Shown here: piece by piece, positions 1-64,000 of the stretch | Layout: each line of letters begins with the position of its first letter | Position numbering within the stretch: position 1 is the first letter of the stretch | Origin: a bacterium | Lineage (GTDB): Bacteria > UBA8248 | Length of the DNA stretch: 64,000 nt | Reading direction: 5' to 3' | Assembly (NCBI GenBank): GCA_022828125.1 | Contig: JAJEJD010000024.1 | Location: forward strand, 124,001-188,000 | Notes under the pieces: model-generated | Seen by the model: only the letters and a program-made list of their open reading frames with translations | What the model was told of the DNA's origin: nothing | The model's database searches: none | Program-made: the position numbers and the translations under genes

Positions 1-1218
<1,218 letters not shown>

Positions 1219-1221
1219 GAA

Positions 1222-1256
1222 GAAAAACTCCCCGACGGCGCGTGCCGACGGGGAGT
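1222..1256 (-). terminator. Intrinsic terminator or attenuator between pal and ybgF
   Basis: On the minus strand, ACTCCCCGTCGGC pairs with GCCGTCGGGGAGT (one T-T mismatch) around an ACGC loop and is followed by TTTTT. The hairpin lies 30 bases after the pal stop. Its 3' arm contains GGGGAG, the only ribosome-binding site visible for ybgF, whose ATG follows the T-run by four bases. It should therefore reduce transcription into ybgF and could also hide its ribosome site. Confidence 0.7.
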
Positions 1257-1285
1257 CCTTTTCTTTGCGCAGGACAGTCGGGCGA

Positions 1286-1876
1286 CTAATTCATGCCCGC
1301 CGGAATGCCGCCGATGACGTTGAACTTCGCTCGCCGGTTCTTGGCCCATCCCGCTTCATTGGAGCGCGAATCGGCAGGACGCTCTTCGCCATAGCTCACC
1401 GTATCGACTCGGGAAGACTTGACGCCGAGCGAGACGAGGTAATCCTTGGAACTCTGTGAACGCCTGTGCCCGAGCGCGATGTTGTATTCCACCGTGCCGC
1501 GCTCGTCGCAATGCCCTTCGATCTGCACCCGAATGCTGGGAAACTCCTGCAGGAAGCGTGCCTTGGCGTCCATGATCGCGCGCATGTCGGGACGGACATC
1601 CGACTTATCAAAATCAAAATACACCAGATCGTTTTCAAATTCGGCCAACGAGCGCTTGAAAGCGGCGCGCTTGCGACGACGCTCCGCCTCGGTCATGCTC
1701 ATTTCTTTTTTCATCACGGGTTTAGGAGGTTGCTTTTTTCTCACCATGGGAGCAGGCGGTTTGGGAGGTGGCAGTTCTTCCGTTTCCACGGTCTGTTTCA
1801 CGCAACCCACTGCGAACAGGAGCACCGCAGCCATCAACAAAGATTGAAAAGATTTAATACGGCCCGATAACAACAT
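1286..1876 (-). CDS. pal: Peptidoglycan-associated lipoprotein Pal
   Basis: This 196-residue outer-membrane lipoprotein anchors the outer membrane to peptidoglycan and is the partner of TolB. The signal peptide ends in a lipobox (FAVGC, Cys25). A Pro/Lys-rich tether follows, and then an OmpA-like domain from about residue 85: VYFDFDKSDVRPD, IEGHCDERGTVEYN and the terminal NRRAKFNV motif that contacts meso-diaminopimelate. The length fits the family. A good ribosome site (GAGGGGGA) precedes the ATG. A separate promoter-like sequence lies in the 196-base gap after tolB, so pal can probably be expressed apart from tolQRAB. Confidence 0.96.
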   Translation of the reverse strand: MLLSGRIKSFQSLLMAAVLLFAVGCVKQTVETEELPPPKPPAPMVRKKQPPKPVMKKEMSMTEAERRRKRAAFKRSLAEFENDLVYFDFDKSDVRPDMRAIMDAKARFLQEFPSIRVQIEGHCDERGTVEYNIALGHRRSQSSKDYLVSLGVKSSRVDTVSYGEERPADSRSNEAGWAKNRRAKFNVIGGIPAGMN

Positions 1877-1997
1877 TCAGACATCCCCCTCGGAGTCTCT
1901 CGTTCGTATATGTTCAGAGTGAGAAGCGTGATACTACACGGAGCGGAAACTCTTCCCCTCTTCATTCATCCACTCATCCACAGGCTTACGCAGGCGA

Positions 1998-2026
1998 AGT
2001 ATAAAGCGCGAATGCGCGATGAGCAA
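1998..2026 (-). promoter_or_regulatory. Predicted sigma70 promoter for pal
   Basis: On the minus strand, TTGCTC (2026-2021) and TATACT (2003-1998) are separated by 17 bases. The site sits in the gap between tolB and pal and would give a leader of about 115 bases. E. coli also has a separate promoter before pal. The spacing and the -10 are good; the -35 matches four of six positions. Confidence 0.5.
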
Positions 2027-2072
2027 GTCTATTTCCTGTTTTTTCAAGAGTTATTTCCCGATTTTCAAAATT

Positions 2073-3389
2073 TCATTTCGATGTGGGCGACCAGGCGGGC
2101 TCCTGTCCGGGTTGAAGACGCTTGAGTTGCGTGCCTGCCGATGTCATCACGTATACATATTTTCGGCCGCTTCGATCGGAGGAGAAGGCGATGTGCCGCC
2201 CATCGGGGGACCAGGAGGGTGATTCGTTGCGGCCCTGGCTGCCCGTGAGGCGGCGCACGTTTCTGCCGTCCGGGGTCATGGTGATGATGTCGATTTCCTT
2301 GCCCCGCTTGACGCGGCTCGTCAGGGCGATTCTGTCCCCCCGGGGACTCCACTCGGGTTCGGTATTGTATTTTCTCGTGTATTTTCCTTTGTACGTGATG
2401 CGCTTAGGGCTCGAGCCGTCCACGTTCATGACGTAAATGTGAGGATTTCCCGACCGGCTCGACGTAAAGGCGATTCTTTTGCCGTCCGGCGAGAACGTGG
2501 GAGATACGTCGATGCCGAAGCTCCGCGTGAGTCTTCTCTTCACGCGGGTGCGCAAATCGTAGCGGAATATCTCATAGTTTCGCCCCACGAGTTCGGCAAA
2601 GGCGAAATAGCGCGAATTCGGAGAAAAAGCGCCTCCGATGGCCTGCGCGCGAGATGAACTCACCTTGAACTCGCGCGCCCCGTTCGTGGGAAGCAGAAAC
2701 ACGCCGGGCGGCCTGGATTTGAACGAAGAATACGCCATCCATCTTCCGTCCGGAGACCACGCGGGCGTGTTGTTCCCCATGCCGTTGCGCGTCACGCGCC
2801 TGAGTTCGGCGCCGTCCCAGTCCATGATGTAAATCTCTCCGCGCTCTTTGAGCGAACGCCTCGAGACGAATGCGATTTGTGTGTCGAACACTCCCTTCTC
2901 GCCCGTGAAGTGCTGAAGCACCGCGTTGGCGAATCGGTGGGCCAACAAGCGCCAGCCGCTCCTGGAATAACGATACCGCTTGCCCAGCTCCTGGGCGGAG
3001 CTTTGCGTATCGTATAGATAGACCTCCGCGGTGATGGTCTTTCCCGAAATGGTGTAGCCGCCCTTGATGAGGGCATCCACCTTGACGACCTTGCTCCAGT
3101 CGGAGAAGCGCTGCTCGTCCCTTCGAATCCCCGCGCGCATGGGGTTCTCCAGATAGCCTTTGCGGTCGGGGATGAAGAACAGGCCGCTGCGCCTGAGGTC
3201 AGATTCGATGACTTGCGCGATCTTGAGGCCCAGCGGGTCGCGCTCGGTATCGAGGGGACGAAACTCGGGGATAGCCAATCGAATTTTTCTGGCCGTGGGG
3301 GAATAGATGTCGATGAACTCGCGCGCGGCTTCCGCAGCTTGAGGCCATGAGAAAACCATGACGATGAGAAAAACCGCCCAATGAAGCAT
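2073..3389 (-). CDS. tolB: Tol-Pal system translocation protein TolB
   Basis: TolB is the periplasmic beta-propeller that passes between TolA and Pal. The preferred ATG at 3389 gives a typical signal peptide (MLHWAVFLIVMVFSW...AEA) and has GAGGG six bases upstream. Longer in-frame starts at 3434 (ATG) and 3443 (TTG) overlap or abut the tolA stop and cannot be excluded. After the export signal comes the N-terminal TolB domain (FIDIYSPTARKIRLAIPEF). Six propeller blades follow, seen as repeated WSPDG or FSPDG motifs such as PAWSPDGRWMAYSS, PTFSPDGKRIAFTSS and PSWSPDGRHIAFSSD. Length, order and neighbours are canonical. Confidence 0.96.
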   Translation of the reverse strand: MLHWAVFLIVMVFSWPQAAEAAREFIDIYSPTARKIRLAIPEFRPLDTERDPLGLKIAQVIESDLRRSGLFFIPDRKGYLENPMRAGIRRDEQRFSDWSKVVKVDALIKGGYTISGKTITAEVYLYDTQSSAQELGKRYRYSRSGWRLLAHRFANAVLQHFTGEKGVFDTQIAFVSRRSLKERGEIYIMDWDGAELRRVTRNGMGNNTPAWSPDGRWMAYSSFKSRPPGVFLLPTNGAREFKVSSSRAQAIGGAFSPNSRYFAFAELVGRNYEIFRYDLRTRVKRRLTRSFGIDVSPTFSPDGKRIAFTSSRSGNPHIYVMNVDGSSPKRITYKGKYTRKYNTEPEWSPRGDRIALTSRVKRGKEIDIITMTPDGRNVRRLTGSQGRNESPSWSPDGRHIAFSSDRSGRKYVYVMTSAGTQLKRLQPGQEPAWSPTSK

Positions 3390-3433
3390 GAGGCCCTCAC
3401 GCCTGTTCGGTCTGGTTTGAATTTTTTCTCGCA

Positions 3434-4495
3434 TCAACGGCAAAAATCCTCTCCACAGAATCGGAAACCGAGCAAAAGCCAGTTTTCCTTTATCGTATCG
3501 GGCGGCTTGGGCAGGGAGGGTTCGGCGGCCCGCTGCACGGCGCGCAGCGCCGCCTGATCGTAAATGTGGTTCCCGCTGTAGCGTACGACCCGCAAATTGC
3601 GGTAATTCCCTTGCCGGTCCACGTCAATCGTGACGTCGGTCTTGAGTCGGCCCAAATCCGAAATGCCGGGCGGTACCGTCCAGAGACCCCGGATGCGCTC
3701 CGCCAGCAGCCCATAGTATCTCTCCTTTTCGGTTCGCGCGACGCCGCCGCTGCCTCCCGCGCGGCTACCGCCGCCCTGGCCGTCGCCTCCCCCCTCGCCG
3801 GCGTATCCCTTACGAGGCGCCTGGCGCTTGGGCGCGAGATCCGCTTTCGCCAGGCGATCATCGCTCTTCCAATCATCGCGGGGGCGCTTTTTCGTTTTCG
3901 CCGGTTTGTTCTTTTCGTTTTTCTTGAAACGCGAACGCCAGCGCCTGGCGCGTTCCCTCCGATCGCGTATCCGCTTGAGGCGCGCCTCGCGAACGGGATC
4001 ACGCTTTTTTTTCCGAATGACCTTTTTGTTATTCTTTTCTTTCCCGGTCTTGATTCGCCGAACATTCTTGGTGGGTTTCTTTTTCTTCTTGACGACCTTC
4101 TTTTTCTTCACCTTGGCGGGCGCGGCTTTTTTCTTAGGCGCCGCTATCTTCCTCGTCCCCTCGTCCGGTCCTTTTCGAGGGGTGGGCGCTTCGATGTCCT
4201 CGGGCCGGTCGCCGGATTTTCCCCGCGCCGAACCGCCCGGGATTTCATCCGCTCCCACCAGGCTGACGGCCGTCCCGCTTCCGAAAAACCGGTATTTCGG
4301 CTGAGAGGGCGCCAGGCTCACCCAAACGAAGAGCGAGACGTGCAAAACAACGGAAGCCGCCAGCGCCCTGAGAAACCGGCGGTCGCTGAACAACCCGCCC
4401 TTCTTGCCGTTCGCGGCCCGAAGGCTCGCGCCCAATCTGGGTGAGCGTCCACCGGAGGAACTGGAACTTTGCGGAAATTCCGGTTTTTTATTCAT
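3434..4495 (-). CDS. tolA: TolA-like energy transducer (TonB/TolA family)
   Basis: This 353-residue inner-membrane protein spans the periplasm and transmits proton-motive force from TolQR to TolB-Pal. One membrane helix lies at about 41-63 (FLRALAASVVLHVSLFVWV). A very Lys/Arg-rich helical spacer follows (about 105-225), then a Gly-rich hinge and a TonB-like C-terminal domain beginning near YYGLLAERIRGLW. The protein ends in GFRFCGEDFCR, with two cysteines close together that could form a disulfide. The spacer is more basic than the Ala/Lys/Glu repeats of E. coli TolA, so sequence identity there is low. Position between tolR and tolB supports the call. Confidence 0.9.
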   Translation of the reverse strand: MNKKPEFPQSSSSSGGRSPRLGASLRAANGKKGGLFSDRRFLRALAASVVLHVSLFVWVSLAPSQPKYRFFGSGTAVSLVGADEIPGGSARGKSGDRPEDIEAPTPRKGPDEGTRKIAAPKKKAAPAKVKKKKVVKKKKKPTKNVRRIKTGKEKNNKKVIRKKKRDPVREARLKRIRDRRERARRWRSRFKKNEKNKPAKTKKRPRDDWKSDDRLAKADLAPKRQAPRKGYAGEGGGDGQGGGSRAGGSGGVARTEKERYYGLLAERIRGLWTVPPGISDLGRLKTDVTIDVDRQGNYRNLRVVRYSGNHIYDQAALRAVQRAAEPSLPKPPDTIKENWLLLGFRFCGEDFCR

Positions 4496-4510
4496 GGGGC
4501 CACCGACTTC

Positions 4511-4951
4511 TCAGCGTTTGCGCCGCCCGCCCCGAGAGGACTCCAGGGGGTCGGTCACCATGTTGAGGCGGCCTATGCCCGCCGCGCGAATGATGGCCAT
4601 GACCTCGACCACCTCCCCGTAAGGAACCGCGCGATCCGCCCTGAGAAAGATTTCCTTGCGCCTCCTGTCCTTGAAGAGCACCGCGAGCTTCTCTCTTAAT
4701 TCGGAGGCGACCAGCGGGTTATCATTTATATACATGTCGCGTTTTTTGTCCAACGTAATGACGACGGCATCCTCGGCCACGTTCGCCTTCGCCGCCTGGA
4801 CCTGCGGCAAATCCACGTTCACGGCCTGGTTCTGCGTTTCGAGCAGAGGCGCCGTGACCATAAAAATCACCAACAACACCAGCATCACGTCCACGAGCGG
4901 CGTGACGTTGATGTCCGAGATGCTCGAGCCACGGTTCAGCTTAACGGCCAC
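4511..4951 (-). CDS. tolR: Tol-Pal proton channel subunit TolR (ExbD family)
   Basis: This 146-residue protein forms the proton channel with TolQ. The N-terminal membrane helix (about 15-36) contains the family's essential aspartate in NVTPLVDVMLVLLVIF (Asp21, equivalent to Asp23 of E. coli TolR). The rest is a periplasmic ExbD domain (VDLPQ, ITLDKKRDMYINDNP, LRADRAVPYGEVVEVMAIIR). It lies 15 bases after tolQ and 15 bases before tolA on the same strand, consistent with one transcript. Confidence 0.95.
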   Translation of the reverse strand: MAVKLNRGSSISDINVTPLVDVMLVLLVIFMVTAPLLETQNQAVNVDLPQVQAAKANVAEDAVVITLDKKRDMYINDNPLVASELREKLAVLFKDRRRKEIFLRADRAVPYGEVVEVMAIIRAAGIGRLNMVTDPLESSRGGRRKR

Positions 4952-4966
4952 GGGAAACTCCGCTCG

Positions 4967-5728
4967 TCACAAACGCATGAAATGGCGGTCGACCAGATTG
5001 AGGAAATCCGCCGTAAAGTTTTCGATTTCATCCGCGATCACCTTCACGCGGCCCTGGTAGTGATTATAGGCGATCACGGCGGGAATGGCCGCCAGCAACC
5101 CGAGCGCCGTGGCGATGAGCGCCTCGCTGATGCCCGGCGCAACGACGGCGAGCCCGGCGGAACCCCTGGCGCCGATTTCGCGAAACGAATTCATGATACC
5201 CCACACCGTGCCGAAAAGCCCGATGAACGGCGTGGCGCTCGCCGTGGTGGCCAGAAAGGTCAGCATGCGCTCGAGCCTGCTCACCTGCTCGTTCGCTGCG
5301 CGCCTCAGCGCTCGCTCGACGCTCTCCACCCCCGTCATTTCCGAGGTGAGGACGCTCGAATCCTCCTCTCCTTCCCGGGAACGCGTCTTCAGCACCTGTT
5401 CGGCTTCCTGATAGCCCGCGGCGAACACCTCGCCCACCGGACTGCCCTCGTGCTCGGCGAGTTCCGCATACAGCCTGTCGAGTCGCTTGGAGCGCCAAAA
5501 CGCATCGACGAACATCGCCGAGCGCCGCCGCGCGCCCCGAAGTTCCCAGAACTTCCAGATGATGATGGCCCAGGAAGAGAGCGAGAAAAACACGAGCACC
5601 AGCAAAACGAAAAACACCATGCCGCCCGATTGGGTGGCGAGGGTGATGATGTCCATTTCTTCTTGAGGCGGTGCAAGTGGCGCGGAATCGCCCGTCGGTA
5701 ACGCGGCCGCGGCCAAAAAAGGCAGCAA
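4967..5728 (-). CDS. tolQ: Tol-Pal proton channel subunit TolQ (MotA/TolQ/ExbB)
   Basis: TolQ is the polytopic inner-membrane subunit that assembles with TolR and uses proton-motive force. Three membrane segments are visible: about 34-58 (GGMVFFVLLVLVFFSLSSWA), about 155-180 (ATTASATPFIGLFGTVWGIM) and about 190-218. The second and third carry the small and Thr/Ser residues that line the channel. The chosen start is TTG at 5728, seven bases after AAGGAG. An internal ATG at 5656 would remove a short extension and has only a weak ribosome site. The length of 253 residues fits the family. It is the first gene of the tol-pal cluster. Confidence 0.94.
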   Translation of the reverse strand: MLPFLAAAALPTGDSAPLAPPQEEMDIITLATQSGGMVFFVLLVLVFFSLSSWAIIIWKFWELRGARRRSAMFVDAFWRSKRLDRLYAELAEHEGSPVGEVFAAGYQEAEQVLKTRSREGEEDSSVLTSEMTGVESVERALRRAANEQVSRLERMLTFLATTASATPFIGLFGTVWGIMNSFREIGARGSAGLAVVAPGISEALIATALGLLAAIPAVIAYNHYQGRVKVIADEIENFTADFLNLVDRHFMRL

Positions 5729-5756
5729 GTCTGTTCTCCTTCTGGGCGGAGCAGGC

Positions 5757-5786
5757 AGTATCGCCCCTTTCGCCGGTACTCGTCAA
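5757..5786 (-). promoter_or_regulatory. Candidate sigma70 promoter for the tol-pal cluster
   Basis: On the minus strand, TTGACG (5786-5781) and GATACT (5762-5757) are separated by 18 bases. The site lies 29 bases before the tolQ start and is back to back with a promoter for the divergent M20 gene. Confidence 0.4.
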
Positions 5787-5809
5787 TGCAAACAAGTCGA
5801 TGCAAATCG

Positions 5810-5839
5810 TTGACATCTTCTTGAAAGGCTGGTGATAAT
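5810..5839 (+). promoter_or_regulatory. Predicted sigma70 promoter for the M20 amidohydrolase
   Basis: A perfect -35 (TTGACA, 5810-5815) and a near-perfect -10 (GATAAT, 5834-5839) are separated by 18 bases. Transcription would begin about 30 bases before the GTG start at 5874. Confidence 0.55.
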
Positions 5840-5873
5840 GAGCCTCCCGCCCACCCCTGGAGACGTAGCCTGA

Positions 5874-7058
5874 GTGGATATTCACGAGGCAAAAACCGCC
5901 ATTTCGAAGCTGATCGACGATGAGGCGGATGCGCTGTGGGCGCTTTCTCTCGCGATTCACGCAGACCCTGAACTGAGCCTCGAAGAACACCGCGCGGCCG
6001 AGCGGCTTTGCGCCTATCTCGAGGAAAACGGGTTCGCCCTCACCCGCGGCGTGGCGAACCTGCCCACCGCGTTTCGCGCGGACAGGCCCGCCGCGGATGA
6101 TCAGAAACCATCCGTTTCGTTTCTCTCGGAATACGACGCGTTGCCCGGCCTCGGGCATGCCTGCGCGCACAACGTCATCGGGGTCGCCAGCGCAGCCGCC
6201 GGCGTGGCGCTCAGAAAAGCGCTCGGCTCCGAATACGGAGGCGTCACCGTTTTCGGCACGCCCGGAGAAGAGGGCGGCGGCGGCAAGGTGCTGATGGCGC
6301 AAGCCGGCATGTTCCGGGATGTGGGCGCCGCCATGATGATCCACCCATCGGACAAGACCAGGGCCGATGTCGATTTTCTCGCGCTCTCGGAACTCCGCTT
6401 TCACTTCAAAGGACGCACCGCCCACGCCTCCGCAGCGCCCGACCTGGGCGTCAACGCGCTCGACGCCGTCATCGCCACGTTCAACGCCGTCTCCTTGCTT
6501 CGCCAGCAACTGCCCGGCGGCGATCGCGTGCACGGCGTGATCACCGAGGGCGGGGAGGCGCCCAACATCATCCCCGATAAAGCCTCCGCGTGGTTTTTCG
6601 TGAGGAGCAAAACGATGGAAGGGCTCGATGCTCTGGCGCCGCGGGTCATCGCCTGCGCGGAAGGCGCGGCCCTGGCCACGGGGACGGAACTCGAGACGGA
6701 GAAAAACCCCATCACCTACGCCCCCATGCGGGTCAACCCGCCTCTGGCGTCGTTGTTCCTGAAAAACCTGAATCTTCTCGGCGTTCATGAGCCAGACTCC
6801 CCGCCGCCCCTGCGGATGGGATCCTCAGACGTCGGGAACGTCAGCCAGCAGACGCCCACCATTCATCCGCAAATCCAGATGGTCCCATCGGGCGTTTCCG
6901 CGCACACGCCGGAGTTCGCCGAAGCTTCCGGCGGAGCGGAGGGCAGGCGCGTCATGCTCACAGGCGCCAAGGCACTGGCGATGACGGGGGCGGACTTTCT
7001 TCTCGACGAAGGGGCGCGCCGGGCCGTTCAGGCCGAATTCGCGCGCCGGGGGGAATAA
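5874..7058 (+). CDS. M20 family amidohydrolase (AbgB/amino-acid-amide hydrolase group)
   Basis: This 394-residue cytoplasmic metal-dependent hydrolase belongs to the M20D group, whose members split acyl-amino acids, p-aminobenzoyl-glutamate or auxin conjugates. Metal-binding motifs are clear: SEYDALPGLGHACAHN (about 85-100, with the group's Cys and His ligands), then GTPGEEGGGGK with the catalytic Glu, MIHPSD, and a dimerisation domain starting near RFHFKGRTAHASAAPDLG. A late GSSDVGNVS and HTPEF supply further metal-site residues. The start is GTG, with GGAG about 13 bases upstream; no better ATG exists near the conserved N-terminus. The substrate cannot be fixed from sequence. Confidence 0.88.
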   Translation: MDIHEAKTAISKLIDDEADALWALSLAIHADPELSLEEHRAAERLCAYLEENGFALTRGVANLPTAFRADRPAADDQKPSVSFLSEYDALPGLGHACAHNVIGVASAAAGVALRKALGSEYGGVTVFGTPGEEGGGGKVLMAQAGMFRDVGAAMMIHPSDKTRADVDFLALSELRFHFKGRTAHASAAPDLGVNALDAVIATFNAVSLLRQQLPGGDRVHGVITEGGEAPNIIPDKASAWFFVRSKTMEGLDALAPRVIACAEGAALATGTELETEKNPITYAPMRVNPPLASLFLKNLNLLGVHEPDSPPPLRMGSSDVGNVSQQTPTIHPQIQMVPSGVSAHTPEFAEASGGAEGRRVMLTGAKALAMTGADFLLDEGARRAVQAEFARRGE

Positions 7059-7081
7059 AAATCAACATACGGAAAACCGAC

Positions 7082-9340
7082 ATGAAGCCGCGAGCCTGCA
7101 TTATCGCCACTATCGGCATCCTTCTATTTTCGACCAGCGCATGGCCCGCACCAAAAACGCCGCCACCATCCACGAGCAAGCCGAGCACCGCGCGCGCCGA
7201 GAAGCCGTCGCTCGAAAAAAAAGCCGCCCGCCCGCCCCTGCCCACCCGAATAGAAAATCTCCTGGTCAAGGAGCGATACAAGGAACTCATTCGCACCCTG
7301 CGCCGGGAGAAAACGGACCTGGCCGGCAGGCGTTCTTTTTTGCTGGGCCACGCCCATTTGAAACTCAAGCAGTATCGTCCGGCGATCGAATCTTTACAGA
7401 AATCACTCGATCAGATTCCCGCGCTCGAGAACTACGCACTCTTGTTTCTGGCAAAAGCCGCGCTCGGCGCCAAGGATAACGCCGTCGCCCGGCACGCGCT
7501 CGAAAAACTGGTCAAAAAAGGAAAAAAAGCGCCCGAGCCTCCTTTCGTCTACAAGGCGCTCGTCGACATACACCTGGAGGAAAAGCGTCCCCTGCGCGCA
7601 GCCAAGACCGCCAAGCGCTATCTTCTCCTGTTCCCGAAAAGCCTGGAGGCGCCCGATCTTCTGCTCAGGCGCGCCAAGGCGCTACGCGCCGCGCGGCGAA
7701 ACCGCGAAGCCGCGCTCGCCTTTCGGGAGTTGTGGCGGCGGCATCCCGAGCACCCCGCCGCGCGCCGGGCGCTGCGACGCTCGACGCGAATCGGCGCCGC
7801 CCTCTCTCCGCCGCTCAAAAAACCGGGGCCCAGGGCTCACTACGAACACGCCCGGCTCCTCAGGAAACGCTATCGCTTCGAAAAGGCATTGAGAGGGTTT
7901 GGGGACTTGAAGCGCCAATTCCCGAAATTCTACTCCCACAGCCACTATCACAAGGGCATCGTGTTCAACGAAGCGCTCACTCTCTTCTCCCTGCGCCAAA
8001 CGAAACGGGCGGATCCCGCCCTCAGGCACGCCATCAGACACTACGCCGCGGGCAGCGCCAGGCGCGCGGAGGCGCGATATTATTTGGCCAGAAACCACCT
8101 GCGCAAGAGAAATCAACCCGCCTTCGAAAAACAGGCGCATCGCCTGCTCACCGAGACGCAAAAAGGAAAATGGGCGGCGAAGACACGCTACCTGCTCGCC
8201 CGCGTATATGAGGACGATCGCAATTTCAAAAAGTCCGCGCGCTATTACAAGAAAGTAATCTCCAGTCACCCGCGCTCCCCCCTGGCGCCCAAGGCGCTGT
8301 TCCAACTCGCCTGGCTTCGCTTCCAGTCCAAAGACTACCGGGGGGCGCAGAAAGGGTTCTCCAGAATGAGAGCCGCTTACCCCGAACACTGGCTGGTCTC
8401 ATCCGCCACTTACTGGGCCGCCGTCTCGGCGGAAAAAACAGGGGACCGAAAGAGCGCCCTCGCCCATTACCGCGCCTGCGCCCGGGGTCACCGCCACCGC
8501 TATTACGGGCAACTCGCCCTGCGGGCCATCGGCCGTCTCGCACGCGGGGGGGAATCAAGCGCGCCGAAGCCGCCCCCTTTGAGAGAGGCCGGCTTCCGCA
8601 AGTGGCTGCGGCCACCGCCCAAAAGCGCTCCGGTCCGAGAAGCGGCCGCGCTGCTCTCCTCCATGGGCTTTCACGAACTCGCCGCCAAGGAGTACCGCCG
8701 CCTCGGCTCATCGCCATATTCGCGCTACCAGGCGGCGCGCGCCTTTACGGCGGCGGGCCAGAGCCACCGCGCCATATACCTGATCAACGAATCCTTCTGG
8801 GATGCGGTGCGCGCGGGCGGAAGCGACCTGCCGAGGGAATTCTGGGAAACAATATATCCGCTCGTCGTCAAACGCAGGGAACCCGGAGGGGCGAACCCCT
8901 ATCTGGTGAACGCCGTCATCCGGGCGGAGAGCGCCTTCGACACCCGCGCCATCTCCCCCGCCGGCGCACGGGGGCTGATGCAGCTCATGCCCGCGACCGG
9001 ACGCAGACTCGCGAGAAAGCACAAAGTCCGCATCAAGTCCGTGAGCGACCTCTTCGACCCCGAGATCAACACCCGCCTGGGTGCGCGGCACCTGGGCGAA
9101 CTCATCCGCGAGTTCGGCGGCGCGCTCGTTCCCGCGATAGCGAGCTACAATGCGGGCCGCTTGCCCGTTAAAAGATGGTGGGCGGCCGGACGCAACAAGC
9201 CGATTGAAATCTTCATCGAGGAAATTCCCTACCAGGAAACGAAAAACTACGTCAAAAGAGTGTTGGGCTATTACCACGAATACAAAAGGATATACGGAGA
9301 GGCGAATCGCTCGAAACGGGGGGGAACACCCCCCTCATGA
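7082..9340 (+). CDS. slt: Soluble lytic murein transglycosylase (Slt70-like) with TPR superhelix
   Basis: This 752-residue periplasmic enzyme cleaves glycan strands to give 1,6-anhydro-muropeptides. A signal peptide ends at about residue 23. A long alpha-helical region of tetratricopeptide-like repeats runs from about 55 to 570 and forms the family's doughnut-shaped scaffold. The C-terminal SLT catalytic domain begins near NPYLVNAVIRAESAF (catalytic Glu616) and continues with GARGLMQLMPATG and IASYNAGRLPVKRWW. It overlaps the anmK start by four bases (ATGA), so production and salvage of anhydro-MurNAc are translationally linked. Confidence 0.93.
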   Translation: MKPRACIIATIGILLFSTSAWPAPKTPPPSTSKPSTARAEKPSLEKKAARPPLPTRIENLLVKERYKELIRTLRREKTDLAGRRSFLLGHAHLKLKQYRPAIESLQKSLDQIPALENYALLFLAKAALGAKDNAVARHALEKLVKKGKKAPEPPFVYKALVDIHLEEKRPLRAAKTAKRYLLLFPKSLEAPDLLLRRAKALRAARRNREAALAFRELWRRHPEHPAARRALRRSTRIGAALSPPLKKPGPRAHYEHARLLRKRYRFEKALRGFGDLKRQFPKFYSHSHYHKGIVFNEALTLFSLRQTKRADPALRHAIRHYAAGSARRAEARYYLARNHLRKRNQPAFEKQAHRLLTETQKGKWAAKTRYLLARVYEDDRNFKKSARYYKKVISSHPRSPLAPKALFQLAWLRFQSKDYRGAQKGFSRMRAAYPEHWLVSSATYWAAVSAEKTGDRKSALAHYRACARGHRHRYYGQLALRAIGRLARGGESSAPKPPPLREAGFRKWLRPPPKSAPVREAAALLSSMGFHELAAKEYRRLGSSPYSRYQAARAFTAAGQSHRAIYLINESFWDAVRAGGSDLPREFWETIYPLVVKRREPGGANPYLVNAVIRAESAFDTRAISPAGARGLMQLMPATGRRLARKHKVRIKSVSDLFDPEINTRLGARHLGELIREFGGALVPAIASYNAGRLPVKRWWAAGRNKPIEIFIEEIPYQETKNYVKRVLGYYHEYKRIYGEANRSKRGGTPPS

Positions 9341-10551
9341 ACGACTCGCGACCCCTCCTGGCCATCGGTCTCATGTCGGGAACCTCCGCCGATGGCGTGG
9401 ACGCCGCTCTGGTACGGATTCTCCCGGGGGAGCGCGCGCAAGTCGAAACCCTGGACTTTCACGCTGCTCCATATCCGAAAAGCCTGAGGGAGCGGATTCT
9501 GCTCGCCGGGGGCGAGGCGGGCGCCCCGACGGACGAGGTATGCTCCCTGCACCGGGAGGTGGGCGAAGCCTTCGCCTCGGCCGCTTTTGAGGTGGCGTCA
9601 CGCTCCGGCGCCCGGCTTGAAAAAATCGACTTCATCGGCAGCCACGGCCAGACGATCCGCCATCTGCCCGAAGGCATGGAGGGCGAGCACGGGCCGCTGC
9701 TCCCCTCCACCTTTCAGATAGGCGACCCCGCCTTCATCGCCCAGCGCACGGGGATCACCTGCGTCTCGGATTTCAGAGCGCGCGACGTGGCCGCCGGGGG
9801 CGCGGGCGCCCCCCTGACCCCCTGGGCGCACCGAATTCTCTTCGGCCGGGATAACGCCGCCTCCGCCTTCTTGAACCTGGGCGGCATCTCGAACGTCACC
9901 TATCTCCCACCCATGGGAGTAGAGGGTGTTTTCGGCTTCGATTGCGGACCCGCGAACATGACGCTCGACGCTCTGGCGGGGCGGATCACCAACGGGGAAA
10001 AAACCCATGATCAAGACGGCGCCCTGGCGGCGGCCGGCCGCGTATGCCCCGAAACACTGAGCGAGCTCCGCCGGCACCCCTATCTGAAACGAAAACCGCC
10101 CAAAAGCACGGGCAGAGAGATGTTCGGCGAGGCGTTCGTGGATGAAACCATAGAAGGCATCGTTTCGCGCGGAGGCGACTTGAAAGACGCCATCGCCACC
10201 CTCACCGCCTTTTCCGCTTCGTGCGTTGCGGATGCGATTCGGGATTTCTTTCCAACCGACCCACCACTCGCCGAGGTAGTGGCCGCAGGCGGCGGCACTC
10301 GCAACAAAACCCTCATGCGCGGCCTGCGCGGCGCCCTGGGCGATCTTCCCCTCGTCGAAAGCGACGCGCGGGGCGTCTCTCCGGACGCCGTCGAGGCGAT
10401 CTGTTTCGCCTTGCTGGCGTGGGGCACGCTCACCGGACAGAAAAACAACTTGCCGGGCGTCACCGGTGCGAAAGAAGCCGCATGCCTCGGGAACGTCACG
10501 CCGGGGCGGAATTTCGCCTCCCTGATGAGGTGTTTTTACAATTCCGCGTGA
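9337..10551 (+). CDS. anmK: Anhydro-N-acetylmuramic acid kinase
   Basis: AnmK converts 1,6-anhydro-MurNAc released by lytic transglycosylases to MurNAc-6-phosphate in the cytoplasm, using ATP. The 404-residue length fits the family. Visible motifs are GLMSGTSADGVDAAL (phosphate loop), FIGSHGQTIRHLP, TCVSDFRARDVAAGGAGAPL (with the catalytic Asp), NLGGISNVTYL, FDCGPANMTLDAL and VVAAGGGTRNKTLM. The ATG overlaps the slt stop. No murQ is visible; the next step towards GlcNAc-6-P would feed NagA, which is encoded 6 kb away. Confidence 0.96.
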   Translation: MNDSRPLLAIGLMSGTSADGVDAALVRILPGERAQVETLDFHAAPYPKSLRERILLAGGEAGAPTDEVCSLHREVGEAFASAAFEVASRSGARLEKIDFIGSHGQTIRHLPEGMEGEHGPLLPSTFQIGDPAFIAQRTGITCVSDFRARDVAAGGAGAPLTPWAHRILFGRDNAASAFLNLGGISNVTYLPPMGVEGVFGFDCGPANMTLDALAGRITNGEKTHDQDGALAAAGRVCPETLSELRRHPYLKRKPPKSTGREMFGEAFVDETIEGIVSRGGDLKDAIATLTAFSASCVADAIRDFFPTDPPLAEVVAAGGGTRNKTLMRGLRGALGDLPLVESDARGVSPDAVEAICFALLAWGTLTGQKNNLPGVTGAKEAACLGNVTPGRNFASLMRCFYNSA

Positions 10552-10579
10552 GACCGAATAAACACAAACGGCCCTGAAC

Positions 10580-11095
10580 GGGTTTGTTGAAAAATCCCTG
10601 TATGTGTCCCCTGGAAACCGCCGACGCCTTTTTCTTCACCCTGAGTAGCGGCCCCTCGACTTCGCTCGGGGCAGGCTCCACCGTTCCCCGACACCCTCAT
10701 CCTGAGTAGCGGCGGAGCCGCGTATCGAAGGACAATCGCGACCAATGCGGAAGCGATTGCTCCGCACGCCGGGAGAGCCTCCCATCCTTCGATACGGCGC
10801 TTGCGCGCCTACTCAGGATGAGGAGGAGGTTTCTCGCGGGTCGTCGGTGATCGAATCGGCAGTAGGGACAGGCCCCTGCGCCTGTCCTTAGAGGCGGTTC
10901 GGTTTTGATCGTCATTCCGGCGAATGCCGGAATCCAGGCGGACGGGAATGGAAGAAAAGCGGGAATGCGGCGATTCGGTGCGGGTGGCGGGATTCCCTGA
11001 ACCCCGGGTTCTCTCATCGGCTCTGGATTCCGGCATTCGCCGGAATGACGGCAGTGGTGAATTCCGAGCGAGGAGGGGTTTTTCAACAATCCCGG
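10580..11095 (+). repeat. Repeat island 1 with inverted ends
   Basis: This is the gene-free stretch between anmK and the next M20 gene. It opens with GGGTTTGTTGAAAAATCCC (from 10580) and closes with the reverse complement of nearly the same motif (GGGGTTTTTCAACAATCCC, ending about 11093). Inside are a CCTGAGTAG-type inverted repeat (arms 10698-10732 and 10785-10820), a TAGGGACAGG...CCTGTCCTTA palindrome (10863-10890), and a perfect 27-bp inverted pair of the common GTCATTCCGGCG...GAATCCAG repeat (10911-10937 and 11023-11049). No coding sequence is supported. Confidence 0.8.
10698..10820. repeat. CCTGAGTAG/TATCGAAGG inverted repeat pair, copy 1
   Basis: The left arm reads CATCCTGAGTAGCGGCGG and ends in CGTATCGAAGGA. 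The right arm is its imperfect reverse complement (TCCTTCGATAC...CTACTCAGGATG). A second pair of the same family is at 34659-34769, and a half copy precedes this one at about 10636-10680. Confidence 0.8.
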
Positions 11096-11142
11096 AATGC
11101 GGCATCATGCGCTCCCGGCACTCAATCATCAGGAGGTAAAAC

Positions 11143-12330
11143 GTGGATGCGGCCATCGAGGCGCAAGCCGTCTCACTCACCAAAGAGCTGATCGCGATTC
11201 CCAGTGAAAACCCCACGGGCGATGAGTTCGCCATGGCGGACAGGATGGAGGCCTTTTTCCGGGGCATCGGCCTCGAAGCGAAGCGCGAGCGCGTCGCCGA
11301 GAGGCGCGAGAACGTGACCGCGGAGATCACGGGCTCGGGAAGCGGCCCCGCCCTCGTCTTTCTCAATCACATGGATACCGTGCCGGCGGGCGAGGGGTGG
11401 TCTCGCGATCCGTTTCTCGCCGCCGAAGAAGACGAGAAGATATGGGGCCGGGGAAGCTGCGACATGAAGGGCGGCATCGCTGCGAGTCTCGCGGCCATGG
11501 AGAACCTTAAAATACGAATCGACGGCGGCGCAAAGGCGAAGGGAACGGTTCGCTGCTGCATGGTGGTGGATGAGGAAAGCGGCTGCATGACCGGCACAGA
11601 GGCGGCCATCGCGAGCGGACACATCAATGCCGATGATATCGTGATCTCCTGCGAACCGACCGAACTCGCCCTGGTGACGGCGCAAAAAGGCGCCATGTGG
11701 TTCGAACTCGTCTTCAGTGGAAAGAGCGCCCACGCCGCGGCGCCTCACATGGGCGCAGACGCGATTCACGCTGCATCCCACGCCGTGGTGGCCCTCCAGG
11801 AAACGGTGGCGCAACTACCCTACGAAGACCCCCTGCTGGGGCGATGCACCATGGTCACCAGCATCATCGAGGGAGGCCACAAGACCAACGTGGTCTCCGA
11901 GAGATGCGCGATGCAGATAGACTCGCGTTTCGTCCCACCCCTGCGGACGGGGGATATCCAGGAAATCATTCACGAAAAAGCCGCCCAAGCCTGCGACCGG
12001 GTGAGCGGGGTCGAATTCTCCCTGCGCGCCACCATTGCGGACCGTCCGCCCGTGACGGCGGACACCGACAGCGCCGGCGCGAGACTCATTTTCGAGACTT
12101 TGAAGGAAATCCTGGGCGCAGAGCCCAAGCCCGCGGGGGTGAGCTATTATTCGGACGCGGGCATGGCCGCGGCCCAAACCGGGAGCCGAAACTGCTTTCT
12201 CCTGGGGCCGGGAAACATCGAACAAGCCCACACGCCCGACGAGTTCATCGAAGTCGATTCGCTGAAAAAAGCCGCGCGCGTCTACGGCAGGCTGGTCGAA
12301 AAATTCATGCTCGACGAAAACGCGCCGTAA
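11143..12330 (+). CDS. M20 family metallopeptidase (ArgE/DapE-like deacylase)
   Basis: This 395-residue dinuclear-zinc hydrolase belongs to the ArgE/DapE/ACY1 group, which removes acyl or peptide groups from amino acids. Metal and catalytic motifs are present: NHMDTVPAGEGW, GRGSCDMKGGIAASLAAM, VVDEESGCMTG (general-base Glu), SCEPTELALVTAQKG and the dimerisation-domain His in FSGKSAHAAAPHMGADA. A late SYYSDAGMAAA and AHTPDEFIEVDSL complete the site. The start is GTG, six bases after AGGAGG. It is monocistronic. It shares only the family fold with the M20 genes at 5.9 and 48.7 kb, and its substrate is unknown. Confidence 0.88.
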   Translation: MDAAIEAQAVSLTKELIAIPSENPTGDEFAMADRMEAFFRGIGLEAKRERVAERRENVTAEITGSGSGPALVFLNHMDTVPAGEGWSRDPFLAAEEDEKIWGRGSCDMKGGIAASLAAMENLKIRIDGGAKAKGTVRCCMVVDEESGCMTGTEAAIASGHINADDIVISCEPTELALVTAQKGAMWFELVFSGKSAHAAAPHMGADAIHAASHAVVALQETVAQLPYEDPLLGRCTMVTSIIEGGHKTNVVSERCAMQIDSRFVPPLRTGDIQEIIHEKAAQACDRVSGVEFSLRATIADRPPVTADTDSAGARLIFETLKEILGAEPKPAGVSYYSDAGMAAAQTGSRNCFLLGPGNIEQAHTPDEFIEVDSLKKAARVYGRLVEKFMLDENAP

Positions 12331-12339
12331 ATATCGCCA

Positions 12340-14691
12340 TCACTCTTCGGTGCGCCTGTCCAGCGCCCGGAGCATCTCCATGATGCTGTCGAGCGCTTCC
12401 ACCGCGCCGAGTTCCTGAAAGATGAGGCGCGCCTCGGTCAAACATTCGCGCGAGGCCTCCCATTCGCTCCCCTCGAAATGCACCCGGCCCAGGCTCCCGA
12501 GCGCTACTCCCTGAGCGAGAGCGCTCCCTTGTTCGCGGTTGATCTCCAGAGCCGCCTCATACGCCTCGCGCGCTTCGGGCAAATCGCCCCGCGCGTAGTG
12601 AATGTTCCCCATGCCGCTCAGGTTCGCCGCCTCGCCTTTTCTGTTCTCGAGTCCGCGATTCAGCCGCAAGGCGTTCTCGTAATACCGGAGCGCGCGCGTG
12701 AATTGCTCCTGCGCCGCAAAGCACACCCCCATTTGAGAGTACACCAGCGCTTCACCCGCCTTGTCTTCGATTTTCTGGCAGAGGTTCAGCGCATCATCCA
12801 GGCTCACCTGCGCCGACTCGTACTCGCCCGTTTCCGTCAAGACGGAAGCCAGCGCGGTGTACGCCCGCGCCTCGTTGCGCCTGTCTCCTGACCTGTGGAA
12901 CAGGTGCGCCGCCTCGGAAAGATGCTCTCCGGCCTTTTCCTTGTCCCCCAGACGGCGGAACAACCGGCCGACACGCATGCGCAAGGTGGATAGTTGCTCA
13001 AGCCCGCCCTCCGGCCCGATGTAGGCGAGCGCCTTCTCGTAGGATTCCGCCGCCTTCTCGTCATCACCCTTTCGCTGGTAGAAATACCCCATGTTCCGGG
13101 AGACCACCGCCAGCACCGAAATATCCCGACCCGCCTCGCGGAATGCCTCGCGGGAATAGGAAATCGCAGGCTCCACCTTTTCCCTCAGATAAGAAGCCAC
13201 GGCCAGCGCGTTGAGAATGGGCGCGAGTCGACTCGCGCGCCGCAGCGATTCCTTGAGGTGTTCCGTCGCATCCTCAACGCGCCCCAGAATTATCTCGAGA
13301 ATGGCCAGGCGCAGATATTCTTCAGAAGCCGGCGACTGCCGGGTTCTCTCGCGTTGACCGAGGTCGATGCCGGCGGCGTTCACAACGCCCGGGGTCCAGG
13401 CGGGAAGCTCATGCTCCACGTTTTCCGCCAGGAGCAAATCTCCCGGACAAATATCCGCCACGAGTTCGCTTATCAATTCAGAGGGTGTGTTCGCCGGAGC
13501 CTCATGCGAGGCGGCGGGCGGCAACGCTGCGCCGGGAGCTGATTGCCCCGCATCGTCGTCTGCAGGGAAATCAAGTTCCTCGGCGTCTTCCGTCATCTCG
13601 GGTTCTTCGCCCAAGGCGGCGCCCTGCGAAAAAGGTCCATCGTCGACGCGTTCACGCTGAATGAGGGAAATGACGTCTACCTCGCCAACAGCCGCCTCGG
13701 CTTCTTCTTCCGGCTCCGGGGCCGAAGGCGCCCCCCTGGACTCAAGGGCTTGCGGATCGGGAGAAGCCTCATCGGGTTCAGCTTCCGCGAGAAGCAGAAC
13801 TTCGGGCTGAGACGACGGCTCATCTTCTCGCTCTTCGAGTCGAGGTTCCGGCGGCGATTCGTCCGCGGCTTCCGAAACCTCATCGTCCACCTCCACCCGG
13901 TTCTCAGGCGCGGGTCCCGCCGGAGCATCCGCCACGTCCTCGCCCTCGTGCGTGAGGCGGAGGACGTCTTCCTCTTCATCATCAGCAGCAGGCGCATCGT
14001 CACCGGAAACCGCGTCGTCGCGCACCTCGCTGACGGCGGGAATCCGCATGCGCAGGGGAGCGCCTGCGCCTTCGCTCGTTTCGGCAGTTCCTGGAACCTC
14101 TCCCTCATCGGCGAGGGTGCTTTCAGCCTCGAATTGCGGTTCGCGACGAGGTTCGACTCCCGCCGGTAACTCATCCGCCCCGCGAGGGGATTCTGCATCG
14201 AGGGGAGCGGACAATCCCTCCCACCAGGGAGCCTCCGACTCCGAGGCGGACTCTTCATCCGGGGGAAGCGCAGGCTTTTCGTCATCTTCCGAAAGGGCCT
14301 CTCCTTCTGTTTCCGGGGGAAGAACCCCACCTTCAGTAACAACCTCGCGGCCTTCCTGCTCGATGACCCGCATGCCTTCTTCCACGTCATCCAGAGATTC
14401 CGGGAAATCCCCGGCCGCCTCACGGACGCTTCCGCCTTGCGCCGCCCCTTGTTGGTCCTCTTGTTGTTGGTCCTCATCGACGTCCGGAATGAAATCGTCG
14501 ATGAAGCGCGAAGAAACATCCTCCCAGCCGGCAGGCGCGCTGCCCCCGGACCCGTCCTCCCAAACGCCGCTCCATTCAGGCGCCGAATCTCTTGCGCGCT
14601 TCAGGGCGCGGCGGCGCGTCCACAAAACGACGGGGATGCTCAAAAGGGCGAGCACGCCCACGGCGCCGAACACCGTCTTCCAGGTAGCCAT
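12340..14691 (-). CDS. Membrane-anchored TPR-repeat protein with acidic linker
   Basis: The protein has 783 residues from the ATG at 14691. A closely preceding ATG at 14700 overlaps the end of the upstream deacylase and is equally possible. An N-terminal membrane helix (VFGAVGVLALLSIPVVLW) is followed by basic residues. About 380 residues of Glu/Asp/Ala/Pro-rich low-complexity sequence come next, likely disordered. The last ~330 residues hold tandem tetratricopeptide repeats (for example GYFYQRKGDDEKAAESYEKA and ALVYSQMGVCFAAQEQFTRA). TPR arrays bind partner proteins; no catalytic motif is seen. It is the last gene of a four-gene minus-strand set, and its function is not recognised. Confidence 0.75.
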   Translation of the reverse strand: MATWKTVFGAVGVLALLSIPVVLWTRRRALKRARDSAPEWSGVWEDGSGGSAPAGWEDVSSRFIDDFIPDVDEDQQQEDQQGAAQGGSVREAAGDFPESLDDVEEGMRVIEQEGREVVTEGGVLPPETEGEALSEDDEKPALPPDEESASESEAPWWEGLSAPLDAESPRGADELPAGVEPRREPQFEAESTLADEGEVPGTAETSEGAGAPLRMRIPAVSEVRDDAVSGDDAPAADDEEEDVLRLTHEGEDVADAPAGPAPENRVEVDDEVSEAADESPPEPRLEEREDEPSSQPEVLLLAEAEPDEASPDPQALESRGAPSAPEPEEEAEAAVGEVDVISLIQRERVDDGPFSQGAALGEEPEMTEDAEELDFPADDDAGQSAPGAALPPAASHEAPANTPSELISELVADICPGDLLLAENVEHELPAWTPGVVNAAGIDLGQRERTRQSPASEEYLRLAILEIILGRVEDATEHLKESLRRASRLAPILNALAVASYLREKVEPAISYSREAFREAGRDISVLAVVSRNMGYFYQRKGDDEKAAESYEKALAYIGPEGGLEQLSTLRMRVGRLFRRLGDKEKAGEHLSEAAHLFHRSGDRRNEARAYTALASVLTETGEYESAQVSLDDALNLCQKIEDKAGEALVYSQMGVCFAAQEQFTRALRYYENALRLNRGLENRKGEAANLSGMGNIHYARGDLPEAREAYEAALEINREQGSALAQGVALGSLGRVHFEGSEWEASRECLTEARLIFQELGAVEALDSIMEMLRALDRRTEE

Positions 14692-14692
14692 T

Positions 14693-16303
14693 TCAAACAT
14701 TCGCCGTCTCCCGACGGATAAGTTTGCGCAGGGCGCGGCCGGGGCGCGCCCCGGTATGGCTCCCACCCTCAACGACGACCTCTCCGTTCACGAGAACCAT
14801 CTCGATTCCCGAGGGATATGCAATGGGGCGTTCATAGGTGCACTCATCGCGTATCTCGTCGGGGTCGAACAAAACGAGGTCGGCCTTCATCCCGGCCGCG
14901 AGTCGTCCCCGGTCCGCCATGCCCAGTCGCGCGCAGGGAGCGGAGGTCATCTTCCGGATCGCCTCGGCCATCGGGAAGAGCCCCTCGTCTCGCGCCAGCG
15001 CGCCCAGGACGAAGGGAAAGGTGCCGAAATTTCTCGGGTGCGGCCTGCCGGCGCCCAGGGGGGGCTCGTGCGATAGCGCGCCTGCGTCCGAACCCACCAT
15101 GACGTAGGGTTTCTCGAGAATGCGGCGCATGTTCCCGGGACTCATCATGAAAATGAGAATCTCGACGTTCATGCACTCCTCGATCAGCAAATCGAGCATC
15201 GCATCCACGGGGGCCGTATTCCGGGCATCGCCCAGGCGGGCGAGCGTGAGACCCTCGCAAGGCCGGTTCGCCTCCGTGAAGACGCGGCTGATCAGGATGT
15301 TCTCCCAATAGGAAGATTCGGGGTGCGCTCGTGTGATTTCGTCCCGAATCCTCGCCCTGGCCTCCGGGTTCGCGAGGCGCTCCACCTTCTCACCGAGGGC
15401 GCCATCATGCGCCCAATCGGGCAGCAGCGCGCTCAGGTGGGTGTTCGAGGCCGTATAGGGATAGCGATCGCAGGTCACGTCCTCGCCCCTCGCGCGCGCG
15501 CGTTCGATGCGGTCGAAGGCCTCGTCGAGCTTGTCCCAGTTCCGCTCGCCCGCCGTCTTCAAATGGCTGATCTGAAGCGGCAGCCCCGCCGATGCGGCAG
15601 CACTCATCACCTCGTCCATCGCCTCGAGCAGCGCGTCTCCCTCGCTGCGCATGTGGGTGGCCAGCAATCCCCCTCCCCGCGCCGAGACCCGGCAAAGGGC
15701 CGTGAGTTCGTCCTTGTCCGCGAAACAAGCCGGCGCATAGACCAGTCCGGTGGAGAGGCCGAAGGCCCCCTGCTCCATTCCCGCGGAGAGCATCCCTTCC
15801 ATCGCGGCGAGTTCCTCCGCGCGGGCCGGGCGCGCTTCGCCCCCCATCACGCTCGCGCGAATCGTGTTGTGGCCGACCAGATGGGCGTAGTTGATCGATA
15901 CGCCCACCTCGTCCACATGGTCGAGGTGCCCGCCAACGCTCTGAAACGGGAGTTCCAGGTCGAATTGCTCCCGATACCATTTCTTGCGCTCCTCGGCCTC
16001 GGCCCCGCGAATCGGCGAGGCGGCGTAGCCGCAGTTGCCTCCCACGTCGGTCGTCACCCCCTGGCGGACCTTCGCGTGCGCCTCGGGATTGATGAGGAGG
16101 TAATAATCCGAATGTCCGTGAATGTCGACGAACCCGGGACTCAGGGCCAGACCCCTCGCGTCGACCTCACGATGAGCGGAGCCGCTCACCTTGGGGCCGA
16201 CTTCCGCGATGGCGTCTCCGCGAACGGCGAGCGCGCCTTCATACGGGAGGTCGCCCAGACCATCGAATATCATGGCATGGTGAAATATGACGTCATACAT
16301 CAT
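14693..16303 (-). CDS. N-acyl-D-amino-acid deacylase family amidohydrolase
   Basis: This 536-residue zinc amidohydrolase belongs to the D-aminoacylase group, which releases D-amino acids from N-acylated forms. The metal-binding PGFVDIHGHSDYYLLINP motif (His62, His64) is followed by GVTTDVGGNCGYAASP, typical of this family. Later motifs include GLSTGLVYAP, LPLQISHLKTAGERNWD with a metal-ligand His, and VGSDAGALSHEP with the conserved Asp. The start is one of two tandem ATGs at 16303 or 16300. It lies 66 bases after nagA and overlaps or abuts the TPR gene. A role in clearing D-amino-acid material from the wall fits the neighbours but is inference. Confidence 0.88.
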   Translation of the reverse strand: MMYDVIFHHAMIFDGLGDLPYEGALAVRGDAIAEVGPKVSGSAHREVDARGLALSPGFVDIHGHSDYYLLINPEAHAKVRQGVTTDVGGNCGYAASPIRGAEAEERKKWYREQFDLELPFQSVGGHLDHVDEVGVSINYAHLVGHNTIRASVMGGEARPARAEELAAMEGMLSAGMEQGAFGLSTGLVYAPACFADKDELTALCRVSARGGGLLATHMRSEGDALLEAMDEVMSAAASAGLPLQISHLKTAGERNWDKLDEAFDRIERARARGEDVTCDRYPYTASNTHLSALLPDWAHDGALGEKVERLANPEARARIRDEITRAHPESSYWENILISRVFTEANRPCEGLTLARLGDARNTAPVDAMLDLLIEECMNVEILIFMMSPGNMRRILEKPYVMVGSDAGALSHEPPLGAGRPHPRNFGTFPFVLGALARDEGLFPMAEAIRKMTSAPCARLGMADRGRLAAGMKADLVLFDPDEIRDECTYERPIAYPSGIEMVLVNGEVVVEGGSHTGARPGRALRKLIRRETANV

Positions 16304-16369
16304 GGACTGCCCGGGGCGGATTCTGCTCGACCGTCGAGCATAGCAGGAAAGCGAATTATGGGCGAATCT

Positions 16370-17587
16370 TCATTCGTCTGCAATCGGCGGCGCGCCAGAC
16401 GCCCATTTCCCGTTTATCATCACGGCGATCGGCTCCAGGGAACCGGAATCGAGAATGCAAAGATCGGCGGGCAGGCCCGGGGCGAGACGGCCCCGGGCGG
16501 ATTCCAGGCCGAGCACGCGCGCGGGGTTTCGCGTGGCCGCCGCCAGGGCGCAAGCGGCGTCGAGCCCGCACCAATGCCTGAGCCGGGGGAGCATCCCCGA
16601 GAGCGCAAGGCGGCTGCCGGTCAAAACGCCCTCGCGCATCACCGCGTCTCCCGGCGTCTCGCCGCTCGTCTTATCCTCGGCGGCCCGGGGCCTCAAGCCT
16701 CCGTCGGCCACCAGGTCCGAGGTGAGCACCGTCCTCTCCCAGCCCCTGGCGCGAACGAATGACGCCAGCGATTGATGCGCCACGTGGACGCCGTCCGCAA
16801 TCAGGCCGGCGGAAAGCCTCGCGTCGTTCTGCACGTAATCCATCGGCGAGGCGCTCCTGTGCGCGGGCGTCTCCGGTTGGCCGTAGCGATTGAACGCATG
16901 GACCGCGAACGCGCCGCCCGCCTCCAGAAACGCCTCCACGCAAGCGGCCGAAGCCCGGGTGTGCCCCATGGCGGGGACGACGCCCTTTTCCGCCAGCCAG
17001 CTTGCGAAATCCGCCGCGCCCGCCACGCCCGGGGATAGCGTCACCATGGCCAGTCCAGGCGCGCCGCCCACGCCCCATCCCCCGGCGGCTTGGGCGATCG
17101 CCTCGACCTCTTCTTTCGAGGGAGGGCGGACGTGTTCTCGCGGATGCGCGCCCCTCATCTCCGGCTCCAGATACGGCCCTTCCAGGTGAACGCCCAGGAT
17201 GCGCGCCTCGGCGCAGGCTTCTTCCTGCTGAAGGGCCCACGCTTCGCCCACCGCGCGGGCCGCGTCGATCAACTCGTCGCGGGAAGCCGTGGTGAGTGTG
17301 GGCAGAAAAGCGGTCGTTCCGCGCCTCGCCAACTCCCGGGCGATACGCCGCACGCCGGCGGCGTCCGACGCGAGCAGCGCATCCGCGCCCAGGCCGTTCA
17401 CCTGAAGATCCACGAAGCCGGGGCACGCCAGCGCGCCCCCGAGGTCGAGCACCTCGTCCGCAGGGGCCGATGGGCAGGCGCCGCGCGGCCCCACATACGA
17501 CAAAACGCCCTCCTCGATAACGAGGAGGGCGTCCGATATTCTCTCGAGCGGCGTATGCGCCGTCACACCCGCGAGGCGCAGGGCCAT
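16370..17587 (-). CDS. nagA: N-acetylglucosamine-6-phosphate deacetylase
   Basis: NagA removes the acetyl group from GlcNAc-6-P, giving GlcN-6-P for wall recycling or catabolism. The 405-residue protein shows PGFVDLQVNGLGADA (the Gln-x-Asn form found in E. coli-type NagA), RGTTAFLPTLTTASRDEL, GVHLEGPYLEPEMRGAHP with the metal-ligand Glu, AMGHTRASAACVEAFLEAG, AVHAFNRYGQPE and VLTSDLVADGG with the catalytic Asp. It begins 9 bases after the unknown gene upstream. Codons about 19-27 form a perfect 11-bp hairpin followed by TTTTG, which is unusual within a coding region. Confidence 0.93.
   Translation of the reverse strand: MALRLAGVTAHTPLERISDALLVIEEGVLSYVGPRGACPSAPADEVLDLGGALACPGFVDLQVNGLGADALLASDAAGVRRIARELARRGTTAFLPTLTTASRDELIDAARAVGEAWALQQEEACAEARILGVHLEGPYLEPEMRGAHPREHVRPPSKEEVEAIAQAAGGWGVGGAPGLAMVTLSPGVAGAADFASWLAEKGVVPAMGHTRASAACVEAFLEAGGAFAVHAFNRYGQPETPAHRSASPMDYVQNDARLSAGLIADGVHVAHQSLASFVRARGWERTVLTSDLVADGGLRPRAAEDKTSGETPGDAVMREGVLTGSRLALSGMLPRLRHWCGLDAACALAAATRNPARVLGLESARGRLAPGLPADLCILDSGSLEPIAVMINGKWASGAPPIADE
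17502..17531 (-). terminator. Terminator-like hairpin inside the 5' end of nagA
   Basis: In the coding direction, CGCCCTCCTCG and CGAGGAGGGCG form a perfect 11-bp stem around TTAT and are followed by TTTTGT. It has the shape of an intrinsic terminator but lies within the frame (residues around DALLVIEEGVLSYV). It might attenuate transcription of nagA and the genes behind it. It may also be a chance result of codon choice. Confidence 0.4.
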
Positions 17588-17596
17588 GGCGCGGGC

Positions 17597-18202
17597 CTAC
17601 TTCTTCTTTGCGCTTTTTTTCAGTTCCGCGCGCACTTTCGCGTTCGCGTCGATGAGCGACTCGACGTTCTCTTTCGCCACCTCGTACAGGGAGGACTGCA
17701 GCCGATCGAGTATGACGCGGCCCGCCAGGGTGGTGACGCCCGGGACTTTGGGCGGCGCCTTCTTGCCGCTCGAGTCTTTGGCAATTTCCTCGATGTCCTT
17801 GAGGACGTCCCGGTCGTCGTAGAGTTCATTCTCCCCGTACTGATAGGTGAGCTTCACGTAGTCTCTTTCTTTCCTCTCCTGGTCGCGCGTCTCGCGGACG
17901 ATGTTCTCCATGTCGGCGGATACGGGCTTTTTGGCCGAGGCGTTGCTTTTCTCGATCTGCTTGAAATACTTGGCGTGATCGTATGACGCGGGCAACTCCT
18001 CACCCGGTATCTTCGAGCTGATCTCGAAGCGAATCGCCCTGTCCGTATCCACGAATTTCGGAGGGCCGATCTCGTAGGTGATGCCCTCGACGTTGAACCG
18101 ATCCCCCTTCTTGGGTTCGAACTCCTTTTGTAAATCTTTCGTTAAGCGGTTCAGCGTGACGGAAGCGGTTTCCACGAAAAGCTGCGCTTGAAGTGAAGAC
18201 AT
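17597..18202 (-). CDS. Conserved-looking protein of unknown function
   Basis: The protein has 201 residues from the ATG at 18202, which has GAGGAGA about ten bases upstream. The frame stays open further back, but the added N-terminus is Pro/Cys-rich and unconvincing. It is charged and soluble, without an export signal or membrane helix. The N-terminal half looks folded (QLFVETASVTLNRL, GDRFNVEGITYEIGPPKF); the middle is Lys/Glu-rich; the end is a basic helix (NAKVRAELKKSAKKK). I do not recognise a family. It is first in a minus-strand set with nagA and the deacylase, 9 bases from nagA. Confidence 0.65.
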   Translation of the reverse strand: MSSLQAQLFVETASVTLNRLTKDLQKEFEPKKGDRFNVEGITYEIGPPKFVDTDRAIRFEISSKIPGEELPASYDHAKYFKQIEKSNASAKKPVSADMENIVRETRDQERKERDYVKLTYQYGENELYDDRDVLKDIEEIAKDSSGKKAPPKVPGVTTLAGRVILDRLQSSLYEVAKENVESLIDANAKVRAELKKSAKKK

Positions 18203-18337
18203 TTTTTTCGATCTCCTCGGCTTCGAAGGACAAATCTGAGGGTGGAACATGCCCCAGCGTGGCGAATGCGTCAAGACCCCGGGGGGTGTTTCGAAGACCT
18301 GCCTGACCATACTGAAAGAACCGGTATTCTATTCAGC

Positions 18338-18355
18338 GAAGGAGGATATATGTGA
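18338..18355 (+). promoter_or_regulatory. Ribosome site followed by an AUG-UGA start-stop pair in the leader of the binding-protein gene
   Basis: GAAGGAGG (18338-18345) is followed after four bases by ATG and immediately by TGA (18350-18355), 60 bases before the real gene start, which has its own AAGGAG. A TATTCT that could act as a -10 lies just upstream (about 18325). Such minimal ORFs can stall ribosomes, but this one may be accidental. Confidence 0.3.
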
Positions 18356-18414
18356 TACGCTCGCGCTTTTCAAGTGCGCTTCATCTCCAAATCTTCGAAA
18401 AGGAGTGATTTCAG

Positions 18415-19341
18415 ATGGCCGGGCCCGTCCACATCCGCATCGGGGGCTATTCCCCGCCCGATACCTCCCACAGCCGCGCAATGGTTCTCTTCAGGGAGAA
18501 GATGAGCGAGAGGCTGGAGGAGGAAGTCAAAATAGACATCTTCTGGAACGTGATGGATTTCGGCTACGGCGCGCCCGACCTCCTCGCCATGGTGGAATGC
18601 GGAATGCTCGGCATGTGCTATTTCTCGACGAGCTATCTCGCCGACAGGGTGCCCGAACTCGAAATCGTCGACCTGCCTTTCACCTTCGAGGATTCCGCCC
18701 ACGCCTACGGCGCGCTCGACGGCGCGCTCGGCGCGCACCTGAGCGAGCGAATCGAGGCGCAGACGGGCTACAAGAGCCTGGGCTTCTGGGACAACGGCTT
18801 CCGCCACCTCTCGAACAGCGTCCGCGACGTGAGGACGCCCGAAGACTGCCGGGGTCTCAGAATCCGCCTGCAGCCCAACGAGACGCACGTCAGGACCTTC
18901 GCACTCCTGGGCGCCGAACCCGTGCCGGTGGAACTCAAGGAGGGGATCGCCATGATCGAATCGGGCGAGGTGGACGCGCAGGAAAACCCGCTTTCCAACA
19001 CCGTCACCTACGGCGTCACGAACCACCAAAGGCGCATCACGATGAGCGGCCACTTTTACGGGGCGCGCGCCCTGCTCGCCCACCGGGCGAGCTTCAATGC
19101 CTGGCCTGCTGAAGTTCAAGAGGCGGCGCGCGCGTGCATCCGCGAAGCCATCGACCATCAAAGAGAGGCCGCCCAGGCGGGGGAGATCGCCATTCGCAGG
19201 CGCCTCGAAGAAGAGGGCGTTTCCTTCGTGGACCTGACGGATGCGGAGCGCGCTGCGTTCACGGAGGCCACGGAACCCATCCGCGCCGAAGCGAGGGAGA
19301 GGCTCGGGAGCGAGCTGTTCGAACTGGCCGAGAGAAGATAG
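18415..19341 (+). CDS. TRAP-type solute-binding protein (DctP family) lacking an export signal
   Basis: This 308-residue protein has the DctP fold that binds carboxylates in TRAP transport. Family features include a leading beta strand (IRIGGYSPPDTSHSRAM), ERLEEEVKIDIFW, the conserved SNSVRDVRTPEDCRGLRIR with the carboxylate-contacting Arg, GAEPVPVELKEG and the quality-marker stretch SGEVDAQENP. The start ATG has AAGGAG nine bases upstream, yet there is no signal peptide and no hydrophobic N-terminus, so the product should stay in the cytoplasm as read. No DctQ or DctM membrane subunits are adjacent. It may be a start-region variant or a cytoplasmic ligand binder. Confidence 0.85.
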   Translation: MAGPVHIRIGGYSPPDTSHSRAMVLFREKMSERLEEEVKIDIFWNVMDFGYGAPDLLAMVECGMLGMCYFSTSYLADRVPELEIVDLPFTFEDSAHAYGALDGALGAHLSERIEAQTGYKSLGFWDNGFRHLSNSVRDVRTPEDCRGLRIRLQPNETHVRTFALLGAEPVPVELKEGIAMIESGEVDAQENPLSNTVTYGVTNHQRRITMSGHFYGARALLAHRASFNAWPAEVQEAARACIREAIDHQREAAQAGEIAIRRRLEEEGVSFVDLTDAERAAFTEATEPIRAEARERLGSELFELAERR

Positions 19342-19452
19342 GCAGTAATCACTCGCCCGGCTCTCCTCGCCATCGCGGCCCCACTGCGGTTAAAATCCAT
19401 GACCGAACAAGTTGAAACGAGAACGGATTATTCATAGAAGGCGCGGAAAACC

Positions 19453-20442
19453 TTGCGTATAGGTTACATTGCCGCATCCCTTGTCGGCATCACCATCGTC
19501 GGCACGGCCGGCTATACCCTGATTGAGGGATGGTCGCTCGTCGAGTCATTCTATATGACGATGATCACGGTCACGACCGTAGGCTTCAACGAGGTTCGTG
19601 AGTTGAGCACTACAGGGCGCATGTTCACCGTGGCGCTCATGCTCCTGGGCGTTGGCTTGGTGTTCTACGGAATCGCCATCATCGCCGAGGTGAAGTTCGA
19701 AGAGAGGGTGCGTCAGATTTTCGGGAGGCGAAAACTGGTGAAAGAACTCGACAGACTCGAAAACCATCACATCATCTGCGGGTACGGGCGCATCGGCTCC
19801 ACCGTCGCGGGGGAATACGCCAGAGAGTCTCTGCCCCACGTCATCATCGAGAAAGACGCGTCCATCGTCGCGCGCCTCGATCAGGATGAGCGCCTGGTGA
19901 TCCTCGGCGACGCCACGCTGGATGAAATCCTCATGGAGGCGCACGTGGAGAAGGCGAGGAGCCTCGTCTGCGCCCTCGCCACCGACGCGGAAAACGTGTT
20001 CGTCACTCTATCGGCGCGGGCGCTGAACCCCGACCTCTTCATCCTGAGCCGCGCCGCGCTCGATAGTTCCATCGGCAAGATGGAGGCGGCGGGCGCGAAC
20101 CACGTGGTCTCGCCCTACGTCATGGGCGGCATGCGCATGGCGCAGTCCGTTCTGAGACCCAAGCTCGCCGGCTTTCTCGACGAGGTGACCGGCCACGCGA
20201 CGACGGATCTCGACTTCGACGAGGTGACCGTGCCCGAGGATTCGAACCTCGTCGGCATGGCGCTCCGGGAATCGAAGATCAGCCAGGAAACAGGCGTATA
20301 CCTGCTCTCCATCCGTCACAACAGCGGGGAGATGCGCTTCAACCCGGGGCCTGATTTTCAGATCCAGGCGGGCGACAACCTCTACGCCCTGGGCACGCCC
20401 GAGGAGGTGGAATCGCTGCGCAAGCGCGTTCACGCGAAATAG
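19453..20442 (+). CDS. Two-transmembrane potassium channel with RCK (TrkA-N/TrkA-C) domain
   Basis: This 329-residue inner-membrane K+ channel is of the MthK/Kch type. Helix one (about 4-23), a pore loop with the selectivity filter TVTTVGF (39-45), and helix two (about 55-82) are followed by a cytoplasmic RCK domain. That domain starts with HIICGYGRIGSTVA, a Rossmann nucleotide-binding glycine motif, and has acidic residues at the end of the second strand (IIEKD). A TrkA-C subdomain occupies about 245-325. The start is TTG, because the first helix begins immediately. It stands alone. Confidence 0.9.
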   Translation: MRIGYIAASLVGITIVGTAGYTLIEGWSLVESFYMTMITVTTVGFNEVRELSTTGRMFTVALMLLGVGLVFYGIAIIAEVKFEERVRQIFGRRKLVKELDRLENHHIICGYGRIGSTVAGEYARESLPHVIIEKDASIVARLDQDERLVILGDATLDEILMEAHVEKARSLVCALATDAENVFVTLSARALNPDLFILSRAALDSSIGKMEAAGANHVVSPYVMGGMRMAQSVLRPKLAGFLDEVTGHATTDLDFDEVTVPEDSNLVGMALRESKISQETGVYLLSIRHNSGEMRFNPGPDFQIQAGDNLYALGTPEEVESLRKRVHAK

Positions 20443-20468
20443 CGGGCCTCCCGCCTTAACTCACTCTG

Positions 20469-21203
20469 CTACCTGAGCATATCCAGCTTCAAATTCTCCG
20501 CCAGGCGCAGGAGCCTGCCTGCGGCCTCGGTGCCCGGAGCTGCGCTAGCCATCATTTCATCCACACCCGCCAGATAAGGAATCACGCCCAACAATAGAGC
20601 ATCCGCTCCGCAAAGCTCGGCGATTGCCGCAGGATTTCGCTTCGCCGCAGGCGTGGCCTCCCCCGTCGTGTCGGAGAGGATGACGCCCAAAATCGCAAGG
20701 CCCTGCCTCTTCGCCTCCCGCACGCTCAAAAGGGTGTGGTTGATGGTTCCCAGCCCCAGCGGAGCGACTATTACCAAGGCCAGATTCGCGCGGCGCGCCA
20801 AATCGCTCATCAAGACGCCTTCGGCCAACGGGGCCAAAAGACCGCCCGCCCCCTCGACGAGCAGAGGGCCGCCTTCTTTTTTGAGCGCCTCTACCTGCGC
20901 GACGATGCGCACCACATCCGGCGGCGCGCCCTCGCGCTCGGCCGCGTGAGCGGGCGTGAGTGGAATTTCGTACGTGTAGGGGCAAATCTCTTCCAGGGGA
21001 CGTGGGTCGCCCGCCGCCGTCTTTAAGGCCAAGGCGTCTGCGGGAACGAGACGACCATCCTTAAGAACGCAGCCCGATTCGGCCGGCTTCATCACCCTGG
21101 GGTTTCTTCCCTCAGCCGCCCAGTGGGCCGCGATGACGCAGCCCGCCACCGTCTTTCCCACGCCGGTTCCCGTTCCGGTCAAAAAGATGGCAATATCGGA
21201 CAT
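20469..21203 (-). CDS. bioD: ATP-dependent dethiobiotin synthetase
   Basis: BioD closes the ureido ring of dethiobiotin from DAPA, CO2 and ATP, the next-to-last step of biotin synthesis. The protein has 244 residues from the ATG at 21203; a longer open frame upstream lacks similarity to the family. The P-loop GTGTGVGKTVAGC lies near the N-terminus. Then come MKPAESGC with the substrate lysine, the YEIPLTPAHAAEREG segment, VEGAGGLLAPLAEGVLMSDL and VIVAPLGLGTINHTLLSV, all typical. No other bio gene is in the window. It is divergent from the TusA-like gene with 27 bases between starts. Confidence 0.93.
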   Translation of the reverse strand: MSDIAIFLTGTGTGVGKTVAGCVIAAHWAAEGRNPRVMKPAESGCVLKDGRLVPADALALKTAAGDPRPLEEICPYTYEIPLTPAHAAEREGAPPDVVRIVAQVEALKKEGGPLLVEGAGGLLAPLAEGVLMSDLARRANLALVIVAPLGLGTINHTLLSVREAKRQGLAILGVILSDTTGEATPAAKRNPAAIAELCGADALLLGVIPYLAGVDEMMASAAPGTEAAGRLLRLAENLKLDMLR

Positions 21204-21230
21204 CGGACGAACCTCACGAGGAGCCTGAAA

Positions 21231-21461
21231 ATGAGCCGCGCCGAAACCATCGACCTCACGGGCGAACTCTGCCCCATGAACTGGGTGCGAACCAAGCTCG
21301 CGCTCGAGGCGATGGCGCCGGGCGATACGCTCGAAGTATGGCTCGACCCCGGTGAATCCGCCACCAGCGTCCCCGGAAGCGCCGCCGCCGAGGGCCACAC
21401 CATCCAGAGCGCAACGCCGGATGATGAGGGCCGGGTGAGGGTTGTGATTCAGAAAAACTAG
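21231..21461 (+). CDS. TusA/SirA/YedF-family sulfur carrier-like protein
   Basis: This 76-residue protein has the TusA fold. The family Cys is in DLTGELCPMNWVRTKLAL (Cys14), but the usual Cys-Pro-x-Pro is Cys-Pro-Met-Asn here. Members carry persulfide sulfur for tRNA thiolation, molybdenum cofactor or selenium pathways; YedF relatives are linked to selenium metabolism. The start ATG at 21231 has CGAGGAG seven bases upstream. It is a single gene divergent from bioD. Its exact role is open, though sulfur or selenium transfer would suit other genes here. Confidence 0.82.
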   Translation: MSRAETIDLTGELCPMNWVRTKLALEAMAPGDTLEVWLDPGESATSVPGSAAAEGHTIQSATPDDEGRVRVVIQKN

Positions 21462-21533
21462 TCATCACCGAATATACTCAGCCTTTCCCATTGCCGCCGC
21501 AATTTCGCAGCTAAAGAATACACCAGGTTATAG

Positions 21534-21562
21534 TTGACTTAAAGCCAACTGTCGGCGATATT
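21534..21562 (+). promoter_or_regulatory. Candidate promoter and overlapping inverted repeat for the DUF4258/MqsA-like module
   Basis: TTGACT (21534-21539) and GATATT (21557-21562) are 17 bases apart. AGTTG (21532-21536) and CAACT (21546-21550) form an inverted repeat across the -35, a plausible operator for the antitoxin. The predicted transcript start would fall at the AAGGAGG ribosome site, giving a very short leader, which lowers confidence. Confidence 0.4.
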
Positions 21563-21580
21563 CGACAAGGAGGCTGTTGT

Positions 21581-21889
21581 TTGGCTCGGGACAGGCTTTC
21601 TCCGAAACAGGCGAAAGAAAATGCCGCCCTTTTCTGGTCGCGCGGATGGGCGATCATCACGCCGCATTGTCAGCGGAGAATGAATGAACGGAATGTCTCC
21701 TTTAACGATATTACTTACTTGCTAAATCATGGCGAAGTCGTCGACGACAAATCAGTGTACGACGATGAAAACATGGCATGGGAATATTTCATCGCGGGCG
21801 TGGATATTGAGGGCGTAGCGCTGGCGGCCATATTCTCTATCGACTCAGAGGATAGTGAAATCACCCTGATAACGGTGCGAGATATATGA
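21581..21889 (+). CDS. DUF4258-type putative toxin
   Basis: This 102-residue protein resembles DUF4258 proteins, which are small RelE/MqsR-like folds often paired with MqsA/HigA-type antitoxins. Visible features are an N-terminal helix, IITPHCQRRMNERNVSFNDI and GEVVDDKSVYDDENMAWEYF, ending in beta strands with ITLITVRDI. The start is TTG, with AAGGAGG eight bases upstream; the first ATG would remove much of the conserved N-terminus. It lies 19 bases before the antitoxin gene. mRNA interferase activity is inferred from family and context only. Confidence 0.75.
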   Translation: MARDRLSPKQAKENAALFWSRGWAIITPHCQRRMNERNVSFNDITYLLNHGEVVDDKSVYDDENMAWEYFIAGVDIEGVALAAIFSIDSEDSEITLITVRDI

Positions 21890-21908
21890 ACACTCAAAGG
21901 GGCAAATC

Positions 21909-22397
21909 ATGAAATGCAGGGAATGCGGTCAAGACTACGTGGAGTCAACGGGAGACTACCATTTCAAGTTATCCGGGCTTGATAACGCATACATCGAGGA
22001 TGCGCATCTCATCAAATGCGGATGCGGGGTGGGTCTGAAAATCAAAAGTATGGGTTCGGTGCTGGATGAGCTCGGCAACGCCGTCATCAACAAGCCCGGC
22101 CCCCTGAACGGGCAGGAAATCCGCTACCTGAGAAAAAACGCTGGCCTGAGCGCTCGCGAATTCGCCAGATTGCTGGAGGTGAACCACACCACGCTCTCGA
22201 AATGGGAAAACGGAAGAGCGCCCGGGCGACCGAACGACCTGTTGATCCGCCTCGCCTATGCGGCATGGAAAGGGTACGAACACCCGAAGCGGATATTCGA
22301 TATTTTCGAAAAGGTGCGCAAACAGAGAAAGCGGAATATCGGCATCAAGCTCATTCCCGCCGCCAGGGAAAATTTCGAGGTTGAATACGCCGTGTAG
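21909..22397 (+). CDS. MqsA/YgiT-type antitoxin with zinc motif and HTH domain
   Basis: This 162-residue protein starts with a zinc-binding region (CRECGQDY at residues 3-10, and KCGCG near 37) and ends with a Xre/Cro helix-turn-helix (LRKNAGLSAREFARLLEVNH, then SKWENGR). This two-domain plan is that of MqsA, which neutralises its toxin through the zinc domain and represses its own promoter through the HTH. It follows the DUF4258 gene after 19 bases with AAGGGG as ribosome site. It is longer than E. coli MqsA (131 residues) because of a basic C-terminal extension. Confidence 0.82.
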   Translation: MKCRECGQDYVESTGDYHFKLSGLDNAYIEDAHLIKCGCGVGLKIKSMGSVLDELGNAVINKPGPLNGQEIRYLRKNAGLSAREFARLLEVNHTTLSKWENGRAPGRPNDLLIRLAYAAWKGYEHPKRIFDIFEKVRKQRKRNIGIKLIPAARENFEVEYAV

Positions 22398-22460
22398 ACC
22401 CTCGTGCCGATTGAGCAAAGCAACCCCCGGACAAGCAAGCTCCTCTATCCTGCACGCTTA

Positions 22461-22496
22461 TGCCAAATAGCGTGTCAAATAGTGTGTCAAATAACG
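22461..22496 (+). repeat. Cluster 1 of three tandem 12-bp repeats before fic
   Basis: Three head-to-tail copies of TGYCAAATARYG: TGCCAAATAGCG, TGTCAAATAGTG, TGTCAAATAACG. They lie about 30 bases upstream of the fic -35 element. A matching cluster lies between that promoter and the gene. Confidence 0.85.
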
Positions 22497-22524
22497 AACG
22501 ATTAAGAGCTTATTTCCAAAAATA

Positions 22525-22556
22525 TATTTGACAACTATTTAATAATCATATATTTA
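22525..22556 (+). promoter_or_regulatory. Predicted fic promoter with an inverted repeat unit over the -35
   Basis: A perfect -35 TTGACA (22528-22533) and TATTTA (22551-22556) are 17 bases apart in an AT-rich stretch. TATTTGACA (22525-22533) is the reverse complement of the TGTCAAATA unit of the flanking repeat clusters, so one inverted unit covers the -35. The arrangement suggests repression by a protein that binds these units. Confidence 0.55.
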
Positions 22557-22571
22557 TGAATTTATGATCTT

Positions 22572-22607
22572 TGCCAAATAGCGTGCCAAATAACGTGTCA
22601 AATAAGG
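22572..22607 (+). repeat. Cluster 2 of three tandem 12-bp repeats in the fic leader
   Basis: TGCCAAATAGCG, TGCCAAATAACG and TGTCAAATAAGG run in phase between the promoter and the start of fic. The last unit merges into the AAGGAGG ribosome site (22604-22610). A protein bound here would block both transcription and access to the ribosome site. Confidence 0.85.
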
Positions 22608-22614
22608 AGGTAAA

Positions 22615-23805
22615 TTGGACTGGAAAAAGTTCAGATTCGAATATCGATACGAAAATTCAGGCTTCAGAAATACCATTGTCTCCATAGAGGCGTCCAAAGA
22701 AGCGGCAATGAGCCTCATTCTCCCTCCTGATTGGAGAGAGACATTGAACAAGCTCAACCGCGTCCGCGCCATTCACGGCACCACTGCCATCGAGGGAAAC
22801 CCCCTTTCAGAAGCCGAAGTCTCACAACAAATCGAAGCTCAGGAGCAATCCACCGATCATCATGAAGCAACGCAACTCAGCAAGGAGCAAATTCAGATCA
22901 GAAACGCCGGGGCCGCGCAAACTTGGGTTCAAGAAAGATTCAAACCCGGCAGCGACCCTTTTACTCTCACTGACATTTTGAATATGCACAAAATGATCAC
23001 CGAGAATGCCGACATGACGGATAACACACCCGGGCAGTTGAGAGCCTTTCCGGTTACCGTCGGAAGCCCGTCTCTGGGAGGCGTTCACAGGGGCGCGCCG
23101 CATGAGGAACTGCCCGGTTTGATGAATGAATACATCGAATTTTTGCGCTCCCGCAAAATGGAGGCGGAACACTCCGCCATACGTGCGTTACTCGCGCATT
23201 TTTTTCTGGTGACCATCCACCCGTTCGGCGATGGGAACGGTAGAGCTTCCCGCCTGGTGGAGGCGGGAATCTTGTTCCAGGGGGGGTACAACGTGCATGG
23301 GTTCTATGGACTGTCGAATTATTTCTACCGGAACGACGATGAATACAAAAGACTTCTTCAAAAGTGCAGAGAAGAACAACCCTTCGACGTTACCCCGTTC
23401 ATTGCTTTTGGTTTGCAGGGTTTCATGGAAGAGTTGAAAGGGATCAACAATTTCATCAACACGAAACTCAATCGAATCGTATATCGAAACATGCTGGTGC
23501 AAGCGCGCAATAAGAAGATATCCGAAAGGAGATACCTGATTAACGACAGGGAATACGGCCTTCTTGATTTTTTGATCTCGGAAACCGAGCCCGTCGATCC
23601 ATTTTCAGAGCAACCTTCGAAGAGCCTCAGTGTAGTAGAGTTATTCGAATCCCCATATATTCGAGGAGCATACAAGGATGTATCCACCAGAACTTTCTTC
23701 AGAGAACTAGTCCGTCTCGAAGGATTCGGCTTTATTAAGCTCAGAGACACCAAACCCAATGGATGGATTATGGAGTTGGATTTTGACGCCATAGGGAAAT
23801 ACTAA
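22615..23805 (+). CDS. Class II Fic-domain protein with C-terminal winged helix
   Basis: Fic enzymes transfer AMP or another nucleotide moiety from a cofactor to hydroxyl groups of target proteins. The 396-residue protein has the complete active-site motif HPFGDGNGRASR (202-213) with catalytic His202. The autoinhibitory motif T-x3-E-G (TTAIEGN, 56-62) lies N-terminal to the Fic core, which makes it class II (self-inhibited). The C-terminus (about 320-396) reads as a DNA-binding-like winged helix, common in these proteins. The start is TTG, four bases after AAGGAGG. Lower GC than its surroundings and the repeat-flanked promoter suggest acquisition and self-regulation. Confidence 0.92.
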   Translation: MDWKKFRFEYRYENSGFRNTIVSIEASKEAAMSLILPPDWRETLNKLNRVRAIHGTTAIEGNPLSEAEVSQQIEAQEQSTDHHEATQLSKEQIQIRNAGAAQTWVQERFKPGSDPFTLTDILNMHKMITENADMTDNTPGQLRAFPVTVGSPSLGGVHRGAPHEELPGLMNEYIEFLRSRKMEAEHSAIRALLAHFFLVTIHPFGDGNGRASRLVEAGILFQGGYNVHGFYGLSNYFYRNDDEYKRLLQKCREEQPFDVTPFIAFGLQGFMEELKGINNFINTKLNRIVYRNMLVQARNKKISERRYLINDREYGLLDFLISETEPVDPFSEQPSKSLSVVELFESPYIRGAYKDVSTRTFFRELVRLEGFGFIKLRDTKPNGWIMELDFDAIGKY

Positions 23806-23829
23806 ATTGCCCAATTTAGAGTTGCCCAC

Positions 23830-24309
23830 TCACGCCAACGGCTCGTCCCTCAGCCACCGCGCGAGAGCCTTCTCGGGGTCTGCAATCTCATCGAGCGAGG
23901 TGTAGTAGTAGGCCTCCCAGCCGACCTCGGGCAGGCCGGTGAAGATCATGAGGTTCAGCGGATAGGCCTCGCAATCCGTGGAGCGCCTGAAATCGTCCCG
24001 GAACAAGAAGACGGGCTTCCCCCAGGCGACCGCCATGCCGAGTTCCACCATCACGCCCTCATCGGGCGGGCAGCCGTTCACCACTCCGAAAAAGCCCGCC
24101 GCATCGCGCACGTCGCGCATGTCGTTCTGCCCGACGCGGTACGCCCAGCCGGGGCGCGCGAGCATCTCGGGCTGGTTGTTGCGCGTGAACGGCTCCCACA
24201 CTTCGGCGCCCAGGGTCTCAAGCGCCGCCACGAGTTCCTTCAAGGGCCCCTCGCGCTGCTGCAGGGAAAAGCCGTACGGGCTCGCCAGATACAGGGTCTT
24301 TTCGGTCAT
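23830..24309 (-). CDS. Nucleoside 2-deoxyribosyltransferase-like protein
   Basis: This 159-residue protein matches the family that exchanges bases on 2'-deoxyribonucleosides or hydrolyses 5-hydroxymethyl-dUMP-like nucleotides. It starts with the LYLASPYGFS strand-loop, has WEPFTRNNQ and the catalytic region PDEGVMVELGMAVAWGKPVFLF, in which Glu is the nucleophile. The ATG at 24309 fits the domain boundary; the longer open frame upstream is Arg-rich and unsupported. It lies downstream of an MFS transporter gene on the same strand, separated by 147 bases. A nucleoside salvage link is possible but not shown. Confidence 0.85.
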   Translation of the reverse strand: MTEKTLYLASPYGFSLQQREGPLKELVAALETLGAEVWEPFTRNNQPEMLARPGWAYRVGQNDMRDVRDAAGFFGVVNGCPPDEGVMVELGMAVAWGKPVFLFRDDFRRSTDCEAYPLNLMIFTGLPEVGWEAYYYTSLDEIADPEKALARWLRDEPLA

Positions 24310-24456
24310 TTTTTCATCCCTCGTCTCCCTCGTTTCACCTCGCGCCTTCGATAAGGGAGCGCGACATACTCCCACACGAAGCGAGAGATCGTCCAGCGCG
24401 GGCGGGCGGCACCACCCGAAGCGGCGCATCCATCGACGCCTGCCTCCCGCGCGGCC

Positions 24457-25611
24457 TCACTCCACGTTCTCGCCAAAGGCGGCGAAGGCAAGCCCCGCGC
24501 ACAGCGCAATCCCTGCGGCGACGTGGAGCAGCGCCACGAACCCCCAGATGGGGAGCAGCCAGCCCGCCAGCAGCGCGCCGAGCGTGGAGCCGACCCCCCA
24601 GGTGGCGGCGCTGTAGAGGGATTGGGCCGTGTTCTTCGTCGCAGCACTACTCAGGCGGTCGACGTACTGGATCGCGCCCGCGTGGAATACGCCGAAGGCG
24701 ACGCCGTGCAGAAGCTGGATGAGGATGAGCAGAAAAGCGTCCGTCGTGAGAGCGACGAACTCCCAGCGGAGGCCGGCGGCCATCATGCCGGCGGCTATCA
24801 TCCATTTGAGGCCGAACCTTCGCTGTATGGCCTGCGCGTAGATGAGAAAGACTATCTCGCTCACCACGCCCACCGTCCATGCCAGGGCGATCAGGTCCGC
24901 CGAAAGCCCCAGTTCCTTCAGCCGGATGCTGAAATAAATCCCGAAAGGCCCTGCGGAAATCGAGGCGAACGTCGTGGTGAGGAGGAAAACGGCGAGCGGG
25001 CGGCTTTTGAGCAACAACCCCAGGTCGGCCCGGAAGCGCGGGCGAGCGCGGCCCGTCTCTCTCGGCAGAAAAAAAATCACGAAGACGAGCAGGACGCCCA
25101 CGCCCGCCACGAACGGAAAGATGGAGGCGACCCCGGTGGTCTCGACCAGGCGGCCCGCCCCCATGGCCGCGACGATGAAGCCGAGCGACCCCCACAGGCG
25201 CACCCGGCCGTACTGCGCGCCGGTGGCCTCTATCTCGCGCAGGCAGAGATTCTCGGCTATCGGCACGAGGGGGGCTCTGAGTGCGGAGAAGAGCGTGATC
25301 AATACGAGCAGGGCGAGGAAACCGCTCGCGCCCCACAGGAGAAGAGCTAAAAGAGAACTCGCGACGGCGCACGTGAAGGCCACGCTTCTGCCCAGGCGGA
25401 ACTTGTCCGCGAGCGCCCCGAACAGGGGGGGTGCTACCGCGCTCGAGAGCCGCGGCGCGGCGTTCAGCAGGCCGAGCTGGAACCCGCTGACGCCGACGGA
25501 ATGGTAAAAGATGTTCAGAAACGGGAGCATGACGCCCACGGCGAAAAAATGCAGGAAATAAAACGCGGGCATCCGCCAGAAGGGGACAGGGCCTGCGGCT
25601 TGCGCGCTCAT
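24457..25611 (-). CDS. MFS transporter (MFS_1-like/phenylpropionate permease group)
   Basis: This protein of about 384 residues has twelve predicted membrane helices. The ATG at 25611 is preferred because it is followed closely by the first helix (FYFLHFFAVGVMLPFLNIFYH). The MFS signature GALADKFRLGRSV lies between helices 2 and 3, and RVRLWGSLGFIVAAMGAGRL is typical of the sugar/nucleoside-type MFS_1-like family. The C-terminal half carries a shorter mirror of the loop (YAQAIQRRFGLKW). The substrate is not deducible. The divergent aldolase gene starts 309 bases away. Confidence 0.85.
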   Translation of the reverse strand: MSAQAAGPVPFWRMPAFYFLHFFAVGVMLPFLNIFYHSVGVSGFQLGLLNAAPRLSSAVAPPLFGALADKFRLGRSVAFTCAVASSLLALLLWGASGFLALLVLITLFSALRAPLVPIAENLCLREIEATGAQYGRVRLWGSLGFIVAAMGAGRLVETTGVASIFPFVAGVGVLLVFVIFFLPRETGRARPRFRADLGLLLKSRPLAVFLLTTTFASISAGPFGIYFSIRLKELGLSADLIALAWTVGVVSEIVFLIYAQAIQRRFGLKWMIAAGMMAAGLRWEFVALTTDAFLLILIQLLHGVAFGVFHAGAIQYVDRLSSAATKNTAQSLYSAATWGVGSTLGALLAGWLLPIWGFVALLHVAAGIALCAGLAFAAFGENVE

Positions 25612-25852
25612 GGGCGCGCGAGGGAAAAACGGGGCATCCGGGACCTCTCCACCCGGGCGGGAAAACCCATTCGAGCACGATGTGAAAACGATTTCCACCC
25701 GCGCGGCGGTTTCTTCTTCGGCGTGGTTTTGTTATCCTCCACGCGCGACGGGTTGTTTCGTTCCAAACCGATAGATCGAACGCCGTGCGGACCGTTCAGC
25801 AGCCCGGATTCAGGGGCCGCAACGGCGAATCCAAAACCGGCGAATCGCGGGT

Positions 25853-25882
25853 AATCCCCCGGATGGGGGAATTTCATATAAC
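25853..25882 (+). promoter_or_regulatory. Inverted repeat and -10-like element upstream of the aldolase gene
   Basis: The 308-base gap between the MFS and aldolase starts holds one clear signal. AATCCCCC and GGGGGAATT flank GGAT (25853-25873), followed by TATAAC (25877-25882), about 38 bases before the aldolase ATG. No good -35 exists, so the inverted repeat may bind an activator. Nothing else is evident in the gap. Confidence 0.3.
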
Positions 25883-25919
25883 TTCTTCACCTCATGGCAA
25901 TTCCAGCAGGAGCAAAATC

Positions 25920-26948
25920 ATGAGCACGAACGACCTGGCGAAAATCGCCGACCAGATGGTGGCGCCCGGCAAGGGCATCCTCGCGGCGGACGAGAGTTCG
26001 GGCACGATCCAAAAGCGCCTCGACAGCATCGGCGTCGAATCCACCGAGGAGAACCGGCGCGCCTACCGCGAGCTTCTCTTCACGACGGAGGGAATCGAGG
26101 AATACATCAGCGGCGTCATCCTCTTCGACGAGACGCTGCGCCAGAGCGCCGCGGACGGGACGAACTTCGGCGCGCTGCTCGCCTCGCGCGGCATCCTGCC
26201 GGGCATCAAGGTCGACAAGGGCGCGAAGGATCTGGCCTTCGCTTCGGGCGAGAAGGTCACCGAGGGTCTCGACGGCCTGCGCGAGCGGCTTAGCGAGTAC
26301 GTCTCGCTCGGTGCCACGTTCACCAAGTGGCGCGCCGTCATCACCATCGGCGAGGGAATCCCCTCAGCCTATTGCATCGAGGCCAACGCGCACGGCCTCG
26401 CGCGCTACGCCGCGCTTTCACAAGAAGCGGGCCTCGTGCCCATCGTGGAGCCCGAGGTGCTCATGGACGCGGACAACACCATCGAGGTCTGCGAGGAAGT
26501 GACGAACGAGACGCTCGAGAGCGTCTTCGGCGCACTCCACCAGCACCGCGTCTCGCTCGAAGGCATGATCCTCAAACCCAACATGGTGATATCGGGCAAG
26601 GGATGCCCGGTCCAGGCGGGCGTGGGGGAAGTGGCCGAGGCCACCGTCCGCTCTCTCACGAGAAACGTGCCCGCCGCCGTACCCGGCATTTGCTTCCTCT
26701 CGGGCGGGCAGAACGACGCCGTCGCCACCGCGCACCTGAACGCGATGAACGCGATGGGCCCCCACCCCTGGGAGCTCAGCTTCTCCTACGGCCGCGCCCT
26801 GCAGGCGCCGGCGCTCAAGGGCTGGGGCGGCGATGCGGCGAACGTATCCCTCGCCCAAAGGCTCTTCCTACACCGGTGCAAGTGCAACGGCGCCGCGCGG
26901 ACGGGAGCGTATGAGGACGCGATGGAAGGAGAAGTCGCCGCCGCGTAG
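25920..26948 (+). CDS. Fructose-bisphosphate aldolase, class I
   Basis: This Schiff-base aldolase of 342 residues interconverts fructose-1,6-bisphosphate with two triose phosphates. Family signatures are KGILAADESSGTIQKRL, GVILFDETLRQ, FTKWRAVITIG, VPIVEPEVLMDADN and GMILKPNMVISG, which holds the catalytic lysine. The CFLSGGQNDAVATAHLNAM segment binds phosphate. This is the animal/plant-type class I enzyme, which is less common in bacteria than class II. The ATG at 25920 has AGCAGGAGC just upstream. FBPase follows after 38 bases, so the pair would form a gluconeogenic or Calvin-type unit. Confidence 0.96.
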   Translation: MSTNDLAKIADQMVAPGKGILAADESSGTIQKRLDSIGVESTEENRRAYRELLFTTEGIEEYISGVILFDETLRQSAADGTNFGALLASRGILPGIKVDKGAKDLAFASGEKVTEGLDGLRERLSEYVSLGATFTKWRAVITIGEGIPSAYCIEANAHGLARYAALSQEAGLVPIVEPEVLMDADNTIEVCEEVTNETLESVFGALHQHRVSLEGMILKPNMVISGKGCPVQAGVGEVAEATVRSLTRNVPAAVPGICFLSGGQNDAVATAHLNAMNAMGPHPWELSFSYGRALQAPALKGWGGDAANVSLAQRLFLHRCKCNGAARTGAYEDAMEGEVAAA

Positions 26949-26986
26949 CCGGAGGAGCGACCGCCCACAAAGGAGCAAGACAGAGG

Positions 26987-28027
26987 ATGCAACAGGAAGC
27001 CGCCACCGTCGGGAGCACAAGCTTCAAGGGAATGACGCTCGAGCGACACATTCGCGAGGAGGAGCGAAACCACCCGGGCGCGCGCGGGCTCTTCACCCGC
27101 CTCGTCACGCAAATCACCCTGGCCGCCAAGATCATCAACGCCGAGGTCAACAAGGCGGGCCTCGTAGATATCCTCGGATTGACCGGCGAGGTGAACGTGC
27201 AGGGCGAGGAAGTGCAGAAACTCGATGAATACGCCAACGATGTCCTGAGAAAAGCCCTCGACCACACCGGTTCGGTGGCCGCCCTGGCGAGCGAGGAAAT
27301 GGAAGAGGTCTACGACGTCCCCGGCGAATACATCGAGGGCGGCGAATACGTGGTGCTCTACGACCCGCTGGACGGCTCCTCGAACATCGACGTGAACGTG
27401 AGCATCGGCTCGATTTTCTCTATCCTGCGCCGCAAGGGCGGGAGCGGCCCAACGGGACTCGACGACTTCCTCCAGCCGGGCGTCGAACAGGTCTGCGCCG
27501 GCTATGTCATCTACGGATCATCCACCATGCTGGTGTACACCACCGGCAACGGCGTAGACGGCTTCACCCTCGACCCCTCGGTGGGCGAGTTCTTCCTCTC
27601 CCATCCCGACATCCAGATTCCCGAGCGGGGGAAGATCTACAGCATCAACGAGGGCAATTCCTCGAAATGGGACGAAGCCACCACCCGCTACATCGCGTAT
27701 TTGAAAGACGATGACGCCGAATCGGGCCGCCCCTATTCGGGACGCTACATCGGCTCGCTGGTGGCCGATTTCCACAGAAATCTCTTGAAGGGCGGCATCT
27801 TCCTCTACCCGGGCGACAAGAAAAACCCCAGCGGCAAGCTGCGCCTTCTCTATGAGTGCAACCCCATGTCGTTCATCGCGGAGCAGGCGGGGGGTGCAGC
27901 GAGCGACGGCCGCCAAAGGGTGATGGAGATCCAGCCCGAAATGCTGCACCAGCGCATTCCTTTCATCGTCGGAAGCAAGCACGACGTCGCCGACGCCACC
28001 CGCTTCATGTCCGGAGGAGGAAACTGA
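26987..28027 (+). CDS. fbp: Fructose-1,6-bisphosphatase, class I
   Basis: This enzyme removes the C1 phosphate of fructose-1,6-bisphosphate, the committed step of gluconeogenesis or of a reductive pentose-phosphate cycle. The 346-residue protein shows SEEMEEVYDVP, the metal-binding YDPLDGSSNIDVNVSIGSIF signature, RYIGSLVADFHRNLLKGGIF for substrate binding and GKLRLLYECNPMSFIAEQAG. AAAGGAGC lies about ten bases before the ATG. It directly abuts the OmpA-like gene (stop TGA followed by ATG). Confidence 0.97.
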   Translation: MQQEAATVGSTSFKGMTLERHIREEERNHPGARGLFTRLVTQITLAAKIINAEVNKAGLVDILGLTGEVNVQGEEVQKLDEYANDVLRKALDHTGSVAALASEEMEEVYDVPGEYIEGGEYVVLYDPLDGSSNIDVNVSIGSIFSILRRKGGSGPTGLDDFLQPGVEQVCAGYVIYGSSTMLVYTTGNGVDGFTLDPSVGEFFLSHPDIQIPERGKIYSINEGNSSKWDEATTRYIAYLKDDDAESGRPYSGRYIGSLVADFHRNLLKGGIFLYPGDKKNPSGKLRLLYECNPMSFIAEQAGGAASDGRQRVMEIQPEMLHQRIPFIVGSKHDVADATRFMSGGGN

Positions 28028-28927
28028 ATGCAGACACATCGCCTCGTGATTTTATTCCTCGCCGCCGCCCTGTTCACCGGATGCGTGGGCATCGAAGACT
28101 ATGAGCGAAAAACGGATGAAGCAGCAGGCCTGAGAGGAGAGCTAGCGAAGTACCAGGGCGAGATCGATGAACGCCAGAAAAAGATCGAAGAACTCGAAGG
28201 ACTAATCAAGCAAAAAGACCTGGATAACCAGGAACTCAGTCAGTCCCTCACCATGGCCAGGCGCCACAGCCAACAGATAGAGACGCGCGTGGCCGACCTG
28301 CGCGCGCAAATGACTTCCCAGCAATCACAGCAAACCGAGAGCGCCAAGAAAGCCCGGCGCTTCGAGCGCGCTTATGAAAACTCCCGCACGCGAGTCCGTG
28401 AACTTCAGAAAAACCTCGTCGCCGTGCAAAAGAAGCTCCTGCGCTTCGAGGATCGGATTCGCTTCCAGATACAACTCGAAAAAGACATGAAGGCGCAACT
28501 CTCGAGAGAACGACGACGCGGAATCGTTCAGGTTCGGCGCGAGGGCGACCGGGTGTTGATCAGCATCGCGAGCGCCATCCTTTTCAAGTCGGGAAGCGCC
28601 AAGATCCGCTCCGAGAGCAAGGCCCTGCTCGTGAAGTTCTCAAGTCTCCTGCGCCGCTACGCGAACCGCGAGGTGCAGGTGCAGGGCCACACCGACAACG
28701 TGCAGATATCCGATCGTCTGGCGGAGCGCTGGGAGACGAACTGGGAGCTTTCCGCCGCGCGCGCCACGCGGGTGCTGCGCTATTTCGTCGAAGTGGGAAA
28801 CCTCGACCCGCGACGGGTCTCGGGAGCGGGGATGGGCGAGTTCCGCCCGATCGCCGACAACGATACGCGCGAGGGCCGCCGTACGAACCGGCGAATCGAA
28901 ATCATCATCTATCCCCCCGATTCCTAA
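28028..28927 (+). CDS. OmpA-family lipoprotein with long coiled coil
   Basis: This 299-residue envelope protein has an export segment with lipobox (LFTGC, Cys19), a coiled coil of Gln/Glu/Lys/Arg heptads (about 30-165), and an OmpA/MotB peptidoglycan-binding domain (about 175-299). The domain contains ILFKSGSAKIRSES, VQGHTDNVQISDRLAERWET, SAARATRVLRYF and the terminal GRRTNRRIEIIIYP. The plan resembles MotB-like and YiaD-like cell-wall anchors with an extended stalk. AGGAGG precedes the ATG, which immediately follows the fbp stop, so it is cotranscribed with carbon genes despite the unrelated role. Confidence 0.88.
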   Translation: MQTHRLVILFLAAALFTGCVGIEDYERKTDEAAGLRGELAKYQGEIDERQKKIEELEGLIKQKDLDNQELSQSLTMARRHSQQIETRVADLRAQMTSQQSQQTESAKKARRFERAYENSRTRVRELQKNLVAVQKKLLRFEDRIRFQIQLEKDMKAQLSRERRRGIVQVRREGDRVLISIASAILFKSGSAKIRSESKALLVKFSSLLRRYANREVQVQGHTDNVQISDRLAERWETNWELSAARATRVLRYFVEVGNLDPRRVSGAGMGEFRPIADNDTREGRRTNRRIEIIIYPPDS

Positions 28928-28969
28928 GAGGCGAGCACTCTCTCACCGAGACCGGAGAAAGGATTTTCT

Positions 28970-29632
28970 TTGATCCTCGAGCGGATACCCGTAGGGCCCT
29001 TCCAGATGAACAGCTACGTCGTGGGCTGTGAGGAGACGAAAGAGGGCGCCTACATCGACCCGGGCGCGGAGGTGGAGCGCGTCATCGCGGTGGCGCGCGG
29101 GCACGGCCTCAACCTCACCAAGCTCATCGGCACCCACGCGCACCTCGACCACGCCGAGGGCGTGGCGGAGGCGAAAGAAAAACTCAAGCTTCCCTACTGG
29201 CTCCACGAGGCGGAACTGTTCAACCTGCGCAACATCCCGAACGCGGCGCGCGGTTACGGCTTCCCCGAACCGCCCGTCCCGGAGGTGGACGCTTACCTCA
29301 CGCCGGGCGAGACGATCTCGGTGGGAAACCTCGAATTCGAGATCAGGCTCACCGACGGCCACGCGCCGGGCAACGTCACGCTCTACCGGCCGGGGGACGG
29401 GAACGAGCCGGGGCACGCCATCGTCGGCGACGCGCTCTTCGCAGGTTCGATCGGGCGAACAGACCTCTACATGGGCGACGGAGGCGTATTGCTGAACGCC
29501 ATCCGCACCCAACTGCTCACATTGCCTGACGATACGATCGTGCATCCGGGCCATGGTCCTGAGACCACCATCGGCCACGAGAAAGCCACCAACCCCTTCT
29601 GCCGGCCCGGAGCCGAACAATTTCTGATTTGA
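28970..29632 (+). CDS. MBL-fold metallo-hydrolase (glyoxalase II-like)
   Basis: This 220-residue zinc hydrolase has the metallo-beta-lactamase motif THAHLDHAEG (His56, His58, Asp60, His61). It also has TDGHAPGNVTLY with a metal-ligand His, VGDALFAGSIGRTDLY with the bridging Asp, and VHPGHGPETTIGHEK with the last His. This pattern is shared with YcbL/GloB-type thioester hydrolases. The start is TTG, with GAGAAAGGA upstream; the first strand of the fold (ILERIPVGPFQMNSYVV) begins at once, so no later start is possible. It overlaps the Nudix gene by four bases. Confidence 0.9.
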   Translation: MILERIPVGPFQMNSYVVGCEETKEGAYIDPGAEVERVIAVARGHGLNLTKLIGTHAHLDHAEGVAEAKEKLKLPYWLHEAELFNLRNIPNAARGYGFPEPPVPEVDAYLTPGETISVGNLEFEIRLTDGHAPGNVTLYRPGDGNEPGHAIVGDALFAGSIGRTDLYMGDGGVLLNAIRTQLLTLPDDTIVHPGHGPETTIGHEKATNPFCRPGAEQFLI

Positions 29633-30177
29633 GCGCCGACGCTCCCCAGGCGCATCCTCATCTGGGAGGCGGGGTGAAGTTCTGCGTCGCCTGCGGGAGC
29701 CCGCTCGTCTACCGCCCCTGGACGGAGGGGGACGGCACCGCCCAGCTTTGCTGCAGCGCGGCGTCCTGCAACCACGTTCATTTCCTCGACCCCAAAGTCG
29801 CGGCGGGCGTCGTCGCGACGGTCGGACGCGAGGCCGTACTCCTAAGGCGCGCCCACAACCCCGGCAAGGGGCTCTGGACGTTTCCGGGCGGCTTCGTGAA
29901 CCGGGGCGAGGTGGTCGCAGAAGCCGCCGCGCGCGAGGCGAAAGAAGAAGCGGGGATCGAGGTGGCGGTCGATTCTCTTTTGGGCGTGTATTCCTTCGAG
30001 GGAAACGCCACCGTGCTCATCGTCTACACGGGCGCCGTGACGGCGGGCGTCCCCCGCGCGCTTTCCGAGACCACCGAGGTCAAGCTCGTATCGCCCGATG
30101 CGATCGACTTCGACGAGCTCGCCTTCGACACCACCCGCGCCGCCATGCGTGACTGGCGGGAGAGGGTGGGTGGGTAG
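29629..30177 (+). CDS. Nudix hydrolase with N-terminal zinc ribbon
   Basis: This 182-residue protein hydrolyses a nucleoside diphosphate linked to another moiety; NADH pyrophosphatases share the zinc-ribbon plus Nudix layout. Cys19 and Cys22 (FCVACGSPL) with Cys42 and Cys47 form the ribbon. The Nudix box is complete: GGFVNRGE (87-94) followed by REAKEEAGI (102-110). The start is TTG, overlapping the stop of the MBL gene (TTGA). Its stop codon lies within a repetitive palindrome. The NADH-pyrophosphatase SQPWPFPxS motif is absent, so the substrate is uncertain. Confidence 0.88.
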   Translation: MSADAPQAHPHLGGGVKFCVACGSPLVYRPWTEGDGTAQLCCSAASCNHVHFLDPKVAAGVVATVGREAVLLRRAHNPGKGLWTFPGGFVNRGEVVAEAAAREAKEEAGIEVAVDSLLGVYSFEGNATVLIVYTGAVTAGVPRALSETTEVKLVSPDAIDFDELAFDTTRAAMRDWRERVGG

Positions 30178-30232
30178 GGGCAGGCCCCCGTGCCTGTCCT
30201 TAAAAGGGACAACCACGGGGGGTTGTCCCTAC
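30175..30232. repeat. Two tandem GGGACA-type palindromes after the Nudix gene
   Basis: TAGGGGCAGG (30175) pairs with CCTGTCCTTA, then AAGGGACAACC pairs with GGTTGTCCCTA (ending about 30232). These belong to the same palindrome family as 10863-10890, 38525-38550 and 43862-43888. The first arm supplies the Nudix stop codon. Confidence 0.75.
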
Positions 30233-30269
30233 AGAACAATCCACGCAGGTAGACCACCCCCTGGCCCCC

Positions 30270-30605
30270 TCACGACGCCCCCGTGTATATCAGCGCGCCG
30301 GGCTTCAGGGGAGCGCCTTTCTTCGGCTTCTTCACCCGCAACTCCACCGTCATGCCCAGCTTGACCATGTAGTCGATCAGCCGCTCGCGGGAGAAGCGCG
30401 AGAGCTTCCCGTTCATGAGATAGGACGCCTCGGGTTGTTTGATGCCGAGATGCTTCATGAGATCCTTTTGCTTGAGCCCTCTCGATTCGATGGTATCCAT
30501 AATCTCCGAGAGAAGTTCCGCCTTGAGGATCAGTTCATCGGCATCGGGAAGCCCCAAATCCTCGAATACGTTTATTACGCCTTCTTCGATATTTTTTCTA
30601 CCCAT
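30270..30605 (-). CDS. HTH antitoxin of a HigBA-type pair
   Basis: This 111-residue Xre-family regulator has the HTH in LLSEIMDTIESRGLKQKDLM and LGIKQPEASYLMNGKLSRFS, followed by a beta-rich tail (VELRVKKPKK). This layout is that of HigA2-like antitoxins, which bind the toxin and repress the promoter. The order is toxin then antitoxin with a 29-base gap. Its C-terminus (KKGAPLKPGALIYTGAS) is an unusual extension. AAGGAAAGGG upstream can serve as ribosome site. Confidence 0.85.
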   Translation of the reverse strand: MGRKNIEEGVINVFEDLGLPDADELILKAELLSEIMDTIESRGLKQKDLMKHLGIKQPEASYLMNGKLSRFSRERLIDYMVKLGMTVELRVKKPKKGAPLKPGALIYTGAS

Positions 30606-30634
30606 TTCCCTTTCCTTATTTTCCGGCGACTTGT

Positions 30635-31000
30635 CTATTTGTTTTTTCGTTCCATCAACCGTTTTAGATTGGCTTCTATGATCTTCATCTCCCGCCGTGG
30701 TGTTTGAATTCCCCTTTTCGATTTCTTTTGAAAGACGTGGAGAACATATACGGCATCTTCAAGTTTCACCGTGTAGACGGCTCGATATGCGTCTCGGTCG
30801 TAATTTCCAACAACTTCTAAAACTCCGGCTCCCCTGAAACCCTTTAACGGCTTAGCGGAAGGGTGTTTTTTTCCACACTGAGCCCGGTAAAGGGCGTACC
30901 CGATATCTCTTTGAACATCACGCGGGAATTTCAACAACTCGCCCTTGCTGTTCCCCTCCCAAACGAGGGGCTTCGATATCTTTAGTTTCTTGCGTTGCAC
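30635..31000 (-). CDS. Gp49-like HigB-type toxin
   Basis: This 121-residue RelE-superfamily protein is expected to be a ribosome-dependent mRNA endonuclease. Gp49-family features are LLKFPRDVQRDIGYAL, KPLKGFRGAGVLEVVGNYDRDAYRAVYTV, and YVLHVFQKKSKRGIQTPRREM with the C-terminal basic residues needed for RNA binding. The start is GTG at 31000; AGGAGAAAGG lies about 15 bases upstream, slightly far, and no ATG nearby is in frame. A strong promoter with an internal inverted repeat lies upstream. Confidence 0.86.
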   Translation of the reverse strand: MQRKKLKISKPLVWEGNSKGELLKFPRDVQRDIGYALYRAQCGKKHPSAKPLKGFRGAGVLEVVGNYDRDAYRAVYTVKLEDAVYVLHVFQKKSKRGIQTPRREMKIIEANLKRLMERKNK

Positions 31001-31074
31001 GGAAATTGTTCATCCTTTCTCCTCGCTGTTTGCTCATTGAAATTTTGTAAGGAAATCCATCCGGGTCATCAAGC

Positions 31075-31104
31075 AATATATAACATGATTGTTATGTCCG
31101 TCAA
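31075..31104 (-). promoter_or_regulatory. Predicted promoter and operator of the HigBA-type pair
   Basis: On the minus strand, TTGACG (31104-31099) and TATATT (31080-31075) are 18 bases apart. ACAT (31083-31086) and ATGT (31094-31097) form an inverted repeat within the spacer, a typical place for a HigA operator. The leader would be about 70 bases. Confidence 0.55.
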
Positions 31105-31244
31105 CATCGAGCCGCTTCATTCAGTATTCCCCTCCCCCTACTCTCCTTACGCTCCCGATCATATAATCGGGCCATCCGTTACGACCTTTCCCGTTCACGG
31201 GAGGCGCGCGCGGCGCGGCCTCTTATCAGATAAGGAGACGATAG

Positions 31245-31922
31245 ATGACGCTATCCGATGAAACCCTCGCGAAGCTGAGAGCGATCGACACGCCCACGGT
31301 CTCGAACGCCGTGGAATCCTTCGGCGTGCGCCCGAGGACGCTCGGCCACACCGACGCGAGCATTGCGTGCATGTTCCCCGATATGGGCGTGGCGCTCGGC
31401 TACGCCGTGACGTTCACGACGAGCGAATACGCGCCGGGCGAGGAGCGGGCGCACGCATCGAGAATCGCGCTCTATGAGGCCGTGGCCGCGGCGCCCAAGC
31501 CCTGCGTCCTCGTCCAGCAGGACGTCGGCCCGAAACCCCGCTCGGCCTGCCTCTGGGGGGAGATCATGTCGAACCTCTTCTCGCGCCTGGGTGCGGAGGG
31601 CGTGGTGACCGACGGGGTGGTGCGCGATATCGAAGAGATGCGCAAGGCGGGCTTCAAGACTTGGTGCGCGGGCATGACGGTCTCGCGCGGGGACGTGCGC
31701 GTGGTGGCGGTGAACACGCCGGTATCCGTCGGCGGGATGGCCGTGGTTCCGGGCGACCTCATCCACGCGGACGGGGGCGGCGCGCTCGTGGTGCCGAAGG
31801 AGATCGCGGCGGAAGTCCCCGACGCCGCCGGGCGCGTACTCGCCAGGGAAGCCGACCTCCTCGACGCCATCCGCGCGGACGACTTCAGCCTGGATGATCT
31901 GGTGAAGCGGTTTTATTCGTGA
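31245..31922 (+). CDS. RraA/HMG-aldolase family protein
   Basis: This 225-residue protein belongs to a family that includes regulators of RNase E and 4-hydroxy-4-methyl-2-oxoglutarate or oxaloacetate aldolases/decarboxylases. Signatures are LRAIDTPTVSNAVE, VLVQQDVGPKPRSACLWGE and GVVTDGVVRDIEEM, which contains the metal and substrate Arg/Asp pair, then VVPGDLIHADGGGALVVPKE. AAGGAG lies 10 bases before the ATG. A perfect TATAAT is at 31162-31167 but without a clear -35. A 100-bp fragment of a related 3' end recurs at 38350. Enzyme rather than RNase regulator is more likely in this context. Confidence 0.85.
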   Translation: MTLSDETLAKLRAIDTPTVSNAVESFGVRPRTLGHTDASIACMFPDMGVALGYAVTFTTSEYAPGEERAHASRIALYEAVAAAPKPCVLVQQDVGPKPRSACLWGEIMSNLFSRLGAEGVVTDGVVRDIEEMRKAGFKTWCAGMTVSRGDVRVVAVNTPVSVGGMAVVPGDLIHADGGGALVVPKEIAAEVPDAAGRVLAREADLLDAIRADDFSLDDLVKRFYS

Positions 31923-31925
31923 CCC

Positions 31926-32549
31926 CTACCCGCCGGCCAGCCAGCGCTCGGCGGCCTCGCGCACTTCGGCTTCCTTCTCCGTCCTGGCGATGGTGATCCC
32001 CTCGGGAGGCGTCTGCCCGGTCCGCGCGTTGCGCCAGCAGTGGTAGCGGATGTTGAGGGGGTATTGCTCCAGGTTCATGTCCTCGTAGAAGGAATCCGGT
32101 ATCTCGCGCGGGTTGTGCGCGTCCATGCGGTCCTTCTCGTAGATGGCCGTGCGGTTGAAAATCCGCCATCTATCGTCGCGTTTTTCCACTTGATCCAGAT
32201 AGCAGCTCCAGGTGTGGAAATCGAAGGCGTACCCGTCGAGGATGCGGCGGTTGTGCAGGATGACGTCGTACTCGATGATGGCGCGCTCCCCGTTCAGCCG
32301 CACCCGGGGGTTCGCGTTGACGTGCTTGGTGAACTCCTGCACGTCCCGGGACGCCATCATCTTCACGGAGCGTTCGATGAACTCGTCCACCGGGCCGGAG
32401 TGCCAGCTCACCGTCACGTTCCCGTCGGGGTGGTAGCAGTCCCGGAGCGTCTCCCAGTCGCCCCTGTCGCGGGAATAACAGGCGGCGGCGACCACCTCCT
32501 GAATTTCGAACTTGTCGAGCATGTTCTGCAGTCTTACGGAATCCGGCAT
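31926..32549 (-). CDS. SnoaL-like/NTF2-fold protein
   Basis: This 207-residue protein has the cone-shaped NTF2/SnoaL fold shared with ring-hydroxylating dioxygenase beta subunits and polyketide cyclases. The start is typical: MLDKFEIQEVVAAACYSRDRGDWETL, then CYHPDGNVTVSW and FIERSVKMM. The middle has EYDVILHNRRILDGYAFDFH and YLDQVEKRDDRWRIFNRTAIYEKDRM. The ATG has GGGAG seven bases upstream. It is convergent with the RraA-family gene, with four bases between stops. The substrate is unknown. Confidence 0.8.
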   Translation of the reverse strand: MPDSVRLQNMLDKFEIQEVVAAACYSRDRGDWETLRDCYHPDGNVTVSWHSGPVDEFIERSVKMMASRDVQEFTKHVNANPRVRLNGERAIIEYDVILHNRRILDGYAFDFHTWSCYLDQVEKRDDRWRIFNRTAIYEKDRMDAHNPREIPDSFYEDMNLEQYPLNIRYHCWRNARTGQTPPEGITIARTEKEAEVREAAERWLAGG

Positions 32550-32600
32550 GGCGATTCTCCCTATCCGCGTTGTTCCACTTAGAGATGCTTACGGGCGCGC

Positions 32601-32643
32601 AAACAAAAGCAGCCTCCCGCCCTCGGGTCGGACAGGAGGCTGC
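32601..32643 (-). terminator. Intrinsic terminator of the oligopeptide-binding gene
   Basis: On the minus strand, GCAGCCTCC and GGAGGCTGC form a 9-bp perfect stem (arms 32643-32635 and 32617-32609) around a 17-base loop, followed by TTTTGTTT. It lies 18 bases after the gene's stop, so the binding protein is transcribed alone. Confidence 0.8.
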
Positions 32644-32660
32644 CTGCAAAGGGCCTGCGG

Positions 32661-34199
32661 CTATTTTTCCAGATACGCCTTGCGCCAGTAAATCCGCTCA
32701 CCCGGGTGGACGATCACACCCTTGAGCTTCTTGGATTTGCCGACGAGCATGACTTCCTGCTTGAAGAAGACCCAGGGCGGATTGTCGATCACCATCTTCG
32801 CCGCCTTCTTGTACATCGCCTTGCGCTTGACCGGGTCGTTGACCTGCCGCGCCTCGTCCACGACCTTCTCGAGTTCGGGGTTCTTGTAGCGGGTATAGTT
32901 GCCCGAGCGCCCGTGGGTGGCGGAGTGGAACTTGTTGTACATCACCATGTCCGGGTCGCCCGTGGATACGCCCCAGCCGTAGAGGAACATGGGCGCCTTG
33001 CCCTTCCGGACGGAGGGGGCGACGAGGCCCCAGGAGCCCGTGCGGAGCTTGGCTTTGATTCCCACGTTCGCCAGTTGCGCCTGGATGGCCTCGGCGGCCA
33101 CCTTGTCGGCCGTGTACCTGCCCGTGGGATGCCAGAACTCGGTCTCGAACCCGTTGGGATAACCCGCTTTCGCCAACAGCTCCTTGGCCTTTTTCGGGTT
33201 GTAGGAGTAGCCCATCTTCTCGAACTCGGGGTCATAGCCCCAGACGGTCGGGCCGTAGGGTCCGCGGATGGGCCGCCCCACGCCGAGCATCACCTTCTCG
33301 ATGATGGTCTTCGTGTCGATGGCGTAGTTCATCGCCTGGCGCACGATCGGGTTGTCGAAAGGCTTGTGGAGCATGCTCATCCCGATGAAGATCACCCGGA
33401 ACAGGGGCGCTTTCACGAGGTCGAGCTTGGGGTCCTTGTCCACCTCGCCGAGTTGGGCCGGGGGCAGGAACATGGCCAGCTGGGCCTGGCCCGAGCGAAG
33501 CTGGAGCACCCGCGTCGTGGCTTCTGGAACGAGGCGGAATTCGAGAACGTCGATCTTGGGTTTCCCGTCCCAGTAATCGGGGTTCGCCTTGAAGCGGATG
33601 TATTCTCCCGCCACCCATTTCTCGAAGATGAACGGGCCGGTGCCGACCGGATTGCGCCGGAAATTCTTGCCGTGCTTCTTGATGGCGGTCGGGCTGCCGA
33701 TGGCGGCGACCGGCGTCCCCAGGTTCAGCAGGATGGGCGCGAAGGGATACTTGAGCCCGATCTCGACCGTGTGGTCGTCGATCACGTTGACCTCCTTGAT
33801 CATCGCGATCCATTTCCTGAGGCGGGCGCGCTTGTGGCTTCGCGTCCGGTCGAGGTTGAACTTCACGGCCGCGGCGTTGAAGGGCGTCCCGTCGTGGAAC
33901 TTCACCCCCTTGCGCAGCTTGAACACCAGCGTGGTGGGGTTCTTGAATTCCCATGAGGTGGCGAGGCGCCCCTCGATTTTGCCGTCCAGACGGTGGTAGG
34001 TCAGCGAATCGTAGAGGCTCGTCTGGACGTTCAGGTCGGCGGAGCCCGCCGGGTGGAGGGCGTTGTCGAGACTCTTCGGCTCCGCCCCGTGGACGAAGAC
34101 GACCTTGGTCGCCGCCCACGAGAGGCCCCCGGAAAGAACGATTGCGGCAATGAACACAACGGCGGTGCTAACCAGTTTCTTGGGACTTGTGTATCGCAT
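32661..34199 (-). CDS. ABC oligopeptide-type substrate-binding protein (SBP_bac_5)
   Basis: This 512-residue periplasmic binding protein is of the DppA/OppA/nickel-binding family. The ATG at 34199 (GAGGAGGG nine bases upstream) gives a signal peptide ending near GLSWAATK. Family motifs are TSLYDSLTYHRLDGKIEGRLATSWEF, FKLRKGVKFHDGTPFNAAAVKF, NPVGTGPFIFEKW and NPDYWDGKPKIDVLEFRLV. QAMNYAIDTKTIIEKVMLG and YNPKKAKELLAKAGYPNGFE follow. It is followed by its own terminator. The permeases lie 2 kb away on the opposite strand and no ATPases are visible. A further in-frame extension upstream is repetitive and unlikely. Confidence 0.92.
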   Translation of the reverse strand: MRYTSPKKLVSTAVVFIAAIVLSGGLSWAATKVVFVHGAEPKSLDNALHPAGSADLNVQTSLYDSLTYHRLDGKIEGRLATSWEFKNPTTLVFKLRKGVKFHDGTPFNAAAVKFNLDRTRSHKRARLRKWIAMIKEVNVIDDHTVEIGLKYPFAPILLNLGTPVAAIGSPTAIKKHGKNFRRNPVGTGPFIFEKWVAGEYIRFKANPDYWDGKPKIDVLEFRLVPEATTRVLQLRSGQAQLAMFLPPAQLGEVDKDPKLDLVKAPLFRVIFIGMSMLHKPFDNPIVRQAMNYAIDTKTIIEKVMLGVGRPIRGPYGPTVWGYDPEFEKMGYSYNPKKAKELLAKAGYPNGFETEFWHPTGRYTADKVAAEAIQAQLANVGIKAKLRTGSWGLVAPSVRKGKAPMFLYGWGVSTGDPDMVMYNKFHSATHGRSGNYTRYKNPELEKVVDEARQVNDPVKRKAMYKKAAKMVIDNPPWVFFKQEVMLVGKSKKLKGVIVHPGERIYWRKAYLEK

Positions 34200-34398
34200 A
34201 CACGGCCCTCCTCGAATGGAAACATCAGAGCAAAAGCCCCGATTCCCGGACGATCCGAATCCCCTGATCACGGAATCAGACGACCCGAATCGCCTCACGC
34301 AATAACCGATTCACCAGTTTGTGAATTTCATCCGATTGTAGTTTCAACAAGATGAACTTGTAAACATCCGGGGGGTGGAAAATCCCCGTTTTCCCTGG

Positions 34399-34797
34399 CG
34401 GGGTTGTTGAGAAAATCCCTTCTCAGGGGGCAGAGGGACGCCCCCCTCGACCGGAAAACCAACCCCCCCTACCCCCCCTTAACAGGGGTCAAACGCGAGT
34501 GATGAGCGAGCGTTTGCATGAACCATTGACGAGAAACACATCGTCTTGCAAAACCTCCCTCTTCGGTCGGTTTTGACCCCTGACAAGGGGGGGTAGGGGG
34601 GGGTGCTCCCTTGAAAAAGCCTGACCTGCCCCCCGCAAACCGCCAACGCCTCATTCCTCATCCTGAGTAGCCGCCGAAGGCGGCGTATCGAAGGACGAGG
34701 GGAGTCGAACGCCTCGCGCCGGGCGAGAGGGCATCCTTCGATACGCGGCTCCGCCGCTACTCAGGATGAGGCGAGGAGGGGTTTTCAACAACCCCCT
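34399..34797 (+). repeat. Repeat island 2 with inverted ends
   Basis: The gene-free gap between the binding protein and the dehydrogenase. It opens with GGGGTTGTTGAGAAAATCCC (34400) and closes with the inverse GGGGTTTTCAACAACCCCC (ending about 34796). Inside are a facing pair of the C-rich AACCCCCCCTACCCCCCCTT family (about 34459-34490 and 34575-34606) and a CCTGAGTAG-type inverted pair (34659-34694 and 34734-34769). Remaining bases around it hold nothing recognisable. Confidence 0.8.
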
Positions 34798-34846
34798 CAA
34801 GAGGGGGAGTTGATTTCCTCCTTCCTCGGTCGGCAACTCCCCCCCC

Positions 34847-35866
34847 TCACACCGGATTGATCACCCCGTGAGCCTCCCCTGTCCGGAAGAAATCGCGGAT
34901 GTGGCCGAGCGTCGTCCCCGGGTCCGCCCGCCAGTAGTCCGACCCTCCGCCCGTATGGGGGAGCAGGACCACGTTCGGAAGCTCGCGGAGCGGGCTCGAT
35001 TCCGGCAGCGGCTCCTGCCGGTAGACGTCCAGGCCCGCCATGGCGATCTCTCCGCTCCCGAGCGCGCGCACCATCGCGTCCTCGTCGATCAGCCCGCCGC
35101 GCCCCACGTTGACGATGATGGCGCTCGGCTTCATCCGCTTGAGCTGCGCAGGGCCGATGATGCCTTCGGTTTCGGGCGTATGCGGCAGGACGAGGACGAC
35201 GTAGTCCGAGACGTCGAGCAAATCATCGAGCGCGAGAAACTCGACGCCCAGCATTCGCTCGACCTCGCCGGGGTGCGGGGTGCGCTGGTGGTAGCGGACG
35301 CTCATCTCGAAGGCGCGGCACCGCCGGGCGACCTCGATGCCGATGTCGCCCAGGCCGACGATCCCCGCCGTCTTTCCGAACAATTCGCTCAGCCCCGCCA
35401 TCTTCATCCAGTTCCCGCCGGTCCGCCACTGGCTCGTCGTGACGGGCTCGATTCCCATATCGAGATAGGCCGCCTCGCTCACGGCGCGGTGACCCGGAAT
35501 CACCTGCCGCGCGCAGGCGAGCATCAGCGCCAGCGCGTGCTCGGCCACGGCGGCGTTTCTGAGCAGGGAGCACGTCGCCACGGGAATCCCCCGCTCGGTC
35601 GCCGCCGCAAGGTCGATGTTGCGGCAGTTGCGCCCGTGCTTCTGGATCAACCGGAGCCGATTCGCGGCGCGTATGGCCGAGCCGGGCAGCGGCGCCTTGT
35701 AGCAGAGGATGGCCTCGGCCTCGGGCGCGCAGGCGCAAAGCGCCTCTTCCCCTTCCGCTTCGGGTACGATGAACTCGAAGTCCTCCGCCCCCTCGCACCC
35801 GCGCATTCGTTCGGCGAAGCGGGGCGGGTCGGCGTCGGTGAGCAAAAGGCGAATCGGGTCGGCCAT
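34847..35866 (-). CDS. D-isomer-specific 2-hydroxyacid dehydrogenase
   Basis: This 339-residue NAD(P)-dependent enzyme is of the phosphoglycerate/hydroxypyruvate dehydrogenase family. The nucleotide-binding motif is GKTAGIVGLGDIGIEVARRC. Catalytic residues lie in VNVGRGGLIDEDAMVRAL (Arg), DVYRQEPLPESSPLRELPNV (Glu) and VLLPHTGG (His). The leading domain includes ILCYKAPLPGSAIRAANRLR and IQKHGRNCRNIDLAAATERG. GGAGG lies six bases before the ATG. Repeat islands flank it on both sides. The substrate is not determinable. Confidence 0.92.
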   Translation of the reverse strand: MADPIRLLLTDADPPRFAERMRGCEGAEDFEFIVPEAEGEEALCACAPEAEAILCYKAPLPGSAIRAANRLRLIQKHGRNCRNIDLAAATERGIPVATCSLLRNAAVAEHALALMLACARQVIPGHRAVSEAAYLDMGIEPVTTSQWRTGGNWMKMAGLSELFGKTAGIVGLGDIGIEVARRCRAFEMSVRYHQRTPHPGEVERMLGVEFLALDDLLDVSDYVVLVLPHTPETEGIIGPAQLKRMKPSAIIVNVGRGGLIDEDAMVRALGSGEIAMAGLDVYRQEPLPESSPLRELPNVVLLPHTGGGSDYWRADPGTTLGHIRDFFRTGEAHGVINPV

Positions 35867-35881
35867 GGGAAACCTCCAGTG

Positions 35882-36138
35882 AGGGGTTGTTGGGGAAGTC
35901 CTTCTCGCTCTGCATTGACCACTACCTGAATACCGGCGTCAACGCCGGTTCTGTTGCAGGGGCCGCAGGCTCTCGCCTTGAAAACCAACCCCCCCTACCC
36001 CCCCTTGTCAGGGGGGTATAAAAAGGCGATGCGCCCCCGCAGGGCTGAGGGGGTTTTGATTTTTCTTACCCCCCTGACAAGGGGGGGTAGGGGGGGTTGC
36101 ATTTATCCCCTGAAAAGGGACTTTTCCAACAACCCGGA
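35882..36138 (+). repeat. Repeat island 3 with inverted ends
   Basis: Between the dehydrogenase start and dppB. The left end is GGGGTTGTTGGGGAAGTCC (35883) and the right end is its near-inverse GGACTTTTCCAACAACCC (to about 36135). Inside is a facing pair of C-rich CCCCCCTACCCCCCCTTGTC repeats (about 35988-36017 and 36067-36099) and a degenerate CCGGCG palindrome (35932-35951). No gene is supported here. The dppB ribosome site lies just outside. Confidence 0.78.
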
Positions 36139-36234
36139 AAAGCCTGATTCGGATCGTGCATTCGGCCCGGTTATGATAGCATCGAATCTCCTCTCATGAT
36201 GATTTGATTCTCTTTCGGGCGGGAAGGCGCGTTC

Positions 36235-37167
36235 ATGTTCGAATATCTTCTGCGGAGAGTGTTCCTTCTCATCCCGGTTCTCATCGGGGTTTCGCTCGTC
36301 ATCTTCCTCTCCATCCGCCTCGTTCCGGGAGACCCGGCCGAAGCCCTGGCGGGCGAATTCGCGGACGAGGAGTATATCGCGGAAATCCGCCGGATATACG
36401 GACTGGACCAGCCCCTCCACGTCCAGTACGGCATGTTCATGAAGCGCGCCTTACAAGGTGACCTGGGCCGCTCGATCCTCTCCGACAGGCCCGTGCTGAA
36501 CGAAGTCTGGACCCGCTTCCTGAACACGCTTCAACTCGCTTTCTGGGCGGTGCTTCTCGCCACCATTGTGGGTTTGCTGGCCGGGGTATTATCGGCGACA
36601 AACCCGTATTCCAAGTTCGACTACGGGAGCATGACGGGCGCGCTGCTCGGGATATCCATGCCCTCGTTCTGGTTCGGCCTGATACTCATGGGGTTTTTCT
36701 CCGTCTATCTCGGGTGGCTCCCGGCGGGAGGAAAGGGCACGTGGGCCCACCTCATCATGCCGGTGGTCACGCTCGGCCTGACGGGGGCCGGGCTCATCGC
36801 GCGCATGACGCGCAACACCATGCTCGAGATAACGGGCAGCGAATACATCACCACGGCGCGCTCGAAGGGCCTGGCGAGCGGAAAGGTCCATTACGTCCAC
36901 GCGCTCAAGAACGCCCTGCTTCCCGTCATCACCGTGATCGGCCTCCAGTCGGGATACCTGCTGGGAGGGTCCGTGATCACCGAATCGGTGTTCGCCTGGC
37001 CGGGACTCGGGCGCTACATCGTCGAGGCCATCAAGCTGCGCGATTACGCCGCGGTGCAGGGCTCGCTGCTGTTCTTCGCGCTCACGTTCGCCGTGGTGAA
37101 CCTGACGGTGGACCTCCTCTACGCGGTGTTCAACCCGCGCATCCGCTATGGGGGGTCGGGCGAATGA
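36235..37167 (+). CDS. ABC oligopeptide-type permease (DppB family)
   Basis: This 310-residue inner-membrane subunit of a peptide/nickel-type ABC importer has six predicted helices. The family N-terminus is intact (MFEYLLRRVFLLIPVLIGVSLVIF), followed by RLVPGDPAEALAGEFADEE and IYGLDQPLHVQYG. The ATPase-contacting EAA loop is in YITTARSKGLASGKVHYVHALKNALLPV, and GSVITESVFAWPGLGRYIVEA closes the protein. GGAAGG lies ten bases before the ATG. It overlaps dppC by four bases. DppD/DppF ATPases are not in the window. Confidence 0.94.
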   Translation: MFEYLLRRVFLLIPVLIGVSLVIFLSIRLVPGDPAEALAGEFADEEYIAEIRRIYGLDQPLHVQYGMFMKRALQGDLGRSILSDRPVLNEVWTRFLNTLQLAFWAVLLATIVGLLAGVLSATNPYSKFDYGSMTGALLGISMPSFWFGLILMGFFSVYLGWLPAGGKGTWAHLIMPVVTLGLTGAGLIARMTRNTMLEITGSEYITTARSKGLASGKVHYVHALKNALLPVITVIGLQSGYLLGGSVITESVFAWPGLGRYIVEAIKLRDYAAVQGSLLFFALTFAVVNLTVDLLYAVFNPRIRYGGSGE

Positions 37168-38063
37168 ACGAGGCCGCCGGAGTCGAATCCATCCCGCGCG
37201 ACGAGGTGGAAATTGCGCCGATTCGCGGCATGTGGACGGACACCTTCCGGCGTCTGCTCAAGCACCGCGTCGCCGTGGCGGGCTGCGTTTTCGTCGCGAT
37301 CTTCGTCGCCGCGTCCCTGCTGGCGCCCCTCATCGCGCCTTACGATCCCATCAAGGCGGATTTTCAGGCGGCGCTCAAAAACCCCTCGCTCGTCCATCCT
37401 TTCGGGACGGACCATTTCGGGCGCGACGTGTTCAGCCGCATCATCTACGGCGCGCGCACCTCGCTGCTCATCGGGGTGTTCTCCGTGCTCATCGCCGCGG
37501 TCGGGGGCGTGCTGCTCGGCCTCGTCGGCGGTTACCTCGGCGGATGGATCGACAACCTCATCATGCGGGTCGTGGACGTCTCGCTCACCTTCCCGCGCAT
37601 CCTGCTCTCCATCCTGCTCATCGCCATCATCGGCACGGGGATGGAGAACATCATGCTGGCGGTGGGCATCTTCGCCATCCCGACCTACGCCCGGCTGGTG
37701 CGCAGTTCGGTCCTCGTCCTGAAAGAAACCGAATTCGTGGAGGCGGCGCAGGCCATAGGCGGCTCGAGCAGCCGCGTGCTGTTCCTGCACATCTTTCCGG
37801 GGACGCTCGGCCCCATCGTCGTGCAGTCGACCTTCCTCATCGCGACTTCCATCCGCGTGGCGGCGGGCCTGAGTTTTCTGGGAATCGGCGTGCCCCCGCC
37901 CACGCCCGAATGGGGGACCATGCTCGCCGACGCGCGCTCCTACATGGCGCTGGCCCCGCACCTGCTCGCCATCCCCGGCTTCGCCCTCATGGGCGTGGTG
38001 CTCTCCTTCAACCTGCTCGGTGACGGGCTCAGGGACGCGCTCGATCCGAAGTTGAGGAGGTAG
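37164..38063 (+). CDS. ABC oligopeptide-type permease (DppC family)
   Basis: This 299-residue partner of the DppB-like subunit shows the family start after a short cytoplasmic tail: RRLLKHRVAVAGCVFVAIFV and SLLAPLIAPYDPIKADF. HPFGTDHFGRDVFSRIIYGARTSLLIG is the classic signature, and EFVEAAQAIGGSSSRVLFLHIFPGTLG is the EAA loop. The ATG at 37164 overlaps the dppB stop (ATGA). The last 30 bases, coding for LDPKLRR, recur with two changes at 38455, behind hicB. Confidence 0.94.
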   Translation: MNEAAGVESIPRDEVEIAPIRGMWTDTFRRLLKHRVAVAGCVFVAIFVAASLLAPLIAPYDPIKADFQAALKNPSLVHPFGTDHFGRDVFSRIIYGARTSLLIGVFSVLIAAVGGVLLGLVGGYLGGWIDNLIMRVVDVSLTFPRILLSILLIAIIGTGMENIMLAVGIFAIPTYARLVRSSVLVLKETEFVEAAQAIGGSSSRVLFLHIFPGTLGPIVVQSTFLIATSIRVAAGLSFLGIGVPPPTPEWGTMLADARSYMALAPHLLAIPGFALMGVVLSFNLLGDGLRDALDPKLRR

Positions 38064-38127
38064 GGGGGGGACGGCATATCCACAAGCATCCCGTGTAGCG
38101 CGACCTGTCTCCACCGGAGGAGGAATG

Positions 38128-38340
38128 ATGTTCAAGTACGAGATCATTCTCTATTGGAGCAACGTGGACAACGCTTTCGTGACCGAGGTTCCGGAGCTTC
38201 CCGGCTGCATGGCGCACGGGGAGTCGCAGGAAGAGGCTCTCAAGCACGTCAATCAGGCGATGAAACTCCGGATAGATACGGCGCGAGAATTCGGCGCCCC
38301 CGTACCGGAACCCAAGGGAGAGCGCTTGATGCTCGCGTGA
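38128..38340 (+). CDS. HicB-type antitoxin, apparently orphan
   Basis: This 70-residue protein has the partial RNase-H-like HicB fold: FKYEIILYWSNVDNAFVTEVPELPGCMAHGESQEEAL, then HVNQAMKLRIDTAREFGAPVPEPKG. GGAGGAGG lies four bases before the second of two tandem ATGs, so 38128 is preferred to 38125. HicB normally neutralises the HicA mRNA interferase, but no hicA-sized frame is seen on either side. It lacks the C-terminal DNA-binding domain of longer HicB proteins. It lies between direct repeats behind dppC. Confidence 0.82.
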   Translation: MFKYEIILYWSNVDNAFVTEVPELPGCMAHGESQEEALKHVNQAMKLRIDTAREFGAPVPEPKGERLMLA

Positions 38341-38343
38341 GGG

Positions 38344-38482
38344 CTGTAAGCGCAAAAGAAATCGCGGCGGAGGTTCCCGACGACTCCGGGCGCGTGCTCG
38401 CCAGGGAAGCAGACCTCCTCGCCGCCATCCGCGCGGATGATTTTCGCCTGGAGGCGCTCGATCCGAAGCTGCGGAGGTAGGG
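38344..38482 (+). pseudogene. 3' fragment of an rraA-family gene fused to a dppC tail
   Basis: Translation gives KEIAAEVPDDSGRVLAREADL and LAAIRADDF, closely matching residues about 185-215 of the RraA-family protein at 31245. It then switches to LEALDPKLRR, the end of DppC. No start codon or N-terminal part is present. Sequence divergence from the intact gene indicates it is not a recent copy of that gene. Confidence 0.75.
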
Positions 38483-38524
38483 GGTAGACGCGAAGGTTTT
38501 GTTTGGAAAAGGGTGAGAATTTGC

Positions 38525-38550
38525 TAGGGACAGGTCGCGACCTGTCCCTA
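38525..38550. repeat. Perfect 26-bp palindrome (REP-like)
   Basis: TAGGGACAGGTCG is followed directly by its exact reverse complement. It belongs to the GGGACA palindrome family seen elsewhere in the window. It lies ten bases before a fragment of a REP-associated transposase. Confidence 0.8.
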
Positions 38551-38558
38551 CGGGTAGG

Positions 38559-38789
38559 GCGAAAATCAAATCATTATCGGAATTGATCGGCGCGTTCAAG
38601 ACCACATCCCCGAAACAAATACGCGAAAACGGCCTGGCTTCCTTCAAATGGCAGCGTTCGTTTTACGATCACGTCATCCGCGACGATGAAGACATGAACC
38701 GCATCCGGGAATACGTTCGGGACAATCCGGCCAGGCGGACGCTTGATGAAGAGGACCCGGAGAATCTAGCTAAGGGGTTTTATTCGTGA
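38559..38789 (+). pseudogene. C-terminal remnant of a REP-associated tyrosine transposase (IS200-like)
   Basis: The frame AKIKSLSELIGAFKTTSPKQ ... SFKWQRSFYDHVIRDDEDMNR IREYVRDNPARRT matches the C-terminal part of RAYT proteins. The catalytic HUH motif and tyrosine would lie upstream and are missing. The end (LAKGFYS) resembles the last residues of the RraA-family protein (LVKRFYS), and the two genes share GGTTTTATTCGTGA around the stop. RAYTs are linked to REP palindromes, and one lies directly upstream. Confidence 0.72.
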
Positions 38790-38919
38790 AGTGATTTTCT
38801 TCTTACATCCTGTTACTGATAAATGATATACAAACCAGATTAAACTATCGGTGCAAGTGAATGGCGGACTGTATTCGTAGCTACTCACTGCGTCCGGCCC
38901 GCAAACGAACGGAGAGGAA

Positions 38920-40992
38920 ATGACGCAAGCGGACATCATCCAGACGGTTCTAAAGGACAGTGATTATCATCTCGATCAGTTCACGGGGGATGAAACCGAG
39001 GCCTTAAGGCAAAGGGTCTTCTTGAAAACTGTGAGAGGCAAGGAAACGCCTCATGTAACTTGCATCGTTCGGAAAAAAGACGTTCAGCTAAAACCGGAAG
39101 AAATCGTTCGCCAGCTTTACGCAGCCCGGTTGATGGAGCGATATGGCTATCCCGAGAAACGATTGACATTCGAGCATCCCGTCAACTTCGGTAGGGAGAT
39201 AAAGAAAGCCGATATCATCGTCTTCGATGTGGACAGAGTCGATGCGCCCTACATTATCGTCGAAGTGAAAAAGCCGAAACTTAGGGACGGGAAAGAGCAA
39301 CTTCACTCCTATTGCAACGCTACGGGCGCGCCGATTGGCGTATGGACGAACGGCGACCAGATATCCCACTACCACAGAAAAGAACCGAACCATTTCGTGG
39401 ATATCACGAATATCCCAAAGAACAACCAATCGCTTGAGGATATTTTGAAGGGACATTTCAAACTCAAGGACCTCATCCTCAACGACAAACTCGCCACCGA
39501 GAGGAAATCCCTCAAGGACCTCATTCTCGAACTTGAGAACGACGTTCTGGCGAATGCGGGGGTGGATGGATTCGAGGAGGTTTTCAAGCTCATCTTCACC
39601 AAGCTCTACGACGAATTCAAAAGCAAGGAGGACAAGACAAGGATAGATTTTTGGCTCGAACAGCATCTGAGCCAAGAAGATCGAGGTGATTTTGAAAAGC
39701 GCAAGGGATGCCTCGCCGAACTTGATGATAGAACTTTCCGTCCTATGGAGTTCAGAAATACCGGCCAGACCGACGCGCAGCTTCAAAACAAGATTCAAAG
39801 GATTTTCAATCAGGCCATAGACCAATGGCCGGGCGTGTTCCCCCAAGGCGCGACGTTCGAACTCACTGACACACATCTGGCGGTTTGCGTATCAAGACTA
39901 CAGGACGTCAAACTGTTCAACTCCAACCTTCTCGTCATAGACGAGGCGTTCGAATATCTGGTCAGCCAATCCGCCAAAGGTCAGAAAGGGCAATACTTCA
40001 CCCCCCGCCACGTGATCGACATGTGCGTGAAGATGCTCAATCCTAAAAGTGGGGAATACATGATAGACACCGCTTCGGGCAGTTGCGGTTTTCCCGTGCA
40101 CACCATCTTCCAGATCACGGGCCATCTGTTCAGCAACGCGGAAATTTCCGAACAAGACAAAGAGGACGTACTGCGGGTTTTCGGCATCGACTTCGATGAA
40201 AAAACGGTTCGCGTCGCCAGGACCTTGAACCTGATTGCAGGTGATGGCGAAACCAACGTTTTGCACCTGAACACGTTGGATTATGAGCGATGGGAGGACA
40301 GAACGGAAAAAGACAGAAAATGGATCAGCACCTACGGGAAGGGTTTCGATAGGCTAGCAAAATTGAGAACCGAAAAAAGCGAAAACAAGCGATTCAATTT
40401 CGACCTCCTGATGGCGAATCCACCCTTCGCAGGCGACGTGAAGGAAAGCCGCATCCTCCATCAATACGAACTGGGCGCCAAGGAAAACGGCAAGTGGCAA
40501 AACAAGGTCGGTCGCGACATTCTGTTCATCGAGAGGAACCTGGACTTCCTGAAACCCGGCGGGCGTATGGCCATCGTGCTGCCGCAAGGTAGATTCAACA
40601 ACACGTCCGACGCCCGCATTCGGGATTTCATCGCCGAGCGCGCGCGAATTCTGGCGGTGGTCGGTCTGCACGACAACACCTTCAAGCCCCACACTGGCAC
40701 CAAGACCAGCGTATTGTTCGCGCAGAAATGGAACGACGACCCGGCGCAAGGCCCACTTTGCCCGAGGGTGGAGGACTATCCCGTCTTTTTCGCCGTCTCT
40801 CAAAAGGGCGGCAAGAACAACTCCGGCGATTACATTCACCTCAAAGACGAAACCGGGCGAGAGAAACTGGACAAGAACGGACACTTGATCGTCGAACATG
40901 ACCTGCACAACCATGACGGCGAACTGTCCGACGGTATTTCGGAGAGGTTCATCAAGTGGGCGAAAGGTGTGAAATTGAGTTTTTGGAGATAG
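38920..40992 (+). CDS. Restriction-modification fusion: HsdR_N-type nuclease plus N6-adenine methylase
   Basis: This 690-residue protein starts with an HsdR-N-like nuclease domain (about 50-170) carrying a PD-(D/E)xK arrangement: KKADIIVFD (Asp98) and IIVEVKKPK (Glu115, Lys117). The methylase follows: a helical region (about 200-345), KGQKGQYFTPRHVIDM (354-369), SAM-binding DTASGSCGFPVHTIF (383-397) and the catalytic NPPF (500-503). It is read with a HEPN-like gene and a specificity subunit. The single-chain nuclease-methylase plus separate S subunit recalls BcgI-type (type IIB) systems, though a distant HsdR cannot be excluded. GAGAGGA precedes the ATG. Confidence 0.88.
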   Translation: MTQADIIQTVLKDSDYHLDQFTGDETEALRQRVFLKTVRGKETPHVTCIVRKKDVQLKPEEIVRQLYAARLMERYGYPEKRLTFEHPVNFGREIKKADIIVFDVDRVDAPYIIVEVKKPKLRDGKEQLHSYCNATGAPIGVWTNGDQISHYHRKEPNHFVDITNIPKNNQSLEDILKGHFKLKDLILNDKLATERKSLKDLILELENDVLANAGVDGFEEVFKLIFTKLYDEFKSKEDKTRIDFWLEQHLSQEDRGDFEKRKGCLAELDDRTFRPMEFRNTGQTDAQLQNKIQRIFNQAIDQWPGVFPQGATFELTDTHLAVCVSRLQDVKLFNSNLLVIDEAFEYLVSQSAKGQKGQYFTPRHVIDMCVKMLNPKSGEYMIDTASGSCGFPVHTIFQITGHLFSNAEISEQDKEDVLRVFGIDFDEKTVRVARTLNLIAGDGETNVLHLNTLDYERWEDRTEKDRKWISTYGKGFDRLAKLRTEKSENKRFNFDLLMANPPFAGDVKESRILHQYELGAKENGKWQNKVGRDILFIERNLDFLKPGGRMAIVLPQGRFNNTSDARIRDFIAERARILAVVGLHDNTFKPHTGTKTSVLFAQKWNDDPAQGPLCPRVEDYPVFFAVSQKGGKNNSGDYIHLKDETGREKLDKNGHLIVEHDLHNHDGELSDGISERFIKWAKGVKLSFWR

Positions 40993-40994
40993 TG

Positions 40995-41567
40995 ATGTCG
41001 AACTCTGAGAATATCTCTCTTTGGAAGAAAAAAGCAGAGATAGATTATATCCCGCTATTCATGTCGCTCTGGCTCTCTCTCAATGCCTGGATGAGGGACA
41101 GGTTCAACGTAGATAAGGACCGAGAGATTCTTAACTTACTTAAATCCAGTGATGGTCAACTAAAAGATCGATTTTCTGAGTTAATACATCAAAGCAACGC
41201 AGAGTCTCTCAGATTCAAAGGCAACTTCTCAGAGTTGTGCAGGGCACTTGATAATGCGGATATTCGCTATACAAAAGAACAATGGAAAAACAAAAAGGTC
41301 TCTTTTGAAAATTGCATCATTGATTGGGCGAATGGCTCGCCCCAATTTACATCCATCCTTAAAACCAAACATCAGCAATCCAAAATTCAAATAGACGACG
41401 GATTGTGGGTTGAAGATGACAATGCTCACATATTCGCAGCCTATATCGAAATCCTTTATCAAGTGCGTTGTGCGTTATTTCACGGAGACTTACCCCCAAA
41501 ACCTGAAAATGAAAGAGTAGTAAAAGCCCTTTATTTAACACTTTCAATGGTCATGGAGAAAGTTTGA
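40995..41567 (+). CDS. HEPN-like protein within the restriction-modification operon
   Basis: This 190-residue helical protein is of unknown family. It starts two bases after the methylase stop (GGAG upstream) and ends one base before the specificity gene. Near its C-terminus it has RCALFHG (Arg158-x4-His163), the R-x4-6-H motif of HEPN RNases. That motif sits in a helix preceded by IFAAYIEILYQV and followed by KALYLTLSMVMEKV. The N-terminal half has a helix with SLWLSLNAWMRDRF. HEPN domains act as RNases in toxin-antitoxin and phage-defence systems. The RNase role is inference from one motif and context. Base composition is AT-rich like its neighbours. Confidence 0.7.
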   Translation: MSNSENISLWKKKAEIDYIPLFMSLWLSLNAWMRDRFNVDKDREILNLLKSSDGQLKDRFSELIHQSNAESLRFKGNFSELCRALDNADIRYTKEQWKNKKVSFENCIIDWANGSPQFTSILKTKHQQSKIQIDDGLWVEDDNAHIFAAYIEILYQVRCALFHGDLPPKPENERVVKALYLTLSMVMEKV

Positions 41568-41568
41568 A

Positions 41569-42999
41569 ATGCGATATTCAGTCGTAAATTATTCAGAAAT
41601 TAAGAATACATTTGATTTCAGAATTGACGCTGAATATTGGCATCCTGACTTCATCAGGAACAGTCAATTCGTTTCTAAAGACAATCCAAAAATCCGAGAT
41701 TTTGTAGAACATAATGTCCCCAATATCAAATCATCACCTATAAATAGGGATTTTGAGTACTTGGAAATTTCCAACATTTCTGTAAACAGTTGCGAATATG
41801 AAACCACAAAAATTAAATTTGGTGAAGAACCGGACCGAGCTCACCATATCCTAAAAAAAAGTGACATCGTTGTTTCTACTGTCCGCCCAAACAGAAACGC
41901 GGTCGCTTGTATTGAAAAGAGCGGGATTATCGGCAGTAGTGGTTTGTCTATTTTAAGAGCAAAGAACATCGAGTCAGAGTATCTTTTAGCTTTTTGTAAA
42001 ACTGACTATTTCACCAAATGCTTGATAAGGGCAAACAAAGCAAGTATGTATCCGGCAGTTTCAAACAATGATATTTTGGATGTTCCGATATTCGTCCCAT
42101 CTTTCCAATTTAAGATGCTAATCATAGAAATTGTTAAAGGTTTTCATTCTAAAAATCGCCAAGCTAAACAACTCTATACCCAAGCTCAAAACATTCTCCT
42201 CACTGAACTCGGACTCGCAGGCTGGACGCCTGAACATCAGCTAACCTTCTTCAAAGACTATTCCGAGGTCAGGCGGGCTGAGCGATTCGACGCAGATTAC
42301 TTCCAGCCGAAATATAATGAAATCATCAAGGCCATAAAGTGCTATTCCGGCGGATGCAGTACGCTTGGACATCTTTGTGAGTTGGTAGGACATCCATCAA
42401 ATCCACCCTATGCGGAAACGGAAGATACGGACAAAACATTTATTATTACGCAAAAGCACTTGGGAGACTTTACTCTAAACGATGAATTTTGGAATGATGA
42501 AGAAGCTTTATACACCACCAAAGATTTTATAGACAAATTCAGCGAGTACGTTCTCCAAGCCGAAGATGTGCTTCTATATTCAGTTGGTGCATATATCGGT
42601 AAAGCGAATATCTACAAAGAAAACATCAAGGCTACAATCGGCAGTTTTTTGACATTGCTAAGAACAAGAAAAGAAAAGCTCAATCCATACTACCTGATGG
42701 CATTTCTTAATACTGATGTTGGCATTGCTATTTCAAAACAACATCAGCGAGGAATGGCGCAACAGTATTTATACCCTTATGATATCAGGACTTTTCCTAT
42801 CCCTTTGCTCTACGAAGAAATTCAAACCGAGATACAAGAAAAGGTCACCGAATCCTTCGACCTGCGGAAACAATCCAAACGCCTGCTCGAATGCGCGAAG
42901 CGCGCGGTGGAAATCGCCATCGAGGAGGACGAGGAAACGGCGACCGAATGGCTTGAAAAAGAAACCGTGGAAATCGGATCGGGCAGGGCGGACACATAG
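41569..42999 (+). CDS. hsdS: Type I-like restriction-modification specificity subunit
   Basis: This 476-residue protein has two target-recognition domains separated by conserved helices. The first half starts RIDAEYWHPDF and includes YLEISNISVNS and DIVVSTVRPNRNAVACIEKSG. The second starts RFDADYFQPKYNEI and includes YVLQAEDVLLYSVGAYIGKAN and HQRGMAQQYLYPYDIRTFPIP. Each ends with a long helix (Q.EI..KV...F), ending in ECAKRAVEIAIEEDEETA. HsdS sets the sequence recognised by the methylase/nuclease. It is AT-rich in the variable domains and GC-rich at the 3' end. A diverged copy of the last 60 codons recurs 0.8 kb downstream. Confidence 0.92.
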   Translation: MRYSVVNYSEIKNTFDFRIDAEYWHPDFIRNSQFVSKDNPKIRDFVEHNVPNIKSSPINRDFEYLEISNISVNSCEYETTKIKFGEEPDRAHHILKKSDIVVSTVRPNRNAVACIEKSGIIGSSGLSILRAKNIESEYLLAFCKTDYFTKCLIRANKASMYPAVSNNDILDVPIFVPSFQFKMLIIEIVKGFHSKNRQAKQLYTQAQNILLTELGLAGWTPEHQLTFFKDYSEVRRAERFDADYFQPKYNEIIKAIKCYSGGCSTLGHLCELVGHPSNPPYAETEDTDKTFIITQKHLGDFTLNDEFWNDEEALYTTKDFIDKFSEYVLQAEDVLLYSVGAYIGKANIYKENIKATIGSFLTLLRTRKEKLNPYYLMAFLNTDVGIAISKQHQRGMAQQYLYPYDIRTFPIPLLYEEIQTEIQEKVTESFDLRKQSKRLLECAKRAVEIAIEEDEETATEWLEKETVEIGSGRADT

Positions 43000-43067
43000 G
43001 TCCGCCCCTACGGAAAACCGGAAACCGAAAAGACACTGGATTCCGGCTCAAGGCCGGAATGACGGCG
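42984..43067. repeat. Palindromic repeats after hsdS
   Basis: GGGCGGACACATAGGTCCGCCC (42987-43008) forms a hairpin overlapping the hsdS stop. It is followed by a GGATTCCGGCTCAAGGCCGGAATGACG repeat (about 43040-43066) of the family seen at 10911 and 11023. The next ~270 bases up to rhuM show no supported gene. Confidence 0.65.
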
Positions 43068-43333
43068 TAAAGGAACGACGCGGGCGGCTCGTTCGATCTT
43101 CCCCTTTTCGGGGAAGTCCGACTCCCCTACGAAATCCAAATCCCCGGCCAGGATTGTCCCCCCACCGATTCAGCCTTCGCACAAACCGCTCGGCTTCATC
43201 GTCGGTCTTCCCGAGGAGGAAAGCTCGACCCTCAAGGGGGAGTTGGTGAGATGGGGCCATCGAAGAGGGATGCTCCCACTACTCCTTTTCGATAATATAT
43301 AATGGGTGAAAAATCGAGTCATTGAGGCCGGTC

Positions 43334-43600
43334 GTGAACAGACAGGACATCATCATATACAACACCCCGGATGGCCATACGGCCGTGGGTCTTTACGCCC
43401 ATGAGGGCACGATATGGCTGAATCAGAATCAGATCGCCGACCTTTTTGCCACCTCCAGGGCGAACGTCAGCATCCACATATCCAACATACTGAAAGAAAA
43501 AGAGTTGCACGAAAATTCAGTTGTTAAGGATTTTTTAACAACTGCCTCGGACGGCAAGGAATATCGCGTTCGACTTCAATCCGCGACCAGAGCAAGTTGA
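43334..43600 (+). pseudogene. RhuM-family gene, truncated at the 3' end
   Basis: The N-terminal ~80 residues of a RhuM/virulence-protein family member: DIIIYNTPDGHTAVGLYAHEGTIWLNQNQIADLF, an HTH region (FATSRANVSIHISNILKEKEL) and the LHENSVVKDFLTTASDGKEYRVR motif. Full-length relatives have more than 300 residues; here the frame is lost after KEYRVR and joins an hsdS 3' fragment. RhuM-like genes are frequent inside type I restriction loci. The start may be GTG at 43334 or TTG at 43322. Confidence 0.8.
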
Positions 43601-43605
43601 TGAGG

Positions 43606-43808
43606 CGATAATCCCCATCCTCCCCGAAGAACTCCAAACCGAGATTCAGGAAAAGGTCACCGAACCCTTCGACCTGCGCAGACAATCCAAGCGCCCCCTC
43701 GAATGCGCCAAGCGCGCGGTGGAAATCGCCATCGAAGAGGACGAGCAGACGGCGATGGAATGGCTCGGTCGCGAGACCGGCGGAAACGGATCGGGCAGGG
43801 CGGACACC
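43606..43808 (+). pseudogene. 3' fragment of a second hsdS gene
   Basis: The frame reads IPILPEELQTEIQEKVTE, FDLRRQSKRPLECAKRAVEIA and EEDEQTAMEWLGRETGG, closely matching the last 60 residues of the intact HsdS at 41569 but with many differences. It has no start and joins the broken rhuM gene on its left. It looks like the tail of another hsd locus rather than a recent copy. Confidence 0.82.
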
Positions 43809-43861
43809 TCCGGTATTCCCCTTCTCGGGGATACCGACACCCCAACGGGATTATCACCCTT

Positions 43862-44103
43862 CGATAGGACAGCTCGAGAGCTGTCCCTACAAAACCAACC
43901 CCCCCTACCCCCCCTTGTCAGGGGGGTATGAAAAGGCGACGCCCGCCGCCGGTTGAGGGGCTTTTGTTTTTTTTTGCCTCCTGACAAGAGGGCTTTCTTT
44001 CTTGCCCCTTTATCAGGGGGCCTTCTTTTTTACCCCCCTGTCAAGGGGGGATAGGGGGGTTGCCTTTATCCCCTGACATGAGGAACTTGTTCAACAACCC
44101 CTC
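43862..44103. repeat. Repeat cluster before the cupin gene
   Basis: Contains a GGACAGCTC/GAGCTGTCC palindrome (about 43865-43884). A facing pair of the C-rich ACCCCCCCTTGTCAGGGGGG family follows (about 43898-43929 and 44031-44061). The end motif GTTCAACAACCCC (44089-44102) matches the right ends of islands 1-3. A partner left end was not found. The sequence between the C-rich pair resembles that in island 3. No gene is supported from 43810 to 44278. Confidence 0.7.
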
Positions 44104-44188
44104 ATCAATCGCGTCATTCACTCCCTCATCGGTCGCGATTGATCCTCAAAGGGGGGAGTGGGTTCCCTCTTCTCGCCCAAAGGCGGTT

Positions 44189-44219
44189 TTGACACTCACG
44201 CCGCGGGGTGTGGTATGAT
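44189..44219 (+). promoter_or_regulatory. Predicted promoter of the cupin gene
   Basis: TTGACA (44189-44194) and TATGAT (44214-44219) with TGG directly before the -10 (an extended -10). The spacer of 19 bases is long but tolerable with the extended -10. It lies about 60 bases before the cupin start. Confidence 0.5.
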
Positions 44220-44278
44220 CCGCCGCGTTCCTGGATAAAGGCGAAGGGCGCGAATCAAACCAGAGGAGGGGTGACGCC

Positions 44279-44632
44279 ATGAAGGTGATGAACTACAAGG
44301 ATGCGGAACTGAAAGCGGAGAAGGCGGCCAAGGGCGCAGGCATCCGCTGGCTGCTGAGCGAGCGCGACGGCGAGACCGGGATGGCGATGCGGGTCATCGA
44401 GATAGAGGCGGGTGGGCAGACGCCCGACCATTCCCACTCCTGGGAGCACCAGGTGTTCATGCTGAAGGGCGAGGGGCGGGTGATAGTCGAGGGCGAGACT
44501 CAGGCCATCGCGCCGGGCTCGGCCATATTCGTCGCGCCGGGCGAGAACCACACCTTCCACAACGATTCGGACGAGACGATGGAGTTCGTCTGCATGATTC
44601 CCGTGAGCGCCACCAAGGCGTACGAGCACTAG
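44279..44632 (+). CDS. Single-domain cupin protein
   Basis: This 117-residue beta-barrel protein has cupin motif 1 with metal ligands in PDHSHSWEHQVFMLKGEG (two His, one Glu/His) and motif 2 in APGENHTFHNDSD with the last His. It may act as a small isomerase, dioxygenase or sugar/amino-acid binding protein; the type cannot be told. GAGGAGGGG precedes the ATG by seven bases. It has its own predicted promoter. An AT-rich repeat lies directly downstream. Confidence 0.88.
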   Translation: MKVMNYKDAELKAEKAAKGAGIRWLLSERDGETGMAMRVIEIEAGGQTPDHSHSWEHQVFMLKGEGRVIVEGETQAIAPGSAIFVAPGENHTFHNDSDETMEFVCMIPVSATKAYEH

Positions 44633-44648
44633 GCCGCAGAACCCGCCT

Positions 44649-44688
44649 GGAATTTCCGAAAAATTCGATAAATATCGATAAATTCACG
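44649..44688 (-). repeat. AT-rich dispersed repeat, copy 1
   Basis: The sequence around TTCGATAAATATCGATAAA is the inverse of 61571-61610, with most of 40 positions matching. The similarity extends to a TTTTCTGAAAAT block at about 44693-44703. It stands out as AT-rich between GC-rich genes. Its function is unknown. Confidence 0.7.
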
Positions 44689-44827
44689 ATGTTTTTCTGA
44701 AAATGAAACCGGTGGAAAACGGGGGGCGTGCCGGGGGGTTCTCCCCTGCGCGCGATGATGTATATTAGGCGCATCGCCGCCCGCATGAAACCGGGAAATG
44801 CGACATAACGAGGGGAGATGCGAGGAA

Positions 44828-45547
44828 ATGACGGAGATTATCGACCTGTCCATGCCCGTCCACATGTGGATGGAGCGCTACCCGGGCACGCCGCAGCCCG
44901 TCATCCAGATGATAGAGACGACGTTCGAGTCCGCCACGCGCATCGGCACCGACAAGATGGGCTTCCCCGAGCTGTTCGCCCACAGCGTGTGCATCTTCAG
45001 CGAGCATTGCGGCACCCACATCGACGCGAGAAGCCACGGCGGCCGGAACGATTCGTGGTCCGAGGACATCCCGCTGGAGAAATGCTACGGGCCGGGCCTG
45101 CGGCTCGACATGCGCCATAAGAAACCGGGCGAGGCCATCGAAATCAAAGACTTGGAAGACGCTCTCGCGAAGGAGAACTACACGATAAGGGGCGGGGAAA
45201 TCGTCTTCCTCTGGACGGGCGCCGCCGCCTACAACGACGAGCCGCGCTACCTGACGGACCACCCCGGCGTGGTGGGCGAGAGCGCGGAGTGGCTCATCGA
45301 CCAGGGCGTGAGCGTGATGGGCATCGACGCGCCGGGCTTCGACCTGCCCATCAAGGAGATGCTCGAGCGCAAAGACCCCTGGCCGTGCCACCGCCTCTTC
45401 CAGACGCGCGAATACTGGCACATCGAGAACCTCTGCAACCTGGACGCCATCCCCGCTGCGCACGGGTTCACGGCCAGCGTCCTGCCGCTTCACTGGCAAG
45501 GCGCCACGGGGACGCACATCCGCGCCGTCGCCATCGTGAACGAGTAG
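44828..45547 (+). CDS. Cyclase-family metal hydrolase (kynurenine formamidase-like)
   Basis: This 239-residue enzyme belongs to the cyclase family (arylformamidase KynB and isatin hydrolase relatives). The start IIDLSMPVHMWMERYPGTP is typical. The signature HCGTHIDARSH carries the metal ligands (His-x3-His-x-Asp), and a second catalytic part is VSVMGIDAPGFDLP. The end has LPLHWQGATGTHIRAVA. The ATG at 44828 has GCGAGGAA just before it; a longer frame lacks support. Possible substrates are N-formylkynurenine-like amides or cyclic imides. It is followed closely by an unknown exported protein. Confidence 0.87.
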   Translation: MTEIIDLSMPVHMWMERYPGTPQPVIQMIETTFESATRIGTDKMGFPELFAHSVCIFSEHCGTHIDARSHGGRNDSWSEDIPLEKCYGPGLRLDMRHKKPGEAIEIKDLEDALAKENYTIRGGEIVFLWTGAAAYNDEPRYLTDHPGVVGESAEWLIDQGVSVMGIDAPGFDLPIKEMLERKDPWPCHRLFQTREYWHIENLCNLDAIPAAHGFTASVLPLHWQGATGTHIRAVAIVNE

Positions 45548-45553
45548 GCGAAA

Positions 45554-46603
45554 GTGGCTTTCACGGGCCGCAAGGGAGTCGTCCGGGCGGGAAAGCGGGC
45601 GATTCGCCTCATCGTCTTCTCGTTCTCATTCCTCATCGGACCGTGCTTCATCGCCGGGCTTGCAGACGCCGCGAAACCGCCTAACGCACTGAAATCGAAG
45701 GCGAAGCAAAACCGCGAGGCGCGGGTCGAGCTGTATGAGCGCACGCTGAGAAAGCATCTCGCATCCGGCCCCTATCCCCTGATCGATCTGGAGATATCGC
45801 TCGACCGCTGGAAGAGCGTAGCACTACTGATCGAGGGCATGAACCGCGCGGGCGTCGCCCTGGGCGCGGTCACCTCGGCGCGTGAGGAGGCCATCAAAAA
45901 AGCCGTAGCGCAATACCCCGGACGATTGATACCGCTCACCACTTCGGCTCCCCAGAATGACTGGATGCGAGGCGGGAGCGGCTATCTTTCGGGCATCAAA
46001 CGGCAGCTCGAAGGCGGCGCGTTCGGGATCGGGAAGATAACCTGGCGACCTGTTTCCTCCGATAAGGCGCAAATGACTCGTGCTGGAGAGGCTTTGGGGG
46101 CGGTGATGCGTCTGGCGGCCGGAAAAAAGAGCTTTCTCATGCTCGACATGCCGCCCGATGATGATGGCCTGGAGCAACTCGAGCGGATATTGAGAGCGGC
46201 GCCCGAGGCGAGAATCATCTGGACGCAAGCCGGCAGGATATTGAATTTGAGCGCGTTACCCGGTTATGGGCACGGCCTCCTGCGGGCGCTGAGCCTGAGG
46301 CACGCGGGCCTCCTCTTCACCCTGACCCAGGATCCGCCTGCCTCCGATGTAACCACTCCGCGGAAAAACCACCTATATGACCCGGGTGGGGCGTTCTCCC
46401 GCGAATGGCGGGCATTGCTCGAAGCGCGGGTAGGGCATTTCACGGCCGGGAACGATTCCTCCCCGGCCACTCCGGCGGCCTATGCGGGAAGAACGCTCTT
46501 TTTTCGACAAAACATCCTCGGAAACATCAGCCCGCCCGCCGGAAAGCTCATCGCCTACCGGAACGCATGGCGGCTTCTGATGAATCGCCGCTGGATGCCT
46601 TGA
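45554..46603 (+). CDS. Exported protein with a degenerate amidohydrolase-like barrel
   Basis: This 349-residue protein starts with GTG six bases after the cyclase stop. An N-terminal signal peptide (about 15-39, VFSFSFLIGPCFIAGLADA) predicts export. The mature part resembles amidohydrolase-2/TIM-barrel proteins in outline (LIDLEISLDRW, FLMLDMPPDDDGLEQLERIL, RIIWTQAG), but the usual metal-binding His-x-His and Asp are not evident. A non-hydrolytic role or a diverged site is possible. I do not assign a function. Confidence 0.65.
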   Translation: MAFTGRKGVVRAGKRAIRLIVFSFSFLIGPCFIAGLADAAKPPNALKSKAKQNREARVELYERTLRKHLASGPYPLIDLEISLDRWKSVALLIEGMNRAGVALGAVTSAREEAIKKAVAQYPGRLIPLTTSAPQNDWMRGGSGYLSGIKRQLEGGAFGIGKITWRPVSSDKAQMTRAGEALGAVMRLAAGKKSFLMLDMPPDDDGLEQLERILRAAPEARIIWTQAGRILNLSALPGYGHGLLRALSLRHAGLLFTLTQDPPASDVTTPRKNHLYDPGGAFSREWRALLEARVGHFTAGNDSSPATPAAYAGRTLFFRQNILGNISPPAGKLIAYRNAWRLLMNRRWMP

Positions 46604-46731
46604 TTCACGAAATTTCCCCCGAATCCGTTGCATCCGGCCCTGCGCATGGGGATAATGCCGACCTTTGGGGTTCAAAATATCCCGAGCAGTGATTTCCCGA
46701 TAAAACAGCTTACGATCAAGGAGTTCGCCTC

Positions 46732-47880
46732 ATGTACAGCATACGCCACCCGAAACGAACCTGGTTCGGCCTCGGAACCATAGCGAAAATCAAGGATGAA
46801 GCGGCGTTTTTAGGCGCCCGCAACGCGCTTTTCTTCACGGACAAGGGTGTGCGGGGCGCAGGCGTAGCGGACATGGCATTGGCTCCTCTCGAAGAGGCCG
46901 GAGTGCAAGTCACGATTTACGATGAGTGCCCGCCCGAGCCCGCCATCGGCGATCTCGAAAGTGCATATAATGAATTCAAAAACAACACTTTCGACCTCGT
47001 CGTCGGGGTCGGGGGCGGCAGTTCGATGGACATGGCGAAATCCATCGGCGTATTACTTGGCAACGAAGGCGCACCCAGGGATTATCTGGGCATAGAGCTC
47101 GTGCCGAAACCGGGCCTCTCCACCATCCTGGCGCCCACGACGAGCGGAACCGGGGCCGAGGCCACACCCAACGCCATCTTCTCGGTGCCGGAAGAACAGG
47201 TGAAACTGGCCATCGTGAGTACGCACGTCATCCCGTTCGCCGCCATCGTGGATCCCAATCTCACGCTTTCCGCACCGCCGAAAGTCACCTCCGCCGCCGG
47301 GGTGGACGCCTTCACGCATTGCCTGGAAACCTACGTGGCCAGAAACGCCACGCCCTTGAGCGAGATGTACAGCCTGGAGGGCATGAAGCTCATCGCCCGC
47401 TCCTTGAGGCGCGTATGTGACGACGGAAGCGACATCGAGGCAAGAACCGACATGGCCCTGGGTTCATACTATGGCGGCGTCGCGCTCGCAGGAGCCGGGG
47501 CGGGCGCCATTCATGCACTGGCGTATCCGCTCGGCTCGCGGTTCCACATTCCCCACGGGGTCAGTAACTCACTGATGTTTTCCCACGTCATGAAGGAAAA
47601 CCACGCGGCGGCGCCTGAGAAATTCGCCCGCATCGCCCGAATCCTGGGCGAATCCACGGATGGCATGTCCACGGCTGAAGCCGCCGAGCTTTCCGTCGGC
47701 GCGGTCGAGAAACTTTGCCGCGATTGCGGGGTGCCTACCCGGCTCGGCGAAGTGGACGTGCCCGCACACGCCATCCCGGAGTTGGCCGAAGCCGCTTTCA
47801 AGCTGGAACGTCTTTTAAGCTGTAACCCCAAAGAACTCACGCTCGAAGACATCGAGAGAATCTATCGCGCCGCGGCTTGA
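46732..47880 (+). CDS. Iron-containing alcohol dehydrogenase
   Basis: This 382-residue group III dehydrogenase oxidises primary alcohols or reduces aldehydes with NAD(P). The nucleotide-binding GVGGGSSMDMAKSIG lies near residue 88. PTTSGTGAEATPNAIF and GVDAFTHCLETYVAR contain metal ligands, and GAIHALAYPLGSRFHIPHGVSNSLM has the His residues of the metal site. AAGGAG precedes the ATG by eight bases. The YqeC-like gene begins almost at its stop. Confidence 0.94.
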   Translation: MYSIRHPKRTWFGLGTIAKIKDEAAFLGARNALFFTDKGVRGAGVADMALAPLEEAGVQVTIYDECPPEPAIGDLESAYNEFKNNTFDLVVGVGGGSSMDMAKSIGVLLGNEGAPRDYLGIELVPKPGLSTILAPTTSGTGAEATPNAIFSVPEEQVKLAIVSTHVIPFAAIVDPNLTLSAPPKVTSAAGVDAFTHCLETYVARNATPLSEMYSLEGMKLIARSLRRVCDDGSDIEARTDMALGSYYGGVALAGAGAGAIHALAYPLGSRFHIPHGVSNSLMFSHVMKENHAAAPEKFARIARILGESTDGMSTAEAAELSVGAVEKLCRDCGVPTRLGEVDVPAHAIPELAEAAFKLERLLSCNPKELTLEDIERIYRAAA

Positions 47881-47882
47881 AG

Positions 47883-48668
47883 ATGCCCATGGAACCATTT
47901 TCTTCGCAAAAGCTGCGCCCGCTGATGGACATCGCCCCCGGAGACATGGTCTGCGTCATGGGCGCCGGCGGCAAGGCCACGCTCATGAAGCGCCTCATCC
48001 GGGAGATGCTGGATGAGCCGTATCCCGTCATCATCACCAGCACGACGAACCTCCACGCCCTGGGAGTCGAAGACGCGCCGCCGGTGCTGTTGAGCGAGGA
48101 GGGACGCGCTGAACTGCAATCCGTCGCTCAGGATTGGTCGGGGCGCGGCGCCGTCGTCTGGGTGGAGAAAAAACTGCCCCAGAACATGTTTCGCGGCCTC
48201 GAGGCGAGCCAGGTGGAGGCTCTGAGCGCCTCGGGCTTTCACGGTGTGATGGTCGTAAAAACGGATGGCGCGAGGAAACGGCTCATCAAGGCCCCGGGAC
48301 CGGGTGAGCCGGTCATACCCCAAGGAGCGACACATTGCGTACTCGTGCTGGGACTCGCCGCAATCGGTCGAAATGCGGATGAGCGAATCGTCCATCGCAT
48401 AGAAAAAGTTCACTCCATCGCAGGCTTGGCGGCCGGGGAAGTTATTGAAGCGCATCATCTGGCGAAATTGGCGAGTCATCCGGAGAGCTACCCGAGCCGG
48501 TTTCCCGAAGGCGCAAAGCGGATACTCTACCTGAGCCATTGCACTTCCCAAGAAGCCCTTCAGGAAGCTCAAACGATATTCGAGGCCGTACCCGACGGCA
48601 TTTACGATTACCTGCTCACGGGAGATTCCGTTGCGGGAAATTTTTATCGCAGGGGGCAAAACGAATGA
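47883..48668 (+). CDS. yqeC: YqeC-like selenium-dependent hydroxylase accessory protein
   Basis: This protein of about 261 residues is similar to YqeC, which co-occurs with selenium-dependent molybdenum hydroxylases and is presumed to help their maturation. The N-terminus has a P-loop-like GDMVCVMGAGGKATLMKRL. Family stretches include PVIITSTTNLHAL, GVMVVKTDGARKRLIKAPGPGEPVIP and THCVLVLGLAAIGR. The start could be ATG at 47883 or the TTG at 47877 overlapping the dehydrogenase stop; neither has a clear ribosome site. It overlaps the next M20 gene (ATGA). A molybdenum hydroxylase lies 6 kb downstream. Confidence 0.82.
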   Translation: MPMEPFSSQKLRPLMDIAPGDMVCVMGAGGKATLMKRLIREMLDEPYPVIITSTTNLHALGVEDAPPVLLSEEGRAELQSVAQDWSGRGAVVWVEKKLPQNMFRGLEASQVEALSASGFHGVMVVKTDGARKRLIKAPGPGEPVIPQGATHCVLVLGLAAIGRNADERIVHRIEKVHSIAGLAAGEVIEAHHLAKLASHPESYPSRFPEGAKRILYLSHCTSQEALQEAQTIFEAVPDGIYDYLLTGDSVAGNFYRRGQNE

Positions 48669-49822
48669 TCGGCGCGGCCGCCATCAGAAAAGCGCTTGAA
48701 GCCAGACAAGAGGAAATCATCGAACAAATCGCCCACGTGGTGAGCATCGATTCCCCGACGTTTCCCAGCAAGGGAACGAACGCCGTCTCTTCCCATTTCG
48801 CTGAAAAATATCGCGCCATGGGAGCTGACGTAGAGATGATTCCCGGCACGCATGAAACGGGGGATCATCTTCTGGCGACGCTTCAAGGCAAAAGAGAAAT
48901 CGGCCCCCACATATTCCTGATCGGCCATTGCGACACCGTTTTTCCAGAAGGCACCGCAGCGCAAAGACCGTTCACCATAAAAGACGGGATTGCCTGCGGC
49001 CCCGGGGTAGCCGACATGAAGGGGTGTCTGGTGGTTTGTCAATTCGCAATGGAGGCCTTGTTCACTGAAGGATTCGAGGAATTCGGGAAAATCAGTATCT
49101 TATACGACACCGATGAAGAACGCGGGAATCCCTCTTCGAGGGAAGTGATAGAGCGAGTCGGAAAAGACGCCGCCGCGGCATTGATCATCGAGTCCGGCCG
49201 CGCAAACGGCTCCATCGTATCTTCGAGAAAAGGAAGTTGCTACGGGAAATTGCTCGTCAGCGGCGTCTCGGCACATGCAGGGGTAGAACCTCAAAAAGGC
49301 AGAAGCGCCGTGCACGAACTCGCACACCAAATGGTGGCCATCCACAACCTGGAACGAGAAGACGGGACCATCAACATCACCGGTCTTTCAGGCGGGCGCA
49401 GGCCGCACATCGTGGCGGACGAGGCCTCCTGCCACATTGAAGTGCGCGCAGACCGGCAAGCGACTCTCGATTCCATGACGAATGAACTGCATCGCCTTAT
49501 TTCCGAATCGCACATCGACGGGACACGCTCGATATTCCAAAAAATCAGCGGAAGACCCGCCATGGAATTCAACCATGGGACGGAACAACTCTTGTCTATC
49601 GCGGCAGAAATCGCCCTGGATGCGGGCGTCGAATTCAAGCACGGCCCCACCGGTGGGGGTTCCGACGGAAATTACCTCTCCCCGCTTGGGGTCGCCGTTC
49701 TCGATGGACTAGGACCCGTAGGTGGAAATTTGCACACGGACGAGGAATACCTGGAACTCGATTCGATCGCCCCGAGAGGCGCGCTGCTTGGGGGGTTGAT
49801 AGAAAGGCTGTCTGCAAAATGA
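48665..49822 (+). CDS. M20 family hydrolase (glutamate carboxypeptidase-like)
   Basis: This 385-residue dinuclear-zinc hydrolase resembles carboxypeptidase G2. Motifs are LIGHCDTVFPEGTAAQRPF (His and Asp), CGPGVADMKGCLVVCQFAM (bridging Asp), LYDTDEERGNPSSREVIE (general-base Glu), IIESGRANGSIVSSRKG and SGVSAHAGVEPQKGRSAVHEL. A late GPTGGGSDGNYLS completes the pattern of the carboxypeptidase G2 group. The ATG overlaps the yqeC-like stop. A link with selenium hydroxylase maturation is suggested only by the overlap. Confidence 0.87.
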   Translation: MIGAAAIRKALEARQEEIIEQIAHVVSIDSPTFPSKGTNAVSSHFAEKYRAMGADVEMIPGTHETGDHLLATLQGKREIGPHIFLIGHCDTVFPEGTAAQRPFTIKDGIACGPGVADMKGCLVVCQFAMEALFTEGFEEFGKISILYDTDEERGNPSSREVIERVGKDAAAALIIESGRANGSIVSSRKGSCYGKLLVSGVSAHAGVEPQKGRSAVHELAHQMVAIHNLEREDGTINITGLSGGRRPHIVADEASCHIEVRADRQATLDSMTNELHRLISESHIDGTRSIFQKISGRPAMEFNHGTEQLLSIAAEIALDAGVEFKHGPTGGGSDGNYLSPLGVAVLDGLGPVGGNLHTDEEYLELDSIAPRGALLGGLIERLSAK

Positions 49823-49840
49823 GGCGCTCATCGAGAGCCC

Positions 49841-51085
49841 TCAATCTTCCAGGGGAATTCCAATCTCCGATCTGGGTTTCGGATCTGAGACCACGTTGCC
49901 TCGAACCAACGCTTCTATTCTTTCATCACTCCACTGAAGGACATCCGACAAAATCTCCCGGGTATGTTCTCCATGCAAGGGGGCCGGCCCTTGTACCTTC
50001 CCCGGCTGCTCAGAAAATTTTGGGGGAACACCGGTAGTCTTCACTTTACCCAGAAGCGAATGTTCCGTTTCCACCACCATCTCTCTGTGGTGAACCTGCT
50101 CATCCTCGAGCGCTTCGCCGACATCATAAACCGGGCCGCAGGGAATCCCTTTTTCCTCCAGTAATTTCAGCCATTCATTCCCGTTTCGTCTGCAGAGATA
50201 CTGCTCCAATATGGGGATGAGCTGATCGCGATTTTTCGCGCGGTTGGGAATGTCGACGAACCTCGGATCATTCGTCAGTTCAGGAGCCTCGATGATGTCA
50301 CAGAAATAACCCCAGAACCGATCGCTCGTCACACCGATGATAATTTCCTTATCCTTGGCCTTGAGCGCCTGATAGGGGACGATTTGAAAATGGGCCGAAC
50401 CCCACCGCTCGCTCATGCTGCCATCCATGAAATAGCAGCCGCTCAGGTTGGTGAGCAGAGACACGCTGCTATCGAGTAGGGACAGATCGATGTATTGCCC
50501 CCTGCCCGTCTTCTCCCTGGCGAACAATGCGCTGCTCACGCTGTAAGCCGCCCACATGCCCGCCGTGAGGTCGCTGAGCGGAACCCCGGCTTTGCAAGGT
50601 CCGCCGTCCGGTTCGCCCGTTGCGCTCATGATGCCGCTCATCGCCTGGCCGACGATGTCAAAACCCGAGCGTTCCCGATACGGGCCCGTCTGTCCGAAGC
50701 CGGAGACGGAAACGTATATCAGTCGAGGGTTCAAGGCGGACAGCGCCTCATACCCGACGCCCAGGCGCTCCACGACGCCGGGGCGAAAATTCTCGACAAA
50801 CACGTCCACCTTTTTTGCAATGGCGCGAGCGACCTCGAGGCCTTCGCTTTTTTTGAGGTCGACCACGATACTCTTCTTGCCGTGGTTCACACCCAAAAAA
50901 TAGGCGCTTTCTCCGTTCTTGAACGGAGGGCCCCAGGTGCGGGTTTCATCGCCGTTTCCGGGAGATTCGAGCTTGATGATTTCCGCACCCAGATCGGAGA
51001 GCATCGTGGTGCAAAAAGGCCCGGCGAGAATTCGGGACAAGTCCAACACGCGAATTCCCTTCAATGGTCCCTGTGCGTTCATCAT
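49841..51085 (-). CDS. CaiB/BaiF family CoA transferase
   Basis: This class III CoA transferase of 414 residues moves CoA between carboxylic acids. Family signatures are LKGIRVLDLSRILAGPFCTTMLSDLGAEIIKLE, GVNHGKKSIVVDLKKSEG, DVFVENFRPGVVERLGVGYE, and LIYVSVSGFGQTGPYRERSGFD. YQALKAKDKEIIIGVTSDRFW follows in the second half. Tandem ATGs at 51091, 51085 and 51082 are all possible. AGGATGGGG upstream favours 51085 or 51082. The open frame continues further upstream but has no family similarity. The 261 bases up to thiL hold nothing evident. Confidence 0.93.
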   Translation of the reverse strand: MMNAQGPLKGIRVLDLSRILAGPFCTTMLSDLGAEIIKLESPGNGDETRTWGPPFKNGESAYFLGVNHGKKSIVVDLKKSEGLEVARAIAKKVDVFVENFRPGVVERLGVGYEALSALNPRLIYVSVSGFGQTGPYRERSGFDIVGQAMSGIMSATGEPDGGPCKAGVPLSDLTAGMWAAYSVSSALFAREKTGRGQYIDLSLLDSSVSLLTNLSGCYFMDGSMSERWGSAHFQIVPYQALKAKDKEIIIGVTSDRFWGYFCDIIEAPELTNDPRFVDIPNRAKNRDQLIPILEQYLCRRNGNEWLKLLEEKGIPCGPVYDVGEALEDEQVHHREMVVETEHSLLGKVKTTGVPPKFSEQPGKVQGPAPLHGEHTREILSDVLQWSDERIEALVRGNVVSDPKPRSEIGIPLED

Positions 51086-51346
51086 CCCCATCCTGAGTAA
51101 AAGCCAAGAAGATTTTTGCGAATGTATAGAATGTGCAAAGGCGCGGGGCTGTCTGTCAAGGAATCTTGATAAAATTCTACGCGCGCTTCCCGGCATCGGG
51201 ATAACAGCAAAAAACGTCTTTGCAGGTTCTCCCGGACATGGCCGACGCGTAGGGCAAACTTCCAGGCCCGGCTCTCGTGGAGGATCGGTTCTCATCATGG
51301 GAGCGCTTGGCTCATGCGGTGCGTCACCCATTCATGACGAAAAATT

Positions 51347-52375
51347 TCAGGCTGAAAAATGCTCCCAGGCGAGATTTTTCAGCGCGAAAATCCCGTCTGC
51401 GCGTTTGAGAGAAATCCCCTGTGAGGCCGGCAGGATTTCTCCGATGGGCGTAAGCGGTGCCCCTCTCGATTGTCGGACAACTTTCTGAAGCGCTCTTACG
51501 GATTCAGCGGGTGTCGTGACGAGAAGTTCGTAGTCCTCTCCACCGTGCAGCGCCCATTCGAGAGGCTTTTTCGCGGCGAGCGACGCGACTTCGGACAGCG
51601 TACCGGAGACGGGCAGTTCGGATTCCCAGAGGAGCACGCCTACTCCGCTCGCCTCACACAGGTGGCGGATATCTCCCGCCAGACCATCGCTGATGTCCAT
51701 CATGGAGGTCGCCAACCCCGATTCCGCGATAACTACAGCCTCCGCAACTCGGGGCTGCGGTTCCAGCTGCGCGCGGGTGAGCGAGGCATACAAGTCTTCC
51801 CGGACTCGGACTTGAGATCCGGAAAATAAATGAAGTCCCGCTGCGGCATCTCCCAAATATCCCGTCACCAGAATCCGGTCCCCCGCGCGGGCGCCGCTTC
51901 GGCGAAGCACCTTCTCCTCCATCACCTCGCCGACGAGGAACACGTCGACGAACAAAGGACCACTCGTCCGCGTGACGTTTCCACCAAGAACCAAAATGTC
52001 GTACTGCTCCGAGAGCGCGCGAACCCCGCCATACACGTCATCCAGAAACGAAACAGGCGTCTCTTCGGGTATACCCAGCGAGATGAGCGCAAAGCGCGGC
52101 CTGCCCCCCATGGCTGCCACATCACTCACATTCACCGCCAGCGACTTGTAACCCGCGGCGAAACCGGAAACGTCCCCCACGGACGGGAAATGCACGCCGC
52201 TCACCTGCGCATCGCAAGTCACGACCCAGCATTTTCCATCCTCCGCCCTGATGACGGCCGCATCGTCCCCGTTGCCAACGATGACGTCCGCGCTGTTCCC
52301 CACCGAGCCAAGTTTGTTTCTCAGGCGCTCTATCAGGGCGAATTCGCCGATCTCTCTCGCTGTTTCGCCGTTCAC
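51347..52375 (-). CDS. thiL: Thiamine-monophosphate kinase
   Basis: ThiL phosphorylates thiamine monophosphate to the active diphosphate. The 342-residue protein has the PurM/ThiL fold: GEFALIERL near the start, VGNGDDAAVI with metal-binding aspartates, VTCDAQVSGVHF, KSLAVNVSDVAAMGGRPRFAL, and LGGNVTRTSGPLFVDVFLVGE. MDISDGLAGDIRHLCEASGVG and LHGGEDYELLVT are late motifs. It overlaps thiE by four bases. Confidence 0.96.
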   Translation of the reverse strand: MNGETAREIGEFALIERLRNKLGSVGNSADVIVGNGDDAAVIRAEDGKCWVVTCDAQVSGVHFPSVGDVSGFAAGYKSLAVNVSDVAAMGGRPRFALISLGIPEETPVSFLDDVYGGVRALSEQYDILVLGGNVTRTSGPLFVDVFLVGEVMEEKVLRRSGARAGDRILVTGYLGDAAAGLHLFSGSQVRVREDLYASLTRAQLEPQPRVAEAVVIAESGLATSMMDISDGLAGDIRHLCEASGVGVLLWESELPVSGTLSEVASLAAKKPLEWALHGGEDYELLVTTPAESVRALQKVVRQSRGAPLTPIGEILPASQGISLKRADGIFALKNLAWEHFSA

Positions 52376-53016
52376 CCTCTCGCCCTCTCGATACGATTGC
52401 GCAACTCCCTGGCCGCTGCTCCCGGGTCGGACGCCCCCATCACCGCGCCGATAACGGCGACGCCAGAAGCGCCGGCTTCGATGACGGGCTCCACGTTCTC
52501 AATGCCGATTCCCCCGATGGCGACGGCGGGCAAGCCGGGGGCGTGTTCGATAATCCGCTGGAATCCTTCCGGCCCGATCGGCGCCCTCGCATCGGCCTTG
52601 CTCCCCGTCGCATATACAGGGCCTACGCCGATATAATCCGCGGCTTCGGCAGCGGCCCGCGATGCCCATTCGGGTTTTCCGGCTGTAACGCCATAAAACA
52701 ACGTATCTCCCGCCATCTCCCTGGCCCTCGAAATCGGAAAATCCTCCTGTCCCAGATGCACCCCGTCCGCACCGCAGGCCATGGCGACGTCCACCCGATC
52801 GTTCACCGTAAAAGCGCAGCCGGTTCCCTCCAGAACCTCTCGCATTTCATCCGCCAGGCGAATCATCTCCACGCCGCTCAAGTTTTTCTCTCGAAGCTGG
52901 ATCATGCCGGCTCCGCTCGACGCAGCCGCGCGAACCGCGTCCCTCAATTTCCACCCGGAAGCCTGGGACAATATCTCCCGGTCGGTGATGACTGTCAGCG
53001 ACAGGTCGAATTTCAT
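52372..53016 (-). CDS. thiE: Thiamine-phosphate synthase
   Basis: ThiE joins the pyrimidine and thiazole phosphates to thiamine monophosphate. The 214-residue TIM barrel shows MIQLREKNLSGVEMIRLADE, FTVNDRVDVAMACGADGVHLGQEDFP, TAGKPEWASRAAAEAADYIGVGPVYATGSKADA and the phosphate-binding VAIGGIGIENVEPVIEAGASGVAVIGAV. It is first of the thiE-thiL pair. The 193 bases before it, shared with the divergent gene, show no TPP-riboswitch motif that I can recognise. Confidence 0.96.
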   Translation of the reverse strand: MKFDLSLTVITDREILSQASGWKLRDAVRAAASSGAGMIQLREKNLSGVEMIRLADEMREVLEGTGCAFTVNDRVDVAMACGADGVHLGQEDFPISRAREMAGDTLFYGVTAGKPEWASRAAAEAADYIGVGPVYATGSKADARAPIGPEGFQRIIEHAPGLPAVAIGGIGIENVEPVIEAGASGVAVIGAVMGASDPGAAARELRNRIERARG

Positions 53017-53209
53017 GGCGTCCCCCGATCAATCAAGAACGAAACTACGACATTGATAATGAAGCACGAGCATCATGATAGGCAACGGCAATCCATCTTT
53101 AGGAACCCTTTCATCTATATGAGGAAACATTCAAAGATTTTAAGCGCCTCTCTTGCGCAATTCTCCTGTGCTTGAGAACCTCTTCCCCCCATCTTCAGAG
53201 GAGGACGCC

Positions 53210-53809
53210 ATGAGTTGGATTCAACCCATTTCCCCGGATGCCGCGGAGGGAGCCACAAAAGAAATCATCGAAGGCCTGCGCAAGACGGGAAAACCCATTC
53301 CCAAGATGTTTCTGGAAATGGGCAGGAGGCCCGATATTCTGGCGGGGCGTGAAACGCTCCGCCGCGCCGTTCATGGCGGCTCGAGCCTCGGTACGAGGCG
53401 GGCGGAGTTGCTCGCTTTCTACGTGGCGGCTCACGGGGGGTGATACGGCTGAGCGATGAACCACGGGCAGTTGTTCCGTGACGAATGCGATGACGCCTCT
53501 ATCGCCGAAGTAGCCGAGGTGCTGGACGACCCGAAGCGAGCGGGAATCCTCGACCCAGCGGACCGCGCCATGCTCACGTATGCGGAGAAGTTCACCCACA
53601 CGCCTCACTCGATGGAAAAAACGGACATCGAAAGTCTGAGGGTCTCCGGCTTCAGCGAGGAGAACGTCGTGGACATCATCGCGGCCGTCGCCTACAGAAA
53701 CTTCGCCAATTCGATCAACTACGCCTACGGGCACGTGGAGCAGAATCCCCAAGGACCCGAAGAGTTGCAGGCCGCCATCGAGAGGTTGAAAAAGAAGATC
53801 CGTGGCTGA
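53210..53809 (+). CDS. AhpD-like/CMD-family protein with predicted double selenocysteine (UxxU) active site
   Basis: One frame of 199 residues is interrupted by UGA at codons 78 (53441-53443) and 81 (53450-53452). Read as selenocysteine, the centre is E66-x11-U78-Y-G-U81-x3-H85. AhpD peroxidases have E-x11-C-x-x-C-x3-H, with the two Cys as peroxidatic and resolving residues. Both flanks fit the carboxymuconolactone decarboxylase/AhpD family: ISPDAAEGATKEIIEGLRK and TRRAELLAFYVAAHGG before, AMNHGQLFRDECDD, YAEKFTHTPHSM and FSEENVVDIIAAVAYRNFAN after. AGAGGAGGA lies before the ATG. A SECIS-like hairpin follows. Selenocysteine decoding is inference; a double stop mutation exactly at both Cys positions is less likely. 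Confidence 0.82.
53462..53480 (+). promoter_or_regulatory. Candidate bacterial SECIS hairpin
   Basis: CACGG (53462-53466) and CCGTG (53476-53480) form a 5-bp perfect stem around the nine-base loop GCAGTTGTT, which contains GU dinucleotides. The stem begins 9 bases after the second UGA and 18 after the first; bacterial SECIS apical loops lie about this far behind the UGA. One hairpin could serve both codons. The stem is short and no lower stem is convincing. Confidence 0.5.
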
Positions 53810-54545
53810 CAAATCACGCGCCCTCTCATCCATCTCGTATCTGGGCCTGTTCATATCGGGCGTCTGCGCGCTGGCCGCCGTGGCGTCGGGGCTGGGCCAT
53901 CGCTGGGGGCTATGGCATTTCAGCACGGGGTTCCAGATTTTCAAAGCGGCATCCGTCATCGCGCTGCTCTCCGTGGCCGTCTCCATGGCGGGAGGCTTGT
54001 TCGCTTTGCGTGACGCGTCAAGACGAAAAACCCTCTGCGCCGCGCTCGGCATCGCACTCGGCTTCATCGTTGCGGGCTTTCTCCACGCGCACATGCAGAT
54101 CGCGAGACGGGTGCCCAAGATTCACGACATCACGACGGACACCCGAAACCCGCCCGCCTTTCAAGCCGTTCTCCCGCTCAGAAAAGGAGCGAAGAACCCG
54201 CCTACCTATGAGGGCATACGCATAGCCCGGCTCCAGAAAAAAGCGTATCCGGATATCAAACCACTTACTTTCCAGACTTCAAAAGAAGAAGTTTTCAAGC
54301 GCGCTCTTGCCGCCGCACAGGCCATGGGCTGGCATGTGGTGTCGTCCAAGCCAACCGAAGGACGCATCGAGGCCTACGACACGACTTTCTGGTACGGCTT
54401 CATCGACGATATCGTCATACGGATCACGTCGAGCAGCGGAACGACGCGCCTCGACATCCGATCGAAATCCCGCGTCGGCGTCGGGGATATCGGCGAGAAC
54501 GCCAGGCGGATACGCGGCTTTTTGGAAAAGCTGAAAGTAAGATAA
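53802..54545 (+). CDS. DUF1499 membrane protein
   Basis: This 247-residue protein has three membrane helices (about 11-30, 41-63, 76-93) followed by a DUF1499 domain. Motifs are KIHDITTDTRNPPAFQAVLP, RLQKKAYPDIKPL, ALAAAQAMGWHVVSSKPTEGRIEAYDTTFWYGFIDD and TRLDIRSKSRVGVGDIGENARRIRGFL, all typical. The start is GTG at 53802, overlapping the end of the AhpD-like gene by eight bases, so the two are translated together. The DUF1499 role is unknown. Confidence 0.87.
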   Translation: MADKSRALSSISYLGLFISGVCALAAVASGLGHRWGLWHFSTGFQIFKAASVIALLSVAVSMAGGLFALRDASRRKTLCAALGIALGFIVAGFLHAHMQIARRVPKIHDITTDTRNPPAFQAVLPLRKGAKNPPTYEGIRIARLQKKAYPDIKPLTFQTSKEEVFKRALAAAQAMGWHVVSSKPTEGRIEAYDTTFWYGFIDDIVIRITSSSGTTRLDIRSKSRVGVGDIGENARRIRGFLEKLKVR

Positions 54546-54621
54546 ACTCAAATATGCCAATTTCGTGATCGAGGACTCGTCAAGAAACGATAATGTCTTG
54601 AACATCATGATGAGGGCGCAA

Positions 54622-56949
54622 ATGTCTGAATATCAGGTTCTGGGCAAATCCATACCGAGACTCGACTCCGCAGAGAAGGTCTCCGGACTCGCCGATTTCG
54701 GCGATGACTTAAGGAGACACGGCTGCCTCACCGCGAAATTGCTCCTGAGCCCGCACCCCCACGCCGAGATCAAGAAAATCGACACCACAGACGCCTTGGA
54801 GGTTCCCGGCGTACACGCCATCGTCACGGCGGATGATTTTTCCGGCATCCGCCACGGCAGGCTCGTGCGCGATGAACCGCTGCTCGCCATCGACAAGGTG
54901 CTTTACGTCGGCGAACGTGTGGCCGCCGTGGCCGCCGAAACCCCCGAAGCCGCGCAAGCCGCTCTTGAGAAAATTCATGTCGATTACAAGGTGCTCCCCG
55001 CCGTTTTCACGACGGCCGACGCCATGAAGGACGACGCGCCACTACTGCATGACACGCTGGATGATTACGCATCATATCCGGGCATCGTGCGCTACGGGAA
55101 CGTGGCCGCCGATATTCTCATTCGCTCGGGCGATCCCATAGAAGCCGCGCTCGCGCGCGCGGATTTCGTATTCGAGGACGAGTACGAAACCCCCCGCGTT
55201 CACCAGAACTATCTCGAGCCCCGCGCCATGCTCGCAGAGCCCGGACCCGAGGACAGCACGATAGTCTATTCGCCCACCCAGGGAGCTTTCGTGGTGCGCG
55301 CCATCGCCTCGGAAATTCTCGAACTCCCCATGAACAAACTGCGCGTCGTGAGCACCCACGTGGGAGGCGCGTTCGGCGGCAAATCCCAACATCTGATGGA
55401 AGCCCTGGCCGTTCTTTTGAGCAGAAAGTCGAACCGGCCCGTTCAACTGACGCTCAATCGCGAGGAGGAAACCATCACCGGAAACCCGAGGCACGCTTAC
55501 CGTATGCGCTATCGCACAGGCGTAATGCGGGAAGGGAAAATCGTCGCGCGCCACGTGCAAATCACTTCGAACAACGGCGCCTATTGTATGACGGGGCCGA
55601 TGGTATTGGGCAAATCCTGCTACACCAGCGCGGGGCCATATAAGATTCCAAACGTCAGGGTGGATGGCTTGCTCGTGTATACGAATCTTCCGCCCAGCGG
55701 CTCCTACCGGGGATTGGGCGTGGCGCAGGTCGCTTTCGCCTGCGAGCGCCATACCGACCGCATCGCCTCGGAACTGGAAATGGACCCGCTTGCCTTTCGA
55801 ATCCTCAACGGGATGGATGAAAACGACGAGGACCCCGCAGGCACGATTCTGCAGAGCGTAAGCATCAAGGAAACGCTCGAGCGCGCGGGGAAGAAGGCGG
55901 GCTGGGGGAAGCAGAAAAAAGAAAACCAGAATAGCAGAATCAGGCGGGGGATGGGCATCGGCTGCGCTCGCTATCCCACGGGCGGGGGAGCGTCGGGCGC
56001 CGTGGTGAAGGTGAACGAGGACGGGGGCCTGGCCGTGCTGGCCGGATGCGCCGATCTCGGTACGGGCGCGGCTACCGTGATGGCGCAGGTGGCGGCGGAG
56101 GTTCTTGGAGCCGAGGTCCAAAAGGTGAGCGTCCGCATCGCCGACACCGAAAACACGCCCTTCGACGCCATCTCTGCGGGCAGCCGGACCACGTTCAACA
56201 TGGCGCACGCCGTGCGAATGGCGGCGGAAGACGCCTGCGAGCAAATGCTTCGCCAGGCGGCGCGCATGCTCGAATCCTCCCCGGAAGACTTGGAGATAGG
56301 CGAGGGAAACATATTCGTGCGCGCTGCGCCATCGCGCGCCATCGCGTTCACCGATGTAGCGCATTCGGCCGTATGGAAAGGCGACGGCCCCGTGACGGGG
56401 CGCGGCGCCTACCGCGGGGAGAATCCCCCCCACCGCACGGACAACGTGCGCGGCCACCCCGAACCCTCGAGGCCCGGGCCGGAATTCGCCACCCAGATCG
56501 CCGAAGTCGAAGTCGACACCGAGACGGGAGAAACCCGGGTGCTGAGAATCACCAGCGCGCAGGACGTGGGCTTCGCCATGAACCCCCTCACCCTGAACGG
56601 ACAGATAGAGGGCGGCATCGCCCAGGGACTTGGCTGGGCGCTCGCCGAGCAGATCCACCACGAAGAGGGCTTCATCGCCCACGCGGATTTCGAGAGTCAG
56701 CTCAACCCCACGAGTCTGGACGTCTCGGAAATTGCAAGCGTGATCGTGGAATCGCCCGACGTGGAAGGCCCCTACGGGGCCAAGGGGGCGGGAGAGATGC
56801 CGCTCATTCCGGCGGCGCCTGCGATTGCGAACGCGATAGCGGATGCTATCGGGGACCCGGCAAACCCGAACCTCAACACGTTGCCGATTGCGCCGGAGGA
56901 CGTCGTTCGCGCAGTTCGAGAAAAAAGCGCCGCCGGATCGATTTCCTAG
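54622..56949 (+). CDS. Molybdenum hydroxylase large subunit (xanthine dehydrogenase/CO dehydrogenase family)
   Basis: This 775-residue molybdopterin-binding subunit is of the CoxL/XdhA family. The N-terminal aldehyde-oxidase hammerhead domain (SIPRLDSAEKVSGLADFGDD, LEVPGVHAIVTADDF) precedes the Moco domain. That domain has HVGGAFGGKSQHLMEALAVLL, PPSGSYRGLGVAQVAFACERH, GSRTTFNMAHAVRMAAEDAC, and the catalytic-Glu motif GAKGAGEMPLIPAAPAIANAIADAIG near the end. ATG at 54622 has GATGAGGG upstream; a GTG at 54565 and ATGs at 54607-54610 are also in frame. FeS and FAD subunits are absent from the neighbourhood. A YqeC-like gene upstream suggests a possible selenium-dependent form. Confidence 0.92.
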   Translation: MSEYQVLGKSIPRLDSAEKVSGLADFGDDLRRHGCLTAKLLLSPHPHAEIKKIDTTDALEVPGVHAIVTADDFSGIRHGRLVRDEPLLAIDKVLYVGERVAAVAAETPEAAQAALEKIHVDYKVLPAVFTTADAMKDDAPLLHDTLDDYASYPGIVRYGNVAADILIRSGDPIEAALARADFVFEDEYETPRVHQNYLEPRAMLAEPGPEDSTIVYSPTQGAFVVRAIASEILELPMNKLRVVSTHVGGAFGGKSQHLMEALAVLLSRKSNRPVQLTLNREEETITGNPRHAYRMRYRTGVMREGKIVARHVQITSNNGAYCMTGPMVLGKSCYTSAGPYKIPNVRVDGLLVYTNLPPSGSYRGLGVAQVAFACERHTDRIASELEMDPLAFRILNGMDENDEDPAGTILQSVSIKETLERAGKKAGWGKQKKENQNSRIRRGMGIGCARYPTGGGASGAVVKVNEDGGLAVLAGCADLGTGAATVMAQVAAEVLGAEVQKVSVRIADTENTPFDAISAGSRTTFNMAHAVRMAAEDACEQMLRQAARMLESSPEDLEIGEGNIFVRAAPSRAIAFTDVAHSAVWKGDGPVTGRGAYRGENPPHRTDNVRGHPEPSRPGPEFATQIAEVEVDTETGETRVLRITSAQDVGFAMNPLTLNGQIEGGIAQGLGWALAEQIHHEEGFIAHADFESQLNPTSLDVSEIASVIVESPDVEGPYGAKGAGEMPLIPAAPAIANAIADAIGDPANPNLNTLPIAPEDVVRAVREKSAAGSIS

Positions 56950-58226
56950 TTTTTCAATTCGAATTTCTCATCATAGATATCAAAGCCCGATGACGCCGCG
57001 ATGTCTCTCGCCTGCGTGATGAACTTACGCGCTAGGCTCGAGATGGCAGGATTTTTGAGAAATTCGATGAAGAAATTGTGATAAAACGCATCGGGCCGCA
57101 CGTGAACCCGCACCCTGAGCCTCGCGGCATCCTCTCTTCGTCCTCTCCTGTATCGAAACGTGATGGATTTTTGGGGAGGAATGCGCGTGTCATGGATTTC
57201 ACGGCTGAAATCGGACGAGAGTTTCCGCTCTATCACGTTGATTTGCCTTGAACCCGGTATTCTTCGCCCGTTCTTGTCTTCAAGTTCGGAGATGACGTCC
57301 ACCGAGGGCGTAATGTAGGTGGGAAAATAATGGCCGGCGCCCGAGTTCGTGAGCTTGATTTCGGCCGTCACGATTTCCCCGCGCGCTTCCGCTCCCAGCG
57401 AAACGTCGATTTGCACGGCGCTCTGCGTCATATCCTTGTCATGTATGCCCCGCCACAGATGCGCCCGATCTGGCATGTGGCAACTCTGGCAGGCGACGCC
57501 CTCCTCCCCCCAAAGCGAGTTTTTCCATTCGTTGTAGGTATTCTGAATCGATTTCCCGTTCGGCCCGGGAAACGTGTGCTGGTGACAACTCATGCAAAAT
57601 TCAGAGCGGCTGAAAAAAAGCGTACGCTCCACACCACCATGCGGGCCATTGCCTGTCGTATCGTCTACGCCTTCGGGGGTCTCTTTCTTCCGGGGCCCAT
57701 GCACGCGCCAATCGCGCACATGGCATGAGGCGCAGGCCAGTCCACTCATCTCCAGCTCAGGGTCGTGGACCGGGTTTTTCCGCCAGTTCGCCGGAGGGCC
57801 CGCGCTCTGCTTCGCGCGCTTTTGCTGTTCCGCCAAGGGCGCGTGGCACTCGTTGCAGCTTTGCGCTCCCCCGGGATTCGTCTTCCACATGTCGACGAGC
57901 TGTCCGTATACGCCCGGACTCATCGCCCTGGCGTGAAGCGTGGTTCTCCACTGTTCGTACTGCTCGGGATGACAGCTACCGCAACGCTCCGGCGAAAGGG
58001 AGCGTTCAGCGCCTTTGTATGATTTCGGCGCCTCGCCCATGGGAGGCAAAGGGTAGCGGAAGTATTCGTTCACGAAATCCCGCCAATGCTTCCACTTTCC
58101 GGGAATCCCTTTTTTTTCCGAAGCTTGCACGGAGGGAAAGAAGAAGCTTTTTGATATCTTCCGGGAAAACGCCGGGAGAGTGAGAAAAACAATAGAAACG
58201 ATACAGATCCCGAGTTTCAAGCGCAT
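56946..58226 (-). CDS. Pentahaem cytochrome c (cytochrome c554-like)
   Basis: This 426-residue exported electron carrier has five CxxCH haem-binding motifs: CGSCHPEQYEQW, CNECHAPL, CASCHVRDW, CMSCHQHTF and CQSCHMPD. The first is followed by RTTLHARAM, as in cytochrome c554-type domains. The ATG at 58226 gives a signal peptide (RLKLGICIVSIVFLTLPAFS). The C-terminal part, without haems, is beta-rich (VTAEIKLTNSGAGHYFPTYI). It is convergent with the molybdenum hydroxylase gene, the stops overlapping by four bases. Confidence 0.93.
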   Translation of the reverse strand: MRLKLGICIVSIVFLTLPAFSRKISKSFFFPSVQASEKKGIPGKWKHWRDFVNEYFRYPLPPMGEAPKSYKGAERSLSPERCGSCHPEQYEQWRTTLHARAMSPGVYGQLVDMWKTNPGGAQSCNECHAPLAEQQKRAKQSAGPPANWRKNPVHDPELEMSGLACASCHVRDWRVHGPRKKETPEGVDDTTGNGPHGGVERTLFFSRSEFCMSCHQHTFPGPNGKSIQNTYNEWKNSLWGEEGVACQSCHMPDRAHLWRGIHDKDMTQSAVQIDVSLGAEARGEIVTAEIKLTNSGAGHYFPTYITPSVDVISELEDKNGRRIPGSRQINVIERKLSSDFSREIHDTRIPPQKSITFRYRRGRREDAARLRVRVHVRPDAFYHNFFIEFLKNPAISSLARKFITQARDIAASSGFDIYDEKFELKN

Positions 58227-58353
58227 CTCATGATTCCTGTTACGGCGGCCCGCCTGCTTGACCGGTTTCATTTCACCTGACGACACTCGTGTGGGCAAGT
58301 TTCTGAAAAAACCCCGAGAAATTGCAGTGCTGCTCCACGCCCGAATCTATTGT

Positions 58354-58373
58354 GGGCTTAAAGCCCTTTTTTT
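58354..58373 (+). terminator. Candidate intrinsic terminator
   Basis: GGGC-TTAAA-GCCC followed by seven T. It lies on the plus strand in the 287-base gap between the cytochrome start and the acetyltransferase and would stop transcripts running through from the left. The stem is short. Confidence 0.4.
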
Positions 58374-58513
58374 CTCAACAGGCGCATTTCCACACAAAGT
58401 TCATGGCTGAAACCTCGGGAAATGATATCACCGGGTCCAGGTTTTACTTGCTTCATCGAATTGGATAGGGTCTGTCAGAACAATCGAACCAGACCCGACA
58501 ATTCGGAGGCATG

Positions 58514-59023
58514 ATGAATTTCGAGATACGTCCGGCCACTATCGAGGACACGGAAACGATCGTCCGGTTCAACATCGAAATGGCCCTGGAGAGTGAAAAC
58601 CTGCGCCTGGAGCCCGGGAAAGTCCGCCGGGGCGTGGAAAAATCCCTCGCCGATCCATCGGTGGGACAATACTACCTCGCGCACCGGGGCGATGAGATTC
58701 TGGGGCAAATCCGGGTCACGCTGGAGTGGAGCGACTGGAACAACGGCCAATACTGGTGGATTCAGAACGTGTATGTCGTTCCGTCCGAGAGAAACCAGGG
58801 CATTTACAGGGCCTTGCACAACTACGTCAAAAATCTCGCCGATCAAGCCGGCGCCTGCGGGCTCCAGCTATACGTGGACGCGCAAAACGCGGCGGCCCAG
58901 GCGGTTTACAGGAACCTGAACATGGAGCAAAGCCACTATCTGATTTACGAGCAACGGGAAGACGAACCGGAAAAGCAGGAAAAACGCCTCACGGACAAAC
59001 CCGGATGTCAGGAGCCCTCCTGA
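58514..59023 (+). CDS. GNAT family N-acetyltransferase
   Basis: This 169-residue acetyl-CoA-dependent acetyltransferase begins with the typical FEIRPATIEDTETIVRFNIE. The acetyl-CoA motif is WIQNVYVVPSERNQGIYRAL (R-x-x-G-x-G/Y type, here RNQGIYR). The end has LQLYVDAQNAAAQAVYRNLNMEQSHYLIYE. CGGAGG lies close to the two tandem ATGs; 58514 has the better spacing. The target is unknown. Its 3' end overlaps the convergent membrane-protein gene. Confidence 0.9.
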   Translation: MNFEIRPATIEDTETIVRFNIEMALESENLRLEPGKVRRGVEKSLADPSVGQYYLAHRGDEILGQIRVTLEWSDWNNGQYWWIQNVYVVPSERNQGIYRALHNYVKNLADQAGACGLQLYVDAQNAAAQAVYRNLNMEQSHYLIYEQREDEPEKQEKRLTDKPGCQEPS

Positions 59024-59484
59024 TTCCTCTTGAGGGGAATGACATCCGCAGGCTTTTGCGCGTCATCCCGGCGGCGTCCCCGCCAGGAGGAAGGCCATAC
59101 ATAGCGCACGCGCCACAGGGTTCGGGCCGCACCGCCCACCGCCCACGTGACGGCGCTTCCCGCCGTGCGCGTTTTGCTGCCTAGCGAGCGAAACGCTTTC
59201 TTGCCGCCTTCCTCGCCGATGGAGACGAGGCGCGAGGTCGCCTCTTTCGCCGCGCCGAGCGGCCGGAGGGCCTGCGCGATCGCCTGACGCAACACCCATT
59301 TCAGCATCAGGCAGAATACGACGGAGAGAGCGAAAAAGACGCCCAGCACCTTGAAGGCGCGGGCGGGCTCATCCACTATCATCACGCTCGTCTGCGCGAT
59401 ACCGTAGAACGCCAGGGCCACGATCCCCAGACAGACGGCCACGGCGCCTCCTGAGCGCACTATCAACCGCATGATGCCGAACAT
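59008..59484 (-). CDS. Small membrane protein of unknown function
   Basis: A protein of 158 residues with two predicted membrane helices (about 8-30, AVAVCLGIVALAFYGIA, and about 43-63, VLGVFFALSVVFCLMLKWVL) and a basic C-terminal tail (RYVWPSSWRGRRRDD). The ATG at 59484 has GGAG six bases upstream. The frame extends to a TTG at 59556 with an ATG at 59544, but those lack ribosome sites. I do not recognise a family. It overlaps the 3' end of the convergent acetyltransferase gene by 16 bases. Confidence 0.6.
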   Translation of the reverse strand: MFGIMRLIVRSGGAVAVCLGIVALAFYGIAQTSVMIVDEPARAFKVLGVFFALSVVFCLMLKWVLRQAIAQALRPLGAAKEATSRLVSIGEEGGKKAFRSLGSKTRTAGSAVTWAVGGAARTLWRVRYVWPSSWRGRRRDDAQKPADVIPLKRNQEGS

Positions 59485-59662
59485 GTTCGTCTCCGATCCC
59501 CTGTCGTTGCCGGAAAACGCATCCGATTCATCGAGAATACCCATTTGCGAAACCAAAATCCAGCGCGGTTATTTCATCTCCGGGAGATGTTTCCGTTGAC
59601 GCGCACAACCTCCCGTTTTATGTTCACTACCCCGTAAGGAAACATCATGGAGGAGCGGCAAA

Positions 59663-60946
59663 TTGTTCGACATTCGCCTCATCAGACAAGACCCCGAAGC
59701 GGTGGCGCGCGCCCTCGCGCGAAGGGGCGGCGGTTGGGACCTCTCGGGCTTGCTGGAGATCGACGCCCGGAGGCGGGATTTGACCCACCAGGTCGAAAGC
59801 CGGGTGGCCGACGTGCGAAAACGCAGCAAGCAAATCGGCGAACTGAAAAGGAACAAGGCGTCCGAGGAGGAGGTCGAAACGTTTCTGGCCGAGAACCAGC
59901 GCCTGACGGCCGAGGCCAAGTCCATGGAGGGAGAACTCAAGGAACTCGAACAAAAACAAAACGATATCCTCCTCGAACTGCCCAACGCGCCGCATGAGAC
60001 CACCCCCGAAGGCAGGAGTGCTGAGGACAACGCCCTCGTGCGGGTCTGGGGCGAGAAACCCGCTTTCGACTTCGAACCCAGGGCGCATGACGAGCTGGGC
60101 GAGTCCCTGGGGATTCTCGACATGAAACGCGCCGCCAAGATAGCGGGCGCGCGGTTCGCGCTCTACCGGGGGGCGGGCGCGCGTTTGGAGCGCGCGCTCA
60201 TCAACTTCATGCTCGACCTGCACACGAACGAGCACGGCTACACCGAGTGGCTCCCCCCCTTCATGGTGAACCCCGAGGCCATGACGGGCACGGGCCAGCT
60301 GCCCAAGTTCGAGGAAGACCTCTTCCGCGTAAATGACGGAAAGTATTACCTTATCCCCACCGCCGAGGTGCCCGTCACGAACATCCACCGCGACGAAATC
60401 CTTAGCAACGAGGACCTCCCCCTCAAGTACACGGCCTATACGCCGTGTTTCAGGAGCGAGGCCGGCTCCTACGGCCAGGACACGCGCGGCCTCATCCGCC
60501 AGCACCAGTTCAACAAGGTGGAGCTCGTCAAGTTCAGCCGCCCCGAGACGAGCTACGAGGAGCTCGAGAGCTTGACCCAAGACGCCGAGAAAGTGTTGAA
60601 ACTACTGGGGCTGCACTACCGCGTCGTCACGCTGTGCGCGGGAGACCTGGGCTTTTCCGCCGCCAAGACGTACGACATCGAGGTCTGGGTGCCCTCCCAG
60701 AACACCTACCGCGAGATATCCTCGTGCAGCAATTTCGAGGACTTCCAGGCCCGGCGCGCGGGCATCCGCTACCGGCCCGGGGCGGGCGCGAAACCCGAGT
60801 TCGTCCACACCCTGAACGGCTCGGGGCTGGCGGTGGGCCGCACGCTGGTGGCGATTCTGGAGAACTTCCAGCGCGCGGACGGCTCCGTGGCGATACCCGG
60901 GGCCTTGCGCCCCTACATGGGCGGAACCGCTTCTATATCTGTCTGA
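59663..60946 (+). CDS. serS: Seryl-tRNA synthetase
   Basis: SerRS attaches serine to tRNA-Ser and, in Sec-decoding bacteria, also to tRNA-Sec. The 427-residue class II enzyme has the N-terminal coiled-coil arm that grips the long variable arm of tRNA (about 27-100). Then come [30 protein letters not shown] and [17 protein letters not shown] (motif 2 part). [27 protein letters not shown] (motif 2) and [17 protein letters not shown] (motif 3) follow. The start is TTG, with GGAGG upstream; no ATG lies between it and the conserved [18 protein letters not shown] tRNA-Ser gene lies 1 kb downstream. Confidence 0.97.
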
Positions 60947-61333
60947 AATCGATATAACGCCATAAAAATCAATCGTATACACTCTCAGTTTCATCCCGGC
61001 CGGGAAACCTTTGCAGAATCTTTACCCACCGCCGCCGCCTTCGCTGATACCATCCAAGCCGTTTGATCAGCCTCGACGGGTGTTTGGAGAGGCGACGGGC
61101 GAATCCGGCGGGGGACGCCGAACTGCTTCGCTCTCATGGACGAGGCGTCGGCGGGCCGGATACGCCGCGCGGGGGTCAACGGCACCGCAAACGGGTCCAC
61201 CCGCCCCGGAGACGGGAGCGCCATCCAGTCGCGCGGATGCGCACCCGGATTTCGGCCGGTCGTCCGCCTTTTTGGCTCGGGCGGCTTCGGTCGATTCCTC
61301 CGGAAGCGGAAAGCCCGAACGCGGGGTCTCCCC

Positions 61334-61423
61334 GCGCGGCCCATCGCACGCCCGAACGCGGCAATCGCTCACTCTTCAATCGCGATTGACCCCGACGCGG
61401 CCCATCGCACGCCCCGAACGCGG
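61334..61423 (+). repeat. Two direct repeats of about 25 bases
   Basis: CGCGGCCCATCGCACGCCC plus GAACGCGG occurs at about 61336-61361 and again at about 61397-61422. A related CCCGAACGCGG half copy is at about 61307. Only two full copies exist and the spacing is irregular, so it is not a CRISPR array. Confidence 0.6.
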
Positions 61424-61570
61424 CCCGTCGCGCCCTGAAAATCCGCAACGCATTTCCCCGCATTTGCCGTCATGGCGGGACCGGCCGATCGTGGCAGAAT
61501 CCTCCTGCGCCGCGACCCGTCGGCGTCATTTCCCAAGAAATTTAATTTTCAGAAATTTACGGAAAAACCC

Positions 61571-61610
61571 CGTCAATTTATCGATATTTATCGAATTTTA
61601 TGGAAATTCG
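61571..61610 (+). repeat. AT-rich dispersed repeat, copy 2
   Basis: The core TTTATCGATATTTATCGAA with its flanks matches the reverse complement of 44649-44688. An ATTTTCAGAAA block lies about 20 bases upstream (61545-61555), as in the other copy. The contrast with the GC-rich surroundings is strong. Confidence 0.7.
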
Positions 61611-61798
61611 ATATTTTTGAACGAAGCGACCGGCTCCGCCATCATACCGGAATCCCCCGAATCCGCGCGGACGGCAACTGCGGGCAAATGCGGGTCGATT
61701 TCGAACGGGATGCAGAGAATTTCGTCCCGATGCCGAAAGGGAGCGATGAGCGCCCAGCCGCAAATGCGGGGAAATGCGCCCCGCCGCGAACCCCTTAT

Positions 61799-61875
61799 CG
61801 GGGCTGTTGAAAAACCCCTCCTCGGGGGCATCGCTTTTACCCCCCTGACAAGGGGGGGTAAGGGGGGTTGCTTTT
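61799..61875 (+). repeat. Partial repeat island with left-end motif and C-rich repeat
   Basis: GGGGCTGTTGAAAAACCCC (61799-61817) matches the left ends of islands 1-3. The C-rich repeat CCCCCCTGACAAGGGGGGGT follows (about 61840-61861). No inverted right end is found before the tRNA. Confidence 0.65.
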
Positions 61876-61916
61876 CCAGTCGAGAGGGGCGCCGCCTCTC
61901 CCCGCTCGTGGCTGAT

Positions 61917-61945
61917 TAAAAAACCCCTCCGGGCCGTGCTAGAAT
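61917..61945 (+). promoter_or_regulatory. Predicted tRNA-Ser promoter
   Basis: TTAAAA (61917-61922) and TAGAAT (61940-61945) are 17 bases apart, with TGC directly before the -10 (extended -10). Transcription would start about 25 bases before the mature tRNA. Confidence 0.45.
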
Positions 61946-61976
61946 AATAGGAGAGTCTCGACCGCTCACAGATCGC

Positions 61977-62062
61977 GGAGGGATGGCCGAGCGGCCGAAG
62001 GCGGTGGTCTTGAAAACCACTGAGCGAAAGCTCCGGGGGTTCGAATCCCTCTCCCTCCGCCA
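61977..62062 (+). tRNA. tRNA-Ser (anticodon UGA)
   Basis: The acceptor arms GGAGGGA and TCCCTCC pair perfectly, followed by G and an encoded CCA. The anticodon stem GTGGT/ACCAC encloses loop CTTGAAA with anticodon TGA (62011-62013), which reads UCA and UCG serine codons. The long variable arm (GAGCGAAAGCTC) is typical of tRNA-Ser. The T loop is TTCGAAT. It is not tRNA-Sec, which would have anticodon UCA. Confidence 0.97.
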
Positions 62063-62284
62063 GCTTTCATACGGGCGGGCCTGGAGGAAACCCGGTTTCT
62101 CGCAGCCGTTCCATGCGGGCATCGCCGTTCAGCTATCGAAGTTCACCGACCCCTTTTCACCGTCAGCACCGCGCCCCCGACCCGCCGCTATACTTGCCCG
62201 GAACATTTCTGCAAAATGGGGCCATGGCATGCAGTCCACCGGGACGGCGACCGAAGCGAGCGGTCGAGGGGACCGGAAAGCGAC

Positions 62285-64000
62285 ATGGGGACTCCCAGGT
62301 CAGGCAAAGGTGGTGACAGGGCAGGCGCGAACGGCGCTTATTCGTACCGGGCCTCCGCCTGCGCCGTCCTCCTCTGCGCGATGCTCATTCTCACGAACTG
62401 CGGCGGGGGAGGCTCGGGAGGGCGCCCGCAGGCCGCGGTGACGCCCGAAACCCCGCAGCCCCAACCACCCCCGCCGGAGCCCGTACAACCGCCGCAGCCG
62501 CCGACGCAACCCCAGCAGCCGACGCAAGAGTGCGTTCCGCTCCACGACGGGACCTGCCCCTCGGTCAGCGACTTCGACAGCCGGGCGCGGCGGCTCGCCG
62601 GCACATACGCCGTACACCGGAATTTCAGGAACCAGCCGGGTCTCGCGGCGGTCGGCGCAGACCGGGCCTACGCCCACGTCGAGCTGCTCAAGGGGGAAAA
62701 CACCTCTCCGGGGTCAGGAGTGACCATCGGCTTCATGGACAGCGGCATCGACGCCTCGCACCGTATGTTCGCGGGGAAGGCGGTCACCGAGGTGTTCCTG
62801 GGAGGTACCCCGAACGAGACGGGCGCGACCTTCTCTCACGGCACGGCCGTCGCGAGCGTCGCCGCCGGAATCCGGGATCATTTCGTCCCCACCGGCCCGC
62901 AAGGCGTCGCCTGGGGCGCCGACATCGCCATGTTCGCAATTCCCACAGGAAGCCCGGTCGGCGACTACAAACCCATCTCTCTCGCGGACTCAGGCGACGC
63001 AGACACCTCGTGGGCGTCGTGGTTCAACCGGATACTGGCGTGGCGAAACGGCGGCAGGCGCGCCGACATCCTGAACCTGAGCATCGGCTACGAAGGCATC
63101 ATCGACGACTACAGCGAAGCCGACCTCCGCGCCAACTTCGGGCGGACGATCGCCGCGATGGCGCAGGCGGGCGCCGTTGACAAGGCGGTTTTCGTCTGGG
63201 CGGCCGGCAACGCCCAGGGAAGGTCGTGCGCTTCGTCGGTGGCCCACTGCGAGAACGGGAAAATCAACGCCGTTTCGCCCGATGTGCTGGCGGGCCTCGC
63301 CACGCGGGTCGAGGAGCTCCGGGGACACACGGTCGCCGTCGCGGCGCTGGGGCCGGGCGGAACCATCGCGGACTTCTCCAACCGCTGCGGCATCGCGGCG
63401 GACTATTGCATCGCGGCGCCCGGAGAAGACGTCCGGGTCGCCTATTTCGGGCCCCATCCCGACACGTCCGCGCCCATCCGGAGCATCTGGCGGAGCAGCG
63501 GAACGTCCGTCGCCGCGCCGATGGTGTCCGGCGGGCTCGCGATCATGAAGCAACTCTTCCGGGACCAACTATCGAACACCGAACTGGTAACGCGCCTCTT
63601 CGAGACCGCCGACAATTCGGGCGCCTACGCGAACAGAGCCGTCTACGGCCGGGGGAAACTCGACTTGGCCGCCGCCACGCACCCCGTGGGCGTCCCGGCG
63701 GTTCCCGTCGCCGTGAACGCGAACGGAGGCGGGAGCAACCTGCGCGCCACGCGCCTGCGTCTCGGAGCGCCGTTCGGAAACGCCCTCGCGCGGTCGGTCG
63801 GGGACCACGAGATCATGGCGCTCGACGACCTGGGCGCGCCGTTCTGGTACCGGCTGGGCGATTTCGTGACGACGGCGGAAGGTCAGGCGGTGGACGCGAG
63901 AGTCAGGCGTTTTCTGGCGGGCGGGGCGCGCGAGACTCCCGAATGGCGGGGGGTCAGCGCGCGGGAGACCCCGGCGGAAGCCGGCGGCGGCCACCTCTCG
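62285..64000 (+). CDS. Subtilisin-like (S8) serine protease lipoprotein, truncated by window end
   Basis: The 572 codons visible run off the right edge. An N-terminal export segment (SACAVLLCAMLILTNC) ends in a lipobox-like LTNC, followed by poly-Gly and a Pro/Gln-rich linker (about 45-85). The catalytic domain has all three S8 motifs: VTIGFMDSGID (Asp), FSHGTAVASVAAG (His) and SGTSVAAPMVSGGLAIM (Ser), and the oxyanion-hole Asn in VFVWAAGNAQG. Several Cys pairs suggest disulfides. The layout resembles autotransporter-type subtilases, whose beta-barrel would follow beyond the edge. The ATG at 62285 is the likely start; no strong ribosome site is seen. Confidence 0.88.
   Translation, partial: MGTPRSGKGGDRAGANGAYSYRASACAVLLCAMLILTNCGGGGSGGRPQAAVTPETPQPQPPPPEPVQPPQPPTQPQQPTQECVPLHDGTCPSVSDFDSRARRLAGTYAVHRNFRNQPGLAAVGADRAYAHVELLKGENTSPGSGVTIGFMDSGIDASHRMFAGKAVTEVFLGGTPNETGATFSHGTAVASVAAGIRDHFVPTGPQGVAWGADIAMFAIPTGSPVGDYKPISLADSGDADTSWASWFNRILAWRNGGRRADILNLSIGYEGIIDDYSEADLRANFGRTIAAMAQAGAVDKAVFVWAAGNAQGRSCASSVAHCENGKINAVSPDVLAGLATRVEELRGHTVAVAALGPGGTIADFSNRCGIAADYCIAAPGEDVRVAYFGPHPDTSAPIRSIWRSSGTSVAAPMVSGGLAIMKQLFRDQLSNTELVTRLFETADNSGAYANRAVYGRGKLDLAAATHPVGVPAVPVAVNANGGGSNLRATRLRLGAPFGNALARSVGDHEIMALDDLGAPFWYRLGDFVTTAEGQAVDARVRRFLAGGARETPEWRGVSARETPAEAGGGHLS

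Follow-up and report, generated by a model that had tools for sequence, protein, structure and literature searches.

A HEPN-like gene between the methyltransferase and specificity genes of a Type IIB-like restriction-modification operon

Described systems and the operon in the window

HEPN genes within restriction-modification (R-M) operons are an established kind of arrangement. Links to R-M operons are described for 16 or more HEPN clades. PrrC, one such case, is kept inactive by the Type I enzyme encoded in the same operon, and a role as a back-up when restriction fails has been proposed (PMC3710099). The gene considered here lies in a stretch of 64,000 nucleotides, the whole of which we call the window, between a gene for a nuclease-methyltransferase fusion (M) and a specificity gene (S) (Table 1). 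It resembles PrrC-PrrI, a Type Ic system with an anticodon nuclease, in that a gene with a HEPN-type motif is embedded in an R-M operon. However, PrrC has an N-terminal ABC-ATPase sensor and its operon has hsdR, whereas the window protein has 190 amino acids without an ATPase (Pfam) and the window M itself carries a nuclease domain. Membership in the PrrC group was rejected on these grounds, as no ATPase model was found in the 190 residues and M and S have no helicase-type R gene for a neighbor. The R-M-linked HEPN families of the 2013 survey (MAE_28990, ApeA, Abi2, AbiU2, Ymh and others) share with the window the idea of a multi-pronged defense directed at both DNA and RNA, but the window family matches none of the Pfam models searched. 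In BREX and BREX-related loci, back-up effectors (HEPN, Schlafen, TOPRIM/OLD) also adjoin a methylation-based core (PMC12839542); that core is built of BrxC/DUF499 and PglZ, whereas the window core is a two-gene R-M enzyme. We consider three things new: a HEPN-like family that none of the searched libraries contains, its host enzyme, which is Type IIB-like and has neither motor nor ATPase sensor, and an effector slot that has left a remnant within the window. A literature search on HEPN with BcgI returned nothing related by title, although subscription papers lay mostly outside its reach and a prior description is possible. HEPN with hsdM and hsdS returned one review only, by title, and the titles on Campylobacter rlo genes included nothing on the window gene.

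The N-terminus of M matches a PD-ExK-like nuclease domain (HSDR_N_2, 1.4e-25) and its methyltransferase part an N6 adenine methyltransferase (N6_Mtase, 1.1e-32; both Pfam); with the S-type subunit gene downstream, this confirms the methylase-nuclease and specificity subunit named in a preliminary description of the locus. Residues D98, E115, K117, Q127 and Y131, together with ANPPF, are kept in all 11 M proteins aligned from HEPN-bearing loci. Among solved structures searched by sequence, the nearest to M is RM.BsaXI (4e-18), and PADLOC labels M as a Type I methyltransferase (7.5e-281). No helicase-type R gene was found among the ORFs at 34000-50000, and the three HSDR_N matches in the host genome are all on other contigs. 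Since nuclease and methyltransferase are fused, S is separate and no helicase-type R gene is seen nearby, the enzyme looks Type IIB-like at the level of sequence. Like BcgI and BsaXI, it combines an RM fusion and a separate S with an operon lacking a translocase gene (PMC11997821). It is unlike them in the extra gene between RM and S, and the cleavage typical of Type IIB enzymes, on both sides of a bipartite site with SAM and Mg, is in its case a prediction from sequence. Two other classes were tried and rejected. Classical Type I membership would call for a helicase-type R gene, and the ORF listing has none beside M and S. As for MADS, M resembles MAD2, its nearest NCBIfam model, and S resembles MAD5, but the scores (276 bits and 102 bits) are far under the curated cut-offs of 720 and 400, and the MAD models do not match the HEPN-like gene.

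The HEPN-like gene is tightly packed in this operon. The M stop (40992) is followed by a 2-base gap and the HEPN-like ATG (40995), and the HEPN-like TGA, ending at 41567, by a 1-base gap and the S start (41569). The coordinates and gaps of the preliminary description thus proved exact on re-reading. An alternative GTG start at 40956 would yield a product of 203 amino acids; the ATG is favored, because a GGAG lies 6 bases 5' of it and because the start Met is aligned in 17 of 17 family members. M has a conserved C-terminus (LSFW), the codons of which hold the GGAG of the next gene in the window and at three other loci (L006, L045, L047).

Table 1. Features of the operon and of the segment downstream, in window positions
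Feature	Position	Strand	Size	Basis or remark
M gene, nuclease-methyltransferase fusion (Type IIB-like RM subunit)	38920..40992	+	690 aa	Pfam domains
GGAG (ribosome-binding-like) for HEPN-like gene	40985..40988	+		within last M codons; read directly
HEPN-like gene	40995..41567	+	190 aa	ORF call, 17-member family, structure model
Arg158 codon of Rx4H motif	41466..41468	+		invariant 17/17
His163 codon of Rx4H motif	41481..41483	+		invariant 17/17
GGAG (ribosome-binding-like) for S gene	41555..41558	+		within HEPN-like gene 3' end; read directly
S (specificity) gene	41569..42999	+	476 aa	Specificity_I 4.6e-33; MAD5 3.1e-29 (below its cut-off)
RhuM-like gene, N-terminal part, truncated	43322..43600	+	92 aa	PADLOC PDC-S05 1.6e-30
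Second copy of S gene 3' tail, behind RhuM remnant	43611..43807	+		blastn and tblastn of S gene against 43001-44300

A family with an invariant R-x4-H motif

None of Pfam, NCBIfam, PADLOC and PHROGs gave a credible match to the window protein, and the other family members scanned against annotation libraries fared no better. The HEPN profiles in Pfam matched none of the members scanned, a sequence search of the PDB with the family profile gave nothing, and tblastn against phage genome records gave no relative. Relatives were drawn instead from a plasmid, a Poribacteria metagenome-assembled genome (MAG), the genomes searched with M, and viral contigs. The resulting alignment holds 17 distinct full-length members, the window protein included, and leaves out two duplicates (L063 and L085, of L062 and L084), one copy in two frames (L007) and one cut copy (L079). 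Identity to the window protein is 21-29% for all members but one (58%); the search that yielded the Poribacteria copy gave it 57%. Besides the start Met, only six positions are invariant (D17, F22, L85, Y155, R158 and H163). Arg158 and His163, which homologs had been expected to keep, are thus present in all 17 members, and invariance at such low identities argues that the R-x4-H is no chance match. A conserved R-x4-6-H motif is one criterion for the HEPN superfamily (PMC3710099), and R158 and H163 supply it throughout the family. The motif reads RCALFH in the window protein (residues 158-163) and mostly RN-x-L-x-H in the other members. The residue after the Arg, usually polar and mostly Asn in HEPN proteins, is Asn in 13 of the 17 and Cys in four, including the window protein.

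An AlphaFold2 model of the window protein, built on five aligned members (pLDDT 86.5, pTM 0.85), has helices at residues 3-13, 18-37, 42-51, 55-65, 69-88, 143-162 and 170-187, of which 18-37 and 69-88 are long, and a four-strand beta insert at 107-140. R158 lies near the end of the second-last helix (143-162), and H163 is the first residue past it. The model of a stand-alone viral copy (L061) shows the same order of secondary structure at lower confidence (pLDDT 75.3). HEPN domains are described as a four-helix up-down core in which an insert separates helix 2 from helix 3 and the motif spans the end of helix 3 and the start of the next loop (PMC3710099). The order of elements in both models follows this topology, and in the window model the Rx4H falls at the end of helix 3, the helix in which it had been anticipated. 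The fold searches were less favorable: neither model had a significant Foldseek match in the PDB, a structure search of BFVD gave nothing, and VIA-align retrieved no HEPN structure (best Z 2.9 for the window model and 6.2 for L061, the latter for the insert only). Of the structural check put forward in the preliminary description, then, the helix order and motif position came out as in HEPN proteins, but no HEPN structure was matched in the PDB. From motif and modeled topology together, we infer a HEPN fold for the window protein. The insert of the L061 model, which is longer, weakly resembles PUR-type nucleic-acid-binding repeats in VIA-align (Z 5.4-5.7, below the trust level), a hint from the model that it may bind nucleic acid.

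Recurrence beside M and S in a cargo slot

To avoid presupposing the HEPN-like gene, we used M as the query. Matches were found in 12 of 386, 21 of 200 and 6 of 299 genomes (one seen before in each of the last two sets), three small searches added none, and the searches gave 37 M loci, window included. The HEPN-like family is present at nine of them, in the order M-HEPN-S (the window and L007, where it is frameshifted), M-HEPN-Fic-S (L045, L047) or M-S-HEPN (L021, L027, L028, L037, L057). Viral contigs yielded eight M loci, seven of them distinct, and three of the seven carry the family: L082 (on the contig of L060), L084 (the same as L085) and L088. L084 and L088 were not in the profile set; this search is freer of profile bias. 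Among plasmids, four records match M, and one of the three loci opened has a HEPN-like gene. The recurrence of homologs in the same type of operon, proposed earlier as a check, is therefore observed in both bacterial and viral sequences. Searching conversely with a profile of the HEPN-like family, we found matches in 5 of 386, 5 of 200 and 2 of 299 genomes, that is, in 10 distinct genomes, nine of which have the match at an M locus; the members behind the profile were M-linked, a choice that favors this proportion. A Fisher test of the co-occurrence with M gives p 1.4e-12 on 883 genomes, 880 of them distinct, the same bias acting in favor of the ratio. Since relatives occupy operons of this type in bacteria that differ widely, the gene may well provide a second line of defense. 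The junction is visible in 15 R-M-linked copies (window, L005, L006, L007, L021, L027, L028, L037, L045, L047, L057, L060, L078, L084, L088); all of these overlap M or S or are separated from it by at most 3 bases, and at several HEPN-bearing loci a GGAG lies inside the upstream gene; these junctions are compatible with translational coupling.

Effector-like genes are exchanged at a cargo site that lies either between M and S or directly behind S. Across the 37 M loci, some of whose slot proteins were assigned by similarity to a scanned member, this slot holds the HEPN-like family of the window in nine (two of them also with Fic), DUF3800 in four, Fic alone in three, Schlafen/AlbA in two, GmrSD with a MAE_28990-type HEPN in two (L039, L044), and, in one locus each, an OLD-like AAA-TOPRIM protein, GIY-YIG and a HEPN-MNT fusion (NTase_sub_bind and Polbeta). 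Slot proteins without a family name carry RN[DE][VI]FHN at two loci and RNRAFHF at one, and a 274-amino-acid protein occupies one more. No cargo gene was seen at the remaining 10 (L024, L025, L026, L030, L035, L036, L042, L054, L055 and L059, the stretch read for L059 holding only part of M). The slot is thus shared by three or more families of HEPN proteins. When the window family profile was compared by hhalign with the rest of the slot proteins, the two HEPN proteins of MAE_28990 type among them, all probabilities were below 2%, so at that sensitivity these are separate families. The slot proteins with RNDVFHN, RNEIFHN or RNRAFHF motifs (L040 5135-6025, L046 4713-5483, L052 3934-4740) had no convincing Pfam match and are possibly further HEPN families. 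At L058 (1883-2572), a fusion of NTase_sub_bind (HEPN-M type) and a Polbeta nucleotidyltransferase directly follows the S gene of the same R-M family.

Traces of exchange are also seen in the window itself. The GC content is about 0.6 in the flanks, 0.49-0.53 in M, 0.396 in the HEPN-like gene and 0.36-0.40 over most of S, the tail of which is back at 0.53, as if the HEPN-like gene and the recognition part of S had been exchanged between conserved ends. The truncated RhuM-like gene behind S has plasmid homologs that bear the annotation 'virulence RhuM family protein'. After it comes another S tail, with 83.8% DNA identity to 42799-42995. The segment 43322-43807 is most simply explained as a decayed second cargo-S cassette. 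RhuM-like genes have been noted with PrrC-like proteins in R-M loci (PMC3710099).

A possible back-up RNase and competing explanations

We tentatively favor the reading that the HEPN-like protein is a back-up RNase of a Type IIB-like R-M system, acting when restriction fails, although our confidence in it falls somewhat short of even. It would be a metal-independent endoribonuclease, with a predicted Rx4H active site made of Arg158 and His163 and presumably formed in a dimer. Translational coupling would supply it in a fixed ratio with M and S; while the R-M enzyme works, the RNase would be idle or bound, and a phage that blocks or overwhelms the enzyme would release it to cut cellular or phage RNA, so that the infection is stopped. 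The slot beside S would be the place where such effectors are exchanged. We favor this reading because of where the gene sits in the operon, its junctions, which are compatible with coupling, and the precedent of PrrC (PMC3710099). The invariant motif, the modeled topology, the recurrence beside M and S and the other effector-like genes in the slot speak for it as well. Against it, HEPN structures and HEPN profiles were not matched in the searches, the M loci without cargo indicate that the HEPN-like gene is dispensable for R-M, the Cys after the motif Arg departs from the usual Asn, and the protein lacks the ABC-ATPase sensor of PrrC.

The history of the gene bears on how closely it is tied to the enzyme. 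HEPN-like proteins diverge about as fast as S, with identities mostly of 0.2-0.3 where those of M are 0.56-0.7. The HEPN and M identity matrices are correlated (Mantel r 0.62, reached by 2 of 10,000 shuffles), a value that a few close pairs may largely drive. At L021, M is like that of the window (0.71), but the HEPN-like protein is like that of L060 (0.64, versus 0.29 to the window protein), a clear sign in these sequences of a swap between M backgrounds. Such a swap speaks against an interface between M and HEPN that is tight and specific. For the close pair L045/L047, dN and dS are 0.16 and 0.29 for the HEPN-like gene, 0.06 and 0.64 for M, and 0.33 and 1.04 for S; the HEPN-like gene is therefore constrained, but loosely. 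Moreover, the family occurs in stand-alone copies. On viral contigs, one adjoins portal and capsid genes (L061 2003-2824; phrog_21 1e-99, phrog_4523), another lies antisense beside a terminase large-subunit gene (L062 911-1714, likewise L063), and a cut copy (L079 5604-6278) is in a contig similar to L062 and L063; neither M nor S was seen near these four. The tenth genome of the profile search (G433) has an orphan chromosomal copy (L077 5868-6659), and neither M nor S lies within roughly 5 kb of it. The HEPN-like protein can therefore be useful without this R-M enzyme, and its control by R-M is not universal. These copies, the swap at L021 and the unrelated cargo genes that share the slot all support the main competing explanation, in which an independent abortive-infection HEPN RNase rides in the R-M cargo slot and is neither held nor triggered by the enzyme. 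We regard this as a realistic though doubtful alternative: the junctions, at most 3 bases or overlapping in every visible case and some with an upstream GGAG, are tighter than a mere neighbor needs, and a free constitutive RNase would need an inhibitor, whereas the ORF listing shows no separate antitoxin gene in the window operon.

A broader form of the back-up reading would make the M/S complex a common guard, which would silence the toxins of exchanged 'effector plus S' cassettes (HEPN RNases of several unrelated families, Fic, Schlafen and RhuM among others) for as long as restriction is not blocked; the window HEPN family would then be the most frequent cargo sampled, which phages adopted as a stand-alone weapon against competitors. 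We think this general scheme rather unlikely. A non-catalytic or regulatory subunit, that is, a helical RNA- or protein-binder tuning the R-M complex or its expression, would suit the fixed stoichiometry that coupling likely brings, the nucleic-acid binding thought to be the role of motif-less HEPN proteins (PMC3710099) and the faint PUR likeness of the L061 insert. It is nevertheless improbable, since all 17 members retain the catalytic Arg and His although the sequence is otherwise mostly variable, and since the enzyme, whose loci may lack cargo or carry unrelated genes, does not need the HEPN-like protein. That the protein is not HEPN at all, but some other helical protein in which the R-x4-H arose by coincidence, would account for the missing fold and profile matches, but is very improbable given that the invariant R/H, the helix order, the insert position and the motif at the end of helix 3 fit the published HEPN definition.

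If the back-up reading is true, a two-gene R-M enzyme without motor or ATPase sensor controls a built-in RNase, and a minimal system would be at hand for testing how such enzymes sense that they have failed, a question of long standing. The HEPN catalog, too, gains a family; the searched annotation libraries miss it, and such loci are therefore likely scored as plain R-M now. A 3' fragment of a Klebsiella plasmid HEPN gene (about residues 129-263) is present in 465 plasmid records, mostly of Klebsiella plasmids. In the one record opened (L089), this fragment, at 4992-5408 and away from any M and S, adjoins an IS1-like transposase gene and two DUF262 genes.

Follow-up and report, generated by a model that had tools for sequence, protein, structure and literature searches.

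A predicted AhpD-like selenoprotein with UGA codons at both redox cysteine positions in marine Nitrospinota

Two short open reading frames of 77 and 117 codons follow each other in the same frame in a 64,000-nucleotide stretch of DNA (the window) from a member of the marine, often sponge-associated Nitrospinota, and are separated by two TGA codons with only TAC GGC between them. This raises the question of whether they are remnants of a broken gene or parts of one gene in which both UGA codons are translated as selenocysteine (Sec). An earlier note on this DNA proposed an AhpD-like protein in which both Cys of the CxxC redox motif are replaced by Sec (UxxU). Sequence comparisons indicate that positions 53210-53809 very probably encode such a full-length selenoprotein, whereas the activity of the protein can be assigned with less confidence.

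Reading frame, family and fold

The frame comprises 199 codons from an ATG at 53210 to a TGA at 53807-53809. Both short frames were found as the note had described them, and their read-through product has the 199 residues and the motif E66-x11-U78-Y-G-U81-x3-H85 that it had reported. UGA78 and UGA81, which fall exactly on the two Cys positions of the motif, are the only stops within an otherwise intact frame, and standard gene callers cut the gene in two. The features of the coding region are as follows.

53199-53204, plus strand: Shine-Dalgarno sequence AGGAGG 5' of the start codon (from the sequence)
53210-53809, plus strand: predicted AhpD-like (TIGR01926) selenoprotein gene, 199 amino acids with U78 and U81 (from homology and conserved UGAs)
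53405-53407, plus strand: Glu66, corresponding to the proton-relay Glu of AhpD and lying 12 residues N-terminal to the first Cys position (from alignment)
53441-53443, plus strand: UGA78, predicted to encode Sec in place of the resolving Cys (from sequence and alignment)
53450-53452, plus strand: UGA81, predicted to encode Sec in place of the peroxidatic Cys, where CxxU relatives likewise have Sec (from alignment)
53462-53464, plus strand: His85, invariant active-site His, whose codon also lies in the 5' arm of a hairpin (from an alignment of 35 sequences)

An antisense open frame of 307 codons (53195-54118, minus strand) was also observed and is probably a side effect of the high GC content of the coding sequence.

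With Cys placed at both Sec sites, the protein scores 87.6 bits against the TIGR01926 profile, just above the cut-off of 81.8; with the Sec columns masked (X) it scores 72.7 bits, under the cut-off, and is therefore a divergent protein. It is likewise divergent from the Pfam CMD model PF02627 and falls outside it (19.3 bits, E 0.0012, below the gathering score of 23 bits). Alignment of 35 homologous sequences places Cys or Sec invariably at columns 78 and 81, as the proposal of a Sec pair had implied, and His invariably at column 85. The predicted structure (pLDDT 94.4) adopts the all-helical AhpD fold, and its nearest structural neighbours are the AhpD-like proteins 6k40, 2prr and 3c1l (TM 0.73-0.78 and E 8e-8 against 6k40).

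Conservation and origin of the UGA pair

Taken at face value, two stops in one frame of a draft genome could reflect a decaying or mis-assembled gene, its UGAs being genuine stops or errors in the sequence. Relatives were collected by searching 60 other genomes and by scanning public genome contigs. The double-TGA gene (hereafter UU gene) is present in 11 genomes, namely that of the window, six congeners (genus g1, 84-91% identity) and four genomes of a second genus (53-54%). In all 11, most of them released as individual MAGs, the two TGAs occupy identical columns and there is no further in-frame stop, which excludes chance. Random stops and frameshifts in close relatives, which the note had named as evidence against its claim, are absent: the genes contain no internal TAA or TAG and no frameshift, and the Shine-Dalgarno sequence is conserved, the other ten UU genes having a comparable purine-rich site ahead of their start codons. 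Among the seven congeners pN/pS is 0.16 before the UGAs and 0.24 after them, far under 1, and the downstream part is therefore selected as protein. The ten related genomes rule out a pseudogene or an assembly error, and we consider the chance that the locus is decaying or mis-assembled to be negligible.

A TIGR01926 search of about 490 genomes returned, among the matches listed, UxxU members from the same 11 genomes only, and viral contigs yielded no relatives of the gene. Most of these genomes also carry, at a different locus, a paralogue of the same family (CYGU; L027-L032 and L020) that shares 48% identity with the UxxU protein and has Cys (TGC) at the first position and an in-frame UGA at 81. 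The window sequence TGA TAC GGC TGA and the paralogue sequence TGC TAC GGC TGA are thus one base apart. In a tree of 55 proteins the UU genes form a single clade (97/88), which is joined to the CYGU paralogue (100/100) and nested among CxxU selenoproteins, the family otherwise having CxxU or CxxC. Because the clade is nested in this way and the CYGU paralogue is its closest relative, the tree points to a secondary replacement of the resolving Cys by Sec, with a single origin through TGC to TGA in a CxxU ancestor.

At least eight TIGR01926-like genes occur in the window genome (G000), several with one in-frame TGA (for example C15:424074, C30:31716, C15:52003 and C29:85770), and a similar expansion was observed in most members of the family. 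Three TIGR01926 matches in other genomes contain an internal TAG or TAA (G440:C155:9256-9705, G012:C79:65422-65925 and G013:C136:13000-13506) and are possible pseudogenes.

The gene neighbourhood is partly shared between the two genera. ThiL, ThiE and a multihaem cytochrome are common neighbours in g1 genomes; within the stretch examined in the second genus, ThiL/ThiE are present in 2/3 records and the cytochrome in 2/3, which suggests that the UxxU genes of both genera are orthologous. Downstream, g1 genomes have a DUF1499 gene and also a molybdenum hydroxylase subunit, while g3 has a different membrane protein.

53802-54545, plus strand: gene for a DUF1499 membrane protein, overlapping the selenoprotein gene at its 3' end (next to it in 7/7 g1 genomes)

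Decoding of the two UGA codons

The genome encodes the complete Sec machinery that the earlier note had proposed to look for: one high-scoring tRNA-Sec (75.9 bits, anticodon UCA), selB (384.5 bits) and selA (575.9 bits) adjoining on contig C30, and selD (334.9 bits). The selD gene has one in-frame TGA (L049, G000:C30:4116-5078), and its product, the Sec donor enzyme, is probably itself a selenoprotein. A YqeC gene (47877-48668) and a gene for the large subunit of a molybdenum hydroxylase (54565-56949) lie some 6 kb apart. YqeC is associated with selenium-dependent molybdenum hydroxylases, and the two genes possibly represent an additional use of selenium in the same organism.

In-frame UGAs in several genes of one genome might also mean that the organism reads UGA as one of the standard amino acids. 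The internal UGAs examined fall on redox Cys columns, and the Sec machinery is accompanied by a SECIS-like hairpin, both of which argue against a general reassignment. Moreover, UGA terminates the UxxU gene where 5/6 congeners have TAA at the same codon or one codon further on. With this agreement between the terminal UGA and the congeners' TAA, codon reassignment is rejected for practical purposes as extremely improbable, and Sec is the preferred reading of the internal UGAs.

A hairpin following the UGAs, which the note had also reported, was located as follows.

53462-53480, plus strand: SECIS-like hairpin CACGGGC-AGUU-G-u-UCCGUG with its loop at 53469-53472 (from folding and published bacterial rules)

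Bacterial SECIS elements are expected to have a loop of 3-9 nt whose first or second nucleotide is G, a stem of 4-16 bp, a distance of 16-37 nt from the UGA and an MFE of at most -7.5 kcal/mol (PMC13188914). The hairpin agrees with these rules in its loop (AGUU) and in its distance from both codons (16 nt after UGA81 and 25 nt after UGA78), and one element can therefore serve both UGAs. Its energy of -7.6 kcal/mol (27-nt segment) is below the threshold by a small margin and is ordinary in comparison with shuffled sequences (z 0.18). No match to the region was obtained with Rfam SECIS models, and changes in the hairpin pairs among related genes were one-sided only, with no two-sided compensation. 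A separate hairpin for UGA78 between the two UGAs is impossible in a gap of only 6 nt.

Synonymous variation among the seven congeners is reduced over this region: it affects 1/10 degenerate conserved codons in codons 79-90 and 73/118 elsewhere (Fisher p = 0.0018, a guide only, as the sequences are related and the test ignores phylogeny), and, of all 12-codon windows in the gene, the one beginning at codon 79 varies least. Across the family, a hairpin satisfying the loop-G rule follows the motif in 11/11 UU, 20/27 CxxU and 1/17 CxxC genes; counted as distinct hairpins, the proportions are 15/21 and, for CxxC genes, 1/17 (p = 5e-5, which again ignores phylogeny and serves as a guide only).

It could be argued that UGA81 alone specifies Sec, as in the relatives with a single UGA, and that UGA78 is regulatory or poorly read, so that the main product is a 77-residue fragment and the full-length protein is rare or conditional on selenium. 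Sec insertion is generally inefficient, and a single hairpin has to serve two UGAs that start 9 nt apart. Against this, UGA78 occupies an invariant Cys column and no UU relative has a fixed sense codon there, the two codons that separate the UGAs (79-80) show no synonymous change among the seven congeners, and the loop spacing suits both UGAs. Decoding of UGA81 only therefore seems improbable, though less so than decay or reassignment.

In the preferred reading, ribosomes would start at ATG 53210, SelB and Sec-tRNA(UCA) would read UGA78 and then UGA81, probably directed by the single downstream SECIS hairpin, and translation would finish at UGA 53807. Sec insertion at both sites is inferred from the UGA pair at invariant Cys columns, the Sec machinery, the hairpin and the ten relatives, which together bear out the central proposal of the note that both active-site Cys are encoded by UGA.

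Probable chemistry and comparison with known systems

In AhpD the second Cys is peroxidatic, the first Cys is resolving and a Glu takes part in proton relay. By homology, Sec81 would attack peroxide or another oxidised substrate, His85 would serve as relay, Sec78 would resolve the product to an intramolecular diselenide or a selenenyl intermediate, and a cellular reductant would restore the diselenol centre. Formation of the diselenide is inferred by analogy. A peroxidase-type activity is, on balance, the favoured assignment: the closest solved structures are annotated as AhpD-like or peroxidase-related, and the protein retains His85 and the pair equivalent to CxxC.

The E-x11 part of the motif holds for the window protein, which has Glu66, and is not universal in the group: the relay position is Gln in 3/11 UU proteins (L016, L017 and L019, from genomes G008, G012 and G016), as against Glu in 27/27 CxxU and 16/17 CxxC proteins. 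Since the relay Glu is Gln in these three, there is room for changed chemistry, and peroxidase chemistry may differ in UU proteins. The same substitution, the presence of the debrominase Bmp8 among the structural relatives and the lack of a partner gene fixed in both genera favour a full-length UxxU protein that uses the AhpD fold for something other than peroxide reduction, such as a disulfide/diselenide reductase, a reductive dehalogenase-like enzyme or a metal(loid)-handling protein. A reductase partner was sought in the gene neighbourhoods of both genera, and no convincing candidate was found. Such a non-peroxidase role is rather unlikely given the annotations and intact active site described above. 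Returning to the UxxU protein as a whole, we tentatively suggest, with less than even confidence, that the AhpD fold occurs here in a diselenol version, that one SECIS serves both UGAs, that the need for the relay Glu is relaxed and that the reaction is shifted rather than being that of a faster AhpD.

To our knowledge, few natural enzymes have Sec at both redox residues, and all of them belong to other folds. The UxxU gene and its CYGU paralogue, together in most of the same genomes, offer a clean natural pair for comparing a diselenide with a selenenyl-sulfide, and the gene provides a compact example in which to study how a single bacterial SECIS could manage the decoding of two neighbouring UGAs.

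The note had regarded UxxU as a form not established in this family. This stands for AhpD/CMD selenoproteins, which are CxxU with one Sec only in surveys from 2005-2026, including the TIGR01926/COG2128 proteins of the Sargasso Sea and GOS (PMC1088965; PMC2398784; PMC13188914), and does not extend to the motif itself, which is known from other families. The novelty thus concerns the AhpD/CMD form only, and its priority is not certain, the search having covered open-access literature. The CxxU proteins resemble the window protein in family, in Sec at the second (peroxidatic) position and in a SECIS-like hairpin directly downstream, and differ in having Cys at the first. Mycobacterium tuberculosis AhpD (1gu9, 1knc), a remote profile match to the window protein (E 9.5e-5), and the Deinococcus radiodurans AhpD-like protein 6k40 share the fold and the E-x11-C-x2-C-x3-H pattern, with Cys where the window protein has Sec. 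A UxxU redox motif with two Sec is likewise present in SelL, for which a diselenide is described (PNAS 2007, as cited in PMC2398784), and in Prx-like selenoproteins (PMC9312934); their thioredoxin/peroxiredoxin fold is unrelated to the all-helical AhpD fold. UxxU is also found in the FmdB family, in metal-binding NF041115 and in SELENOW of amphioxus and Ostreococcus (PMC13188914; PMC7539508), which have a short redox or metal motif as here in different folds and families, and of these SELENOW has undergone a similar change from CxxU to UxxU.
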